Shown: positions 1-56,398 of the stretch, piece by piece | Layout of the letters: each line of letters begins with the position of its first letter | How positions within the stretch are numbered: position 1 is the first letter of the stretch | Assembly: GCA_016194585.1 (NCBI GenBank) | Contig: JACQBG010000003.1 | Coordinates: 1-56,398, forward strand | Direction of reading: 5' to 3' | Origin: Gemmatimonadota bacterium | Lineage (GTDB): Bacteria; Gemmatimonadota; Gemmatimonadetes; Gemmatimonadales; Gemmatimonadaceae | Length of the DNA stretch: 56,398 nt | The notes under the pieces: model-generated | Told to the model about the DNA's origin: nothing | What the model saw: only the letters and a program-made list of their open reading frames with translations | Databases searched by the model: none | Translations under genes and position numbers: made by a program

Positions 1-40
1 GCAGCTTGGCCTGGCGGTCGAGATGATGTGAGTCGGGCAC
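1..40 (-). CDS. Partial CDS, probable Xaa-Pro aminopeptidase N-terminus
   Basis: Only the first 13 codons lie in the window. A GTG at 40-38 begins a frame reading V-P-D-S-H-H-L-D-R-Q-A-K-L, open back to the aroQ stop codon, 21 nt after it. M24 peptidases (Xaa-Pro aminopeptidase) often begin with a similar Arg/Leu-rich helix, and aroQ is commonly followed by pepP; that neighbourhood is the main support. No clear ribosome binding site is visible. The opposite strand could instead hold the end of a convergent gene (Q-L-G-L-A-V-E-M-M then TGA at 29-31), so both gene presence and product are tentative. Confidence 0.3.
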   Translation of the reverse strand, partial: MPDSHHLDRQAKL

Positions 41-61
41 GGCGGGGTGGCGCGCGAGCGC

Positions 62-544
62 CTAGGCGCGGTCGCGGCGGAGCAGGCCGACGAGTCCGCG
101 CAGCGCGAGTTCGTAGCCGTCGGCGCCGAAGCCGCAGAGCGTGGCGCGCGCGGCGGCGGCCAGCATCGAGTGCCGGCGCTCGGGCTCGCGCGCGTGGATG
201 TTGGAGAGGTGCACTTCGGCGAAGGGGAGCCCCACGCCGGTGAGCGCGTCGCGCAGGGCGAGGCTCGTGTGCGTCCACGCCCCCGCGTTCACGAGGGCAC
301 CGTCGGCGCGCTCGCGCAGTTCGGGGGCGACGCCGGGCGCCGAGTGGCGGCCGCCGAGCGCGTGGATCGCGTCGATGAGATCGCCTTCGTGGTTGAACTG
401 CGCGCAGACGACGGTCACGTCGAGCACGCTCGCGACGTCGTGCAGCCGGGCCTCGATCTCGGCGAGAGTCGTCGTGCCGTACACCGCCGGCTCGCGCGTC
501 CCCAGCAGGTTCAGGTTGGGCCCGTTGAGGACGGCGATCCTCAT
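62..544 (-). CDS. aroQ: 3-dehydroquinate dehydratase, type II
   Basis: This is the cytosolic third enzyme of the shikimate pathway, dehydrating 3-dehydroquinate to 3-dehydroshikimate. The 160-residue protein has the type II signatures: GPNLNLLGTREP at the N-terminus with catalytic Tyr22, the QFNHEGDLIDAIH segment (residues 49-61), and SNIHAREPERRHS with catalytic His117. Two small departures from the family are visible: about 13 extra residues after the DLIDAIH helix (roughly 62-76), and NAGA where NPGA is usual. Its start overlaps the stop of the upstream TPR gene by 4 nt, so it is probably translationally coupled to it. Confidence 0.95.
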   Translation of the reverse strand: MRIAVLNGPNLNLLGTREPAVYGTTTLAEIEARLHDVASVLDVTVVCAQFNHEGDLIDAIHALGGRHSAPGVAPELRERADGALVNAGAWTHTSLALRDALTGVGLPFAEVHLSNIHAREPERRHSMLAAAARATLCGFGADGYELALRGLVGLLRRDRA

Positions 545-2889
545 TTGTCCTTCAGCCCTTGCAGCCAGTCGGAGAACTGCGCGATGTCGCCCGCGCTCCC
601 CGGCTCACCGGCCGGTGGCGCGGGAGGCACCGGCGGCTGGTCCTCTTCTGCCGGGGTGAAGAACTGGTCGAAGCGCAACATCTGCGACTGGCGCGTGAAC
701 GGCTTCTGCGTGCCGGTGGGCGTCAGTTGCGGCTTGGAGTCGCGGAACACCGAGTCGAGCGAGAGTTCGCTCGCCGCCGGCTGCGTCGGCTTTCCCTTGA
801 TCACGGGCGCCATCGGCTCGACGGCATCGCCGATCGCGGCGTAGGCCTGCGCGATCCGTTCCTCGTCGTCCGACGGGGCGACGTTGCCGAAGAGCTGGTC
901 GAGCGTGCCCCCCGGGGTGACGTGCGACGCCGGGACGGGGACCGAAACGAGCGGCGTGATGGCCGGCGATATGACCGGCGTCGGCGCACTGGCGCGCGCC
1001 GCCGCCTCCGCGGCCGCCGCGGTCGCGACGGCCGCGGTCGCGACGGAAGTGTCCGCCGGGGGCGCCGCGGCCGGGACGACCGCGATGGAGCCGGTGGGCA
1101 TGGCCGGTCGGACGGCGAAGCTAGCAAAGAACGTGCGTGCCGAAACCCCAGCCGGAGCGACGGGCGCGGCAGGCGCTTCGAGCGCGGCGAGCCGCGCGGC
1201 GAGGGCGACATCGTGCGGACGCTGCGCGACGAGCTGTCGGTAGACGGCGATCGCCTGCGCGGTGAACCCCTGCTTCACGTACAGCTCCGCCATCGTCTCG
1301 GTGACGAACGCGGGACGCGGCGCGGGAACCTCAGGCGCGTGCGCCTCGGCGACCGGTTCGGGGATGGGCGGAGCGAGGTCGATCTCGGCAGGCGGCTCGA
1401 CGACGACGCTCGGCTCGACGGCGGTGCTCGGTGGTTCGGATGCCGCGGGCGGTTCGATAGCGGCCGGCGGCTCGAGCGCGGCCGGTGGCTCGAACGCGAC
1501 CATCGGCTCGGCGGCCGCAGCTGGCTCGAGCACCGCCATCGGTTCGATCCCGGCGAGTGGCTCGATCGCGTCCATCGGTTCGAACGCGGCCGGTGGTTCG
1601 ATGGCGGCAGGCGGCTCGACGGCCGTCGGCATCGCGAGCACCGGAGGCTCCGGCACCTCGATCTCGGAGATCTCGAACAGCGAGTCGCTCGGCCGGAGCC
1701 CAGCGATGGGCGCGACCGTCGCTTCCATCGACTCCGGCGTCTCGAGCCCCTCGAGCGGCGCGACCGACGGCGGCGACGAGAAGTCGACGTCGCCGAAGAG
1801 GAGTTCCTCGGTCGCGTCGTGCGCGCGCGGCTCCGGCGCGGGGGCTGGCGCGGGGGCCTCGGACACGGTCTCGTCGAACGTCGCGCCCGTCGTGGACGCG
1901 GCGGCGGTGATGTCGTCGGCCGTCTCGAGCGGCGGGAGATCCTCCGTCGCGTGGAGCGCGGCGCCCGTGCCGAACGGCGACGTCGTCTCCTCGTAGGGGA
2001 CCGCGGAGGGCATCGCCGTCTCGACGGGAGGCAGGTCCCCTTCCCCGATGTCGATCATCGGGAGGCCGGACGTCGCCCGCGGCTCCGACGGGGGCGGCGT
2101 GTGATCGAACGCCGCGGGCTCCTCGAACGGGAGGGCGGCGTCCATCGGCGCGCCCACGTCCATCGCCGGCGAAAGATCCATCGGCTCGACGTGGTCCATC
2201 GCGCCCTGCACGTCGAGCGGGGCGCCGTGGTCCATCGCGCCGGTGAGGTCGAGCGGGATCGGCGGCGGCGAGGCTGCTGGCGGGGTGGCTGGCGCCGCGA
2301 ACGCGGCGATCCCTTCGTCGAGGTTCTGCGCCGGCTGCCCCGTGAAGTCCATGCCGAGGTCGATGAGTCCGACGGTGGCGCGCGGCTTGGGCGGCTCGAC
2401 GGCCTGCATGGGGATGACTGGAGTCGGCGCCGACGGCGCCACGCGCACGGGCTCGATGGCGATCTCCGGCGTCGCGCGGTTGGCGGGCGGGCCGTGTTCG
2501 AGCTCGTCGAGGAAGGCGATGATCTCTTCGTTGCGCGGGTCGGCGTCGAGGACGCGGCGGTACCACTCGCGCGCCTTGTCGTTCTCGCCGTCGGCGCGGG
2601 CGATGTCGCCCAGATAGCGCAGCGCGATGAGGTTCTCGGGGTCGAGGCCGATCGCGGTCTCGAAGGTGCCGCGCGCCTCCTGATAGCGCCCCGCATCGTA
2701 GAGCGCCTGCCCGTAGACGACGTGCCCGTTCATGTTGCCGGGCTGGTCGGCGAGGTGCTCGGAGCAGAGCTTGATGGCCTCGTCGAGATCGCCGAGCTTG
2801 CGATACTCGTTGGCGAGCGGCGCGAAGAACCGGCGGGGGTTCTCCTCGTAGCGTTTCTTCAGCTCATCGATTCGGGCCGCTGGGCTCAT
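541..2889 (-). CDS. TPR protein with long Pro/Ala/Glu-rich linker
   Basis: This 782-residue protein is built from a TPR block (about residues 5-135, with alternating helices such as FAPLANEYRKLGDLDEAIKL), a roughly 400-residue low-complexity linker, a single further TPR hairpin (about 540-590, FVTETMAELYVKQGFTAQA) and a conserved-looking tail ending FSDWLQGLKDK. No signal peptide or membrane segment is seen, so it is likely a cytosolic scaffold. The linker holds degenerate E-P-P-A-A-(I/F/L) units and MD-GAPMD-type units, plus short acidic motifs (LPMIDIGEGDLP, GLIDLGMD) that recur in the TPR protein at 6628-9105. A good sigma70-type promoter lies upstream. No enzymatic function can be assigned. 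Confidence 0.85.
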   Translation of the reverse strand: MSPAARIDELKKRYEENPRRFFAPLANEYRKLGDLDEAIKLCSEHLADQPGNMNGHVVYGQALYDAGRYQEARGTFETAIGLDPENLIALRYLGDIARADGENDKAREWYRRVLDADPRNEEIIAFLDELEHGPPANRATPEIAIEPVRVAPSAPTPVIPMQAVEPPKPRATVGLIDLGMDFTGQPAQNLDEGIAAFAAPATPPAASPPPIPLDLTGAMDHGAPLDVQGAMDHVEPMDLSPAMDVGAPMDAALPFEEPAAFDHTPPPSEPRATSGLPMIDIGEGDLPPVETAMPSAVPYEETTSPFGTGAALHATEDLPPLETADDITAAASTTGATFDETVSEAPAPAPAPEPRAHDATEELLFGDVDFSSPPSVAPLEGLETPESMEATVAPIAGLRPSDSLFEISEIEVPEPPVLAMPTAVEPPAAIEPPAAFEPMDAIEPLAGIEPMAVLEPAAAAEPMVAFEPPAALEPPAAIEPPAASEPPSTAVEPSVVVEPPAEIDLAPPIPEPVAEAHAPEVPAPRPAFVTETMAELYVKQGFTAQAIAVYRQLVAQRPHDVALAARLAALEAPAAPVAPAGVSARTFFASFAVRPAMPTGSIAVVPAAAPPADTSVATAAVATAAAAEAAARASAPTPVISPAITPLVSVPVPASHVTPGGTLDQLFGNVAPSDDEERIAQAYAAIGDAVEPMAPVIKGKPTQPAASELSLDSVFRDSKPQLTPTGTQKPFTRQSQMLRFDQFFTPAEEDQPPVPPAPPAGEPGSAGDIAQFSDWLQGLKDK
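1381..1630 (-). repeat. Degenerate coding repeat, E-P-P-A-A units
   Basis: Within the linker of the TPR gene, units of five to six codons reading E-P-(P/M)-(A/D)-A-(I/F/L) recur more than ten times with variation. On the plus strand this shows as repeated GGCGGCTCGA and CGGTTCGAT words. It probably forms an extended disordered spacer and could vary in length between strains. Confidence 0.7.
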
Positions 2890-2953
2890 CTGCTATTGAT
2901 GCGGGATGGTCGGGGGAGGCAGTCGCAGCGGCCACCGATGCAAGGACTGTGCG

Positions 2954-2983
2954 ATAATACCACGCGCCGAAGGGCGAAGTCAA
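2954..2983 (-). promoter_or_regulatory. Sigma70-like promoter for the TPR-aroQ operon
   Basis: Reading the minus strand, TTGACT (2983-2978) is followed after 18 nt by TATTAT (2959-2954). Both boxes match the housekeeping consensus at five of six positions. The start codon at 2889 would have a leader of about 58 nt. The divergent ppiD gene begins at 3089. Confidence 0.65.
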
Positions 2984-3002
2984 TCAGAAGTGCCGAAGTC
3001 AC

Positions 3003-3032
3003 TTGCTTTTAGCTACTGCGTGCCGGTAATTT
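3003..3032 (+). promoter_or_regulatory. Weak promoter candidate for ppiD
   Basis: On the plus strand TTGCTT (3003-3008) is followed after 18 nt by TAATTT (3027-3032), about 57 nt before the ppiD GTG. The -10 matches poorly (3/6). It is listed because ppiD is divergent from the preceding gene and must have its own promoter in this 199-bp gap. Confidence 0.3.
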
Positions 3033-3088
3033 TCGAGGCTCTGTCGAACCCCTGAACACCACCGCTTTCTGCAAGGGAGTACCGCCTC

Positions 3089-4915
3089 GTGCTGCATCAG
3101 ATGCGGAGTGCCGCGAAGTACATCTGGATCATCATGGCCGTCGCGTTCATCGGCGGCTTCCTGCTCGCAGAGACTTCGGGACTCCTGGGCCGCTCGGCCG
3201 TGACGACGTCCACGGTCGTTGCCAAGGTCAACGGTACCGAGATCCCTTACCTTACCTGGGCGAACGCCGCCCAGCAGATGGCCCAGCAGCAGGAGCAGCA
3301 GTCCGGGCACGGCCTGACGCTGGACGAACGCCGCCAGGTCGACGACCAGGCGTTCAACCAGCTCGTGGCCGACGTGCTCCTCCAGCAGGAATACGAGAAG
3401 CGCGGCATCCGCGTCACGGATGAGGAGATCATCGAGCAGGCGAAGTACAACCCGCCGCCGCAGTTCCAGCAGGCCGAACAGCTGCAGACCGACGGCCGGT
3501 TCGACCCGGCGAAGTACCAGCGCTTCCTCGCGAGCCCGGCGGCGCGCCAGCAGGGCGTGCTCGCGCAGCTCGAGCAGTTCTATCGCACCGAACTCCCCCG
3601 CCAGAAGCTCATCAACCAGCTCGGCGGTGACGTGTGGGTGTCGGACACCCGCCTCTGGCAGATCTATCAGGACGCGCACGACTCGGCGGCGGTGTCGTTC
3701 GTCGAGTTCCGCCCGGCGGTGACCGACTCCATGAAGAAGGCGGTCACGGACGCCGAGGCGCAGGCGTACTTCGACACGCACAAGAAGGAGTACGACCGGC
3801 CGGGCCGCGCCGTGCTCTCGCTCGTGACGATCCCGCGCCGCCCCACCGCCGCCGACAGCGCGGCGGCGAAGGCGAAGATCGAGGCGCTGCGCGCCGAGAT
3901 CGTGAAGGGGGCGAAGTTCGAGGAAGTCGCCAAGCGCGAGAGCGACGACTCGGTGAGCGGCAAGAACGGCGGCGACCTGGGCAAGGGCCCGAAGGGGCGC
4001 TTCGTGCCGGCGTTCGACGAGGCGGCGTTCAAGCTCAAGCCGGGCGAGCTCTCGGGGCCGGTGCAGACGCAGTTCGGGTACCATCTCATCCGCGTCGACT
4101 CGCGCAACGGCGACACGATCTCGCTGCACCACATCCTCAAGCTGGTGAAGCAGGGCGATTCGGCGGCGACGGTGACCGACCGCAAGGCCGATTCGCTCTC
4201 GAAGATGGCGGCGAGCGCGGACGTGCCGGCGAAGTTCGATGCGGCGGCGAAGGCGCTGAACCTGCTCGTCTCGAAGATCGAGGTGCACGAAGGGGAGCCG
4301 GCGTTCTACGTCGACCGGCAGGTGCCGAGCGCGAGCGCGTGGGCGTTCGGCGGCGCGAAGGTGGGCGAGAGCAGCGACCTGTTCGACGACGACGCGGGTT
4401 ACTATCTGGTGCGTCTCGACTCGCTGCGCGACGGCGGGCCGGCGACGCTCGAGTCGGTGAAGGACGAAGTGAAGACGGCCGTGGCGCGCGCCAAGGCGGT
4501 CGACGCGGCGATGGCGGGCGCGAAAGCGTTCGCGCAGGCGGCCGCGGGCTCGTCGCTCGAGGCCGCGGCGAAGGCCAAGGGCTTCGACGTGAAGGCGCAG
4601 CCGATGTTCGCTCGCTCGAGCGTGGCGCCGGCCCTGGGCGCGCTGAGCGAGGCGATGGGCGCGTCGTTCGCCCTTCCGGTGGGCGTGGTCTCGGCGCCGG
4701 TGAAGACGGAGACGGCGGTGTACGTGCTGCGCGTCGACAAGCGCGTGCAGGCGAACCACGACGAGTGGGAGAAGCAGAAGAACATCCAGCGCGATCAGGT
4801 GACGCGCGGGCTCCGCGAGCAGCGCGTGCGGATGTTCCTCGACGGGCTGCGCCGCTCGGCGAAGATCGTCGACAACCGCAAGGAGATCCAGGCGGCGCAG
4901 CGCCGGCAGTCGTAA
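3089..4915 (+). CDS. ppiD: Membrane-anchored peptidyl-prolyl isomerase (PpiD/SurA type)
   Basis: This is a periplasmic folding factor anchored in the inner membrane and expected to chaperone or isomerise outer-membrane and secreted proteins. The 608-residue protein has one N-terminal transmembrane segment (about 11-28), a SurA-like helical chaperone region (about 45-230), a complete parvulin domain (about 238-340, with GGDLG, F-DEAAFKLKPGELSGPV and FGYHLIRV) and a helical/second rotamase-like C-terminal part. The GTG start at 3089 is preferred because AGGGAG lies 9 nt upstream; an in-frame ATG at 3101 is the alternative. It is the only plus-strand gene in the window, divergent from a TPR gene and convergent with tatA. 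Confidence 0.9.
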   Translation: MLHQMRSAAKYIWIIMAVAFIGGFLLAETSGLLGRSAVTTSTVVAKVNGTEIPYLTWANAAQQMAQQQEQQSGHGLTLDERRQVDDQAFNQLVADVLLQQEYEKRGIRVTDEEIIEQAKYNPPPQFQQAEQLQTDGRFDPAKYQRFLASPAARQQGVLAQLEQFYRTELPRQKLINQLGGDVWVSDTRLWQIYQDAHDSAAVSFVEFRPAVTDSMKKAVTDAEAQAYFDTHKKEYDRPGRAVLSLVTIPRRPTAADSAAAKAKIEALRAEIVKGAKFEEVAKRESDDSVSGKNGGDLGKGPKGRFVPAFDEAAFKLKPGELSGPVQTQFGYHLIRVDSRNGDTISLHHILKLVKQGDSAATVTDRKADSLSKMAASADVPAKFDAAAKALNLLVSKIEVHEGEPAFYVDRQVPSASAWAFGGAKVGESSDLFDDDAGYYLVRLDSLRDGGPATLESVKDEVKTAVARAKAVDAAMAGAKAFAQAAAGSSLEAAAKAKGFDVKAQPMFARSSVAPALGALSEAMGASFALPVGVVSAPVKTETAVYVLRVDKRVQANHDEWEKQKNIQRDQVTRGLREQRVRMFLDGLRRSAKIVDNRKEIQAAQRRQS

Positions 4916-4923
4916 CGGCAACG

Positions 4924-5065
4924 GCTGGCCACGGATCAGACGGATAACGGCCGGAGCTTCACGGATCAAAAACTGGGGGAACGACTTCGCGTTGCTCGCG
5001 CGGTCGTTCCCCCAGTTCAGTTTCGCTTCAGATCGCTGTTCCGATCCGTGAGATCCGTGGCCAGC
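4924..5065. repeat. Composite nested palindrome between ppiD and tatA
   Basis: An outer 14-bp perfect inverted repeat (4924-4937 and 5052-5065, GCTGGCCACGGATC) encloses an inner 15-bp perfect inverted repeat (4971-4985 and 5003-5017, AACTGGGGGAACGAC) with a 17-nt loop. ACGGAT words recur at intervals in both flanks. The inner core is shared with palindromes at 10795-10846 and 34733-34770. Lying between convergent stop codons, it may act as a bidirectional terminator, although there is no long T-tract. Confidence 0.85.
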
Positions 5066-5087
5066 AGTTCCCCGGCCGTGCTTCGAA

Positions 5088-5333
5088 CTACATCAGGCGC
5101 TTCGGCTCCGACGGCGGCGCGCTCTCGGCGGGCGTGGATTCACGGGGCAGCGCATCCTGGCGCGTCGTCGCGGCCGGTTCCTGGATCTCGCGCTGCACGT
5201 CGTTCATGTTCTTCTTGAACTCCTTGATGCCCTTGCCGAAGGAGCCGGCGATCTCGGGGATGCGCTTCGCCCCGAAGAGCAGAAGGATCACCAAGAGGAG
5301 CAACATCATCTCCTGCACACCCATTCCGAACAT
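5088..5333 (-). CDS. tatA: Twin-arginine translocase subunit TatA
   Basis: This is the pore-forming subunit of the Tat system, which exports folded proteins across the inner membrane. The 81-residue protein has a single N-terminal transmembrane helix (about residues 6-20), the FG hinge followed by AKRIPEIAGSFGKGIKEFKK forming the amphipathic helix, and a Pro/Ser-rich acidic tail. The second half shows no TatB-like extension. It ends a minus-strand run behind the DUF4321 gene (9-nt gap). TatC is encoded 14 kb away at 19186-19971, and no tatB is seen, suggesting a TatA-TatC system, or that TatB lies elsewhere. Confidence 0.93.
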   Translation of the reverse strand: MFGMGVQEMMLLLLVILLLFGAKRIPEIAGSFGKGIKEFKKNMNDVQREIQEPAATTRQDALPRESTPAESAPPSEPKRLM

Positions 5334-5342
5334 AACCGCCTC

Positions 5343-5624
5343 CTAGAACAGCGAACGCGCGATCAGGTAGGCCACGAGGACCCCGACGAGGCTCAGCAAC
5401 GACACGTCGAGCGCGATGGGTCCCAGCCCGAACTTCAAGATAACCAGATCCAGTTGCAACTGTCCGATCGACGGGGTCACCGCCGTCGTCAGGAACTCCT
5501 TCACCGCCCCCGACGGGAGCCACTGCCGGGCCGCGGCCTGCATCAGCCCCCCCGACACGAAGCCGACGGCGAGGACTATGGCATGAAACCCCGGACGATG
5601 CTTGGACGATCCCTTGGGTGCCAT
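5343..5624 (-). CDS. Small membrane protein, DUF4321 family
   Basis: This 93-residue protein has two predicted membrane segments (about residues 13-32 and 75-92) separated by an amphipathic stretch, FLTTAVTPSIGQLQLDLVIL, then KFGLGPIALDVSLLSLVGV. That spacing and the closing leucine-rich helix resemble DUF4321, whose function is unknown to me. The ATG at 5624 follows the polyprenyl synthase stop by 2 nt, so the two are co-transcribed. The longer open frame upstream of this ATG is out of frame with polyprenyl synthase and is not used. Confidence 0.75.
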   Translation of the reverse strand: MAPKGSSKHRPGFHAIVLAVGFVSGGLMQAAARQWLPSGAVKEFLTTAVTPSIGQLQLDLVILKFGLGPIALDVSLLSLVGVLVAYLIARSLF

Positions 5625-5626
5625 CG

Positions 5627-6631
5627 TTACGACCGCCGGTCGAGCACGTAGTTGATCGCGTCGGCGAGCGACTGGCGCGCCTCGGAGTCGGGGATGCCGT
5701 CGAGCGCCGCCTCGGCGCGCACCGCGTACTCCTCCCCACGACGGCGCGCGAACTCCAGCCCGCCGCAGTCCGCGACGACCGCCACGACCTCGGCGATCTC
5801 CTGATCGTCGGGGGTGGGGTTCGCGAAGAGCGCCTCGACGCGCGAGCGCTGCCCCGCGCTCATGTGCGGCAGGGCGGCGATGAGCGGCAACGTGACCTTG
5901 TGCTCGCGCAGGTCGGTGCCGCTCGGCTTGCCGGTGACCGACTCCACCTCGGTATAGTCGAGGAGGTCGTCGGCGATCTGGAACATCATGCCGATGCTCT
6001 CGCCGTACGTGCGCATGCGCTCGCGCCAGCGCGGCGCGCCGGCGAGGGCGCCCATCTCGCACGCCGCGCCGAGGAGCGACGCCGTCTTGGCGCGGATGAG
6101 GTTCCAGTAGTCGTCCTCGCCGAAGCCGAGCGCGTCGTAGGTCGCGAGCTGGCGCAGCTCGCCGAGCGTCATCGAGTTCGACGCGTAGGTGAAGGCGCGC
6201 AGCGGCTCGAGGTCCCCCTGCCGCACCAGCTCGGCGATGGACTTCGAGAAGATGTAGTCGCCCATCAGCACGGCGACCTCGTGGCTGAACAGCGCGTTCA
6301 CCGTGGGCTGGCCGCGGCGCAGCACGGAGTGGTCGACCGAGTCGTCGTGGACGACGCTCGTGAGGTGCACGAGCTCGGCGACGGCGGCGAGACTCACGGC
6401 GCGCTCCTCGGGAGCGCCCTCGAGCGAGGCCGCGAGCAGGAGGAGCGTGGGGCGCACCATCTTCCCCTTCATCCCCTGCAGGTGGCCGTTCACCGCCTCG
6501 ATGATCGGCGCCTCGGCCTTCACGATGCGCCACATCTCGCCGGGCACGCGGTCGAGCATGGCGCGCACGGGCGCCTGAATGTCGAGCAGCGCGGCGGCCA
6601 CGGGGAGGTGGAGGCGGGCCTCGAGCGTCAC
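5627..6631 (-). CDS. Polyprenyl diphosphate synthase (long-chain trans-type)
   Basis: This enzyme condenses isopentenyl diphosphate onto allylic primers to make the side chain of menaquinone or ubiquinone. The 334-residue protein shows KGKMVRP (about 55-61), the first aspartate-rich motif DDSVD (96-100) within VVHDDSVDHSVLRRGQPT, and the second, DDLLD (221-225), within FQIADDLLDYTEV, followed by GKPSGTDLREHKVTLP. Small residues before the first motif favour a long product (octaprenyl or heptaprenyl). The GTG start at 6631 overlaps the stop of the TPR gene by 4 nt (GTGA), indicating coupling. Confidence 0.92.
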   Translation of the reverse strand: MTLEARLHLPVAAALLDIQAPVRAMLDRVPGEMWRIVKAEAPIIEAVNGHLQGMKGKMVRPTLLLLAASLEGAPEERAVSLAAVAELVHLTSVVHDDSVDHSVLRRGQPTVNALFSHEVAVLMGDYIFSKSIAELVRQGDLEPLRAFTYASNSMTLGELRQLATYDALGFGEDDYWNLIRAKTASLLGAACEMGALAGAPRWRERMRTYGESIGMMFQIADDLLDYTEVESVTGKPSGTDLREHKVTLPLIAALPHMSAGQRSRVEALFANPTPDDQEIAEVVAVVADCGGLEFARRRGEEYAVRAEAALDGIPDSEARQSLADAINYVLDRRS

Positions 6632-9105
6632 GGCGACTTGTCGACGGCGTTCAAGCGGTCGCCCACGTCGCGGAACTGGATGTCGACCGCGAACACGCGC
6701 TCGTAGAACGCCTTCGCCTCGGCGTGCTTGCCGAGCGACTCGTTGACGTAGCCGAGCAGGTAGAGCACGCCGACGAGCTGCTCGTCGCCGATGCCCGGCT
6801 CGTTGAGGGCGCGCTGCAGGATGGTGACGGCGACGGGGAGCTGCTTCTTCTCGAGGAAGCACTGGCCGAGCGCCTCGAGCGTGCGCACGCGGTTCTGCGA
6901 CCCGCGCAGCGCCTTCTGGAACTCGGCGATCGCCTCGTCGAGCAGCCCCATCTCCTTGAAGGCGACGCCGAGGTCGTAGTGCGACTCGTGGTCCTCCTCC
7001 TCGACGTTCTCGGCGACGCCCTGCTTGAACTTCTTGAGCATGTCGTCGAAGTCGGCCTGCTCGTCGCCGGTGGGCTGCTCCTCGTCGACGACCATGCGCG
7101 TGCTCTTCGGCGCCTCGTCCTCGCGGAGCCAGTCGCCGAGCGAGATGAAGTCGTCGTCGCTCGTCTTGGCGGCGGGGGTGGCGGGCTCCGGCTCGGTGGG
7201 CGCGGCGACCTGCGCCTCGGTGAGCGACGCGGTGTACCGGCGCGTGGGACGCTTCGGCGCCGCCGGCGGTTCGGCGGCCGCGGGCTTCACGTGCTTGGGC
7301 GCCGGACCGAACGCCTCGAGCGCAGCGAGGGCGCGCACGTCGTCGGGCACGATGTCGAGCACGCGCTGGTAGACGACGCGCGCCTTGTCGGCCTGCCCCT
7401 CGCGGAAGAGCGCGTCGGCGAGCGCGAGGTACGCCTCGACGAGGCGCACCTTGTCGTTGGCGCGGAACGCGTACTCGACGCGCTTCTGGTGATGGCGCAC
7501 CGAGCCGGGGTTGAGCCGGATGATCTCGTCGGCGACGTCGCGCGCATGGTCGAGCTCGCCGACCTTCTCGAAGCCGACGAGCGCCGTCTCGAGCTCGCGC
7601 AACCCGCCGTCGCGGTCGCCGTCGTCGAGGAGCGCTTCGGCGTACTGGCGGCGCAGCTCCCAGTTCTCGGGCTCGTCCTCGAGCTTCACGAGCAGCCCGA
7701 TGGAGCTCGAGAGCAGCGACTGCGTGCGCCGCACGGCGGGGGGCGCCTCGATGGACTCGGCGCTCACGACGTCGAACTGTTCCGCTTCGACCGGCGCCGC
7801 CGCTTCGGCTTCGGCCGCGACCGGCGGCGGTTCCTCGCCGAGCTCGATCATCGGCAGCTCGGCGCTCGCGCGTGCCGGCGGCGGCTCGGCCGCGGGGGGC
7901 GCACCCAGGTCGATGAAGTCGAGCGACGCGCCCGCGCTCGGCGGCGCGGCCTCGGAGGTCGGCTCGATCTCGAGCGTCTCGATCGTCTCCATCGTCTCGA
8001 TCTCGAGCGGCGCGACCGTCTCGACCGACTCGGCGGGCTCGGCGGCCTCGGCGGGGGCGCCGAGGTCGAGCAGCGGGATGTCGGCTGCGGACGCCGGCAT
8101 CTCGATGATCGGCAAGTCGCCGCCCAACGCGAGTCCCTTCTCGGAGGGGCGCGGCGCCGTCGGCGCTTCCTTGATGGCGCCGAAGTCGAGCGCGGCGAAC
8201 TCGCTCGGTTCCATCGGCGCCGGCTCCGCAGCCGGTTCGGCGGCGAACGACGTAGGCTCGAGACCGAGCAGCGGCGCGGTCTCGGGCGCCGCGGTGTGCG
8301 CCGTCTCCTCGGGCTGCATGCTCGTCGGCTCGAGCTCGATCATCGGCGCCGCGGGCGGAGGCGGCGGCGGCGCGTGCACTTCGGGCATCGCCTTCGTGCT
8401 GCGCGACAGACGCGACGGGGGCGCGTCGAGGTCGATGAAGACCAGCCCTTCGCTCTTCGCCGACGCGCCGCCGCCCGACGACTTGGGCACCGCGTCTGGG
8501 TCGATCGCCTTCATGCGCTCGACCGTCGCGGCGGCTTCGGCATCGCGCCCGTCGGCGGTGTAGCGGCTGTAGAGGATCTGCAGCTGCTCGAGCGCCTCGG
8601 ATTTCTTCTCGGCCTTCGTCAACTGCTCGGCGAGCATCAGGCGGATGTCGTCCTGATCGGGCACGAGGTCGGCGAATTCCTTGAGCGCGCGGAACGCCTC
8701 CTCGAGCTTCCCGGCCTTCTGCATGCGGTCGGCGTACTCGAGGAAGTTGCTCTTCGCGTCGGCCTTGAATCCCTTGGCGGCGCTGATCTTGCCGAGCTTG
8801 TAGTAGACGGAGCTCCGCCCCGGCGAGGTGCGCAGGATCTTGTTGCAGAGGGCGATGGCGTTGTTGAAGAAGCCCCCCTCGGCGTACAGATCGACGGCGC
8901 GCTCGTAGAGGAGCACACCGTCGGGGACGTTCCCCTGCCGCACGAGCATGTCGCCGACGCGATTGTAGAGCGCGACGTCGATGTTCTCCTCGCCGCCGGC
9001 ATCGTAGGCGTCGAGCACCTCCCGATACGCCGCGATCGCCTTGTCGAGCTGCTTCTTCTGCTCGAAGTCGGCCGCTTTCTTCTTCAGCGCGGTGACGTTG
9101 GCCAT
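6628..9105 (-). CDS. Large TPR protein with acidic linker motifs
   Basis: This is an 825-residue cytosolic-looking protein with no signal peptide. TPR hairpins occupy about residues 1-200 (KKQLDKAIAAYREVLDAY; GKISAAKGFKADAKSNFLEYADRM), a linker runs from about 205 to 475, TPRs resume at about 480-600, and a last TPR block covers about 690-825. The linker repeats a short hydrophobic-acidic motif: VFIDLD, PMIELEP, LPIIEM, IPLLDLG, DFIDLG, LPMIELGE. Similar motifs and a terminal L-x-DWL motif occur in the TPR protein at 541-2889, suggesting related scaffolds. It overlaps polyprenyl synthase by 4 nt. Function unknown. Confidence 0.85.
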   Translation of the reverse strand: MANVTALKKKAADFEQKKQLDKAIAAYREVLDAYDAGGEENIDVALYNRVGDMLVRQGNVPDGVLLYERAVDLYAEGGFFNNAIALCNKILRTSPGRSSVYYKLGKISAAKGFKADAKSNFLEYADRMQKAGKLEEAFRALKEFADLVPDQDDIRLMLAEQLTKAEKKSEALEQLQILYSRYTADGRDAEAAATVERMKAIDPDAVPKSSGGGASAKSEGLVFIDLDAPPSRLSRSTKAMPEVHAPPPPPPAAPMIELEPTSMQPEETAHTAAPETAPLLGLEPTSFAAEPAAEPAPMEPSEFAALDFGAIKEAPTAPRPSEKGLALGGDLPIIEMPASAADIPLLDLGAPAEAAEPAESVETVAPLEIETMETIETLEIEPTSEAAPPSAGASLDFIDLGAPPAAEPPPARASAELPMIELGEEPPPVAAEAEAAAPVEAEQFDVVSAESIEAPPAVRRTQSLLSSSIGLLVKLEDEPENWELRRQYAEALLDDGDRDGGLRELETALVGFEKVGELDHARDVADEIIRLNPGSVRHHQKRVEYAFRANDKVRLVEAYLALADALFREGQADKARVVYQRVLDIVPDDVRALAALEAFGPAPKHVKPAAAEPPAAPKRPTRRYTASLTEAQVAAPTEPEPATPAAKTSDDDFISLGDWLREDEAPKSTRMVVDEEQPTGDEQADFDDMLKKFKQGVAENVEEEDHESHYDLGVAFKEMGLLDEAIAEFQKALRGSQNRVRTLEALGQCFLEKKQLPVAVTILQRALNEPGIGDEQLVGVLYLLGYVNESLGKHAEAKAFYERVFAVDIQFRDVGDRLNAVDKSP

Positions 9106-9243
9106 GGTGAGGGCGGAGGGGCGAGGGGGTGCGGTCGAACGCCGTGCGGATCACGGGCAACAACAGAGAACGGTGCGCGGAGCCGTTCCGGAGCGAGCAG
9201 CGGCCGGGCGCACTTTCGCGGAAGTAAAGCTACCGCGTAAACC

Positions 9244-10494
9244 TCAGCCGTGACAAGCTTTCCCGCGCACCCAACTTCGGGTGCAGCGATGGTCGCCGTA
9301 CCAGTAGGGGAGCTCGCGCAGGTCCCCGATGTCGAACAGGGCGAGGTCGGCGGAGAAGCCGGGGGAGAGCTGGCCGGTCTCCGCGGCGAGCCCGAGGGCG
9401 GCGGCGCCGTTGGCGGTGGCGGCCACGAACGCCTCGGCCACGCTCATGCGCAACTGGCTCACGGCGAGGGTGAGCATGAGCGGGAAGTTGACCGTCGGCG
9501 AGGTGCCCGGATTGAAGTCGGACGCCAATGCGACCGCGGCGCCGGCGGCGATCAGGTCGCGCGCGGGCGCCTGCCGGGGGCGCCCCAGGAAGAGCATCGT
9601 GCCGGGGAGCAGCGTGGCGACGGTGTCGGAGGCGGCGAGCGCCTTGATGCCCGTGTCACTGATGGCGGCGAGGTGGTCGGCGCTCGTGGCGCCGAGTTCG
9701 GCAGCGAGTTCGGCCGCGCCGGAGGGCTCGAGTTCGTCGGCGTGGAGCTTGAGGAGGAGTCCGTGCCGACGGGCGGCGCCGAGGATGCGGCGGGTCTCGT
9801 CGAGGGTGTAGACCCCTGGTTCGCAGAAGATGTCGGCGAAGACGGCCAGTCGCTGCGCGGCGACCTGGGGGATCATCTCGTGTTCGAGTAGGGCGACGTA
9901 CTCCTCGCGTGTGCGCGGGGCGGCGCGGAACTCGAGGGGGATCTCGTGGGCGCCGAGGAAGGTGGGGACGATGCGCATCGGCAGGGCCGTCTGGAGGCGC
10001 TGGATGACGCGGAGCGATTTGAGTTCGTCGTCGAGGGTTAGTCCATAACCACTTTTGATCTCTACGGTGGTTACTCCGTGCGCCGCCAAACGTTGAAGTC
10101 GAGGCAGCGCAAGGAGATAGAGGTCGTCCTCGGTACGGGCGCGCAGGTCCTTCACGGAGCTGTGGATCCCCCCGCCCCGCCGCGCGATCTCCATGTAGCC
10201 GACGCCGGCGGCGCGGAGTTCCTGTTCTTCGAAGCGCGCCTTGCCGAAGATGCCGTGGGTGTGGGAGTCGACGAGTCCCGGGGCGAGCACGCCGAGCGCA
10301 CAGTCGACGCGTTCGGCGGCCGGGAAGCGTCCCTCGAGCTCGGCCTGTCGACCCACGGCCACGATGCGGTCGCCTTCGACGGCGACGGCGCCGTTGGGGA
10401 TGACGCCGGCCTCGTTCATCTCGGGGCCGCGTCGCGCGCGGGCGGGGCCGGCGCAGGTGACGAGCTGGCTCGTGTTGACGAAGAGGAGAGTCAT
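9244..10494 (-). CDS. hutI: Imidazolonepropionase
   Basis: This is the third step of histidine degradation, hydrolysing 4-imidazolone-5-propanoate to N-formimino-L-glutamate. The 416-residue amidohydrolase carries the metal-binding DSHTHGIF motif (about residues 78-85), the substrate-binding GGGIHSSV segment, FLGAHEIP, the metal-binding HADELEPSGAAELAAELGATSADHL and ALASDFNPGTSP. Length matches the family. It is the last gene of the hut group, separated from the preceding gene by about 500 bp of repeats, so it may be transcribed separately. No formimidoylglutamate hydrolase (hutF/hutG) is seen in the window. Confidence 0.95.
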   Translation of the reverse strand: MTLLFVNTSQLVTCAGPARARRGPEMNEAGVIPNGAVAVEGDRIVAVGRQAELEGRFPAAERVDCALGVLAPGLVDSHTHGIFGKARFEEQELRAAGVGYMEIARRGGGIHSSVKDLRARTEDDLYLLALPRLQRLAAHGVTTVEIKSGYGLTLDDELKSLRVIQRLQTALPMRIVPTFLGAHEIPLEFRAAPRTREEYVALLEHEMIPQVAAQRLAVFADIFCEPGVYTLDETRRILGAARRHGLLLKLHADELEPSGAAELAAELGATSADHLAAISDTGIKALAASDTVATLLPGTMLFLGRPRQAPARDLIAAGAAVALASDFNPGTSPTVNFPLMLTLAVSQLRMSVAEAFVAATANGAAALGLAAETGQLSPGFSADLALFDIGDLRELPYWYGDHRCTRSWVRGKACHG

Positions 10495-10540
10495 TGCCGT
10501 CTGAAGTTACGGCGCGGAATGGGCAACTGCGACTGTGGAT

Positions 10541-10575
10541 CTACCACGGAGGACACGGAGGGCACGGAGGACTGC
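10541..10575. repeat. Period-9 ACGGAGGAC array, left arm A
   Basis: This 35-nt stretch starts CTACC and carries three ACGGAGGAC-like nonamers, ending ACTGC. Its reverse complement recurs at 10874-10908 with a single mismatch. A related array in the same orientation follows at about 10737-10768. Confidence 0.9.
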
Positions 10576-10608
10576 CACTGCGTTCTACCGCAGAGGACTG
10601 CAACTGCA

Positions 10609-10646
10609 TTCTACCGCAGAGGACGCGGAGGACGCAGAGGACTGCC
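10609..10646. repeat. Period-9 GCAGAGGAC array, left arm B
   Basis: This 38-nt stretch starts TTCTACC and carries GCAGAGGAC/GCGGAGGAC nonamers. It is a perfect inverted copy of 10947-10984. A shorter sibling starts at 10583. Confidence 0.93.
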
Positions 10647-10690
10647 ACTGCCACTGCCACTGCCACTGCCACTGCCACTGCCACTGCCAC
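10641..10690. repeat. Hexamer microsatellite (ACTGCC)8
   Basis: The hexamer ACTGCC is repeated in perfect tandem for 50 nt (8.3 units) immediately after arm B. Such a tract is prone to slippage and should differ in length between strains. Confidence 0.95.
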
Positions 10691-10704
10691 TTCATACTAC
10701 CACG

Positions 10705-10733
10705 ACTGCCACTGCCACTGCCACTGCCACTGC
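10705..10733. repeat. Second hexamer microsatellite (ACTGCC)n
   Basis: About 4.8 further ACTGCC units, separated from the first tract by a short CATACTACCACG spacer that also precedes the next ACGGAGG array. Confidence 0.9.
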
Positions 10734-10794
10734 ATACTACCACGGAGGTCACGGAGGGCACGGAGGACGGCCACGGCAGGCAACGACAACAAAT

Positions 10795-10846
10795 TGGGGG
10801 AACGACGGCGCGCGCGAGACTTCAGTGCGCAGCCGTCGTTCCCCCA
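10795..10846. repeat. Central hairpin, GGGGGAACGAC family
   Basis: A 15-bp perfect inverted repeat (10795-10809 and 10832-10846, TGGGGGAACGACGGC) with a 22-nt loop. Twelve bases of the arm (TGGGGGAACGAC) match the inner palindrome at 4971-5017, and the loops share a CGCGCGAG word if one element is reversed. Confidence 0.9.
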
Positions 10847-10873
10847 GTATTGCAGTTGTGCCGTGGCCGTTCA

Positions 10874-10908
10874 GCAGTCCTCCGTGCCCTTCGTGTCCTC
10901 CGTGGTAG
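10874..10908. repeat. Right arm A' (inverted copy of 10541-10575)
   Basis: Inverted 35-nt partner of arm A, differing at one position (C to T in the central nonamer). Confidence 0.9.
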
Positions 10909-10946
10909 ACAGCAGTGCGGTCCGGTGCTCCACGGTAGGCAGCGGT

Positions 10947-10984
10947 GGCAGTCCTCTGCGTCCTCCGCGTCCTCTGCGGTAGAA
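10947..10984. repeat. Right arm B' (inverted copy of 10609-10646)
   Basis: Perfect 38-nt inverted partner of arm B. The order A, B, hairpin, A', B' is interleaved and not nested, so the two stems cannot both form as simple hairpins in one strand. Confidence 0.93.
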
Positions 10985-11001
10985 CCTGCCGTCCCTCCGA
11001 C

Positions 11002-11715
11002 CTAGGACTTGGCTCGCGGATCGACCGCCTGCGCGATGCGCAGCGCCTCGGCGGCGCGCGCGTTCACGTCGACCGGACGCGCCGCGCCCTCGCTGAGCAG
11101 CTTCGTCACGAAGCGCTGCCCCTCGGACATGCGCTCGATCTCGATGGCGACGGCCTCCATGCCGCGCTCGAGATTCTCGAGGCGCGCGTTCATCTCGCGG
11201 CTCTCGGGGAGCGCGGCGGGGCGGCCCATGCGACGGAGCAGCCCGCGCGCGAACGCGAGCGACAGCGGCATCAGCACGGCGATCGTGAAGACGATGGAGA
11301 CACCCGTCGTCTGACCCGGCGTGAGTCCGCCGCGCTGAATAGGATCCGACGATGTGCCCGCGATCAGTTGCCCCGGCGCGGACGCGAGCTGTTGCCCCGT
11401 GATGTCGATGTCGCGCTCGAGTCGAGCGATGCGCTCGTCGAGCACGAGGAGGCGCTGTTCGAGGCCGGTGCGTGCGGGCCCAGGCGGCGTGAGGCTGATC
11501 TGCTTCGCGACGTCCTTGCGACGCCCGATGGCGCTGTTGAGCTGAGACGACAGTTCTTCGCGCCGGACGCGGAGCCCTACCACGTCCTGCATGGTCCACG
11601 TCGTGGGCGCTGGAGGGATCGTCGAGGCGGTGCCGAGCGCGCCCGGCGTCGCCGTGCTGCGGGCTCCGGGCGCGACGGGTGTCTGCGGAGTGGCCTGATA
11701 GCGTGACATATCCAT
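11002..11715 (-). CDS. Single-pass membrane coiled-coil protein, unknown
   Basis: I do not recognise this 237-residue protein. A Pro/Thr/Ala-rich N-terminus (1-40) is followed by a predicted coiled coil (about 48-112, with REELSSQLNSAIGRRKDVAKQ and RLLVLDERIARLERDID), one transmembrane segment (about 138-158, VSIVFTIAVLMPLSLAFARGL) and a second helical region (about 170-235, MNARLENLERGMEAVAIEIERM). The ATG at 11715 lies 5 nt after the radical SAM stop; a second ATG at 11709 is possible. It sits inside the hut group, but nothing in the sequence links it to histidine breakdown. Confidence 0.75.
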   Translation of the reverse strand: MDMSRYQATPQTPVAPGARSTATPGALGTASTIPPAPTTWTMQDVVGLRVRREELSSQLNSAIGRRKDVAKQISLTPPGPARTGLEQRLLVLDERIARLERDIDITGQQLASAPGQLIAGTSSDPIQRGGLTPGQTTGVSIVFTIAVLMPLSLAFARGLLRRMGRPAALPESREMNARLENLERGMEAVAIEIERMSEGQRFVTKLLSEGAARPVDVNARAAEALRIAQAVDPRAKS

Positions 11716-11720
11716 CAAAC

Positions 11721-12764
11721 CTACGCCACGAGACCGGGTTCTGTTTCCGGTTCGGGCGCGAGCGGCAGCGGCACGGGGGCGCGCCGCCGCCCGGTGCTCC
11801 CGAAGAGATCCTGGAACCGCGTGATGGTCAGCGGCGCCTGCGCCTCGCCGCGGCAGGCGTAGTAGCACCGGTCGCAGGCGATCGGCTGATAGCCCTGGTA
11901 GGTGCTCCAGTGCTCGTCGCTCGGGAAATCGGGGCAGCGACGCACCCGGCCCACCGGGTCGATGTGGATCGTCGTCTCGCCGGAACGGCACGGCTCCGTG
12001 AGTTCGCCGCGCACCCAGCGCGGGATCTGCGAGACGTACCAGTCGGAGTTGCTGATGACGCCGCGGCGGGCGCGCTTGAAGGCGAGCAGGTCGCGCACGA
12101 GCGCGTCGAGCGCGCCGCCGTGCGCGGCGCCGAGGCGGTGGCCGGCGTTCCCGTTCTTGAAGTCGGTGTAGACGGAGAGGTTCACCCCCGCCCCGACCTC
12201 GTCGGCGAAGCGCACGATCGGCAGCACGCTGTCGAGGTTGTCGTTCTTGATGACGGTGTTGAACCGCACGGTCATGCCGCGTTCGACCATGGCGGGGACG
12301 GTGCGGAGGATCTTCGCGGCGAGGCCGGGGATCTTCCGTGCGTCGTCGTGGCGCGCGTCGAGGTAGTCGAGCGAGACGCAGAACTGCGCGAGCCCCGCGT
12401 CCCAGAGCGATTCGGCGCGCTCGAGGGAGAGCATGCCGCCGTGCGTGATGAGGCTGAGCCACGTGTACGGCACGGCGCGGTCGACTTCGGCGACGATCTC
12501 CTCGAGGTCGCGCCGCAGCAGCGGCTCGCCGCCGGTGAAGGTGATCATCATCGGCGCGAAGTGGCGCGCCGCGTCGGCGAACGACGTGAGCTCGCGCGCC
12601 TTCTCCGAGGGATCGGTCTTCCAGTAGTCGCAAAAGCCGCAGCCGGCGTTGCAGCGCATCGTCACCTCGAAGTGCACGAGCACCGGACGGCGGAGCAGCC
12701 GCAGCTTGGCGTAGCGGAGCGAGAAGGGGACGATGTGCCAGGGGCGGAACTTCTTGCTCAGCAT
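11721..12764 (-). CDS. Radical SAM protein with C-terminal cysteine cluster (SPASM-like)
   Basis: This 347-residue protein should bind a [4Fe-4S] cluster and cleave S-adenosylmethionine: it has C38-x3-C42-x2-C45 (CNAGCGFC), the GGEPLLRRDL SAM-binding motif and a radical SAM barrel through about residue 240. The last third contains further cysteines (CRSGE, RRCPDF, CDRCYYACRGE) that resemble a SPASM or twitch-type auxiliary cluster domain. The substrate is unknown. The ATG overlaps the hutU stop (TGATG), so it is translated with hutU. That context is unusual, because classical histidine degradation has no radical SAM step. Confidence 0.87.
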   Translation of the reverse strand: MLSKKFRPWHIVPFSLRYAKLRLLRRPVLVHFEVTMRCNAGCGFCDYWKTDPSEKARELTSFADAARHFAPMMITFTGGEPLLRRDLEEIVAEVDRAVPYTWLSLITHGGMLSLERAESLWDAGLAQFCVSLDYLDARHDDARKIPGLAAKILRTVPAMVERGMTVRFNTVIKNDNLDSVLPIVRFADEVGAGVNLSVYTDFKNGNAGHRLGAAHGGALDALVRDLLAFKRARRGVISNSDWYVSQIPRWVRGELTEPCRSGETTIHIDPVGRVRRCPDFPSDEHWSTYQGYQPIACDRCYYACRGEAQAPLTITRFQDLFGSTGRRRAPVPLPLAPEPETEPGLVA

Positions 12765-14509
12765 CAGCCCATCGGGATGTTGATGCCCTTCGCCTTCGCC
12801 GTGCGCTGGGCGATCTCGTAGCCGGCGTCGGCGTGGCGCGCGACGCCGATGCCGGGGTCGTTGGTGAGGACGCGCTCGAGGCGCACCCGCATATCTGACG
12901 AGCCGTCGGCGACGATCACCTGCCCAGCGTGCAGCGAGTTGCCGATGCCGACGCCACCGCCGTGATGGAAGCTCACCCACGTCGCGCCGCCGGCGACGTT
13001 GAGCAGCGCATTGAGGATCGCCCAGTCGGCGATGGCGTCGCTGCCGTCCTTCATCCCCTCGGTCTCGCGGAACGGCGAGGCGACGGAGCCGGTGTCGAGA
13101 TGGTCGCGGCCGATGGCGATGGGAGCGCTCACCTTGCCGCTCGCGACGAGGTCGTTGATGGCGACGCCGAACTTCGCGCGGTCGCCCTGCCCGAGCCAGC
13201 AGATGCGCGCCGGGAGTCCCTGGAAGTGGATCTGCTGCTGCGCCTTCTCGATCCAGGTGCGGAGGTGCGTGTCGTGCGGGAAGAGGTCGAGCACGAGGCG
13301 GTCGAGCCGCGCGATGTCGGCGGGATCGCCGCTGAGCGCGGCCCAGCGGAAGGGCCCCTTCCCCTCGCAGAAGAGCGGGCGGATGTACTCGGGGACGAAG
13401 CCGGGGATGTCGAACGCGTCGGCGAGGCCGGCGTCGAAGGCGACGGTGCGGATGTTGTTGCCGTAGTCGAAGGCGATGGCGCCGGCCTTCTGCATGGCGC
13501 GCATGGCGCGCACGTGGGCGACGGCGCTCGCCGTCGACTTCTTCACGTAGCCCTTCGGGTCGGCGGCGCGGAGCGCGGCGGCCTCGGCGAGCGACATCCC
13601 CGCGGGGACGTAGCCGTTGAGCATGTCGTGCGCGCTGGTCTGGTCGGTGACGACGTCGGGCGTGATGCCGCGACGAACCAACTCCGGCAGCACCTCGGCG
13701 GCGTTGCCGACGAGGCCGACGCTGAGCGGGAGCTTCCGCTCCGTCGCCTCGTGGATCCACGCGAGCGCCTCGTCGAGCGACGCGGTCATGCGATCGGTGT
13801 AGCCGGTGTCGAGCCGCTTCTGGATGCGGGCGGGGTCGACCTCGACGCCAAGGATGGCGGCGCCTTGCATGGTGGCGGCGAGGGGCTGCGCGCCCCCCAT
13901 GCCGCCGAGCCCGGCGGTGAGGATGAAGCGGCCGGCGAGCGAGCCGCCGAAGTGCGTGCGGGCGACGGCGCCGAACGTCTCGTACGTGCCCTGCACGATG
14001 CCCTGCGAGCCGATGTAGATCCACGACCCCGCGGTCATCTGGCCGTACATGATGAGGCCGGCCTTCTCGAGTTCGCGGAAGTGGTCCCAGGTGGCCCAGC
14101 GGCCGACGAGGTTCGAGTTGGCGATGAGGACGCGGGGCGCGTGGGCGTGCGTGCGGAATACGGCGACGGGCTTCCCGCTTTGCACGAGCAAGGTCTCGTC
14201 ACCTTCAAGTGCACGGAGCGCCTTCACGATGGCGTCGAAGCACTCCCAGTTGCGCGCGGCCTTGCCGGTGCCGCCGTAGACGACGAGGTCACCCGGGCGC
14301 TCGGCGACTTCGGGGTCGAGGTTGTTCATCAGCATGCGGAGGGCGGCTTCCTGGGGCCAGCCTTTGCAGCTGATCTCCGTGCCGCGCGGGGCGCGGATGG
14401 TGCGAGTGGGAGGAGCTGCTGCTTCTACCGCAGAGGACGCAGAGGACGCAGAGGACTGCACCTCTGGGGGGAGCGTGGATCCGGATGGGGCGCGGGGAGG
14501 GCGGGTCAT
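12764..14509 (-). CDS. hutU: Urocanate hydratase
   Basis: This is the second step of histidine degradation, converting urocanate to 4-imidazolone-5-propanoate with bound NAD. The family match starts at about residue 38 (IRAPRGTE) and includes [61 protein letters not shown] and [18 protein letters not shown]. The ATG at 14509 gives 581 residues. The N-terminal extension partly encoded by a dispersed repeat (14424-14457) reads [13 protein letters not shown]. No start codon exists between the repeat and IRAPRG, so translation must begin within or upstream of it; a GTG just before the repeat is the alternative. The longer frame back to 14758 runs through repeats and is rejected. Confidence 0.93.
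14424..14457. repeat. Period-9 array inside the hutU N-terminal coding region
   Basis: A 34-nt array of GCAGAGGAC units beginning TCTACC. It matches arm B of the 10.6-kb block and is inverted relative to 14617-14650 with one mismatch. It lies in frame within hutU and encodes serine/alanine residues. Confidence 0.92.
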
Positions 14510-14616
14510 GCGGGGTCCCTGGAGTTGCCGAAGTTCTTCTTGCGTATGTGAATGCGTCGTGCTCGTGAATCCGTCGTCTGCGCGACTTCGCTGTCGTCGT
14601 GAATTCGCGCCTTTGT

Positions 14617-14698
14617 AGTCCTCTGCGTCCTCCGCGTCCTCTGCGGTAGACCCTGCAGTCCTCCGTGTCCTCCGTGTCCTCCGTGGTAGAACCCGCAG
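14617..14698. repeat. Paired period-9 arrays upstream of hutU
   Basis: Two adjacent arrays in reverse orientation: GTCCTCTGC units (14617-14650, the inverted partner of 14424-14457) and GTCCTCCGT units (about 14656-14690). They fill most of the 193-bp gap between hutH and hutU. Confidence 0.9.
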
Positions 14699-14702
14699 TT
14701 CT

Positions 14703-16214
14703 CTACGCCGAGAATTCTCCAGAGGCGATCGCATCGGCCAGCGCGATGATGTCACCACTCAGCACGCGATCGTCGCCGAGCGGCGCCACGTGGGCGCGCA
14801 CGCGCGCATACGCCTGCTCGACGCGCGGCCCCGACTTGAGCGGCCGCCGGTAGTCGAGCCCCTGGGCCGCTGCCATGAGTTCGATGCCGAGGATGTGCTG
14901 CACGTTGCGGATGACGCGGCGCAGCTTCCACGCCGCGCCCATCCCCATCGGCACCACGTCTTCCTTGCTGCCGTCGGTCGGGATGGTATCGACGCTCGCC
15001 GGGTGCGAGAGCACCTTGCACTCGCTCGCGAGCGCGGCGGCGGTGACCTGCGCCATCATGAAGCCCGAGTTCACGCCGGCGTCCTTCGCGAGGAACGGGG
15101 GCAGCCCCTGGTTGAGGTCGGGGTGCACGACGCGGTCGATGCGGCGCTCGGCGATCGTCGCGAGGTTGGTCATCGCGATGGCGAGGAAGTCGAGCGCCAT
15201 CGACACAGCCTGGCCGTGGAAGTTGCCGCCGCTCAGGATCTCGCCGTTCTCGAAGACGAGCGGGTTGTCGGTGGCGGCGTTGATCTCGCGCCCGATCACC
15301 CCCTCGGCGAAGCGGATGGCGTCGAGCACGGGGCCGTGCACCTGCGGCATGCAGCGGAGCGCGTAGGCGTCCTGCACGCGCGGGTCGCCGTCGCGATGCG
15401 ACTCGCGGATCTCGCTCCCGGCGAGCAGTTCGCGGAGGAGCGCCGCGGAGTCGCGCTGCCCTTCCTGGCCGCGCGCGTCCTGGATGCGCGCATCGAACGC
15501 GGTCGGCGTGCCGAGCAGCGCCTCGAGCGACATCGCGCCGGCGACGTGCGCCGCCTGCCAGAGGGCGCGCGCGTCGGCGACGGCGAGCGCGGCGACGGCA
15601 GTGTGCGCCTGCGTTCCGTTGATGAGGGTGATCCCCTCCTTGGGCGCGAGCGTGAGCGGCGAGAGTCCCGCCTCGGCGAGCATGGCGGCCGCGGGGCCGG
15701 TGCGATCGCCCCGGTGCAGCTCGCCTTCGCCGATGAGCGAGACGGCGAGATGGGCGAGGGGGGCGAGGTCGCCGCTCGCGCCGACGGAGCCTTGCTCGGG
15801 GATCGTCGGCCAGAGGCCGGCGTTCAGCATGGCGCAGAGCAGTTCGGGCACGTCGGGGCGCGCGCCGGAGAAGCCCTTGGCGATGACGTTGGCGCGCAGG
15901 AGCATCATGGCGCGCGCCTCGCGCTCGGGGAGCGCGGGGCCGACGCCGCTCGCGTGGCTGCGCACGAGGTTCACCTGCAACTGGGCGAGCTTGTCGTGCG
16001 GGATCGACAGCTCGCTCAGTTTGCCGAAGCCGGTCGTGACGCCGTAGGCGACCTCGTCGCGCGCGACGATGCCGGCGACGATGTTGCGCGCGATCATCAT
16101 CCGGTCGCGCGCCGCCGGGGCCAGCGTCACGCGCCTGCCGTGGACGGCGACCGCCTGCACGTCGGCGATGGTGAGCGAGCGGCCGTCGAGGGCGAGGGTG
16201 GCGCTGGCGGTCAT
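14703..16214 (-). CDS. hutH: Histidine ammonia-lyase
   Basis: This is the first step of histidine degradation, eliminating ammonia from L-histidine to give trans-urocanate. The 503-residue protein carries the A146-S147-G148 triad in [13 protein letters not shown] that cyclises into the MIO electrophile, the catalytic tyrosine region [13 protein letters not shown] (about 53-65), the GNFHGQ motif and [14 protein letters not shown]. Its length is typical. The ATG at 16214 overlaps the lptD stop by 4 nt, so it is coupled to an outer-membrane biogenesis gene. Downstream repeats separate it from hutU. Confidence 0.96.
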
Positions 16215-19186
16215 GGGACGGTGGCTCCCTGATCCCGATAGGTGGCCCGGTTGTAGTCGAACTTGAGGTCGGGCTCGGCCTTGAGCGAGATGTTGAACGT
16301 GAACGAGAAGGCGCCGTTGGGCGCCTGCACGAAGCCGAAGATGGCACGCCAGTCGTGCATGTCGCGCACGAGGCTGAGCGACTGCGACGCGGCCTGGTGG
16401 CGCACGACGTCGTAGCTCGTCGACCACGCCGCCGACCATTTCTCGGTGAGCATGAAGCTCGTGCGCGCCTGGATGTTCTCCTGGGGCGGGTACTGGATGA
16501 TCGATCCGCCCGCGGTCGTCTCGGTGTTGGTCGGCGGCACGGGAGGCGCCTGGAGCGCGTTCTGCACGCAGAGCTGGTACTGGAGCGGGTTGACGTCCCT
16601 CAATGTGGCGCACTGGATGGTGGCGTCGTACTGGATGACGTTGCCGCCCACCGGAGGCCGCTGCTGCGCGAGGGAGAAGGAGAGCGACATGTCGAAGCTC
16701 TTGCCGTTCGGCATGTCCATCTGCTGGCCGCGGAGGCCGGAACCGGCGACCGCGGGGGAGCCGCCCAGCCGCGAGTCGGGCGCGGTCGACGCCGCCGCGG
16801 CGGCCTTAGACGTGTCGCGCTGGGCGGTACCGCCACCGAAGAGGCGGCTGATCCAGCCGAGGAAGGGCGAATCGGCGCCGAGGTTGAGACTGGCGCGGAT
16901 GGAGGTGAGGTACGGGCTGAACTTCGCCGAGTCGTTCTGGACGCTCCCCTGGAAGAGCGAGTAGTCGGAGCTGAAGTCGAATCCCGGGAGGAGGTCGGAG
17001 CGGAGGGTGTAGCCGAACATGTCGGTGGCGAACCCCGACTTGGTGTGGCGCGCCTTCTCGAAGTCCCAGGTCAGCGGCTGGAAGGTGAGGGAGAGGAGTT
17101 TCACCTTCTCGCCGCCGTCGGGGCGCATCTGGGCGGAGTCGCCCTTCTGGCGGAGCTTCATCTCGACGTTGGTCGAGAGCGTCATCGTGACGCGGTTCTG
17201 GGCGAGTCCCGTGAGGTTGCCGACGGGGGTGCGCCCGAGCGCGGCGAGGTAGTCGTTGCTGACCGCCGCCGCCGGCGAGTAGCTCCAGTCGAACTTCGGG
17301 TTGATCGAGTGGCGGATCTTCTCGACGGGACCGATACCGATGTTGAACAGCCCGAAGAAGGTGGGCGACGCGCTCATGCCGTACGAGAAGCGCTTCCCCT
17401 GCGACACCCACGCCGATCCCGTGCGCTCGGAGCGCACGAACTCCGGGCCGCCGTCGACGTTCGCCATCGCGATGGTGGGCACGAGGTTCCACTTGTCGAG
17501 GCCGAACCCCTTGAGCCGCAGGTTCGGGAGCGCGACGTCGAAGATGAAGTCCATCGACGTGAGGTAGGTGCGCTTGTAGATGCGGTTCGACTTCTTCGAC
17601 GTGTCGGTGGGGTCGACGATGACGCGCAGTTCCGGGAAATCGTTCTCGCGGTCCTGCATCTTCACGCCGGTGTTGATCGTGAAGTCGCCGATCTTGATGG
17701 GGCTGTTGAACGTGAGGTTGCTGGTGCGGGTGCTCTTGTCGACCTTGACGCTGTCGAGCGTGGCGTCGGGGCGGGCGACGAAGGCGGTGGCGAAGTCGCC
17801 CTGCGAGTCCATGTGCACGCTCTGCGACGACGCGAACTGGAAGGTCGGCGTCCAGAGCAGCCACTTGTTCACCTCGATGGGCTTCGACGTGAGGTTGATG
17901 CTCGGGAAGTCGCGGTCGATCTGCGGGCGGCCGGGGTACTGCCGCTGCGAGCCGCCGACCTGCAGCTGCACGGTGCCGAAGTCCTGCTGGAAGTTCGCCT
18001 GCGACGCGATGGTGGCGACGGCGGCATTGGTCGTCAGCGCCGTCTGCCGCTGGACGGTGGTGCTCGTGACGTAATTGAAATTGACCGTGAGCTTGGAGCG
18101 GATGGAGAAATCCTGCTGGTGGGCCCACGAGATGGAGGTGTTGCCGTTGCCGGTGCTGAGCGACTGTTGCGACACGGCGAGGCGGCCGGAGAGGAAGCGG
18201 TCGCGCCACTGGTAGCGGACCTCGCCGTTGAGCCGCGTCCAGCCAGGGTCGAAGGCCGTCGCGTTGGCGGAGCTGCGCCAGTCCATCGCGACCGATGCGT
18301 CGTAGTAATCCGAGAGCGCGAAGTAGTAGCCGAGGTTCTCGATGTTGCGCCGGTAGGTGGGGCTGTTGCGGAGCAGTTCGGCGAAGCCGAACCGCGGCGT
18401 GAGGATGCCGCTGCGGCGCCCCTGGCGCGCGTCCTGGAAGATGAACGGGAACCAGAAGACGGGGACGTCCTGGATGTACATCACCGCCGAGCGCGCCACC
18501 ATCGTGTTGTTGGTGATGCGCTTGAACTCCTTCACCGCGAAGTGGTAGTGGAGGATGGAGTCGTCGCAGCTGGTGATGGTGCCGTCGACGCCGTAGACGG
18601 CGTTCTGCTTGGCGTCGGTGGAGTCGCCGACGAAGCCGCCGACGTGCCCCGCGACGTACCACGTCTCTCCGGACTTCGTGGAGGTGGTGAAGTCGCGCAT
18701 CTTGCCGACCTGCGCCTTGAAGTTGTAGGTGAGCTCCTTCTCGGCGGCGAGGTCGTCGTTCCGCGACGGGTCGCGGAGGACGATCTTGTCGCCGGTGGCG
18801 TAGACGTCGCTCGTGGAGTCGTGGAACTCGATGACCTTGGCGACGAGCGTCGACGGTTCGCGCTGCACGGCCGAGCGTTCCTTCTCGCTCGAGCGCAGGG
18901 TGATGACGTGTGACTTGGCGGCGAACTCGACGGTGTCGGCTTTGTAGCGGACGAGGTGGTAGCCGTCCTTGCGCATCAGCGCCTCGCCGACCGAGTCGGC
19001 GGGCTCCCAGGTGGCGAGCGGCTGGTTCTTGAGCGAGTCGCGCTTGGCCTTGGCGGAGTCAGCGGCGGTGAGGAGCTTCCGCGGCGCCTTGGGCACGCGA
19101 TCCGCGCCCTGGCCGCCCCGTCCCTGCCCCGCGAGCGGCGCGGCCACGCCGAGCAGCATCACGGCGAGCGCGGCGGCGGCGCGCAT
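16211..19186 (-). CDS. lptD: LPS-assembly outer-membrane protein LptD
   Basis: This outer-membrane beta-barrel inserts lipopolysaccharide into the outer leaflet. The 991-residue protein has a signal peptide (about 1-20, ending PLAGQ), an OstA/LptA-like beta-jellyroll (about 85-200, ATGDKIVLRDPSRNDDLAAE and similar) and the LptD signature region CDDSILHYHFAVKEFKRI followed by VPVFWFPFIFQDARQGRRSGILTPRFG (about 210-285). The remainder is alternating aromatic beta-strands ending [16 protein letters not shown]. The ATG at 19186 overlaps the tatC stop by 1 nt (TGATG). LptE is not seen. Divergent barrel sequence is normal for this family. Confidence 0.88.
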   Translation of the reverse strand: MRAAAALAVMLLGVAAPLAGQGRGGQGADRVPKAPRKLLTAADSAKAKRDSLKNQPLATWEPADSVGEALMRKDGYHLVRYKADTVEFAAKSHVITLRSSEKERSAVQREPSTLVAKVIEFHDSTSDVYATGDKIVLRDPSRNDDLAAEKELTYNFKAQVGKMRDFTTSTKSGETWYVAGHVGGFVGDSTDAKQNAVYGVDGTITSCDDSILHYHFAVKEFKRITNNTMVARSAVMYIQDVPVFWFPFIFQDARQGRRSGILTPRFGFAELLRNSPTYRRNIENLGYYFALSDYYDASVAMDWRSSANATAFDPGWTRLNGEVRYQWRDRFLSGRLAVSQQSLSTGNGNTSISWAHQQDFSIRSKLTVNFNYVTSTTVQRQTALTTNAAVATIASQANFQQDFGTVQLQVGGSQRQYPGRPQIDRDFPSINLTSKPIEVNKWLLWTPTFQFASSQSVHMDSQGDFATAFVARPDATLDSVKVDKSTRTSNLTFNSPIKIGDFTINTGVKMQDRENDFPELRVIVDPTDTSKKSNRIYKRTYLTSMDFIFDVALPNLRLKGFGLDKWNLVPTIAMANVDGGPEFVRSERTGSAWVSQGKRFSYGMSASPTFFGLFNIGIGPVEKIRHSINPKFDWSYSPAAAVSNDYLAALGRTPVGNLTGLAQNRVTMTLSTNVEMKLRQKGDSAQMRPDGGEKVKLLSLTFQPLTWDFEKARHTKSGFATDMFGYTLRSDLLPGFDFSSDYSLFQGSVQNDSAKFSPYLTSIRASLNLGADSPFLGWISRLFGGGTAQRDTSKAAAAASTAPDSRLGGSPAVAGSGLRGQQMDMPNGKSFDMSLSFSLAQQRPPVGGNVIQYDATIQCATLRDVNPLQYQLCVQNALQAPPVPPTNTETTAGGSIIQYPPQENIQARTSFMLTEKWSAAWSTSYDVVRHQAASQSLSLVRDMHDWRAIFGFVQAPNGAFSFTFNISLKAEPDLKFDYNRATYRDQGATVP

Positions 19187-19971
19187 CAGTCGGCCGGCTC
19201 CTGCGCTTGCCGGGCGAGCCGCCGCTGTCGCGCGCGGTAGACGAACCACGACACGATGATGCTCAGCTCGTACAGCCCGTACACCGGGATGAAGAGCGCG
19301 AGCGTCGAGATGATGAGGTCGCCGGGGGTGATCACTTCGCAGATGAACAGCAGCACGACGAAGGCATGGCGCCGGTACTTCGTCATGAACCGCGGCGTGA
19401 TGAGCCCGAGCGCGGTGAGGAGGAGCACGAGCACCGGCAGCTCGAACACGGCGCCGAACGCGAGCGCGGTGGTGATGACGAACCCGTAGTACTCGCTCGC
19501 CGTGAGCAGCGGCGCGAGCATGTCGGTCTTGATCCCCTCGAGCAGCTTCATCGTGATCGGGATGAACACGAGCACGGCCATCGCGACGCCGGACGCGAAG
19601 AGGAGGAGCGCGAAGCCGAACACGGGGATCACGACGCGGCGTTCCTTCGCCGTGAATGCCGGCGAGAGGAAGGCCCACACCTGGTACAGCACCACGGGGC
19701 TGGCGAGGGCGAGCGCGAGCCCGACGGCGACCTGCATCAGGATCGTGAATTTCTCGACCGGATGCGTGTAGTAGAGCGGCGCGCCGTGGAGGTACGGCTT
19801 GATGGGCGCGGCGAGGAGGGCGAAGACGTCGACGTTCGTGCAGACCCACATCGACACGGCGAACGTGACGATGAGCGCCGCGAGGCTCTTGATGATGCGC
19901 CAACGCAGCTCCTCGAGGTGATCGAGGAACGGCATCTCGGCCGATGCGGTGTCCTGTTGGTCCAGAGCCAC
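19186..19971 (-). CDS. tatC: Twin-arginine translocase subunit TatC
   Basis: This is the signal-recognition core of the Tat translocon in the inner membrane. The 261-residue protein has six predicted transmembrane segments and the conserved N-terminal FLDHLEELRWRI motif (about 15-26), a periplasmic loop containing LYYTHPVEKF, then SPVVLYQVWAFLSPAFTAKER and the FELPVLVLLL helix. The start is a GTG at 19971. It follows the tol-pal operon after a REP-like palindrome and is coupled to lptD. Confidence 0.94.
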   Translation of the reverse strand: MALDQQDTASAEMPFLDHLEELRWRIIKSLAALIVTFAVSMWVCTNVDVFALLAAPIKPYLHGAPLYYTHPVEKFTILMQVAVGLALALASPVVLYQVWAFLSPAFTAKERRVVIPVFGFALLLFASGVAMAVLVFIPITMKLLEGIKTDMLAPLLTASEYYGFVITTALAFGAVFELPVLVLLLTALGLITPRFMTKYRRHAFVVLLFICEVITPGDLIISTLALFIPVYGLYELSIIVSWFVYRARQRRLARQAQEPAD

Positions 19972-19988
19972 GGTATGTCCGCGCCCGT

Positions 19989-20015
19989 GGCGCGCCCCGG
20001 ACGGGGCGCGCCTAC
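19989..20015 (-). repeat. REP-like palindrome headed by GTAG
   Basis: On the minus strand GTAG (20015-20012) is followed by an 11-bp GC-only stem (GGCGCGCCCCG arms at 19989-19999 and 20002-20012). The TAG of GTAG is the cpoB stop codon. The 5' GTAG plus palindrome layout resembles REP elements. Confidence 0.65.
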
Positions 20016-20869
20016 TTCAGCGTCTTGAGGTAATCTCGCGCGAGTGCGACGAGATCCGACTTCGGATAGTTGTCCACCAGTTGCTGGAACATCGCGCGCG
20101 CCTGCGCGGTCTGCCCGGCCTGGCGGTAGATCATCGCCCGCTTGTAGAGCGCCGTGGGGGCCTGCTCGCTCTTCGGGAACTTCTGGCCGACGAGCTGATA
20201 CGCCGAATCGGCGTTGGCCATGCTGCCATCGAGCTCCCACGACTGGCCGATCTTGAGGATCGCCGCGGGCGCCAGGTCGTCGTTCGGGTACTGCTGCAGG
20301 AAGTCCTCGAAGGCGCTGCGCGCGGCCGAGGTGCGGCCACCCTGCAACTGCACGACGGCGAGCTGGTACAGCTGGTTCGGGCCCGGCTGCGGGGGGACGG
20401 ACGGTTTCACGGTGCCGGGCGCCGCGGCGCCCCCGCCCGGGGGCGGCGCGGGGGAGGTCACGGCCGCGGGCGGTGCCGCGGCGGCAGCCATCTGCGCGGC
20501 CGCGGCCGCCCGCTCGGCGTCACGCGCCTCGAGGTCGGCCCGCATCTCCTGCATCTTCTTCGCGCTCTGGCCGAGCAACTCCTGGATCGTCAGGAGCTGC
20601 TGGCCGAACGAGTGCATCTGCAACGAGACATCGCCCTGGAAGCGGGCGATGAAGCTGTTCGCCGCGCGCAGCGTGTCGCCGACGGCGCCCACCTGGCGCG
20701 CCACCTGCCGCATCTGCTCACGGTGCATCGAGTCGGCGCGCGCCGCCTCGGCGCGCAGGACGGCGATGTCCCCCTGGAGGACCCGCACGTCGTTGCGCGT
20801 CGCAAAGCACCCGCTCGCCGCGACCGCGGCGAGCGGGATCCACGCGAGTCGGCGCGCGCCACGCATCAC
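20012..20869 (-). CDS. cpoB: Tol-Pal associated TPR lipoprotein (CpoB/YbgF)
   Basis: This is a periplasmic coordinator of outer-membrane constriction with the Tol-Pal system. The 285-residue protein begins with a signal peptide ending in a possible lipobox (AASGC, cysteine at about 21), then a trimerising coiled coil (about 28-125), a Pro/Ala linker (about 130-165) and three TPRs in the C-terminal YbgF domain (LYQLAVVQLQGGRTSAARSA; DSAYQLVGQKFPKSEQAPTA; QARAMFQQLVDNYPKS). The start overlaps the pal stop by 4 nt. Classical CpoB is not lipidated, so the cysteine would be a difference if used. Confidence 0.88.
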   Translation of the reverse strand: MMRGARRLAWIPLAAVAASGCFATRNDVRVLQGDIAVLRAEAARADSMHREQMRQVARQVGAVGDTLRAANSFIARFQGDVSLQMHSFGQQLLTIQELLGQSAKKMQEMRADLEARDAERAAAAAQMAAAAAPPAAVTSPAPPPGGGAAAPGTVKPSVPPQPGPNQLYQLAVVQLQGGRTSAARSAFEDFLQQYPNDDLAPAAILKIGQSWELDGSMANADSAYQLVGQKFPKSEQAPTALYKRAMIYRQAGQTAQARAMFQQLVDNYPKSDLVALARDYLKTLK

Positions 20870-21465
20870 TTCGGCGCCTTGATCGAGTCGCCGCCGCCGA
20901 TGATCTCGAACTCGGCGCGACGGTTCTGCGACCAGGCCTCCTCGTTCTCGCCCGACGCGACCGGACGCTCCTCACCGAACGAGATCGTCTCGATGCGCGT
21001 GTCGGCGATGCCGCGGGCGGCGAGGTAGCGCTTCACCGAGGCGGCGCGGCGCTGGCCGAGGGCGATGTTGTACTCGTCGGAGCCACGGTCGTCGGTGTGG
21101 CCGGCGACGCGGATGCGGAGCGCCGGGTTCGACGTGAGGATCGGCACCTTGGCTTCGAGGGTCGCCTTCTGGTCGTCGCGGATCTCGTCCTTGTCGTAGT
21201 CGAAGTAGACGACCTTGGCGAGCGTCGCCTTCACGGCGGCGAGGGCGGCGGCGTTGCGGCGGGCCTCTTCAGCGGCGGCGGCAGCGGCGGCCGCGGCGGC
21301 GCGGGCGCGCTCGGCGGCGTCGGCCGAATCCTTGTTGAACGCCGGCTTGGCCGGGGCGGCGGGCGCCGGCGCGGGGGCCGGAGCGGGCGCCGGCTTGCTC
21401 TTGCACGCCGAGAGCGCGACGACGGCCATCAACAGCGCAGCGGTGGAACGACGGGGGACGAACAT
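20866..21465 (-). CDS. pal: Peptidoglycan-associated lipoprotein Pal
   Basis: This outer-membrane lipoprotein binds peptidoglycan and links it to TolB. The 199-residue form has a lipoprotein signal with lipobox LSAC, an Ala/Pro linker and an alanine-rich helix, then an OmpA-like domain (about 90-190) with VYFDYDKDEI, VAGHTDDRGSDEYNIALGQRRA and SFGEERPVASGENEEAWSQNRRAEF. The ATG at 21465 is chosen because GGAG lies 7 nt upstream and the signal peptide begins there; a longer frame to 21513 would put 16 residues before it. Confidence 0.95.
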   Translation of the reverse strand: MFVPRRSTAALLMAVVALSACKSKPAPAPAPAPAPAAPAKPAFNKDSADAAERARAAAAAAAAAAEEARRNAAALAAVKATLAKVVYFDYDKDEIRDDQKATLEAKVPILTSNPALRIRVAGHTDDRGSDEYNIALGQRRAASVKRYLAARGIADTRIETISFGEERPVASGENEEAWSQNRRAEFEIIGGGDSIKAPK

Positions 21466-21502
21466 GGACGTTCTCCGTAAAGTGGGGGTCGAATCGGTCC
21501 TG

Positions 21503-22819
21503 CTACTTCGCATTGTCGAGGCGGGGCGACCACGCGCCCTGTCGCGCCGACCCGACGCGGGTCAGCTGCCTCATGCGATACGTCTCAGTGTCGAGGACCC
21601 AGAGCTGCTTCGCGCCGGAACGCGTCGACGTGAAAACGATGTGGCGGCCATCCGGTGCCCACGTGGGATCCTCGTTCCGTCCCTCGCTCGTGAGCGCCTG
21701 CACGCTGCGGTCGCGTGCATTGATGGTCATCACCTGGAATACACCGTTGATCTGCGATTGGAACGCCACGCGGCGCCCATCGGGAGACCAATCGGGATTC
21801 GAGCGGTACAACTGGTCGCCGAACCCCGTCGACGTCAACACTTCGACGTTGGCGCCGTCGGCATCCACAATATACACCTCGGGATGGCCCAAGCGATTCG
21901 AGGTGAAGGCGATATGCTGGCCGTCCGGGCTGAAGGTCGGCGAGCTGTCCTGCTGCCCCCGCGAGACCGTCACCCGGTGGGGCTGCTCCCCCGTGAACGG
22001 GTTCACCGCGAAGATGTCGGTGCCGTCGTCCCCGGCCGCGAAGGCGAGGGTGTTGCCGTCGGGGGAGAAGGCCGGGGTCAGGTTGCTCCCGGGGCGGGCC
22101 GAGATCCGCTGGGACCGCCCCGTCTGCAGGTCCTTCATGACGATCCGCGTCCCCTGGTCCCCCATCTCGCAATAGGCCACGTACCGGCCCGACGGATGCC
22201 AGGCGGGCGAGAGGGCGGTGACCGCCGTGGAGCCACCGATCCCGATCGGCTTGGCGTTGGCCCCGTCGGAGTCGACGATCCAGAGCCCCTTGTCGCGCAC
22301 GAAGAGGATGCGGCTCTGGGCGATGCCGCGCGTCCCGGTGACCCACCGCTCCACCTCGTCCGACACGCCATGCACGGCGAGGCGCCACTCGGGGCTCAGG
22401 GGCGTCTGCGGGAGGGGGAAATCGCCGACCATGCTGACCTTGGCGGCCGCGATGTCGTGGAGGGCGACGTGGAGCGACCCGGACGGCGTGACGCTGGCCT
22501 GGACGACCGCCTGGGCGCCGAGCCGTGCGTAGAGGGGGTAGTTCAGCGCCCCCGTGAGCGGATCGCCGCCGTCGGGGGTGATGGCGGTGACCCGGTCGCC
22601 GTAGTCGAGGTCGCGGCTGAGCATGGCGCGCACCGAGTCGGCGAACGCCCCGGCCACCGGCGCCACGTAGACGCCGGGACGGGTCCCGGCCGTGTAGGTG
22701 AGGCCGATGCGCACGCCGCTCGTCGTGTCTTGCGCGGCGAGGGCGGCCGGGAGGAGAGCCGCGAGGGCGAAGATCGCGGGCCGCCAGCGGCGGCGGGCAC
22801 ACGGTCGTGGACGGGTCAT
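21503..22819 (-). CDS. tolB: Tol-Pal system beta-propeller protein TolB
   Basis: This periplasmic protein bridges Pal and the inner-membrane Tol complex. The 438-residue protein has a signal peptide (about 1-29, ending ALAAQ), an N-terminal alpha/beta domain (about 35-165) and a WD40-like propeller with repeats such as SPAWHPSGRYVAY, TPAFSPDGNTLAFA, SPTFSPDGQHIAFTSNR, NPDWSPDGRRVAF and DPTWAPDGRHIVFTS. It overlaps the preceding tonB/tolA-like gene by 4 nt and precedes pal by 37 nt, the classical order. Confidence 0.94.
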   Translation of the reverse strand: MTRPRPCARRRWRPAIFALAALLPAALAAQDTTSGVRIGLTYTAGTRPGVYVAPVAGAFADSVRAMLSRDLDYGDRVTAITPDGGDPLTGALNYPLYARLGAQAVVQASVTPSGSLHVALHDIAAAKVSMVGDFPLPQTPLSPEWRLAVHGVSDEVERWVTGTRGIAQSRILFVRDKGLWIVDSDGANAKPIGIGGSTAVTALSPAWHPSGRYVAYCEMGDQGTRIVMKDLQTGRSQRISARPGSNLTPAFSPDGNTLAFAAGDDGTDIFAVNPFTGEQPHRVTVSRGQQDSSPTFSPDGQHIAFTSNRLGHPEVYIVDADGANVEVLTSTGFGDQLYRSNPDWSPDGRRVAFQSQINGVFQVMTINARDRSVQALTSEGRNEDPTWAPDGRHIVFTSTRSGAKQLWVLDTETYRMRQLTRVGSARQGAWSPRLDNAK

Positions 22820-23526
22820 CGCAGGCGGTCGGGGACGAAGTCGAAGATCACGGGGAGCGCGTCGTTGGGGAAACCAGAGGGGAGCGGACCGAAATTCTTC
22901 GCCGCCGCTTCGACGGCGCCCTGCGCCTCGAGGTCGAACGCGTACACGCCGCTGCGCGTGATGAAGCGGAACAGCGACACCGAGCCGTCGCGGCGGATCA
23001 TGAAGAACACCTGCGCGCGCAGCGCGCCGATGTTCCCCTTCGGCGCGAAGTTGAGCCGGATCTGGCGGACGATGTTCTGGAGATACCCCGGAAAGGGGAA
23101 GTCGATTCCCTCGGTGTGCACGTTCGCGACGTCCGTGCCCGCGCCACCGACCTCGCCTCCACCGGCCTTCGGCGCGTTCTTCACGACGGGCTGCGGCGTG
23201 CTCTTGGGCGTGGCGTTCGGCGTGGCGCGCACCGGCGCCTTGGGGATCTTCTTCCCCTTCGTCGGCGCGGTCGGCGCCTTCTCCTTCGACTCGGCGCGCG
23301 GGGGCGTCTTCGTGGCGGGTTCTGGAGGCGCAGGCGCGTCGCTCACGACGCCGACGGCGACGGGGCCCTTCGGCGCCGCGACGAGGTCGACCCGGTAGAC
23401 CGGGGGCATCGGCGGCTGCGGAGCGAGCTTCATCCAGACGATCGTCGCCACGAGCGCGATATGGCCGAGCGCCGACACGCTGATCGGCAACGCCATCGAC
23501 GTCGTCGGACGGCGCGGCGTCCTCAC
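22816..23526 (-). CDS. TonB/TolA-type energy-transducing protein
   Basis: This 236-residue protein has one N-terminal transmembrane segment (about 12-33, with the S-x3-H pattern SALGH), a Pro/Lys/Ala-rich periplasm-spanning linker (about 35-130) and a TonB C-terminal-like domain (about 145-236, YLQNIVRQIRLNF, RRDGSVSLFRFITRSG). Position between tolR and tolB says it acts as TolA, while the C-terminal fold looks TonB-like. The GTG start overlaps the tolR stop (GTGA). Confidence 0.82.
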   Translation of the reverse strand: MRTPRRPTTSMALPISVSALGHIALVATIVWMKLAPQPPMPPVYRVDLVAAPKGPVAVGVVSDAPAPPEPATKTPPRAESKEKAPTAPTKGKKIPKAPVRATPNATPKSTPQPVVKNAPKAGGGEVGGAGTDVANVHTEGIDFPFPGYLQNIVRQIRLNFAPKGNIGALRAQVFFMIRRDGSVSLFRFITRSGVYAFDLEAQGAVEAAAKNFGPLPSGFPNDALPVIFDFVPDRLR

Positions 23527-23942
23527 TTCTGGATCTGCTCCGGCTCGGCGACGAGGCCCACGTTCACCGCGCCCGCGTTGCGCATGATGGCGAGCACCTC
23601 GACGACGATGCCGTAGCGGGCGCGCTCGTCGGCGCGCAGGTACACGCCGTCCTTCCCCTGCTTGCGCGCGAACATCGGGAAGCTCGCCCGGAACTCGGCG
23701 AGCGACATCACCGTCTCGTCGACGAAGATGCGGCCGTCCTGCGTGACGCTCACGACGAGGCCGCTCTTCGACTCGAGCGGCTTCGCCTCGGCCTTGGGCA
23801 GCGAGACGTCGACGCCCCCCTGCATGATCGGCGCGGTGATCATGAAGATCACCATGAGGAGCATCATGACGTCGATCAGCGAGACGACGTTGATGTCGGC
23901 GTTGAGCGGCGTGCGCTCACCGCGACGGCGGCGGTGGCTCAT
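23523..23942 (-). CDS. tolR: TolR/ExbD biopolymer transport protein
   Basis: This inner-membrane protein couples the proton motive force to the Tol system together with TolQ. The 139-residue protein has one transmembrane helix (about 18-38) with the conserved aspartate D24 in SLIDVMMLLMVIFMI, then a periplasmic domain (KSGLVVSVTQDGRIFVDE, VYLRADERARYGIVVEVLAIMRNAG). Its length is standard. It follows tolQ after an 85-bp GC-rich gap and overlaps the next gene by 4 nt. Confidence 0.93.
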   Translation of the reverse strand: MSHRRRRGERTPLNADINVVSLIDVMMLLMVIFMITAPIMQGGVDVSLPKAEAKPLESKSGLVVSVTQDGRIFVDETVMSLAEFRASFPMFARKQGKDGVYLRADERARYGIVVEVLAIMRNAGAVNVGLVAEPEQIQK

Positions 23943-24027
23943 CGCGTACCCCCGCGCGTCGCGCGGGCCGCGCGGTGCGCCCTGCGGCGCGCCCCGACGC
24001 AGCCTGTCGCCGTCGGCCCGTGCCGCA

Positions 24028-24741
24028 TCAGATGCGTCCCTCGCGCGCCATCATCGCGATGACCTCGGAGCCGAACCCCTCGAGCTCGCCGTCGAAGCGG
24101 TTGAGCTTGTTGGCGAAGATGTTGTAGCCGAACACGGCGGGGATGGCGACGCTGAGCGCCGCGGCCGTCGCGATGAGCGCCTCGGCGACGCCCGGCGCGA
24201 CGGCGCCGAGGTTCCCGGCGCCGCTGCGCGCGATGCCGAGGAAGGCCTCGATGACGCCGAGCACCGTCCCGAGCAGTCCCATGAGCGGGCTCGCCGACCC
24301 GATCATGGCGAGCGACGGGATGAAGTGCGCGAGCGCGTCGCGCTCGGCGTTGGTCTCGGAATCGAGCACGAGGCGGAGCGCCTCGACCTGCGAGGCCGAC
24401 ATCGGACCGCGCGGGTCGGCGGTGCCGTCGGCGCCGAGCGGGCGCGTCTCGTGGAGGAAGTCCATGGCCCGCGCGAAGACGCGCGAGTAGGGGTTCGGCC
24501 GCGCCCGCTTGGCGAGCGATTGCACCTGCTCGAGGCGCGAGGCGCGCGCGAACTCGCCGAGGAAGCCGCGGCTGGCGCGGGCCACGCGGCGGAACTCGAG
24601 CCACTTGCCGAGCATCACGCCCCAGCTGAAGAGCGAGAGCAGGGCGAGCAGCACGAGCACGACTTGCGTGACGATCGTCGCCTTGAGCACGAGCTCGACG
24701 GGCGTCGACGGGATCGCGGAAGCGGCTTGCAGCAGTGGCAT
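24028..24741 (-). CDS. tolQ: TolQ/ExbB proton channel protein
   Basis: This is the channel-forming partner of TolR. The 237-residue protein has three predicted membrane segments (about 18-45, 135-160 and 180-205) and the MotA/TolQ/ExbB signature between the last two, SASPLMGLLGTVLGVIEAF and AEALIATAAALSVAIPAVFGYN. It starts the tolQ-tolR-tonB/tolA-tolB-pal-cpoB operon. The 67-bp gap upstream has no clear -10 element, so the operon promoter was not located. Confidence 0.93.
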   Translation of the reverse strand: MPLLQAASAIPSTPVELVLKATIVTQVVLVLLALLSLFSWGVMLGKWLEFRRVARASRGFLGEFARASRLEQVQSLAKRARPNPYSRVFARAMDFLHETRPLGADGTADPRGPMSASQVEALRLVLDSETNAERDALAHFIPSLAMIGSASPLMGLLGTVLGVIEAFLGIARSGAGNLGAVAPGVAEALIATAAALSVAIPAVFGYNIFANKLNRFDGELEGFGSEVIAMMAREGRI

Positions 24742-24808
24742 CGGCGTCAGGTGAGGGTCGGGGGGTGCGAGTGCGTGGTGTCGAGTCGGGCAAGCGCGGC
24801 CGGCGCGC

Positions 24809-25771
24809 TCACCCGCGGTGCTGCGAGCGGAACCAGGCGTACGTCGTGGCGAGTCCGTCGGCGAGCGAGTACGCCGGCCGCCAGCCGAGCACGCGCGCGC
24901 CCTTGTCGTTGGCGATGAACGAGCGCGCCTGCTCGCCCGTGCGCGGGGGAAGGTGCTCCACCGGGAGCGCCGTTCCCGCCACCTGCTGCAGCGTCGCCGC
25001 GAGGGCGAGCACCGAGGTGCCGACCCCCGTGCCGACGTTGAATGCCCGCGCGTCGACGCGGCCGGCGGCCGGCAACGCGGCGCGCGCCGCGCAGACGTTC
25101 GCCGCGGCGACGTCGCCGACGTACACGTAATCGCGGGTCTGCGTGCCGTCGCCGAACACCGTCAGCGCGCGCGCGTCGAGGAGCCGGCCGCAGAAGATGG
25201 CGACGACCCCCGCTTCGCCGTGGGGGTCCTGCCGCGGACCGTACACGTTCGAGTAGCGCAGGGCGACGGTCTCGAGCCCGTGCTGCCGCGCATAGTACGC
25301 GAGGTAATACTCCACCGAGAGCTTCGCGATCCCGTACGGCGATTCCGGGTCCTTCGCCTCCTCCTCGCGCGACGGGGGCACGGCGAGGTCGCCGTAGATC
25401 GCGCCGCCGGTGGAGGAGAAGACGACGCGCGGCGGGCGGGCCGCGGCGCGCGCGCCCTCGAGTAGGTTGAGCGTGCCGAGGATGTTGCGCGACGCGTCGG
25501 CGACCGGGTCGGCGACGCTCACGCGCACGTCGATCTGCGCGGCGAGGTGGCAGACGACGTCGTAGCCGCCGTCGCGGACGAGCGCCGCGGCCTCGGGCGA
25601 CCGGATGTCGAGTTGGTGGAAGGCGGCGCCGGCGGGCACCTGGTCGCGACGACCGCGCGAGAGGTCGTCGACGACGTCCACGGCGAAGCCGGCGGCGATC
25701 AGGGCGTCGGCGACGTGCGAGCCGATGAACCCGGCGCCGCCGGTGACGAGCGCGCGATGAATAGTGGGCAC
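24809..25771 (-). CDS. NAD-dependent epimerase, UDP-glucose 4-epimerase-like
   Basis: This 320-residue protein is an extended short-chain dehydrogenase: GGAGFIGSHV (12-21) for NAD binding, DDLSRG after the second strand, and the SSTGGAIYGD serine with Y-G-I-A-K (about residues 143-147) as the catalytic pair. ALRYSNVYGPRQDPHGEAGVV and FGDGTQTRDYVYVGD match the GalE-like branch, which interconverts UDP-hexoses at C4. The exact sugar cannot be read from the sequence. It starts with GTG and lies between tolQ and a LysM gene, away from the nucleotide-sugar cluster at 41-53 kb. Confidence 0.85.
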   Translation of the reverse strand: MPTIHRALVTGGAGFIGSHVADALIAAGFAVDVVDDLSRGRRDQVPAGAAFHQLDIRSPEAAALVRDGGYDVVCHLAAQIDVRVSVADPVADASRNILGTLNLLEGARAAARPPRVVFSSTGGAIYGDLAVPPSREEEAKDPESPYGIAKLSVEYYLAYYARQHGLETVALRYSNVYGPRQDPHGEAGVVAIFCGRLLDARALTVFGDGTQTRDYVYVGDVAAANVCAARAALPAAGRVDARAFNVGTGVGTSVLALAATLQQVAGTALPVEHLPPRTGEQARSFIANDKGARVLGWRPAYSLADGLATTYAWFRSQHRG

Positions 25772-25809
25772 GCCGGAAAGCTAATCGCGAGTCTCCGACG
25801 CACCCACCG

Positions 25810-26928
25810 TCACGGCATCTTGGCGGTGACGCGCACCTTCATGCCGGCCTCGATCGAGGGGCCCGTCTGCTTGACGAGCACCGCCGACGCGCCCCACGGC
25901 GTCACGCGGGTCACCTGGGCCACCCCCATCACCTGATCGGCCACGGGACGACCGTCCAGGTCGGTGCCCCCGTCGTGCAGCAGTGCGACCTGGTCGCCGG
26001 CGACGAGGCCGTCCTTCGCCCCCGCCGCGAGGATCAGGAAGTTCCCCTGCGTCGGGATCACCGGCTCGCCCGAGATCCACTTGACGCGCGACACGAGGCC
26101 GAAGGCGACCGCCTCGGGGAAGACGTTGGGACGCGACACGAGCGTGTCGAGCACCGTCACCGGCTGGCCGAGGAAGACGTCCTCGTACTTCTGCTGCAGC
26201 ATGGCCCGCGCCCGCCCATTCGGAGTCGTCTCCACGACCTTCACGATGCCCGTGGGCACGATGATCTGCCCCTGCCCCGCGAGCGCCGGCCCGAGCCGGT
26301 ACACGAGCAGGCGGTCGTTCGCCTTCGACGTGACACCCTTCGGCAGCCGGATGATGACGTCCTCGCCGATCTGGACGGGGCGGTTCTCGATCGTCAGGTC
26401 GATCCCCTGCGACTCGTTGGTCCACTCGAGGCGGCCAAGATCGGTGAGACCGCCCGGCGCCCAGACGAACGGCGCGGCGATGAAGTCCCCGGGGCGCACC
26501 GCCGTCGTACGCGCGCCAAGGATGAGCGACTCACGCGTGCGCACTTCCTGCTTGCGCGTGGCCGGATCGAAGATGGTCGGACGTTCGTTCGGACGGCGCA
26601 GCCCCGATGCCACGTACTCCTCGGCGCCGGGTTGGGCGGCCGCGGCGACCGCGGCGGCTGCCGCATCCTTGGATATCGTCCCAGGCACCTTGAGCGTGCT
26701 CCCCGGATAGATCCAGTGGGGATCGGCGATGGCGCCCACGTTCAGCCGGTAGAGCTCCGGCCAGAGGTATGGGTCGCCGAGGAGCGCCTTGGCGATGCTC
26801 CAGAGCGTGTCGCCCTGCTTGACCGTATAGGTGCGGGCCTCGCCCGCCTGCTGGGCGTCGAGCGGGCGCCCGCCGGCGAGAAGGCCGGCGAGGAGTGCCG
26901 CGAGGAGCTGGATTCGTAGACGAGGCAT
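25810..26928 (-). CDS. Secreted LysM-domain protein
   Basis: This 372-residue protein has a signal peptide (about 1-26, ending PLDAQ) and one LysM domain (about 33-82, YTVKQGDTLWSIAKALLGDPYLWPELYRLN..., ending YPGSTLKVP), which binds peptidoglycan. The remaining 280 residues are beta-rich with no recognised catalytic motif. They include strands such as VIIRLPKGVTSKANDRLLVYR and GDQVALLHDGGTDLDGRPV that suggest repeated small beta-domains. A periplasmic, wall-binding role is inferred only from the LysM domain. Confidence 0.82.
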   Translation of the reverse strand: MPRLRIQLLAALLAGLLAGGRPLDAQQAGEARTYTVKQGDTLWSIAKALLGDPYLWPELYRLNVGAIADPHWIYPGSTLKVPGTISKDAAAAAVAAAAQPGAEEYVASGLRRPNERPTIFDPATRKQEVRTRESLILGARTTAVRPGDFIAAPFVWAPGGLTDLGRLEWTNESQGIDLTIENRPVQIGEDVIIRLPKGVTSKANDRLLVYRLGPALAGQGQIIVPTGIVKVVETTPNGRARAMLQQKYEDVFLGQPVTVLDTLVSRPNVFPEAVAFGLVSRVKWISGEPVIPTQGNFLILAAGAKDGLVAGDQVALLHDGGTDLDGRPVADQVMGVAQVTRVTPWGASAVLVKQTGPSIEAGMKVRVTAKMP

Positions 26929-26946
26929 GACACCGCTCGGGTTGGG

Positions 26947-26989
26947 TGTGGCCGACCCCGCGCACCGCCCCAGCGGTGCGCGCCACTAC
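26947..26989 (-). repeat. REP-like palindrome headed by GTAG
   Basis: On the minus strand GTAG (26989-26986) is followed by a palindrome with a perfect 9-bp stem (GCGCACCGC arms, 26960-26968 and 26973-26981, loop CCCA on the plus strand) and outer GTGGC/GCCAC ends. It lies just upstream of the LysM gene. Confidence 0.6.
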
Positions 26990-27025
26990 GGAGATAGACG
27001 AGCGGGGCAGGTTTGGGAAACAGCG

Positions 27026-27051
27026 CGGGCCCGGTGCGCGCACCGGGCCCG
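27026..27051. terminator. 26-nt perfect GC palindrome after ssb
   Basis: CGGGCCCGGTGCG joined to its reverse complement gives a perfect 26-nt palindrome 25 nt beyond the ssb stop. It is strong enough to stop transcription, though the bases that follow (CGCTGTTT) are not a full T-tract. Confidence 0.5.
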
Positions 27052-27075
27052 TCCCCTGCCCTTCCCGGCCACGCC

Positions 27076-27558
27076 CTAGAACGGCAGGTCGTCGTCCTCG
27101 CCCTCGAGCGCGTTCGGGAACTCCTCGAACTCGCCACCGCCGGCCGCCTTCTTCTCGGCCGGGCGCGCGCTCCGCGCGCCGCCGCCCGAGAAGTCGCCGC
27201 CGCCCCCCTTCCCGCCGATGAGGAGGATCTCGCGCACGTTGATCTCGGTCACGTAGCGCGTCTGCTTCTCCTTGTCCTCGTACTGGCGGTACTCGAGGCG
27301 CCCTTCGACGTAGAGCTTGTCGCCCTTGTGGACGTACTTCTCGATGATGTCGGCGAGGCCGGTGCCGCGCGTGCCCTGGTTCCAGGCCACGCACTTGTGC
27401 CACTCCGTCTTCTCCTGCTTCTCCCCGGACGCGGAGTTCCACTGCCGCGTCGTGGCGAGGGAGAACTGCGCCACCTTGTTGCCGCCGGTGGTGGTCCGGA
27501 TCTCGGGATCGTTCCCGAGGTTCCCGATCAACGTCACCTTGTTCAAGCTCCGGCTCAC
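27076..27558 (-). CDS. ssb: Single-stranded DNA-binding protein
   Basis: SSB coats single-stranded DNA in replication, repair and recombination. The 160-residue protein has an OB fold (about 4-110, SLNKVTLIGNLGNDPEIR, WHKCVAWN, GDKLYVEGRLEYRQYEDKE), a Gly/Ala-rich disordered linker and the acidic partner-binding tip DDDLPF. The GTG start at 27558 is supported by a very strong AGGAGGAG at 27568-27561. A promoter candidate lies about 35-60 nt upstream and a GC palindrome follows the stop, so it is probably monocistronic. Confidence 0.97.
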   Translation of the reverse strand: MSRSLNKVTLIGNLGNDPEIRTTTGGNKVAQFSLATTRQWNSASGEKQEKTEWHKCVAWNQGTRGTGLADIIEKYVHKGDKLYVEGRLEYRQYEDKEKQTRYVTEINVREILLIGGKGGGGDFSGGGARSARPAEKKAAGGGEFEEFPNALEGEDDDLPF

Positions 27559-27591
27559 GACTCCTCCTGAAAGAGATCCGAACGAAAGGTC

Positions 27592-27620
27592 AATCTAGCG
27601 CTCGCGCGGTGCGTCACCAA
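27592..27620 (-). promoter_or_regulatory. Promoter candidate for ssb
   Basis: On the minus strand TTGGTG (27620-27615) and TAGATT (27597-27592) are separated by 17 nt. A start near 27585 would leave a short leader containing the AGGAGG ribosome binding site of ssb. Confidence 0.45.
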
Positions 27621-27649
27621 ACGCGCGCGCGCGGTGCCGCGCGAACGCG

Positions 27650-28105
27650 TCAGAGCGCGCGCCGCAGTATGAGCGCGTCCTCGACCGGCTTGCGGTAGTA
27701 CTGCCGCCGGCGCCCCGCCTGCACGAAGCCGCGCGAGGCGTACAGCGCGCGCGCCGCGAGGTTCGACTCGCGCACTTCGAGGTACACGGCGCGCACCCCG
27801 GCCGCCGGCGCGCGCGCGAGGAACGCGTCGAGCAGCGCGCGCCCGATGCCACCGCGCCGCGCGTTCGCGTGCACGGCGAGGTTCGCCACTTCCGCCTCGT
27901 CGGCGGCCCGCAGTGCGACGAGGTACCCGAGCAGCTCCCCCGTCTCCGATTCGGCCACGTCGAAATCGACGTGCGACTGGTCGAGCAGTTCACGGAACCC
28001 GGCGAGCGGCCACGGGTCGCTGAACGAGGCGACCTCGAGCGCGTGCACGGCTTCGAGATCGCGCGCCTCGGCGGAACGGAACCGTGCCGTTCCCAAGCCC
28101 GTCAT
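27650..28105 (-). CDS. rimI: Ribosomal protein S18 alanine N-acetyltransferase-like GNAT
   Basis: This 151-residue GNAT acetyltransferase has DLEAVHALEVASFSDPWPLAGF at the N-terminus and the acetyl-CoA loop VHANARRGGIGRALLDAFL (about 78-96), then YLEVRESNLAARALYASRGF, all as in RimI. RimI acetylates the N-terminus of S18 in E. coli, but substrates are broader in other phyla. The ATG at 28105 overlaps the tsaB stop by 4 nt, the standard tsaE-tsaB-rimI arrangement. A longer upstream frame to 28180 is not needed. Confidence 0.88.
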   Translation of the reverse strand: MTGLGTARFRSAEARDLEAVHALEVASFSDPWPLAGFRELLDQSHVDFDVAESETGELLGYLVALRAADEAEVANLAVHANARRGGIGRALLDAFLARAPAAGVRAVYLEVRESNLAARALYASRGFVQAGRRRQYYRKPVEDALILRRAL

Positions 28106-28767
28106 GCGCCGAGCGGCCGACCGTGCGCCGCCTCCCACTTCACCTGCGCCTCGGCGAGCCGGCCGTACTCGGGCTCCCACGCGTCGAGCGCGACCCGCCG
28201 CACGAGCGTGCCGCCGTCAAGCCGCGCGACGCCGCGCGCGTGCGGCGCCACGTCGAGCGGCTGATGCGGCCCGATCGCGCTCGCGCCGAGCCGCTCGCAG
28301 GTGGCGGCGACGGCCGCGTCGGCGACGAGTCCCACCCGCTCCACCTCGTGCACCGCCCCGCCGGCGCTCACCTCGTACGCCACCGCATACCGTTCGCCGC
28401 GCATGGCGTCGAGCATCGCGAGGTAGCGCCCCGCGGGGAGCGGCGTCGCATGGCCGGCGACGATCAGCGCGAGCGACGACACGGCCCACAACTCGGCCTC
28501 CGTGCCGAGCGCGATCCCCTTGGCGATCGCGCCGGCGATGCGGAGCGAAGTGAAGCTCCCCGGCCCCGCGCCGCAGACGACGCGCGACACCTCGCGCGGC
28601 GTGCACCCCGCCTCGGCGAGCGTCGCCACGACTGCGGGCATGAGCCGCTCCTCGCGCTCGCCGCGCATCGCCGCGTCCCCCTCGGCGAGCACGACGCCGT
28701 CGCGCAGCACGGCGACGGTGCCGACGTACGTGCTCGCGTCGAGCGCGAGCGTGAACGCCGCGCTCAC
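28102..28767 (-). CDS. tsaB: tRNA threonylcarbamoyladenosine protein TsaB
   Basis: TsaB scaffolds TsaD and TsaE in making t6A37 in ANN-decoding tRNAs. The 221-residue protein has the ASKHA-like start TLALDASTYVGTVAV, the characteristic GAGPGSFTSLRIAGAIAKGIALG (about 66-88), and AMLDAMRGERYAVAYE. The start is a GTG overlapping the tsaE stop by 4 nt. TsaD is not in the window. Confidence 0.94.
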   Translation of the reverse strand: MSAAFTLALDASTYVGTVAVLRDGVVLAEGDAAMRGEREERLMPAVVATLAEAGCTPREVSRVVCGAGPGSFTSLRIAGAIAKGIALGTEAELWAVSSLALIVAGHATPLPAGRYLAMLDAMRGERYAVAYEVSAGGAVHEVERVGLVADAAVAATCERLGASAIGPHQPLDVAPHARGVARLDGGTLVRRVALDAWEPEYGRLAEAQVKWEAAHGRPLGA

Positions 28768-29177
28768 CAGCGCAGGCGCCGGCGGTCCGGCGCCTCCGGG
28801 ATGTGCGACAGCTCGATCGCCGCCGCCGGTGCGGGGAGCGTGTCACCGGCGCGGTCGGGCCATTCGACGCACACCACCGCCCGCGCCGAGAGCACGTCGT
28901 CCCATCCGATGTTGGCGAGCTCGTGCGGCCCCTTGAGCCGGTAGAGATCGAGGTGATACACCGGCGCGGCCGGCGCCGCGTACTGGTGCACGAGCGCGAA
29001 CGTCGGGCTCGTGACGGGCTCCGTCACGCCGCGGCCGCGGCAGATCGCCTGCACCAGCGTCGTCTTGCCGGCGCCGAGGTCGCCCGCGAGCGTGACGAGC
29101 GCCGGCGCCTCCAGCGAGGCGCCGAACCGCTCGCCCCAGGCGACGAGCTCCGGCAGGGTGAGGTCAGCGGTGGGCAC
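28764..29177 (-). CDS. tsaE: tRNA threonylcarbamoyladenosine ATPase TsaE
   Basis: TsaE is the P-loop ATPase needed for turnover of the t6A synthase complex. The 137-residue protein shows Walker [10 protein letters not shown] (32-40), the [11 protein letters not shown] switch segment, [11 protein letters not shown] and the Walker B-like region [15 protein letters not shown]. The GTG start at 29177 lies inside the uvrB 3' end (14-nt overlap). It continues the uvrB-tsaE-tsaB-rimI run. Confidence 0.94.
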
Positions 29178-31230
29178 GCGTCCGCCGCGTCTCGTGGCGC
29201 GTGCCGTCCATCTTCGCGCGGATGTCGAACAGCTCGTCGCGCAGCCGCGCGGCGGTCTCGAAGTCGAGGTTCTTCGCGGCGTCGCGCATCTCCTGCTCGA
29301 GGCGCATCACGAGTCCCGGCAGGTCGTCGGTGCCGTAGTGCGCCGCCGCCTCGGCGACGCGTTTCTGCTTCGTGCGCGACGACCGGTCGTCCTCGCGCGC
29401 CTCCCGCTCCTCGCGCGCGTCGGCGACGCGCGTGCCGAGCCGCACCTCCTCGACGCTCTTGAGCACGCCCTTCGGCGTGATGCCGTGCACCCGGTTGTAC
29501 TCCTCCTGGATCGCGCGGCGGCGCCCCGTCTCGTCGATGGCGCGCTGCATCGAGCCGGTGATCCGGTCGGCGTAGAAGATCGCCCGCCCGCTCACATGGC
29601 GCGCCGCGCGGCCGATCGTCTGGATGAGCGACCGGTCGCTGCGCAGGAACCCCTCCTGGTCGGCGTCGAGGATCGCGACGAGCGACACCTCGGGCATGTC
29701 GAGCCCCTCGCGCAGGAGGTTGATGCCGATCAGCACGTCGAACTCGCCAAGCCGCAGCCCGCGCACGATCTCCATCCGCTCGATGGCGTCGATGTCGGAG
29801 TGCATGTAGCGCACCCGCACCTTCACCTGCTGCAGGTAGTCGGCGAGGTCCTCGGCCATCCGCTTCGTGAGCGTCGTGACGAGCACCCGCTCCCCCTTCC
29901 GCTCGCGGATGCGGATCTCGTTCAGCAGGTCGTCGACCTGCCCGCGCACCGGACGGATGTCGATCGGCGGGTCGACGAGCCCCGTCGGCCGGATGATCTG
30001 CTCGACGACGGCGCCCTCGGACAGCTTGAGCTCGAGGTCGCCCGGCGTCGCGCTCACGTTGAGGGCGCGCGGCGTGAGCGAGAGGAACTCGTCGAACATC
30101 AGCGGCCGGTTGTCGAGCGCGCTCGGCAGCCGGAACCCGTACTCGACGAGCGTGTTCTTGCGCGACCGGTCGCCGTTGAACATGCCGCCGATCTGCGAGA
30201 GCGTGACGTGCGACTCGTCGACGACGACGAGGAAGTCGTCGGGGAAGTAGTCGAACAGCACCGCCGGCCGGTCCCCCGCGTTCCGCCCCGCGAGGTGGCG
30301 CGAGTAGTTCTCGATCCCCGGGCAGGTGCCGATCTCGAGCATCATCTCGATGTCGAAGTTCGTGCGCGACTCGAGCCGCTGCGCCTCGAGCAGCTTGTTC
30401 GCGGCGCGCAGCTCGGCGAGCCGCTCGGCCAGCTCGGCGCGGATGCGCACGAGCGCCTTCTCGAGCGTGGGCCGCGTCGTCACGAAGTGCTTCGCCGGGT
30501 ACACCGCCGTCTTCTGGAGCGCGGCGATCGGCTCGCCGGTGAGCGGGTTCACCTTCGAGATGCGCTCGATCTCGTCGCCGAACATCTCGATGCGCACCGC
30601 CTGCTCCTCGTACGCCGGGAAGATCTCCACCGTGTCGCCGCGCACGCGGAACGTGCCGCGCTCGAAGGCGACGTCGTTGCGCGAGTACTGGATCTTCACG
30701 AGCGCGCGCAGGATCTCGTCGCGCGCGATGCGCTGGCCCACGGTGAGCGTGACGAGGGTGCTCCGGTACGCCTCCGGGTCGCCGAGACCGTAGATCGCGG
30801 AGACGGTCGCGACGATGATCACGTCGTCGCGCTCCATCAACGACATCGTGGCGCGGAGCCGCAGCCGGTCGATGTCGTCGTTGATGCTCGCGTCCTTCTC
30901 GATGTACGTGTCGCTCGACGGCACGTACGCTTCCGGCTGGTAGTAGTCGTAGTACGAGATGAAGTACTCGACGGCGTTGTTCGGGAAGAACGACTTGAGC
31001 TCGCCGTAGAGTTGGGCGGCGAGCGTCTTGTTGTGCGAGAGGACGAGGGTCGGCCGCCCCCAGTTCCGGATGACGTTCGCCACCGTCATCGTCTTCCCCG
31101 AGCCGGTGACGCCAAGCAGCGTCTGGAACCGGTCCCCGCGCTCCAGGCCGGCCGTCAGCTCCGCGATGGCTTTGGGCTGGTCACCGGCGGGCTCGAACGG
31201 GGCGCGCAGATCGAAGGCGGCTCGTGGCAT
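29164..31230 (-). CDS. uvrB: Excinuclease ABC subunit UvrB
   Basis: This is the DNA-damage verification helicase of nucleotide excision repair. The 688-residue protein has Walker A GVTGSGKT (40-47), the beta-hairpin region [20 protein letters not shown] (about 94-113), VVDESHV as motif II, helicase motifs [23 protein letters not shown] and QTIGRAARH, and a C-terminal UvrC-binding UVR motif (about 640-672, [24 protein letters not shown] is divided across it). The minus strand has TATTAT only 5 nt before the ATG, so the transcript could be leaderless. uvrA is not in the window. Confidence 0.98.
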
Positions 31231-31309
31231 CCCTGATAATAGCGCTATCGGTGTTTCTTCGGTAGGCAGGCGGCGGCCGCCGTCGCCTCCCCCTGACCGC
31301 TCCCCAGGC

Positions 31310-31750
31310 TCAGGAAACGGCCATCCGCCACCACGGGATGCCGGCGAGGATCAGCCCGGTCGCCGCGGCGAAGGTCACCGCCGAGCGCACGAACTTGGCC
31401 CGGTCGAGCTCGGCGCGCTTCGTGAGGACGCTCCCCACGTGCACGAGCACGAGCGCCAGCAGCATGAACACCGGATGCTCGGCCACGATGAAACGCGCGT
31501 GGGCGTCGGCCATCGCCGTCGCCATGTCCTGCATCGCGCCGCGCGTCACGGGGCTCACCCCGTAGAGCACCACACCGAGCAGGAACTGCGTGTCCATGGC
31601 GATGGTGAAGACGAGGGCCGACGTCTTGTCGGCGGGCGAGTATGCGCGGCCGCTGGTGAGCCCGGCGACGGCACGGGCGACGGCGACGAGGGCCGCCAGC
31701 ACGACGAGCCAGCGGACGTACGAATGAACGATCAGGAGGATGGACGCCAT
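31310..31750 (-). CDS. Four-helix integral membrane protein, unknown
   Basis: This 146-residue protein has four predicted transmembrane segments (about residues 5-27, 45-64, 88-108 and 122-139). Histidines lie at or near membrane faces (H9, H84, H92, H104) and WW sits near the C-terminus. The layout resembles small cytochrome b-like membrane proteins, where paired histidines hold heme, but no family signature confirms this. It sits alone between rel (52-nt gap) and uvrB (79-nt gap) on the same strand. Confidence 0.7.
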
Positions 31751-31767
31751 GCGCTCAAACTATCGCA

Positions 31768-31792
31768 GCGGCGCGCCCCGTGGGAGCGCCGC
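31768..31792. terminator. GC hairpin after rel
   Basis: GCGGCGC (31768-31774) pairs with GCGCCGC (31786-31792), 10 nt past the rel stop on the minus strand. There is no T-tract, so termination is uncertain. Confidence 0.35.
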
Positions 31793-31802
31793 CGCCGGGG
31801 TG

Positions 31803-33992
31803 TCACTCGTCGGCGGTGATCCGCTCGCGGCGCGCGACCTCGGCGATCCCCTTCACGCGCCGTACCGCCTTGATGATCTTCTCGAGGTGCGCGAGGTTCT
31901 CGACCTCGACGAGCGCCGCCCCGGTGACCCGCCCGTCGGTCGTCTTGAGCTCGAGCGACCGCACGTCGGTCCCCGTCTCGCTCACCGCCTGCGCGACGTC
32001 CGCGTAGAGCCCGCGGCGGTCCGACCCCTCGATGGCGAGCCGGATGACGAACCGCTCCCCCTCGCTCTCCTGCCAGTCGATGTCGAGCCGGCGCTCCGGC
32101 TCGTGGGCGAGGGTGAGCACGTTCGGGCAGTCGCTGCGATGGATGCTGACGCCGCGCCCGCGCGTCACGTACCCCACCACCTTGTCCCCCGGCACCGGTT
32201 GGCAGCACTGCGCATAGCGCACCATCACGCCGTCGACGCCGCTGATGCGGATCCCCTTCGACGTGCCGGTGCGCTTCATCCGGTCCATCAGCCGCTCGAG
32301 CGGACTCGCCTTGAGCGCCGAGTCGTCGCGCGCGTCGAAGTCCGGATAGATCGCGCGGAGCACCTGCGTGACGTTGACGTCGCCCTGCCCGACCGAGGCG
32401 TAGAGGTGCGCCGCGTCGTTCAGCTTGAGCTCGCGCGCGGCCGCCTCGACCTGCGCGTCGGTGAGCTTCGGGTGGCGGCGCCGCTTGAGTTCGCGCTCGA
32501 CGATCTCCTGTCCGATCTTGATGGAGGTCTTCGACTCCTCCTGCCGCAGCCACTGCCGGATGCGGTGCCGGGCTCGGCCGGTGCGCACGTGGGCGAGCCA
32601 GTCGCGGCTCGGCCGCGCGTTGGGCGAGCGGATGATCTCGATCGTCTCGGAGTTCTTCAGCTCGCGCGACAGCGGCACGATGCGCCCGTTGATCTTCGCG
32701 CCCTGCGTGTGCAGCCCGACCTCGGTGTGCACGGCGAAGGCGAAGTCGATCGGCGTCGCGCCGCGCGGCAGCTGGATCACGTCGCCGTTCGGCGTGAACA
32801 CGAAGATCTCGTCCTGGTACAGGTCGAGCTTCAGGAACTCGAGGAACTGGTCCGGCGTCTCGGCGTCGAGCTGGAGCTCGAGCACCTGGCGGAACCAGTG
32901 CAGCGCGCGGTCGAGCTCGTCGCCCGTCTGCGCGGCGTTCTTCTCCTTGTAACGCCAGTGCGCCGCGATGCCGTTCTCGGCGGTGCGGTGCATCTCGCGC
33001 GTGCGGATCTGGATCTCGAACAGCGTCTGCCGCGGGCCGAAGATCGTCGTGTGCAGCGACTGGTAGCCGTTCGACTTGGGGCTCGCGATGTAGTCCTTGA
33101 TGCGCTCCTGCAGCGGCGTCCACTCGCCGTGGATGACGCCGAGCGCGTGGTAGCAGTCCTGCACCGAGTCGACGAGCACGCGGATGGCGAGCAGGTCGTA
33201 GATCTCGTCGTAGGGCTTGTCGCGCTTCTGCATCTTCTTGAAGATCGACCACAGGTGCTTCGGACGGCCGCTCACCTCGTACACCGTGATCCCGGCCTCC
33301 GTGAGGCGCTGCCGCAGCGGGTCGGCCATCTCGGCGATGAGCGCCTCGCGCTCGCCGCGCTTCTGCACGATGAGTTTCGCGAGCTGCTTGTACTCCTCGG
33401 GCTCGAGGAACTTGAAGGCGAGGTCCTCGAGCTCGGCCTTCAGGTTGGCGAGGCCGAACCGGTGCGCGAGCGGCGCGTACAGGTCGCGCGTCTCCTGCGC
33501 GATGCGGCGCCGCTTGTCCTCGGGCATGAACTCGAGCGTCCGCATGTTGTGCGTGCGGTCGGCGAGCTTGATGAGGATGACGCGCGCGTCCTTCGCGATG
33601 GAGAGGAGCAGCTTGCGGTAGTTCTCGACCTGCCGCTCCTGCGAGCTCGTCATCGGCAGGTGGCCGATCTTCGTGAGCCCGTCGACGATCTGCGCGATCT
33701 CGCGGCCGAACTCGCGCTCCACGTCCTCGATCGTCGCCGCCGTGTCCTCGACGACGTCGTGGATGAGGCCGCTCGCCACGGTCACCGCGTCGAGTCCCAG
33801 CTCCGCGAGGATCTTCGCCACCTCCACGCAGTGCGTGACGTACGGGTCGCCGTTGCGGCGCGTCTGCCCGGCATGCGCGCGCTCGCTGAAGCGGTACGCC
33901 TTGGCGAGCAGCTCGGGATCGAGCCGCTCGGCGTTCGCTTCCGCTCCCAGGTCCCACCCAGGGATGATGTCGGCGAGCACGGAGGTCGTCAC
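31803..33992 (-). CDS. rel: Bifunctional (p)ppGpp synthetase/hydrolase (RSH)
   Basis: This enzyme makes and degrades the stringent-response alarmone. The 729-residue protein has an intact HD hydrolase domain (about 28-185; H54, H78-D79 in SGLIHDVVEDT; DRTHNMRT), a synthetase domain (about 235-360; YDLLAIRV, DYIASPKSNGYQSLHTT, EIQIRTREMH), a TGS domain (about 400-460; FVFTPNGDVIQLPRGATPIDFAFAVH falls here), a zinc-finger/CC-type segment (QCCQPVPGD, HRSDCPN) and a C-terminal ACT domain (about 650-725). Both catalytic halves look functional, and no second RSH lies in the window. It begins with GTG. Confidence 0.96.
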   Translation of the reverse strand: MTTSVLADIIPGWDLGAEANAERLDPELLAKAYRFSERAHAGQTRRNGDPYVTHCVEVAKILAELGLDAVTVASGLIHDVVEDTAATIEDVEREFGREIAQIVDGLTKIGHLPMTSSQERQVENYRKLLLSIAKDARVILIKLADRTHNMRTLEFMPEDKRRRIAQETRDLYAPLAHRFGLANLKAELEDLAFKFLEPEEYKQLAKLIVQKRGEREALIAEMADPLRQRLTEAGITVYEVSGRPKHLWSIFKKMQKRDKPYDEIYDLLAIRVLVDSVQDCYHALGVIHGEWTPLQERIKDYIASPKSNGYQSLHTTIFGPRQTLFEIQIRTREMHRTAENGIAAHWRYKEKNAAQTGDELDRALHWFRQVLELQLDAETPDQFLEFLKLDLYQDEIFVFTPNGDVIQLPRGATPIDFAFAVHTEVGLHTQGAKINGRIVPLSRELKNSETIEIIRSPNARPSRDWLAHVRTGRARHRIRQWLRQEESKTSIKIGQEIVERELKRRRHPKLTDAQVEAAARELKLNDAAHLYASVGQGDVNVTQVLRAIYPDFDARDDSALKASPLERLMDRMKRTGTSKGIRISGVDGVMVRYAQCCQPVPGDKVVGYVTRGRGVSIHRSDCPNVLTLAHEPERRLDIDWQESEGERFVIRLAIEGSDRRGLYADVAQAVSETGTDVRSLELKTTDGRVTGAALVEVENLAHLEKIIKAVRRVKGIAEVARRERITADE

Positions 33993-33995
33993 CCC

Positions 33996-34027
33996 GCTAT
34001 ATCGCCAGCGCTCCGCACCGGTGTCAA
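33996..34027 (-). promoter_or_regulatory. Possible rel promoter with start-proximal -10
   Basis: On the minus strand a perfect TTGACA (34027-34022) precedes TATAGC (34001-33996) by 20 nt, longer than ideal. The -10 ends 3 nt before the GTG start, so either the mRNA is leaderless or the true start is a downstream GTG at about 33980. Confidence 0.3.
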
Positions 34028-34044
34028 GCTCGACAGCCGGCGCG

Positions 34045-34740
34045 CTACAGCAACCCCGCCTCGGCGAACGAGATATACCGTCCCCGCCCGACGATCACGT
34101 GGTCGGCCACGGGGATGTCGAGCAGCCGGCCGCCGGCCACGAGCTGGGAGGTGATGGCGCGGTCGTCGGCACTGGGGGTCGGGTCGCCGCTCGGGTGGTT
34201 GTGCACGAGCACGATCGCCGCCGCGCGCTCGGCGATGGCCTCGCGGAACACCTCCCGCGGGTGGACGAGCGAGGAGTTCAGGATGCCGCGGGTGATGGTG
34301 ATGTCGCGCTCGAGCCGGTGCTGGGCGTCGAGTACGGCAACGTGGAACTCCTCCACCGGGAGGTCCTCGAGGCGCGGCGCGAAGGCGGCCCAGACGTCGC
34401 GCGGGGAACGCAGTGGGGCCCCGTCGTCGCGCGCCTCGGTGGCGAGGCGGCGACCCAGCTCGAGCGCCGCGTGGATGGCCACGGCGCGCGCCGCGCCGAG
34501 CCCTGGCACGGCTGAGAGCGCGGCGACGGGCTGCCGTGACAGCCGCCGCAACGAGCCCTCCGAGCGTGCGAGCGCATCGTGGGCGACGGCGAGCGCGGAG
34601 CGGCGGGCGCACCCCGTGCCGATGAGGATGGCGAGCAGTTCGCTCGCGCTCAGCGCTTGGGCGCCGAGCGACTTGAGCCGCTCGCGCGGACGTTCGGCGC
34701 GCGGCAGCTCGCGCAGCTGGATCGAAAGTTCAGGGGGCAC
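34045..34740 (-). CDS. radC: RadC family JAB/MPN protein
   Basis: This 231-residue protein has an N-terminal helix-hairpin-helix-like region (about 20-100, ERPRERLKSLGAQALSASELLAILIGTGC) and a C-terminal JAMM metalloprotease-like domain with HNHPSGDPTPSADD (about 174-187). The cellular role of RadC is unsettled despite its name. The only start codon consistent with the family is GTG at 34740, and it lies inside the arm of a 17-bp hairpin (34733-34770), which could hinder initiation. Confidence 0.92.
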   Translation of the reverse strand: MPPELSIQLRELPRAERPRERLKSLGAQALSASELLAILIGTGCARRSALAVAHDALARSEGSLRRLSRQPVAALSAVPGLGAARAVAIHAALELGRRLATEARDDGAPLRSPRDVWAAFAPRLEDLPVEEFHVAVLDAQHRLERDITITRGILNSSLVHPREVFREAIAERAAAIVLVHNHPSGDPTPSADDRAITSQLVAGGRLLDIPVADHVIVGRGRYISFAEAGLL

Positions 34741-34770
34741 GACCCGACGATACCGTCGGGTCGTGCCCCC
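34733..34770. terminator. 17-bp perfect hairpin overlapping the radC start
   Basis: GGGGGCACGACCCGACG (34733-34749) and its exact complement (34754-34770) enclose the loop ATAC. It could terminate the upstream gene (stop at 34801), although no T-tract follows. The outer part, GGGGGCACGAC...GTCGTGCCCCCAG, is one base pair different from the repeat core at 4971-5017 and 10795-10846. Confidence 0.7.
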
Positions 34771-34800
34771 AGCGCCATCGAAGCGATGCGTCTGGTAGCG

Positions 34801-36159
34801 TTAAGGTTTGCCGGTGGACGGCCTCGACGGTTCGGCGCGCCCCGCCGACGACGAAGCGGGCGCCGGCGACGGCGACGATACGGTGGGCGAGCCTCCGGTC
34901 GCGCCCGGCGACATGCCGCCCGACGGGCTGCTCGAGGGGCTGCCCATCCCGGCGCTGGAAGGCGGCGAGAAGAAGCGCGGCGACGGCATCGACACTGCCC
35001 CTTCGAACGAGCGAGCCGAGACCGGTGCGGCGCCCGGCGACGACGGAGACGACGGGCTCGACGGACGGAACGAACGGCCACCCGGGTTCGACGGACTCGG
35101 CATGGCGCGGTGGTTGTCGTTCGGCCCCTGGGCCGCCGCGCCACCGCTCCCGAAGCTGCCGGTCGAGCCGGTGGAGCGACCCGGCGAATTCGACGAACCC
35201 GTGGGCGAGAAGACGCGGCGCGAGTTATCCCCCGCGTGGCGGTTGGCCCCCTCCGGACCGCCCATCCCCGGCGTGTAGATCGTCATGCCCATCGAGCGGT
35301 TCGCGTCGTACTCGCGCAGCCGGTCCATGACGCGCCGGATCTCCTCGGGGTCGCTCGTCTGGTTGGTGCCGTCCTTCATCTTGAGCGGGATGGCGACCAT
35401 CTCCTCGGTCGTGCGCTGCGGCGGGAGCGGCTGCGCCGGAGTCGGCGGGAAGTACGGATTGAGATAGTACGGATTGCAGTAGTAGTCGCTGAACTCCCAC
35501 GGCATCCAGTCATAGATCGAATCGAACCGGCCCGGGCAGTAGAGCGACAGCCCCGTCGCGCCCGACGCGTCGTACGCGTTGGCACCCCAGACCTGCGACG
35601 GGTCCACCATCATCATGTCGACGGCCACCTCGTCGTCGCTCGCGCCGGGCGTCACGAGCGCGACGAGCGCGTCGATGCCGCTGTCACGGTCGAGGTCGAA
35701 GGCGTGTCCCTGCCGGGCGAGCGTCCACTGCAGCCGGTCGGCTTCGAGCGGCGAGCCGATGTTGAGGGGGCGCGTCGAAGCCACGAGGAGGAGCGTGTGC
35801 ATCTCCCCCAGGTACGAACGGCCGGGGTAGGTCGCGTAGCTCCACATGCGGTCGTAGTAGATCTGCCGCTGGGCGAAGTACAGGTTCGGCCGGCCGTAGG
35901 TCGCGGCCGACGGCGCGTACGCGGTCGTCAGCGCGTCCTGCCCCTGGCGTCCCCATGTCGGGTACAACTGGTACAGGTTCTGGCTCGACAGCTCGAACAC
36001 CGCGAAGTAGGCGGGGCGGTTCGAGTCGAACCACATGTCGCCGTACGAGGCGAAATGGAGGGTCGCGGTGAGGGGCGCCGTGGAAGCCGGCGTCACGTCC
36101 TGCGCGCGCAACGGTGCGCCGAGCGTCAGCGCGAGGAGTGCCAGGCGTGCGAGTCGCAT
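34801..36159 (-). CDS. Secreted protein with Ser/Pro/Gly-rich tail, unknown
   Basis: I do not recognise this 452-residue protein. It has a signal peptide (about 1-20, ending PLRAQ), an aromatic-rich globular region (about 25-225) with FAVFELSSQNLYQLYPTWG, vaguely like DUF4384 surface-protein domains, a Tyr/Pro-rich stretch (DYYCNPYYLNPYFPPTPAQP) and a 180-residue disordered Ser/Pro/Gly tail. The ATG at 36159 is chosen over a longer frame to 36225 because it begins the signal peptide and has GAGG 5 nt upstream. A periplasmic or surface location is inferred. Confidence 0.78.
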   Translation of the reverse strand: MRLARLALLALTLGAPLRAQDVTPASTAPLTATLHFASYGDMWFDSNRPAYFAVFELSSQNLYQLYPTWGRQGQDALTTAYAPSAATYGRPNLYFAQRQIYYDRMWSYATYPGRSYLGEMHTLLLVASTRPLNIGSPLEADRLQWTLARQGHAFDLDRDSGIDALVALVTPGASDDEVAVDMMMVDPSQVWGANAYDASGATGLSLYCPGRFDSIYDWMPWEFSDYYCNPYYLNPYFPPTPAQPLPPQRTTEEMVAIPLKMKDGTNQTSDPEEIRRVMDRLREYDANRSMGMTIYTPGMGGPEGANRHAGDNSRRVFSPTGSSNSPGRSTGSTGSFGSGGAAAQGPNDNHRAMPSPSNPGGRSFRPSSPSSPSSPGAAPVSARSFEGAVSMPSPRFFSPPSSAGMGSPSSSPSGGMSPGATGGSPTVSSPSPAPASSSAGRAEPSRPSTGKP

Positions 36160-36196
36160 CGAAGCCTCGGGGATGAGGGCCTTCACCCTACTGTAG

Positions 36197-36225
36197 ACTA
36201 TCGCGACGCCCGGAAGGTTCCGCAA
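36197..36225 (-). promoter_or_regulatory. Promoter candidate for the secreted unknown
   Basis: On the minus strand TTGCGG (36225-36220) and GATAGT (36202-36197) lie 17 nt apart, about 38 nt before the ATG at 36159. Both boxes are imperfect. Confidence 0.3.
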
Positions 36226-36246
36226 TGGCCGGCCGCCACGGCGCGC

Positions 36247-39474
<3,228 letters not shown>

Positions 39475-39490
39475 TCCCAGCCTGGCTCCT

Positions 39491-40060
39491 TTATCGGTAC
39501 AGGTCCGCGGCGGCGATGTAGTCCGCCACCGCGTCCGGAACGAATCCGCGAATCGACTTCCCTTCCCTCACCCGCGCCCGCACCTCCGTGGACGACACGT
39601 CCACGCGACGCGTGGCCAAGGTCCGCAGCCCGGCCGGCAGCTCCGCGCTGTCGCCCACCCGCGTGAGCACGACGATCTGGGCGAGCGCCGCCACCTCCTC
39701 CGGCTCCCGCCACTTCGGCAGGGAGGCCACCACGTCCCTTCCCAAGAGCAGGAAGAGTGCCACGTCACCCGTCCACCGGCTGCGGAGGGCCCGCAAAGTA
39801 TCAACCGTGTAAGATAACCCGCCCCGCTCGATTTCGATGGCGTCGACGGCGAAGCGGGGATCCCCCGCCACGAGGCGCTCGACCATGGCCGCCCGGTGGT
39901 GCGCGGCGGCCATCACCAGCCCGGCCTTGAGCGGCTGTTGGGCCGCCGGCACGAAGTAGAGGCGGTCGAGGGCCAGCCCCTCGTAGGCGTCGCTCGCCGC
40001 GAGCAGGTGCCCGAGGTGCGGCGGATCGAAGGTGCCGCCCAGGATGCCGATGCGCTTCAT
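39491..40060 (-). CDS. nadD: Nicotinate-nucleotide adenylyltransferase
   Basis: This enzyme adenylates nicotinic acid mononucleotide in NAD biosynthesis. The 189-residue nucleotidyltransferase has GILGGTFDPPHLGHL (5-19) containing the HxGH site, FVPAAQQPLK, LLLGRDVVASLPKWREPEEV and the SSTEVRARVREGKSI closing motif (about 155-169). It precedes secA by 16 nt and follows bamD after 24 nt, forming a bamD-nadD-secA run. Confidence 0.95.
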   Translation of the reverse strand: MKRIGILGGTFDPPHLGHLLAASDAYEGLALDRLYFVPAAQQPLKAGLVMAAAHHRAAMVERLVAGDPRFAVDAIEIERGGLSYTVDTLRALRSRWTGDVALFLLLGRDVVASLPKWREPEEVAALAQIVVLTRVGDSAELPAGLRTLATRRVDVSSTEVRARVREGKSIRGFVPDAVADYIAAADLYR

Positions 40061-40084
40061 CGGCGCGTCATGCCGGTCCGCCGC

Positions 40085-40918
40085 TCAGCGCGGCGGCGCG
40101 GCGGGCTTGCGGACGCCCGGCAGCGTGGGCACGGGCAGTTTGGGTTTGGCCTTCGACGTGTCCGCCGCGACCTCGGCCGGGCAGAGCTTCGCCACGTCGG
40201 CGTCCCCCGGATAGGCGCCGTTGAGCGCGACGCACATCTCCTTGGCTTCGTCCTTGTAGTTCATCTCGGGACGCCGGTACACCTCGACGATGCGCAGCAT
40301 CGCGTCGCGCGAGCGCTGCGTGCTCGGGTAGTTGCGCACGACGTCCTTCAGGTAGATGAGCGCGGAGTCGAAGGCGCGGCGGCGGACGTAGTGCATCCCC
40401 GTCTCGTAGTCCTTCGTGGCGAGCATCTCGTCGACCTTGGCGGCGCCGGCGACGGCCTTGTCCTTCAACGGCGAGTCGGGGTACACGCTCACGAGCAGGC
40501 GGTACTGGGTCTGCGCCATCGTCGCGTAGGTCGGGTCGAGCGACGGGTCGCGCCACATCTTGAGGTACGAATCGCCGGCGGCGAGCAGCGCCGCCGCGGC
40601 GAGCGAGTCGTCGGGGAACGACTCGGCGAGGCGGGCGTAGCTCTGCGCGGCGAGCAGGTACTCGCCCTTCCCCTCGTGCGCCTTGCCCAGGTAGTAATGC
40701 GCGAGCGGCAGCAGCGTGTCGCGCGCCGAGAGGTCGGTCGTCAGCTTCTCGAACCCGGTGATCGCGTTGTCCCACTTCTTCTTCTGGAACTCGGCGAACG
40801 ACGCCTTGTAGAGCGCGTTGTTGGTCGGGTACTTCTTGAGCTGGAAGCCGCGGCTGCACGCCGCGACCGCGAGCGTCGCGACGACGGCCACGAAGGCGAG
40901 GCGGCGGGTGGCGGGCAT
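40085..40918 (-). CDS. bamD: Outer-membrane assembly lipoprotein BamD
   Basis: BamD is a periplasm-facing lipoprotein of the BAM complex, which folds beta-barrels such as LptD. The 277-residue protein has a lipoprotein signal (about 1-20, lipobox VAAC), then five TPR-like hairpins beginning YPTNNALYKASFAEFQKKKWDNAI and including SARDTLLPLAHYYLGKAHEGKGEYLLAAQSYARLAESFPDD in adjacent repeats, and a Lys/Pro-rich tail. An in-frame ATG at 40978 would overlap the uxs stop (ATGA) and may be used for coupling, but it adds 20 residues before the signal peptide, so 40918 is preferred. Confidence 0.87.
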   Translation of the reverse strand: MPATRRLAFVAVVATLAVAACSRGFQLKKYPTNNALYKASFAEFQKKKWDNAITGFEKLTTDLSARDTLLPLAHYYLGKAHEGKGEYLLAAQSYARLAESFPDDSLAAAALLAAGDSYLKMWRDPSLDPTYATMAQTQYRLLVSVYPDSPLKDKAVAGAAKVDEMLATKDYETGMHYVRRRAFDSALIYLKDVVRNYPSTQRSRDAMLRIVEVYRRPEMNYKDEAKEMCVALNGAYPGDADVAKLCPAEVAADTSKAKPKLPVPTLPGVRKPAAPPR

Positions 40919-40974
40919 GCGCGTGATACCCCCGGCCACGCGTCCGGTTGCAGCGTCGCGCTCGTCGAGGGTCC

Positions 40975-41924
<950 letters not shown>

Positions 41925-41928
<4 letters not shown>

Positions 41929-43232
41929 TCGCGCCCCCGCCCCACGGACCGGTACGTGAATCCCAGCTTGTGCATCTTCTCGGGGTCGTAGAGGTTGCGG
42001 CCGTCGATCACCACCGGCGCGCTGAGCGCGAGCCGGATGCGCTCGAAATCGGGGAAGCGGTATTCGTTCCAGTCGGTGACGATCACGAGCGCGTCGGCGC
42101 CGGTGAGCGCGTCATAGTTGGTCTTCGCGTATCCGATGCGGTCGCCGAGCCGGCGCCGCGCCTCGTGCATCGCCTCGGGGTCGTGCGCGACGACCTTCGC
42201 CCCCGCGGCGAGCAGCGCCTCGATGAGCGTCAGCGAGGGGGACTCGCGCATGTCGTCGGTCTGCGCCTTGAAGGCGAGCCCCCACACCGCGATCGTCGCG
42301 CCCTTCAGCTGCGCGCCCATCACGCCCTGCAGCTTCTGGAACAGGCGGTGCTTCTGCGCCTCGTTCGCGTCCTCCACGGCGCGCAGCACCTGCATCGGCG
42401 CGCCGCGATCCTCCGACGTGTGCAGCAGCGCCTTCACGTCCTTGGGGAAACACGAACCGCCGTAGCCGGGGCCGGGGAAGAGGAACGACGACCCGATGCG
42501 CGAATCGCTGCCGATCCCCTTGCGCACGAGGTCGACGTTGGCGCCGACCTTCTCGCACAGGTTCGCGATCTCGTTCATGAACGTGATGCGCGTCGCGAGC
42601 ATCGCGTTGGCCGCGTACTTCGTCATCTCGGCCGACGGGATGTCCATGAAGATGATCGGCTTTCCCGTGCGGACGAACGGCGCGTACAGCTCCGCCATGA
42701 CGCTGCGCGCGTAGTCGCTGTCGACGCCGAGCACCACGCGGTCGGGCTTGAGGAAGTCGTCGACCGCCGCGCCCTCCTTGAGGAACTCGGGGTTCGAACA
42801 GACGTGGAACGGCAGCTTGGCGTGCTTGGCGACCGCGGCGTGCACCTTCTCCGCGGTGCCCACGGGGACGGTGCTCTTCGTGACGACGACGAGTTCGCCC
42901 GTCTGGTTCTTGCCGATGACCTCGGCGACGTCGAGCACGTGCGTGAGGTCGGCCGAGCCGTCCTCGTCGGGAGGCGTGCCCACGGCGATGAAGACGACCG
43001 CCGCGCCGCGGATGCTCGCCGCGACGTCGGTGGTGAAGTGCAGCCGCCCCTGCGCCTGGTTGCGCTCGACGAGCGAGTCGAGCCCGGGCTCGTAGATGGG
43101 GAGCACGTTCTGCTTCAGCCCGTCGATCTTCCTCTGATCGACGTCGGCGCAGGTGACCGAGCTGCCGGTCTCCGCGAAGCAGGCGCCGGCCACGAGGCCG
43201 ACGTATCCGGTACCGATGACGGTGATGTTCAT
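41925..43232 (-). CDS. ugd: UDP-glucose 6-dehydrogenase
   Basis: This enzyme oxidises UDP-glucose to UDP-glucuronate with two NAD. The 435-residue protein has the N-terminal Rossmann motif [19 protein letters not shown] (5-23), [28 protein letters not shown] in the central helix, the catalytic cysteine in [13 protein letters not shown] (about 253-265), and [19 protein letters not shown] in the UDP-binding C-terminal domain. Its neighbours are uxs (4-nt overlap downstream) and wbpA (4-nt overlap upstream). Confidence 0.96.
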
Positions 43233-44560
43233 GTGTGGAGGGCCGACAGCGAGACGACGCGCGCCTTGGCGCGCGGCACGTTCGCGAGGGCGTTGCGGGT
43301 GTCGACGACGAGCGATGCGTGGCGCACGACGCGCCCGTAGTCCACGGCCCGATGGTCGGTGACGATGACGACGACGTCGGCCTTCTCGAGCTCGTCGTCG
43401 GTGAGCGCGACGCCGGTCCGCTCGTGCCCGTCCTCCCGGTACTTCGGCACGTGCGGATCGTGGAACACCACCGTCGCGCCGCGCTCCTCGAGCAGGCGGA
43501 TGACGTCGAACGCGGGGCTCTCGCGCATGTCGTCGATGTCGCGCTTGTAGGCGACGCCGAGCACGAGCGCGCGACTCCCCTTCACGGCCTTCGACACGTC
43601 GTTCAGCGCCCGCGCGACCTTCTCCACCACGACGTCAGGCATCGCCGAGTTGATCTCGCTCGCGAGGTCGATGAAGCGCGTCTTGTAGTTCAGCGTCCGC
43701 ATCTTCCACGCGAGATAGTGCGGGTCGAGCGGGATGCAGTGGCCGCCGATGCCGGGGCCCGGCGTGAACTTCATGAAGCCGAATGGCTTCGTCGCGGCGG
43801 CGTCGATCACTTCCCACACGTCGACGCCGAGGCGGTCGCAGATGATCGCCATCTCGTTGACGAGCCCGATGTTCACCGAGCGGAAGGTGTTCTCGAGCAG
43901 CTTCGCGAGCTCCGCGGCCTCGGGCGACGAGACGGGGACGACCGTGTCGATGCACGTCTTGTACAGCGCCGAGGCGACCTCAGTCGACGACGGCGCGATG
44001 CCGCCGATGATCTTCGGCGTGTTCTTCGTGTGCCACGTCGGGTTGCCCGGATCGACGCGCTCCGGGGAGAAGGCGAGGAAGACGTCCTCGCCGATCGTGT
44101 ACCCCAGCGCTTCGAGGCGCGGCTGCATCAGGTCGCGCGTCGTGCCGGGATAGGTCGTGCTCTCGAGCACGACGAGCATCCCCTGGTGGGCCTGCCGCTC
44201 GACGCTCTCGGCGGCCGCGATCACGTACGACATGTCGGGGTCGCGCGTCTTGGCGAGCGGCGTCGGCACGGCGATCGAGATGGCGTCGGCGCGCTTGAGC
44301 TGCGACTCGTCCGTCGACGCGACGAATTTGCCGCTCTTCACGTGGCGGGCCAGCGTCTCCGACGGCACGTCGAGGATGTGCGACGTCCCCGCCATCAGGT
44401 TCCGGCACACGGTCTCGCTGACGTCGAACCCGACCACGGTGAAGCCGGCCTCGCAAAACTCCATCGCCAGCGGGAGTCCGACGTAGCCGAGCCCGACGAC
44501 CCCCGACACCGCGGAGCGGTCGGCGATGCGGTCGAGGAGCTGCTGCTTCCAATTCGTCAC
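43229..44560 (-). CDS. wbpA: UDP-N-acetyl-D-glucosamine 6-dehydrogenase (WbpA type)
   Basis: This is a second nucleotide-sugar dehydrogenase, 443 residues, distinct from the neighbouring ugd. It has VVGLGYVGLPLAMEFCEAGF (about 21-40), IAVPTPLAKTRDPDMSYV, ESTTYPGTTRD, the catalytic cysteine in GPGIGGHCIPLDPHYLAWK and GVAYKRDIDDMRESPA. These variants mark the WbpA/WecC-like branch acting on UDP-HexNAc. Presence with wbpB, wbpE and wbpD homologues indicates the UDP-GlcNAc to UDP-GlcNAc(3NAc)A pathway. The GTG start lies 10 nt after the wbpE stop. Confidence 0.93.
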   Translation of the reverse strand: MTNWKQQLLDRIADRSAVSGVVGLGYVGLPLAMEFCEAGFTVVGFDVSETVCRNLMAGTSHILDVPSETLARHVKSGKFVASTDESQLKRADAISIAVPTPLAKTRDPDMSYVIAAAESVERQAHQGMLVVLESTTYPGTTRDLMQPRLEALGYTIGEDVFLAFSPERVDPGNPTWHTKNTPKIIGGIAPSSTEVASALYKTCIDTVVPVSSPEAAELAKLLENTFRSVNIGLVNEMAIICDRLGVDVWEVIDAAATKPFGFMKFTPGPGIGGHCIPLDPHYLAWKMRTLNYKTRFIDLASEINSAMPDVVVEKVARALNDVSKAVKGSRALVLGVAYKRDIDDMRESPAFDVIRLLEERGATVVFHDPHVPKYREDGHERTGVALTDDELEKADVVVIVTDHRAVDYGRVVRHASLVVDTRNALANVPRAKARVVSLSALHT

Positions 44561-44570
44561 GTCGCTCGCC

Positions 44571-45692
44571 TCAACGGCCGAAGAACGAGCGCACGCCGGC
44601 GACGACTTCGTCGAGCTGCGCGGGGGTGAGTTCGGGATAGATCGGCAGCGAGATCACCTCGTGCGCGGCGCGCTCCGACTCCGGGCAGCTCCCCTCCTGG
44701 TAGCCCAGGTACTTGAAGCAGGGCTGGAGGTGCAGCGGGAGCGGGTAGTACACGGAGTGGCCGATCCCCAGCTTCGCGAGGTGCGCCTTGAGCTCGTCGC
44801 GGCGCGGCACGCGCAGCGTGTACTGGTTGAAGATGCTCTCGTTCTCGGGGTCGATGTACGGCGTCCTGACGTCGGCGAGGTCGGCGAGGTCGGCGAACGC
44901 GGCGTCGTAGAAGGCGGCGTTCGACCGGCGCTTGGCGCTCCACTCGGCGAGGAACGGCAGCTTCGCGACGAGCGCCGCCGCCTGCAGGGCGTCGAGCCGC
45001 GAGTTGTAGCCGACTTCCTCGTGCAGGTAGGTCGTGAGCCCGCCGTGCACGCGCAGGCGCTTGAGGCGCGTCGCCAGCGCGTCGTCCTGCGTCACCATCA
45101 TGCCGCCGTCGCCGTAGCCGCCCAGGTTCTTCGACGGGAAGAACGAGAAGGTGCCGATCGTCGCCGTCTCGCCGGCCATCGTCCACGTCCCGCCGATCCT
45201 GCGGCGCGCGCCGATCGTCTGCGCGGCGTCCTCGATGATCGGCATCGTCGGGAGCAGCCGGCGGATCTCCTCGACCGGCGCGATCTGGCCGAACAGGTCC
45301 ACCGGCATCACGGCCTTCGTCTTCGACGTGACGGCGTTCGCGACGAGTTCCGGCCGCACGTTGAACGTCCGGGGGTCGATGTCGACGAACACCGGTGTCG
45401 CGCCGACGTTGTGGATCGTCCCCGCGGTGGCGAAGAAGGTGAACGGCGTCGTCACGACCTCGTCGCCGCGCCCGATGTCGAGGGCGCGCAGGGCGAGGAG
45501 GAGCGCATCGGTGCCGCTCGCGCAGCCGATCGCGTGCTTGACGTGCGAGAGCGCGGCGACGTCGGCCTCGAGCTTGGCCACGGGCGCGCCGAGGATGAAG
45601 GCCTGGTCGTCGATGACCGGCATGAGCGCGGCGAGCACGGCGTCCTTGATGCGGGCGTGCTGGGCGCGCAGGTCGAGCAATGGGACTGACAT
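44571..45692 (-). CDS. wbpE: PLP-dependent sugar aminotransferase (WbpE type)
   Basis: This DegT/DnrJ/EryC1 family aminotransferase probably transfers an amino group from glutamate to C3 of the 3-keto sugar made by WbpB. The 373-residue protein shows GCASGTDALLLAL (57-69), PTMPIIEDAAQTIGA, the PLP lysine K188 in SFFPSKNLGGYGDGG, GYNSRLDALQAA and a C-terminal YYPLPLHLQPCF. The ATG at 45692 begins the family-typical VPLLDLRAQ; 36 extra upstream codons are not homologous to the family and are rejected. Confidence 0.93.
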   Translation of the reverse strand: MSVPLLDLRAQHARIKDAVLAALMPVIDDQAFILGAPVAKLEADVAALSHVKHAIGCASGTDALLLALRALDIGRGDEVVTTPFTFFATAGTIHNVGATPVFVDIDPRTFNVRPELVANAVTSKTKAVMPVDLFGQIAPVEEIRRLLPTMPIIEDAAQTIGARRRIGGTWTMAGETATIGTFSFFPSKNLGGYGDGGMMVTQDDALATRLKRLRVHGGLTTYLHEEVGYNSRLDALQAAALVAKLPFLAEWSAKRRSNAAFYDAAFADLADLADVRTPYIDPENESIFNQYTLRVPRRDELKAHLAKLGIGHSVYYPLPLHLQPCFKYLGYQEGSCPESERAAHEVISLPIYPELTPAQLDEVVAGVRSFFGR

Positions 45693-45836
45693 ATGGACGG
45701 GTGTCGAGAGTTCGGAGACGTCGGGACCTGCCGGCCCGGGCGCGGCCATGGCGCGCCGCCCGCCCGGTGGGGAACACCGCCTGGAGTCCCCCGGACACAA
45801 CTGTTAAAGCTCGCCGTCCGGCAGGGCGAAGTCAAC

Positions 45837-45873
45837 GAAAAACGGCGGGTTTCTCCTCGGAGAACCCCGCCGT
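45837..45873 (-). terminator. Rho-independent terminator after wbpB
   Basis: A 14-15-bp stem with one mismatch (45842-45856 against 45859-45873, ACGGCGGG pairing with CCCCGCCGT) is followed on the minus strand by TTTTT. It should end the gmd-rmd-carB-wbpD-wbpB transcript. A TTGACT box (45835-45830) follows and could start the wbpE operon, but no well-spaced -10 was found. Confidence 0.85.
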
Positions 45874-45914
45874 CACCCGGCTGGTCACTGGGGGCGCGCG
45901 CCGCGCCGCTCGCG

Positions 45915-46955
45915 CTACCCCTTGAGCGGGAGCGCCACCTCGGCCCCGGTGCGCGCCGACTCGTAGATCCCGAGGATCAGCTCGAGCGACTTCCGCCCGC
46001 CCCGCCCGTCGGTGTCGGCCTTGGCGTTGCCGCGGAGCACGGAGAGCACGTTGCGGTAATAGCCCTCGTGCCCGAAGCCGTAGACGTTCGGCGGGTTCGT
46101 TGCCGCAGTCTCGATCGCCTTGTCGTCGTCATCGTATTCCGAGAAGAGCCAGTGGTCGACGCGGTTCACCGCGGTGCCACCGATCTTCACGGTCCCCTTC
46201 TCGCCGAGGATCGTGATCGACCCTTCGAGGTTCTTCGGGTAGGTGAGCATCGACACCTCGATCGTGCCCAGCGCGCCGCTGCGGAACTTGAGGATGGCGA
46301 TGCCGCTGTCCTCGGCCTCGATGCGGCGGGCGAGCGTGGCCGTCTTCGCCATCACGCTCTCGACGGGGCCGACGAGCCACTGCACGAGGTCGACGTAGTG
46401 CGACGCCTGGTTCATGAAGGCGCCGCCATCGAACTCCCACGTGCCGCGCCACGGCGCCTGGTCGTAGTACTCCTGCGGGCGCGTCCAGCGCACGGTCGCG
46501 TTGGCCATGTAGATGCGGCCGAACCGTCCCTTGTCGACCGCCTTGCGCAGCAGCTGGATGGCGGGATTGAGGCGGTTCTGCTTCACGACGAACAGCTGCA
46601 CCCCGGCGTCGTCGCACCCCTTCACGAGCGCGTCAGCGCCGGCGAGCGAGATCGCCATGGGCTTCTCGCACACGACGTGCTTCCCCGCCCGCGCCGCCTG
46701 CTGGCCGTGCGCCGGATGGAGCCCGCTCGGCGTCGCGACCGTGACGATCTCGCAGGGCACCTCCTTCAGCATCCGCTCGTACGAGGTGAACCAGGGGACG
46801 CCGAGCTCCTCCCCTGCCGCTCGCGCGCGTTCCTCGACGACGTCGCACACGCCCGCCATGGAGAGGCCGTCGACCTTCGCGACCGCGTCGAAGTGGTGGC
46901 GGCTGATGCGGCCGCAGCCGACGAGCGCGATGCGGAATGAGGCGCCGGTGGTCAT
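45915..46955 (-). CDS. wbpB: Gfo/Idh/MocA sugar oxidoreductase (WbpB type)
   Basis: This NAD(P)-dependent oxidoreductase is expected to oxidise C3 of UDP-GlcNAcA. The 346-residue protein has a Rossmann start [16 protein letters not shown] (9-24), the family [12 protein letters not shown] with the conserved E-K-P (about 96-98), [19 protein letters not shown], and a C-terminal beta-sheet domain with [25 protein letters not shown]. The ATG at 46955 overlaps the wbpD stop by 4 nt. Family and context point to WbpB. Confidence 0.92.
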
Positions 46956-47539
46956 CGTTCCTCGTCGGTGATGCGGGCGACCTTCTCGCCCTTCTTGGAA
47001 TACGTCTTGCCGCACGCCGGGCAGGAGAGTTCCATCAGCCCGTCGTCGAGGCGCACGCCGCATTCGCAGATCCACCCCGAGATGCGCGCCGGCACGCCGA
47101 CGACGATCGCGTGCGCCGGCACGTCGCGGCTCACGACGGCCCCCGCCCCGACGAAGCAGTACTCGCCGAGCGTCGTGCCGCAGACGACCGTGGCGTTGGC
47201 GCCGATCGACGCGCCGCGGCGCACGAGCGTGCGCCGGTACTCGTCCTTGCGCGGCACGTGGCTGCGCGGGTTGATGACGTTGGTGAACACCATCGACGGA
47301 CCGCAGAACACGTCGTCCTCGAGCTCGACCCCCTCGTACACCGAGACGTTGTTCTGGATCTTCACGTTCGACCCGATCTTCGTGCCCCCCATCACCACCA
47401 CGTTCTGGCCGAGCGAGCACCGCGCGCCGATCACGGCGCCGGGCATCACGTGGCAGAAATGCCAGATCTTCGTGCCGGCGCCGATGACGGCGCCGTCGTC
47501 GACGTACGCCGACTCGTGGATGAAGGGGGCGTCGGTCAT
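46952..47539 (-). CDS. wbpD: N-acetyltransferase, left-handed beta-helix (WbpD type)
   Basis: This 195-residue hexapeptide-repeat acyltransferase probably acetylates the 3-amino group of the WbpE product. The repeat runs about 10-150 ([47 protein letters not shown] in adjacent coils), with the WbpD-like [12 protein letters not shown] loop. The C-terminal 40 residues add two cysteine pairs (CEC and CPAC) that look like a zinc ribbon. The ATG at 47539 overlaps the carB stop by 4 nt. Confidence 0.92.
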
Positions 47540-50500
47540 CGGCGGATGCTCTCCTGCCATTCGTGGATGGACTTCACGCTCGCGGCGCGCGACTTGAGCG
47601 ACACGATCGCGTCGCAGGCGGCGTTCGCCGCGCTGAGCGTCGTCGTATAGGCGATGCGCTGGCCGATCGCCGCCTGCCGCAGCGAGTAATCGTCCTTCTG
47701 CGCCCGCTTGCCGAGCGGCGTGTTGATGAGCAACTGCACCTCGCCGTTCTTGATGAGGTCGATGCCGTTCGGACGGGCGACGCTGACCTTGTGCACGCGC
47801 TCGCTCGGCACCCCGCGCTCGCGAAGATAGTGCATCGTCCCCTCCGTGGCGACGAGCCGGAACCCCATCTCGTGGAAGCGGCGGGCGAGCCCCACGGCGG
47901 CGGGCTTGTCGTGGTCGTTCACCGTCACGAACACGGTGCCCTCGAGCGGGAGCCCGTTGCCGGCCGCGAGCTGCGCCTTGGCGAACGCCGTCCCGAAGCT
48001 GTCGGCGACCCCCATCACCTCGCCGGTCGACCGCATCTCGGGCCCGAGGATGGGGTCGAACTCGCGGAACTTCGTGAACGGGAACACCGCTTCCTTCACG
48101 GCGACGTAGGGCGCGATCACTTCCTTGGTGAACCCGAGGTCGTCGAGCGTCTCGCCGAGCATCACGCGCGCCGCGAACCCGGCGAGCGGCACGCCGATCG
48201 TCTTCGAGACGAACGGCACCGTGCGGCTGGCGCGCGGGTTCACCTCGATCACGTACACCGTGCCGTGCTTGATCGCGTACTGGACGTTGATGAGCCCCAC
48301 CACGCCGAGCGCCTTCGCGAACGCGACCGTGTGGTCGCGCATCACCTGCTGCTCCTTCGCGCCGATGAGGTACGGCGGGAGCACGCAGGCCGAGTCGCCG
48401 GAGTGGATGCCCGCGTCCTCGATGTGCTGCATCACGCCGCCGATCACGACGCGCGTGCCGTCGCTGATCGCGTCGACGTCGGCCTCGAACGCGTCCTCGA
48501 GGAACGAGTCGACGAGCACCGGCCGGTCCTCGCTCACCCGCACGGCGCGCGTGAAGTACTCGCGCAGGCTCGGCTCGTCGTACACGATCTCCATCGCGCG
48601 CCCGCCGAGCACGTAGCTCGGCCGCACGAGCACCGGATACCCGATGCGCCCGGCGATCTCGACGGCGCCGTCGACGCTCGTCGCCGTGCCGTTCGGCGGC
48701 TGCGCGATGCCGAGGTCGCGGGCGATCTGCTCGAAGCGCCGGCGGTCCTCCGCGGCGTCGATCGCATCGGGACTCGTGCCGAGGATCCGCACGCCAGCCG
48801 CCTCGAGCGGACGCGTCAGCTTGAGCGGCGTCTGCCCGCCCAGCTGCACGATCACCCCCACCGGCTGCTCGCGGTCGACGATCTCGAGCACGTGCTCGAG
48901 GGTCAGCGGCTCGAAGTAGAGCTTGTCGCTCGTGTCCCAGTCGGTGGAGACGGTCTCGGGGTTCGAGTTCACCATGATCGTCTCGTAGCCCTGCTCGCGC
49001 AGCGCGATCGCCGCCCGCACGCAGCAGTAGTCGAACTCGACCCCCTGCCCGATGCGGTTCGGCCCGCTGCCGAGGATGACCACCGACTTGCGTCCGCTGC
49101 GCGGCGCCTCGCTCTCGTCGTCGTACGTCGAGTAGAGGTAGGGCGTGCTCGACGGGAACTCGCCGGCGCAGGTGTCGACCATCTTGTAGACCGGGCGCAC
49201 CCCCTCTGCCCAGCGCCGCTCGCGCACCGCCTGCTCGGTCTCGCCGCGCAGCTTCGCGAGCTGCGCGTCGCCGAACCCCATCCGCTTCATGGCGCGCGTC
49301 GCCTCCGCGTCGACCGACGGCAGCGCGACGTACGCGCGCTCGGCCTCCACCAGCTCCCGCATCTGCTGCAGGAACCAGGGATCGACGGCGGTGATGCGGT
49401 GCAACTCCTCGATCGTCACCCCGGCGTCGAGCGCGCGCTTCATCTGGAAGATGCGCTCCGGCGTCGGCGTGGCCATCGCGTCGCGCAGCGTCTCCAGCGA
49501 CTCGTCGGCGAGGCGGTCGTCGATCGCGCGGTCGGCGGCGGTCCACCCGATGCGCCCGCTCTCGAGCGCGCGCAGCCCCTTCTGGAACGCCTCCTTGAAG
49601 GTGCGCCCGATGGCCATCGACTCGCCCACCGACTTCATCTGCGTGGTGAGCCCCGGGTTCGCCCCCGGGAATTTCTCGAATGCGAACCGCGGGCACTTCA
49701 CCACCACGTAGTCGAGCACCGGCTCGAAGCTCGCCGGCGTCGTCTTGGTGATGTCGTTGGGGAGTTCGTCGAGGCGGTACCCCACGGCTAGCTTCGTGCC
49801 GATGCGCGCGATCGCGAAGCCGGTGGCCTTCGACGCCAGCGCCGACGACCGCGACACGCGCGGGTTCATCTCGATCACGACCATGTCGCCGTTCGCCGGG
49901 TTGACGGCGAACTGGATGTTGCAGCCGCCGGCGTCGACGCCGATCTCGCGGATCACGGCGATCGCCGCGTCGCGCATCGTCTGGTACTCGCGGTCGGTGA
50001 GCGTCATCGCCGGCGCCACCGTGATCGAGTCGCCGGTGTGCACCCCCATCGGATCGATGTTCTCGATCGAGCAGACGATGACGACGTTGTCGTCCTTGTC
50101 GCGCATCACCTCGAGCTCGTACTCCTTCCAGCCGAGCAGCGACTTCTCGATGAGCACCTGCGAGATCGGGCTCTCCGAGAGGCCGCGGCGCACGATCGTC
50201 TCGAATTCCTCGCGGTTGTAGGCGATGCCGCCTCCCGTGCCGCCGAGCGTGAACGCCGGCCGGATGATCGACGGGAACCCCGTCCACTCGCCGATCGCCA
50301 GCGCCTCGTCGAACGTCGTCGCGATGCGCCCCTCGGGACAGGTGAGCCCGATCTTCGTCATCGCCTCGCCGAACAGCTTGCGGTCCTCGGCCACGGCGAT
50401 GGCGCGCGCGTTCGCGCCGATCAGCTCCACGCCGTACTTCGCGAGCACGCCCCGCTCGTGCAGCGCCATCGCGACGTTGAGCGCGGTCTGGCCGCCCATC

Positions 50501-50766
50501 GTCGGGAGGAGCGCGTCGGGCTTCTCGCGCTGGATGATGAGCTCGACGAACTCGGGCGTCACCGGCTCGATGTACGTGCGGTCGGCGATCTCGGGGTCGG
50601 TCATGATCGTCGCCGGATTGGAGTTGACGAGGATGACCTCGTACCCCTCCTCGCGCAGCGCCTTGGCCGCCTGGGTGCCGGAGTAGTCGAACTCGGCGCC
50701 CTGCCCGATGACGATGGGGCCGGAACCGATGAGCAGGATGCGATGGATGTCGTTACGACGCGGCAT
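47536..50766 (-). CDS. carB: Carbamoyl-phosphate synthase large subunit
   Basis: This enzyme makes carbamoyl phosphate for pyrimidine and arginine synthesis from bicarbonate, ATP and ammonia passed from CarA. The 1076-residue protein has two homologous ATP-grasp halves ([21 protein letters not shown] at about 10 and [20 protein letters not shown] at about 560), [29 protein letters not shown] and a C-terminal MGS-like allosteric domain (about 945-1076). It is embedded in the sugar operon: it overlaps rmd by 14 nt and wbpD by 4 nt. carA is not in the window. Confidence 0.97.
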
Positions 50767-51718
50767 GGATCAGGTCGTGTATGATGTCGGCGCGGCTGCG
50801 CTGCGGCAGCCAGCCGGTATCGGCGCGGAGCTTGTCGTTGCGGCCGACGAGGAAGGGGACGTCGACGGCGCGGCGGAGCGCGGCGTCCGGCGCGAGCGCG
50901 GCGTCGGCGCCCACGGCGCGCAACACCTCGTGGGCGAGCGCCTCGACGGCGACGCCCTGGCCCGAGCAGACGTTGTACACCTCGCCGGCGAACCCCTGGT
51001 CGGCGAGCAGCGCGTAGGCGCGCACCACGTCCTCCACGTGCAGGAAGTCGCGCACCGTGTCGGTGTTGCCGATCGTGATCTCGCGCGCCTTCGTGCGCTT
51101 CGCGTCGAGCGCGCGCCGCACGAGCGCGGGGAGGAGGAACGCCTCGCGCTGCCCGCGACCGCTGTGGTTGAAGCTGCGCGTGCAGATCACCTGCGTGCCG
51201 TCCTCGCGGAACGCCTCGAGGCCGAACACTTCCTGCGCCATCTTCGTGGCCGCGTAGAAGTTGCGCGGCCGGCACTCCGCCTCCTCGGCGAGCGGCATGG
51301 CGTCGTGGTCGTGGCGCCCGTACTGCTCGGCGCTGCCGACGAGGAGCACCACCGGGTCGATCGTGCCCGCGGCCCGGAGCACGCGCACCTCGGCGAGCAG
51401 CGAGACGGCGGCGCCCACGTTCACCTGGATCGCCTGCCGAGGGTCGTCCGTCGCGTCGGGGACGAACGCCATCCCCGCGAGATGGAAGATGGCGTCGGGC
51501 GCCGCCGCGTCGAGCATCGCGCGGACCGTCGCGCGGTCGCTCACGTCGGCCGCGTGCCATGCCACGAGCGCGTGGTCCTCGGGGCTCAGGATGCCCGGGC
51601 CGGGGTCGCCGTCGAGCGACGCCCCGACGACCCGCCACCCCTGGCGCGCGAGTTCACGACAGAGCCACTGCCCGACGAAGCCGCCGGCACCGGTGACGAG
51701 CGCGCGCCGTGCCGTCAC
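50753..51718 (-). CDS. rmd: GDP-6-deoxy-D-mannose reductase (RMD type)
   Basis: This enzyme reduces GDP-4-keto-6-deoxymannose to GDP-D-rhamnose. The 321-residue SDR has [10 protein letters not shown] (10-19), [26 protein letters not shown], the catalytic NFYAATK and [11 protein letters not shown], then [16 protein letters not shown]. These segments resemble RMD more than GDP-fucose synthase. It begins with GTG 1 nt after the gmd stop, and gmd supplies its substrate. The 3' end overlaps carB by 14 nt. Confidence 0.87.
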
Positions 51719-51719
51719 G

Positions 51720-52769
<1,050 letters not shown>

Positions 52770-52795
52770 GCGACGCCGCGCCGGTCGCTGGCACG

Positions 52796-52821
52796 AAAAA
52801 GGGAGCCTCTCGGCTCCCTTT
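52796..52821 (-). terminator. Rho-independent terminator after rpmB
   Basis: AAAGGGAGCC (52798-52807) pairs perfectly with GGCTCCCTTT (52812-52821) around the loop TCTC, and the minus strand continues with T residues. It separates the ribosomal operon from gmd. Confidence 0.9.
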
Positions 52822-52845
52822 CGTTCGTTCACGCGGAGCGCGGGA

Positions 52846-53076
52846 TCACGCCCCGACGGCGGCCGCGGCGCCTCGGGGGGCGCGCTGCACCTTGCCCGCG
52901 TTCAGGCAGCGGGTGCAGACCTTGACCTTGACCGTCTTCCCCTCGCGGACGACGCGCACGACCTGGAGGTTCGGCTTCCAGGTGCGGCGGGTCTTGTTGT
53001 TCGCGTGGGATACGTTGTTGCCGAAGGTGACGCCCTTCTGGCACACGTAGCAGATGTTGCGGGCGATGGGTGCCAT
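52846..53076 (-). CDS. rpmB: 50S ribosomal protein L28
   Basis: L28 is a small protein of the large ribosomal subunit. The 76-residue protein has NICYVCQKG near the start and [11 protein letters not shown] near the end, so it is the zinc-binding form with two C-x2-C pairs, plus [21 protein letters not shown]. It lies 2 nt after rplQ. Following L17 in the alpha operon is not the most common place for rpmB. The tail [11 protein letters not shown] is a short extension. Confidence 0.95.
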
Positions 53077-53078
53077 GG

Positions 53079-53435
53079 TCAGCTCTCGATCAGTTCGATG
53101 CGCGCCATCTCGGCGCCGTCACCCTTGCGGTGACCGGTCTTGAGGATGCGCGTGTAGCCGCCGGCGCGCGTGGCGAACTTGGGGCCGAGCTCCTGGAAGA
53201 GCTTGTCGGCGGTCGCGCGCTTGGTGACGTGCTTGCCGGCGAGGCGGCGCGCGTGGAGCGTGCCGGTCTTGGCCTTGGTGATGAGCTTCTCGACGAAGGG
53301 CCGGAGCTCCTTCGCCTTCGCCTCGGTCGTCTCGATCGCGCCCTGCTCGATCAACGACGTGGCGAGGTTACGAATCAGGGCGAGCTTCTGCTCGCTCGTC
53401 CGGCGCAGTGACCGGCCAGCCTTGCGGTGCCGCAT
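53079..53435 (-). CDS. rplQ: 50S ribosomal protein L17
   Basis: L17 lies near the peptide exit tunnel of the large subunit. The 118-residue protein begins [20 protein letters not shown], the family signature, and continues [31 protein letters not shown] in adjacent helices. Its ATG directly follows the rpoA stop codon, the conserved rpoA-rplQ order. Confidence 0.98.
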
Positions 53436-54506
53436 TTATTCCTCGTTGACGTCGTCGGGGGCGGCGGCGACGGCTTCCTTCGGCGGCGTGCCCCAATCGA
53501 TCACGCGCACGCCGTCGCCGGTCTCGTCGAACCGCATCCCGAAGTTGAGCCCTTCGCGCTCGAGGAGATCGGCGATCTCCTGGAGCGACTTCTTCCCGAA
53601 ATTCCGCACGTCGTCGAACTGCTTGGTCGTCAGCTGGACGAGGTCGCCCATCGTGCGGATGCTGTGGTTCTTGAGCGAGTTCACCGACCGGACGCTCAGT
53701 TCGAGGTCGTCGATCGGCGTCTTGAACAGCGTCGCGAGACGCGCCGCGTCGGAGCCGTTGAACTCGCCGCCGGCCACGGGGGCCGCGCTGTGCGAGCCGA
53801 AGCCCACGAAGTACTGGAAGTGCGTCTGCGCGAGGGCGGCGGCGTAGCTGACCGCTTCCTCGGGGGTGACGGTGCCGTTCGTCTCGACCGTGAGGACGAG
53901 GCGGTCGTAGTCGGTGCGCTGGCCGACGCGCGTCTCGGTGACGACGAAGTTGACGCGCTTCACCGGCGAGTAGATCGAGTCGATGCGCACGAGGTCGACG
54001 GGGAGCGAGCGGTCGGCCGGGTGCTGCTCGGCCTCGACGTAGCCGCGTCCCTTGTTCACGTACAGTTCGACGGTGAAGTCCTTGTCGTCCTGGAGCGTGA
54101 AGAGGTGGTGCGCGGGGTCGATCACCTGCACGCCGCCCTGGGCCTCGATGGCGCCGGCCGTCACCACGCCAGCGCCGCGCACGTTGATGCGCAGGATCGC
54201 GTCCTCGACGTCCTCGTCGAGCGAGAGCGTGAGGCGCTTGAGGTTGCCGATGATCTGGTGCACGTCCTCGGCGACGCCCGGGATGGTCTGGTGCTCGTGC
54301 AGCACGCCATCGATGCGGAAGCCCCACACGGCGGAGCCGCGCAGCGACGACAGCAGCATGCGGCGCATGGCGTTGCCGAGCGTGTGGCCGAAGCCGCGCT
54401 CGAGCGGCTGGAGCCGGAACTCGGCGACGTTCGGGTTGTCCTCGCGCTTCGTCGCTTCGACGAGCTGCGGACGGACGAGCCCGCGAAGATCGATTGCTTG
54501 AACCAT
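53436..54506 (-). CDS. rpoA: RNA polymerase alpha subunit
   Basis: The alpha dimer nucleates RNA polymerase assembly and contacts activators and UP elements. The 356-residue protein has the N-terminal assembly domain (about 20-240, FRLQPLERGFGHTLGNAMRR, LHEHQTIPGVAEDV, SIYSPVKRVNFVVTETRVGQ) and the C-terminal DNA-contact domain (about 265-335, TPIDDLELSVRSVNSLKNH, NFGKKSLQEIADLL). It is slightly longer than the E. coli protein because of short N- and C-terminal extensions. A 104-bp gap with a REP-like palindrome separates it from rpsD. Confidence 0.98.
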   Translation of the reverse strand: MVQAIDLRGLVRPQLVEATKREDNPNVAEFRLQPLERGFGHTLGNAMRRMLLSSLRGSAVWGFRIDGVLHEHQTIPGVAEDVHQIIGNLKRLTLSLDEDVEDAILRINVRGAGVVTAGAIEAQGGVQVIDPAHHLFTLQDDKDFTVELYVNKGRGYVEAEQHPADRSLPVDLVRIDSIYSPVKRVNFVVTETRVGQRTDYDRLVLTVETNGTVTPEEAVSYAAALAQTHFQYFVGFGSHSAAPVAGGEFNGSDAARLATLFKTPIDDLELSVRSVNSLKNHSIRTMGDLVQLTTKQFDDVRNFGKKSLQEIADLLEREGLNFGMRFDETGDGVRVIDWGTPPKEAVAAAPDDVNEE

Positions 54507-54529
54507 GGCGAAAGAATCCTGGTGATGGT

Positions 54530-54555
54530 CAGGCCGCGCGTGGTGCGCGGCCTAC
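54530..54555 (-). repeat. REP-like palindrome headed by GTAG
   Basis: On the minus strand GTAG (54555-54552) leads into a 9-bp perfect stem (AGGCCGCGC, 54531-54539, with 54545-54553; 5-nt loop). It lies between rpsD and rpoA, within the operon. Confidence 0.6.
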
Positions 54556-54610
54556 GCCCTGCCCCGCCCCTGACGCGCGGCAGGCCCGTTGAGGGGTCAG
54601 GGCCCCGACC

Positions 54611-55243
54611 TTACTTCGAGTACAACTCGACGACGAGCTGTTCCTGCGCCGCGATCGGGATCGAGGCCCGCTGCGGGCGCTCGAGCATCCGGCCGCTGAA
54701 GGAACCCTTGTCGACGGCCAGCCAGCTCGGCGTCGCGCCGCGCGCGGCCTGCTCCAGCGCCGCCCCGACGATCGCCAACTCGCGCGACTTCTGGCGCATC
54801 CGGATCTCCTGCCCCGGCTGCACGTTGAAGCTCGGCACGTCGACCGTCTTGCCGTTGATCTCGACGTGACGGTGGCGGATGAGCTGGCGCGCCGCCTTGC
54901 GGCTCGCGGCGAAGCCCATGCGGTACACCATGTTGTCGAGCCGGCTCTCCAGCGCGGCGAGCAGGTTGTGACCGGTGATCCCGGGCAGCGCGCTCACCTT
55001 CTCGAACGTGTTGCGGAACTGCTTCTCGGAGACGCCGTAGATGCGCTTGATCTTCTGCTTCTCGCGCAGCTGCTTCGCGTACTCGCTCACCTTGCGGCGG
55101 CGCGCCGTGTTCTGGCCGTGCTGGCCCGGCGCGTACGGGCGGCGTTCCACCGGGCACTTCTCGGTGAAGCACTTGGTGCCCTTCAGGAACAGCTTCGTGC
55201 CCTCACGACGGCACTGGCGGCAGCTGGGTCCGGTATAACGCAT
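54611..55243 (-). CDS. rpsD: 30S ribosomal protein S4
   Basis: S4 is a primary 16S rRNA binder that starts 30S assembly. The 210-residue protein has four N-terminal cysteines (C9, C12, then two in LKGTKCFTEKC), the zinc-binding form, and an S4 RNA-binding domain (about 97-160, SRLDNMVYRMGFAASRKAARQ, VDVPSFNVQPGQEI). In E. coli S4 also represses its operon, but no equivalent site could be identified here. Confidence 0.98.
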   Translation of the reverse strand: MRYTGPSCRQCRREGTKLFLKGTKCFTEKCPVERRPYAPGQHGQNTARRRKVSEYAKQLREKQKIKRIYGVSEKQFRNTFEKVSALPGITGHNLLAALESRLDNMVYRMGFAASRKAARQLIRHRHVEINGKTVDVPSFNVQPGQEIRMRQKSRELAIVGAALEQAARGATPSWLAVDKGSFSGRMLERPQRASIPIAAQEQLVVELYSK

Positions 55244-55246
55244 GGC

Positions 55247-55624
55247 TCAGACCCTCCGGCGCTTGGGAGGACGGCAGCCGTTGTGCGGGATCGGCGTGAC
55301 GTCCTTGATGGACTTGACCTGCAGGCCGGCGGCGGCGAGCGCCTGGATCGCACTCTCACGGCCCGACCCGGGGCCCTGCACCTTCACGTGGACGCGGCGG
55401 ACACCGGCGGTCATCGCCTCGCGAGCGCACTGCTCGGCGGCGACGGTCGCGGCGAACGGCGTGGACTTCTTGGAGCCCTTGAAGCCCGCCTTGCCCGACG
55501 ACCCCCACGCCACGGCGTTGCCGTGCGCGTCGGTGATCGTGATCGTCGTGTTGTTGAACGTCGCGCTGACGTGGGCGATCCCTTCCGCCTCGACGACGCG
55601 CTTCGACTTCTTCCCGATAGCCAT
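55247..55624 (-). CDS. rpsK: 30S ribosomal protein S11
   Basis: S11 forms part of the 30S platform near the mRNA exit. The 125-residue protein has [38 protein letters not shown] and the closing [17 protein letters not shown]. It starts at the rpsM stop with a 1-nt overlap and precedes rpsD by 3 nt, the conserved S13-S11-S4 order. Confidence 0.98.
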
Positions 55625-56001
55625 TACTTGGTCACCTTCTTCTTGCCGGCGATCGCGCGGCGCGGTCCCTTCTTCGTGCGCGCGTTGGTGTGCGTGCGCT
55701 GCCCACGGACGGGAAGGCCGCGACGGTGGCGGATGCCACGGTACGACCCGATGTCCATGAGACGCTTGATGTTCATCGCGATCTCCGTGCGCAACGCACC
55801 TTCGACGCGATACGTCTTCTCGATCTCCTGACGCAGCTTGTTCACGTCGGAGTCGGTGAGGTCCTTCACCCGTTGGTCGGGGCTCACGCCCGCGGCCTCG
55901 AGGATCCGGCGGCTGGTCACGCGACCGATGCCGTAGATATAGGTGAGTCCGATCTCGACCCGCTTCTCGCGCGGGAGATCAACGCCAGCGATACGTGCCA
56001 T
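55624..56001 (-). CDS. rpsM: 30S ribosomal protein S13
   Basis: S13 sits in the 30S head and contacts the P-site tRNA and bridge B1. The 125-residue protein begins [20 protein letters not shown] and contains the helix-two-turn-helix region [36 protein letters not shown] and a lysine-rich tail. It follows rpmJ after 3 nt. Confidence 0.98.
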
Positions 56002-56004
56002 TCG

Positions 56005-56121
56005 TTAGCCCTGCCGCTGCTTATGCTTGGGATTGCGCTTGCACATGATGCGGATGACACCGCGGCGGCTGACCACCTTGCAGTGCTCGCAAATCGGCTT
56101 CACGCTGCTGCGAACTTTCAC
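56005..56121 (-). CDS. rpmJ: 50S ribosomal protein L36
   Basis: L36 is the smallest large-subunit protein. The 38-residue product, [17 protein letters not shown] onward, has the zinc ligands C11, C14, C27 and H33. The GTG at 56121 gives the canonical length and has GGAG 6 nt upstream; the longer frame reaching 56241 is not homologous to L36. It heads the visible ribosomal operon; infA and secY are not in view. A small leader frame ends on the GTG start (GTGA). Confidence 0.95.
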
Positions 56122-56212
56122 GACGGACTCCGGGTCGAGCGGAACAACCCCCTCGCGACCCCCACGGTCGCGCTCAAGGCCTTGGTAGCGGCCATTTTTG
56201 GGGCAGACTCGA

Positions 56213-56241
56213 ATGCTAGTCGGTGACACCCCTTGACACAA
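56213..56241 (-). promoter_or_regulatory. Promoter candidate for the rpmJ-rpsM operon
   Basis: On the minus strand TTGTGT (56241-56236) and TAGCAT (56218-56213) are exactly 17 nt apart, with about 85 nt of leader before the rpmJ GTG. The -35 lies in a small inverted repeat (CCCCTTG 56229-56235, CAAGGGG 56239-56245). The plus strand also holds TTGACA here, without a good -10. Confidence 0.5.
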
Positions 56242-56324
56242 GGGGGCGAACCGACGTGTACGAAAAGCCCGGGAATCGCGAAAAACCGCTCCACGACCAC
56301 CGTCGGCGTGAAAAAGGGGCGAAG

Positions 56325-56398
56325 CCCGTCGGCTCGCGCCCCGCCCCGCCCCGGCCCGCCCGCCCCGCCCCGCCCGCCCGGCCCGGCCCCGGCCCGCC
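56325..56398. repeat. C-rich low-complexity tract at the window edge
   Basis: The last 74 nt are almost only C and G, as CCCCGCCCCG and CCCGGCCCGG words. The minus strand therefore has many runs of three to four G, able in principle to form G-quadruplexes. No gene is visible. Such tracts often coincide with assembly breaks. Confidence 0.85.

Follow-up and report, generated by a model that had tools for sequence, protein, structure and literature searches.

Gene-less long hairpins in a Gemmatimonadota genome as probable MITE-like derivatives of GxxExxY elements

Two of three short palindromes reported in a 56,398-nucleotide stretch of Gemmatimonadota DNA (the window) form the tips of near-perfect hairpins of 150-190 nt. 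These long hairpins are probably MITE-like, gene-less derivatives of larger hairpin elements that carry a GxxExxY gene, generated by internal deletion of that gene and presumably moved in trans. This reading is favored because the hairpins share their arms with GxxExxY elements, because their tips correspond to the ends of the gene, because a deletion intermediate has been found in a sister species, and because hairpins and gene co-occur across the genus.

Perfect stems of 15, 15, and 17 bp were confirmed at 4971-5017, 10795-10846, and 34733-34770. The sequence-only reading had treated all three palindromes as one dispersed, structured family and had suggested that core and flanking words might belong to one composite element. 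A genome scan, RNA folds, and a comparison of arms support this for the first two copies. The flanking words with a period of 9 are real and constitute the outer arms of the much longer hairpins at 4917-5072 (inverted-repeat score 21 against a control maximum of 14.5; RNA fold z = -8.7) and 10728-10917 (score 38.5; z = -18.5). The latter lies between two minus-strand genes and adjoins an imidazolonepropionase-like amidohydrolase gene identified by Pfam. The elements of the window are as follows.

4917-5072, no strand: hairpin element 1, whole long hairpin, subfamily A (ACGGAT words); inverted-repeat scan, fold, and similar copies in the source genome
4928-4967, plus strand: left outer arm of element 1, GCCACGGATCAGACGGAT...CACGGATC words; arm comparison
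4974-5014, no strand: core hairpin of element 1, TGGGGGAACGAC-N17-GTCGTTCCCCCA; halves match the opening and closing codons in one GxxExxY clade
5041-5063, minus strand: right outer arm of element 1, CGATCCGTGAGATCCGTGGCC words; arm comparison
10728-10917, no strand: hairpin element 2, long hairpin, subfamily C (ACGGAGG words); inverted-repeat scan and fold
10795-10846, no strand: core hairpin, element 2; its 11-nt core arms are 28 nt apart, where 17 is usual
10540-10984, no strand: nested outer word arrays (ACGGAGG / ACGCAGAGG) around element 2; self matches at 10540-10575, 10609-10651, and 10942-10984
14431-14643, no strand: third word inverted repeat with CAGAGGACGCAGAGGACGC arms and a 153-nt spacer, lacking the core; inverted-repeat scan

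The last of these is a probable degenerate relative; it is located near the start of a urocanase gene. Just outside element 2, at 10641-10735, the window also contains a tandem array of the hexamer (GCCACT)n. Searches of the window against Rfam and for tRNA or tmRNA genes gave no match.

The palindrome at 34733-34770 was rejected as a family member: it has no word arms, and its flanks are not complementary to the arms of any copy. It is found where radC begins (34045-34740, Pfam RadC), between two genes of the minus strand, and at the orthologous place congeners have hairpins with unrelated stems, e.g., CACGCGCCG..CGGCGCGTG in G008 and GAGGGCATGCGCCG..CGGTGCATGCCCTC in G010. It is most simply a local hairpin of conserved position whose likeness to the core is a coincidence. 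Since the compensated base change from which selection for pairing had been argued was taken from this copy, that argument fails. Compensated changes nevertheless exist among genuine members: in other species they affect core positions 8-9, and at position 9 both partners differ, the source copies having A-T and G012 and G010 having G-C. In several species (L192-L200) a hairpin occupies the same place at the start of radC although the stems have nothing in common in sequence, a good example of structure conserved in position alone.

The source genome (3.34 Mb in 50 contigs, 98% complete) was scanned with the pattern GGGGGNACGAC-N2-32-GTCGTNCCCCC, which returned 11 hairpins, whereas the reversed control pattern returned none. 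Looser searches added core copies at C3:19065, C18:1018, and C7:70451, and copies with a ATGGGAAC or AAGGGGAAC tip were found at C27:36565, C22:7108, and C3:103885. The family thus comprises at least 16 members in this genome, a count obtained by searching for patterns and from 400 kb of sampled sequence, which includes copies with one imperfect arm or a ATGGGAAC-type tip and excludes the 34733 copy. The core TGGGGGAACGAC..GTCGTTCCCCCA is nearly invariant, with a gap of usually exactly 17 nt between its 11-nt arms, and all copies that were folded, apart from that at 34733, form the tips of long hairpins. The outer arms, by contrast, differ in their words from copy to copy. Nearly the whole element is stem. 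The arms are arrays of 9-10 nt words falling into three subfamilies: A (ACGGATCGC; the 4971 copy), B (CAGATCTTCG / CGCGGATGTA), and C (ACGGAGGAC; the 10795 copy). Arms are interchangeable inside subfamily A, whereas there is no complementarity between subfamilies; the same core therefore occurs with different arms. In subfamily A, own arms fit no better than those of other copies (permutation P 0.15), and arms inside a subfamily are therefore simply homologous copies; the same test gave P 0.018 in subfamily B. In each of five pairs of orthologous elements with different words, a small sample, complementarity within an element was at least equal to the cross fit.

The gene-bearing relative was identified through PF13366 (GxxExxY), a family that is multicopy across the genus and has three genes in the source genome. 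The gene of the full-length element is a member of this family, scoring 124.7 bits against the TIGR04256 model (cut-off 35; E 2e-36). The source copy at C15:30798 carries subfamily A arms (GCCACGGATGTTCACGGATGACCGCCGGATC), and that at C1:34290 carries subfamily B arms (ACAACGCCGCAGATTGGCGCGGATACAACAGGC). Across the source and sister genomes, inverted word arms flank GxxExxY ORFs above the 99th percentile of random control positions at 15 of 20 loci, the remaining five not exceeding that level.

The likeness extends from the arms to the tip. In one GxxExxY clade, the first codons (ATG ACT GGG GGA ACT ACT) and the last (TTG TCG TCC CCC CAA) correspond to the two core halves. The ORF starts ATGACTGGGGGAACTACTCG (L103), ATGACTGAGGGAACGACGCG (L106), and ATGACTGCGGGAACTGCGCG (L104) and the ORF end TTGTCGTCCCCCCA (L106) match the core in a fixed register at 11-13 of 14 positions, the matches spanning only 11-14 bases per end and being confined to this clade. 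A hairpin tip in G029, GGGGGAACTGCGCGTGG, repeats the L104 ORF start. Profiles of the hairpin halves, trained solely on gene-less copies of the source genome, match the ends of the GxxExxY elements L092 (E 7e-9) and L187 (E 3e-5 and 5e-5); among the controls, the sole match below E 0.5 was a real core hairpin. L187, located in a sister species via its coding remnants, is an internally deleted gene that has kept both ends and its arms. That a gene was deleted, rather than captured by a hairpin, is suggested mainly by this locus. Exact MTxGTT core ends occur in none of the three source-genome GxxExxY copies; the direct parent is therefore missing or lost. In G012, G002, and G007, a row of gene-less hairpins stands beside a GxxExxY gene, and at L241 and L242 (G012 and G002) tandem arrays of approximately 118-nt hairpin units lie directly downstream of it.

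GxxExxY proteins are widely annotated, and we know of no role for them. The predicted model (pLDDT 88) adopts a PD-(D/E)XK fold in which the invariant D77, E87, and K89 constitute the D...ExK catalytic residues; a sequence search for a solved structure of the protein gave no match. The best structural matches, weak ones outside the nuclease group being left aside, are the Cas4-like nuclease SSO0001 (4ic1, Z 10) and 3ijm (Z 8.5), and archaeal Hjc resolvases match with Z 6-7 and a Foldseek probability of 0.99. Since a common fold does not imply a common function, the resemblance of the predicted model to Hjc is a lead only.

A pathway compatible with these features can be proposed. In the full element, inverted arms made of 9-10 nt words would enclose one small gene for a GxxExxY PD-(D/E)XK nuclease. 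Loss of the interior of the gene would spare both arms along with a few codons at either end, and because the gene ends themselves are near-complementary, they would close into a perfect GGGGGAACGAC/GTCGTTCCCCC tip. Further copies would then arise by mobilization in trans, with the core or a cruciform serving as recognition site. The moving enzyme may be the GxxExxY nuclease itself, a protein whose fold matches include Holliday-junction resolvases. Once in place, the hairpins may act as a two-way barrier at RNA 3′-ends, in the slot that an ordinary terminator occupies in sister species.

The genomic position of the hairpins is relevant to this last step and to an alternative. Of 13 family sites, eight are flanked by convergent genes and none by divergent genes, against a baseline of 11 of 93 convergent pairs (12%; P 2.8e-5) drawn from a sample of neighboring gene pairs, with genes called approximately by codon-position G+C. 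The hairpins are found 52-112 nt behind stop codons. In eight sister species, the 4971 slot is occupied by an ordinary intrinsic terminator, e.g., GAAGGGGAGCGACC..GGTCGCTCCCCTTCTCTCTT, or a short hairpin of similar kind, and in G015 (L152) by a long AACTGTCAGA-type word hairpin with a canonical terminator and T-run as its tip. The L152 hairpin gives the impression of a terminator around which word arms grew. These placements would also be expected if the hairpins were ordinary bidirectional terminators of convergent genes, lengthened by slippage and template switching, with the core a favored terminator sequence and the likeness to GxxExxY genes coincidental. An intrinsic terminator is a G+C-rich stem followed by a U-tract. 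However, neither window copy is among the terminator-like sites called in positions 1-15000, and neither has a U-tract. Moreover, an exact core at more than 10 unrelated loci requires copying or gene conversion, and the arms common to GxxExxY genes, the profile matches, the deletion intermediate, and the absence of hairpins where the gene is absent would be left unexplained. We therefore regard the terminator explanation as unlikely.

The proposed origin from GxxExxY elements would also bear on how slots vary between species. The 10795 slot in sister species either lacks a long hairpin or has one with other words; in G010 it contains a PF05635 element. Slots were compared in about ten species, but their intergenic sequences have diverged too far for junctions to be located, and neither a target-site duplication nor a clean empty site could be made out. 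When the search pattern was restricted to the arms and blind to the core, such hairpins were recovered from G007, G010, and G012 as well as from other genera (G018, G029, G032, and G033), and many of these again have TGGGGGAAC tips. At the level of the genus, hairpins are present in seven of 11 genomes bearing GxxExxY genes and in none of seven without the gene (Fisher P 0.010, shared ancestry being ignored).

MITEs are elements of 100-400 bp with terminal inverted repeats. The hairpins, 150-190 nt in length with inverted arms along their whole length, have this form; they also share their ends with a gene-bearing element, namely the arms and gene-end codons of GxxExxY elements, with L187 as an intermediate. 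They thus resemble bacterial MITEs such as ERIC and NEMIS in being short, dispersed, and gene-less, in having ends in common with a longer gene-bearing relative, and in the existence of a deletion intermediate. Several differences exist. The longer relative has a gene for a GxxExxY PD-(D/E)XK protein rather than for a recognized transposase, almost the whole element is stem with words that change between copies, and no target duplication was found in intergenic DNA too diverged for junctions to be placed. Judged by anatomy, the hairpins would work like a MITE whose long partner has no known transposase.

Dispersed intergenic palindromes with occasional tandem clusters are likewise typical of REP/REPIN elements moved by RAYT, a Y1 tyrosine transposase (PMC3116915, PMC3733652), for which a search had been suggested. 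In contrast to such systems, the hairpin elements are several times longer (150-190 nt, not 20-40; PMC3733652) and have a common tip matching gene ends. A REP/REPIN unit is a 20-40 bp palindrome with a constant unpaired GTAG/CGTC tag; inspection of the copies revealed no constant unpaired tetranucleotide beside the core. The 98%-complete source genome contains no Y1_Tnp (PF01797) match, whereas five of 14 control genomes do, and the associated gene is GxxExxY/PDDEXK_3 instead. Because no Y1 transposase was found there, the hairpins are not a REP/RAYT system, and we give movement by RAYT hardly any credence.

Inverted word arms around GxxExxY genes are not confined to this phylum, being found also on Chloroflexi, Pseudomonadaceae, and Prevotella contigs (e.g., AAGACATAAAGACATAAA in Prevotella). 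On the Prevotella contigs L184-L186, long inverted arrays of AAGACATAAAGACAT words surround the gene, the same architecture in an AT-rich lineage. It is tempting, if speculative, to suppose that GxxExxY genes define widespread, transposase-less mobile hairpin elements in Gemmatimonadota, Chloroflexota, Pseudomonadota, and Bacteroidota, in which a Holliday-junction-resolvase-like nuclease acts on its own cruciform and shed gene-less hairpins occupy intergenic terminator slots, their arms staying complementary while the words drift. Hairpins of tandem words, ACGGAGGAC arrays among them, are met repeatedly in environmental genomes and have so far been unexplained. The derivation from GxxExxY elements would link this common kind of repeat with a common, equally unexplained protein family and offers a testable identity for both. 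If correct, it would explain why different hairpins occupy the same gene-end slots in different species, and it would provide a system for asking by what means a long palindrome keeps its arms matched. Our literature search, whose reach did not extend to most subscription journals or to bioRxiv, found no account of hairpins surrounding GxxExxY genes or of gene-less derivatives, and a search for the arm words themselves returned nothing relevant.

A further comparison concerns 23S rRNA intervening sequences with an S23/four-helix-bundle ORF, in which a small ORF lies inside a long hairpin and both gene-less and gene-bearing forms exist (PMC4990558). The hairpin elements are alike in these respects, yet they differ in residing in intergenic DNA and, for the core hairpins, in their ORF family. 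By analogy with intervening sequences carrying PF05635, the hairpins might have spread by a retro-type mechanism, being copied via RNA into hairpin tips. PF05635 genes are indeed multicopy in the genus and stand in similar word hairpins (14 of 20 above the 99% control), and at 10495-11010, where the source genome has a gene-less hairpin, the same slot in G010 is taken by a PF05635 element. No reverse transcriptase (PF00078) match was found in the source genome, however, and we consider this route improbable. Shared ends with PF05635 elements were rejected, the hairpin-half profiles having no match in 17 PF05635 control loci. The PF05635 elements form a parallel class in the same genomes, with an architecture in common with rRNA intervening sequences (PMC4990558). 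In the source genome and its congeners, the genes for this 23S rRNA IVP four-helix-bundle protein (L053, L054, and L055-L071) lie inside long inverted repeats built from different short words (AGTCTGGAGTCT, GTTAACGGTTAACC, and GGGGGAGGGAAA).

Follow-up and report, generated by a model that had tools for sequence, protein, structure and literature searches.

A family of inverted word arrays in a Gemmatimonadota hut region offers a clue to the function of a widespread nuclease-like protein

What are the inverted arrays of a short repeated word that occupy the gap upstream of hutI in a Gemmatimonadaceae genome? We addressed this question in a stretch of 56,398 nucleotides from that genome (the window), in which all of the arrays at this site lie within a 507-bp gap bounded by hutI, whose start on the minus strand is at 10494, and by the next gene, whose stop is at 11002. 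The genome is assigned to Gemmatimonadaceae because G103, a genome of the same family, has a GxxExxY gene whose coordinates coincide with those on plasmid 1 of Gemmatirosa kalamazoonensis. Our preferred answer, to which we assign a probability of about 70%, is that the window holds two gene-less, non-autonomous copies of a mobile family whose fuller copies elsewhere contain a gene for a GxxExxY protein. Mobility of the family is well supported by sequence comparisons, and we infer that the GxxExxY protein moves its members.

Anatomy of the arrays in the window

A full arm consists of TACC, exactly three words of about 9 nt (RCRGAGGAC) and usually a closing TGC, approximately 35 bp in all (Table 1). 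Two flavours of word, GCRGAGGAC and ACGGAGGRC, stand side by side, and partner arms in the window are identical in flavour. Allowing three or fewer mismatches, CTACCRCRGAGGACRCRGAGG occurs nine times in the window against 0.01 expected from shuffles. A preliminary description of this locus had recorded arms A (10541-10575), B (10609-10646), A' (10874-10908) and B' (10947-10984) around a 15-bp hairpin, and we recovered all four arms at these positions as well as the perfect stem. A' is 97% complementary to A over 36 nt, and B' is 98% complementary to B over 43 nt. That description read the order as A-B-hairpin-A'-B', an interleaved arrangement in which one RNA strand could form either a single long stem at a time or a pseudoknot-like fold. 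This idea is unsupported because a third full arm on the left, A2, had been overlooked; the A2 region (10728-10771) pairs with 10874-10917 on the A' side (86%). Outwards from the hairpin, the left side carries A2, a truncated unit, B, a second truncated unit and A, and the right side carries A', a truncated unit and B'. The structure is a nested palindrome with the order B-A2-hairpin-A'-B'. Folding of 10535-10990 as DNA or as RNA yielded a single nested stem in each case (z = -17.0 and -17.9, respectively; 0 of 100 shuffles were as good in either calculation), and with A2 in place a pseudoknot became unnecessary and was dropped.

Table 1 Coordinates of array features in the window and of further copies in the same genome
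Feature	Position	Strand	Details
Arm A	10540..10576	+	Three words: TACC ACGGAGGAC ACGGAGGGC ACGGAGGAC TGC; outermost on the left, without its own partner in the nested order
Truncated unit	10582..10601	+	One word, TTCTACCGCAGAGGACTGC
Arm B	10609..10646	+	Three words, GC flavour; partner B'
TGCCAC tandem hexamer linker	10642..10692	+	Recurs at about 10704-10733
Truncated unit	10695..10716	+	TACTACCACGACTGCC
Arm A2	10737..10771	+	Three words; partner A'
Central hairpin	10794..10847	none	15-bp perfect stem TGGGGGAACGACGGC, 10795-10809/10832-10846
Arm A'	10873..10910	−	
Truncated unit	10920..10946	−	Faces the truncated unit at 10695-10716
Arm B'	10947..10985	−	
Second element, lone plus-strand arm	14423..14460	+	Probably within the 5' part of hutU
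Second element, inner opposite arm	14614..14651	−	
Second element, outer opposite arm	14656..14692	−	AC flavour
Simple inverted pair, same genome	C3:42049/42156		
Simple inverted pair, same genome	C9:3746/3791		
Simple inverted pair, same genome	C27:23218/23270		
Simple inverted pair, same genome	C37:2194/2294		
Multi-arm nested arrays, same genome	C23; C44:15259; C45		

A second, simpler copy of the element, absent from the preliminary description, spans 14424-14690, between hutH and hutU. Placement of the arrays strictly between genes, as first described, applies to the copy in the hutI gap; in the second copy, one arm (14424-14459) probably overlaps the beginning of the hutU coding sequence. 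Translated on the minus strand, this arm reads as part of hutU (14 residues), and relatives have a short conserved hutU N-terminus at the corresponding place. The arms in the window enclose no GxxExxY gene, and neither copy contains a four-helix-bundle open reading frame.

Copies in the same genome and in same-genus relatives

The preliminary description had proposed a genome-wide search for further copies. This search returned 48 pattern matches, 24 on each strand, whereas the reversed control returned 2. The approximately 48 arms are dispersed over about 17 places, mostly as inverted pairs, and take the form of lone arms, simple inverted pairs and multi-arm nested arrays. Several copies, here and in a sister genome (G017), have a GGGAAC hairpin as their core: hairpins with a GGGGAAC core, resembling that of the window, are found at C3 and C23, and the sister genome has a GGGAACGACGG core.

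These copies bear on whether the arrays could have arisen by local repeat expansion, through slippage and palindrome correction with no transposition. Runs of the TGCCAC hexamer, tandem units of 44-46 bp at C23 and C45 and the truncated units that lie opposite one another on both sides of the hairpin are what such a process would leave, but it would leave unexplained why one word recurs at about 17 places in this genome and across many phyla, and why cassettes surround GxxExxY genes (see below). We consider it improbable as a full account, although slippage and palindrome correction may well explain how arms multiply within one copy. Nested arms with truncated units face to face hint that an arm may be copied from its opposite number, in a manner that can be likened to palindrome correction.

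Among 17 other genomes of the genus, we found real numbers of arms in G017 only; G005 had one match with three mismatches. G017 carries pairs at both window sites, in which the word is spelled ACAGAGG rather than the GCAGAGG or ACGGAGG of the window's genome. Judging from these shared positions, the two insertions most likely predate the split of the two species. The arm sequence has been homogenised separately in each. The hutH-hutU gap measures 328 bp in the window's genome and 287 bp in G017, and in ten same-genus relatives it is armless and only 41-106 bp long. Upstream of hutI, the gap is 200 bp in G017 and 25-79 bp in four relatives (G001, G009, G005 and G004).

Other relatives have filled this same gap differently. 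In G015 (L058) it is 175 bp long and holds a gene-less inverted array whose words are unrelated to those of the window, and in G011 (L065) its 117 bp hold gene-less repeated words of the GGACGYGGGA type. In G010 and G012 (L055, 600-1500, and L071), a gene for a four-helix-bundle protein (PF05635) is enclosed by long arrays of GGTGACG-type words in inverted orientation. The hutI-upstream gap is a recurrent landing site for elements that are alike in architecture and unlike in word. The arrays are thus not conserved at this place in all relatives, some gaps being empty and others differently occupied. Together with the further copies in the genome and the patchy distribution in the genus, this strengthens the early suggestion of a mobile or amplifying non-coding element. 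In G002 (L057), the gap holds what appears by eye to be a RelE/Phd-type toxin-antitoxin pair. For the C44 copies, no precise empty site was readable against G017, where the sequence is too diverged or has been replaced.

A very stable RNA fold and a position upstream of hutI would also fit an immobile element that acts in the hut operon as a structured RNA, attenuator or terminator. However, about 17 unrelated places in the genome carry the element, most relatives lack it in their orthologous hut gaps, and its Bacteroides copies flank a gene and have filled and empty sites (see below). An Rfam search with the window element gave nothing above the gathering score; the sole match, to mir-5881, scored 29 bits (cut-off, 87) and was taken as chance. 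A structured RNA and a terminator site were among the possibilities first offered for the locus. We regard this explanation as quite improbable: it leaves dispersal, empty sites and the GxxExxY association unexplained, although a terminator or structured-RNA role may be a side effect of the arrays.

Arms across bacteria and their association with GxxExxY genes

The exact three-word arm occurs in at least 120 stretches when one genome per species is scanned. The matches listed come from many phyla and groups, including Planctomycetota, Cyanobacteria, Acidobacteriota, Gemmatimonadota, Pseudomonadota, Myxococcales, Chloroflexota and Bacteroides. A match in Streptomyces (L109), within coding sequence, looks like chance. 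At 80 loci that we examined closely, most arms were solitary or formed inverted pairs about 40-200 bp apart. The Microcoleus pairs offered no clean empty site, the arms being common to both or masked by N. Runs of N also lie near arms in two public contigs (L162 and L200), where they may hide empty sites.

Two of these loci, in Bacteroides neonati (L142) and in an Anaerolineae metagenome-assembled genome (L155), contain a gene that is exactly enclosed by two arms; at L155 the arm sequence even encodes the N-terminus of the protein. Both genes are assigned to the GxxExxY family (PF13366/TIGR04256), and they are the only GxxExxY genes in the 894 kb of arm-selected loci (n = 120, among the matches listed). 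The family thus comprises gene-bearing forms and, at the other 118 of these 120 loci, forms that lack a GxxExxY gene. Family assignment places GxxExxY proteins in the PD-(D/E)XK nuclease fold, and the residues that define the motif of such nucleases (E, D, E-x-K and Q) are conserved. An AlphaFold model of one sequence had a pLDDT of 36, and our searches found no solved structure, no described function in the open-access literature and no GxxExxY gene in phages or viral contigs.

To ask the converse question, we started from the genes. For 55 of 79 GxxExxY genes drawn from Gemmatimonadota, Bacteroides and plasmid records, the flanking inverted repeat scored above all 100 shuffles; among random 350-bp control segments this was the case for 5 of 212 from other loci and 2 of 240 from the same loci. 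The flanking array was not detectable at the remaining 24 genes, which we count against the cassette reading. Tight flanking by arms was found in Bacteroides, Chloroflexota and Gemmatimonadota. The arms around GxxExxY genes are again arrays of words, and the word varies from copy to copy (CACAGAGGA, CACGAAG, CACGGAA, CGCGGATTA, ACAGATGAC, GACATAGGAACA and others). In Sphingomonas parapaucimobilis (L294), a GxxExxY cassette with CGCGAAG-type arms lies between fabD and fabG. We found no description of the association between GxxExxY genes and arrays, or of the repeat words, in the open-access literature; one may exist elsewhere, and the element family appears to be undescribed.

The genome that carries the window has three GxxExxY genes, none of which has arms of the window type. 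The gene on C15 is flanked by an inverted array of CACGGAT-type words and the gene on C1 by one of CGCRGAT-type words, and no flanking array was detected at the gene on C33. We therefore rejected these three genes as cognate partners of the window arms. No GxxExxY gene with RCRGAGGAC arms was found in this assembly (98% complete, 50 contigs, two of which, C23 and C44, end in arrays), which counts against our preferred answer. The copies in the window would accordingly have outlived a gene that has since been lost, or would depend on a gene whose own arms are different.

Filled and empty sites can be compared directly in Bacteroides. In 5 of 41 genomes, a cassette lies between radA and a gene for an FAD-dependent protein, whereas in 13 other genomes in which we examined this junction the two genes are just 2-85 bp apart. 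One empty junction (L327) reads TTCGGATAGA-TA-ATGATACAAG. The inserted cassettes start about 10 nt or less from the radA stop and end about 10 nt or less from the next start. An apparent lone, decayed arm occupies the site in L304.

Arm number in Bacteroides is related to the presence of the gene. Two genomes whose GxxExxY gene carries a second word have 142 and 156 arms of that word, and 30 or more such arms were found in 6 of 16 PF13366-bearing genomes but in 0 of 25 PF13366-free genomes (Fisher p = 0.0018; Mann-Whitney p = 0.0017, with related genomes treated as independent). Two observations count against a spread driven by GxxExxY. Some PF13366-free genomes have 10-29 second-word arms, as a relic population would be expected to have, and three Bacteroides genomes (G286, G272 and G287) have CACAGAG-type arms and no PF13366 gene.

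The same data can be read differently: the arms might serve to control or protect GxxExxY genes, for example in a toxin-antitoxin-like or RNA-binding system, and owe their spread to passive horizontal transfer and recombination. In favour of this reading, the arms lie close against the gene and at L155 even encode its N-terminus, and a transcript would fold into a stem that encloses the reading frame, much like the intervening sequences (IVSs) of 23S rRNA (PMC4990558). This reading sits poorly with the many arm-selected loci that are gene-less and with dispersed arms that number up to 156 in one genome, and we consider it unlikely, if still the most credible of the alternatives.

A proposed route of spread and comparison with known systems

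The basic copy of the element is a pair of inverted arms of about 35 bp around a short core, which in this genome is usually a hairpin. Sequence comparison shows copies that are dispersed, present or absent at orthologous sites, homogenised within a genome and in part nested with many arms; in our reading, they turn up at new sites in short gaps between genes and can become nested palindromes through added arms. We propose that the GxxExxY protein recognises its own arms, probably when the DNA is folded or forms a cruciform, and that by cutting them it initiates the copying of elements to further short sites between genes. It would also act in trans on pairs that lack the gene. The copies in the window could be relics of a lost cognate gene or could be served by one of the GxxExxY proteins that remain.

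The closest working analogy is that of REPINs and RAYT, the REP-associated tyrosine (Y1) transposase. REPINs are inverted doublets that form hairpins and are extragenic and dispersed, with clusters and decayed singlets (PMC3116915). The arrays described here share these features, including many gene-less copies and a nuclease-type gene of low copy number with the shared sequence on either side, and they might on these grounds be taken for REPINs moved by a RAYT. Their arms, however, are arrays of three words of about 9 nt rather than short palindromic REPs, and the gene enclosed elsewhere encodes a PD-(D/E)XK GxxExxY protein rather than a Y1 HUH enzyme. The window's genome gave no match to PF01797, for which a control search was positive in 5 of 14 genomes; we rejected a RAYT as the mobiliser on this ground and consider this explanation very improbable.

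In architecture, the closest known elements are the 23S rRNA IVSs, in which inverted repeats surround one small open reading frame and which have been termed selfish, their mobility being a hypothesis (PMC4990558). Like our elements, those IVSs that carry an S23/four-helix-bundle reading frame (PF05635) are short and bounded by inverted repeats, with a single small gene. The copies in the window differ in lying outside rRNA and in being gene-less, and most cassettes that we examined carry GxxExxY. Five of the six four-helix-bundle genes outside rRNA that we examined were accompanied by inverted word arrays (L055, L071, L164, L388 and L389), and one was not (L387). We entertain, tentatively and at somewhat less than even odds, the broader idea of a pan-bacterial mobile class in which GxxExxY proteins and, independently, four-helix-bundle proteins, each with a cognate inverted array of roughly 9-nt words, spread themselves together with large numbers of gene-less copies. 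If this is true, it would provide a first function for GxxExxY, and 23S rRNA IVSs would be a branch of the same way of life; the array cassettes would give the old question of IVS origin a concrete frame.

GxxExxY is annotated across bacteria, and its link to the arrays makes it a testable candidate for a very small element-spreading nuclease. The link would also account for a repeat that is present in many phyla. The element family offers a clue to what this widespread, so far uncharacterised nuclease-like protein does.

Two further kinds of repeat deserve comparison. At the four-helix-bundle genes of Nostoc plasmids (L388 and L389), the flanking inverted arrays consist of GGGAACA heptamers, which we take to resemble the cyanobacterial short tandemly repeated repetitive (STRR) heptamers and treat as a lead only; the word and the word length of STRRs differ from those of the window arms. 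Miniature inverted-repeat elements (MITEs) are likewise small, non-autonomous and located in intergenic gaps. No transposase family with matching ends was identified for our elements, and no target-site duplication was recognised by eye, either at the copies in the window's genome or at the Bacteroides radA/FAD junctions. In four Nostocales loci (L115, L161, L171 and L181), the three-word arm lies within a longer, MITE-looking element with the ends AGGACTTACGCA and TGCGTAA.
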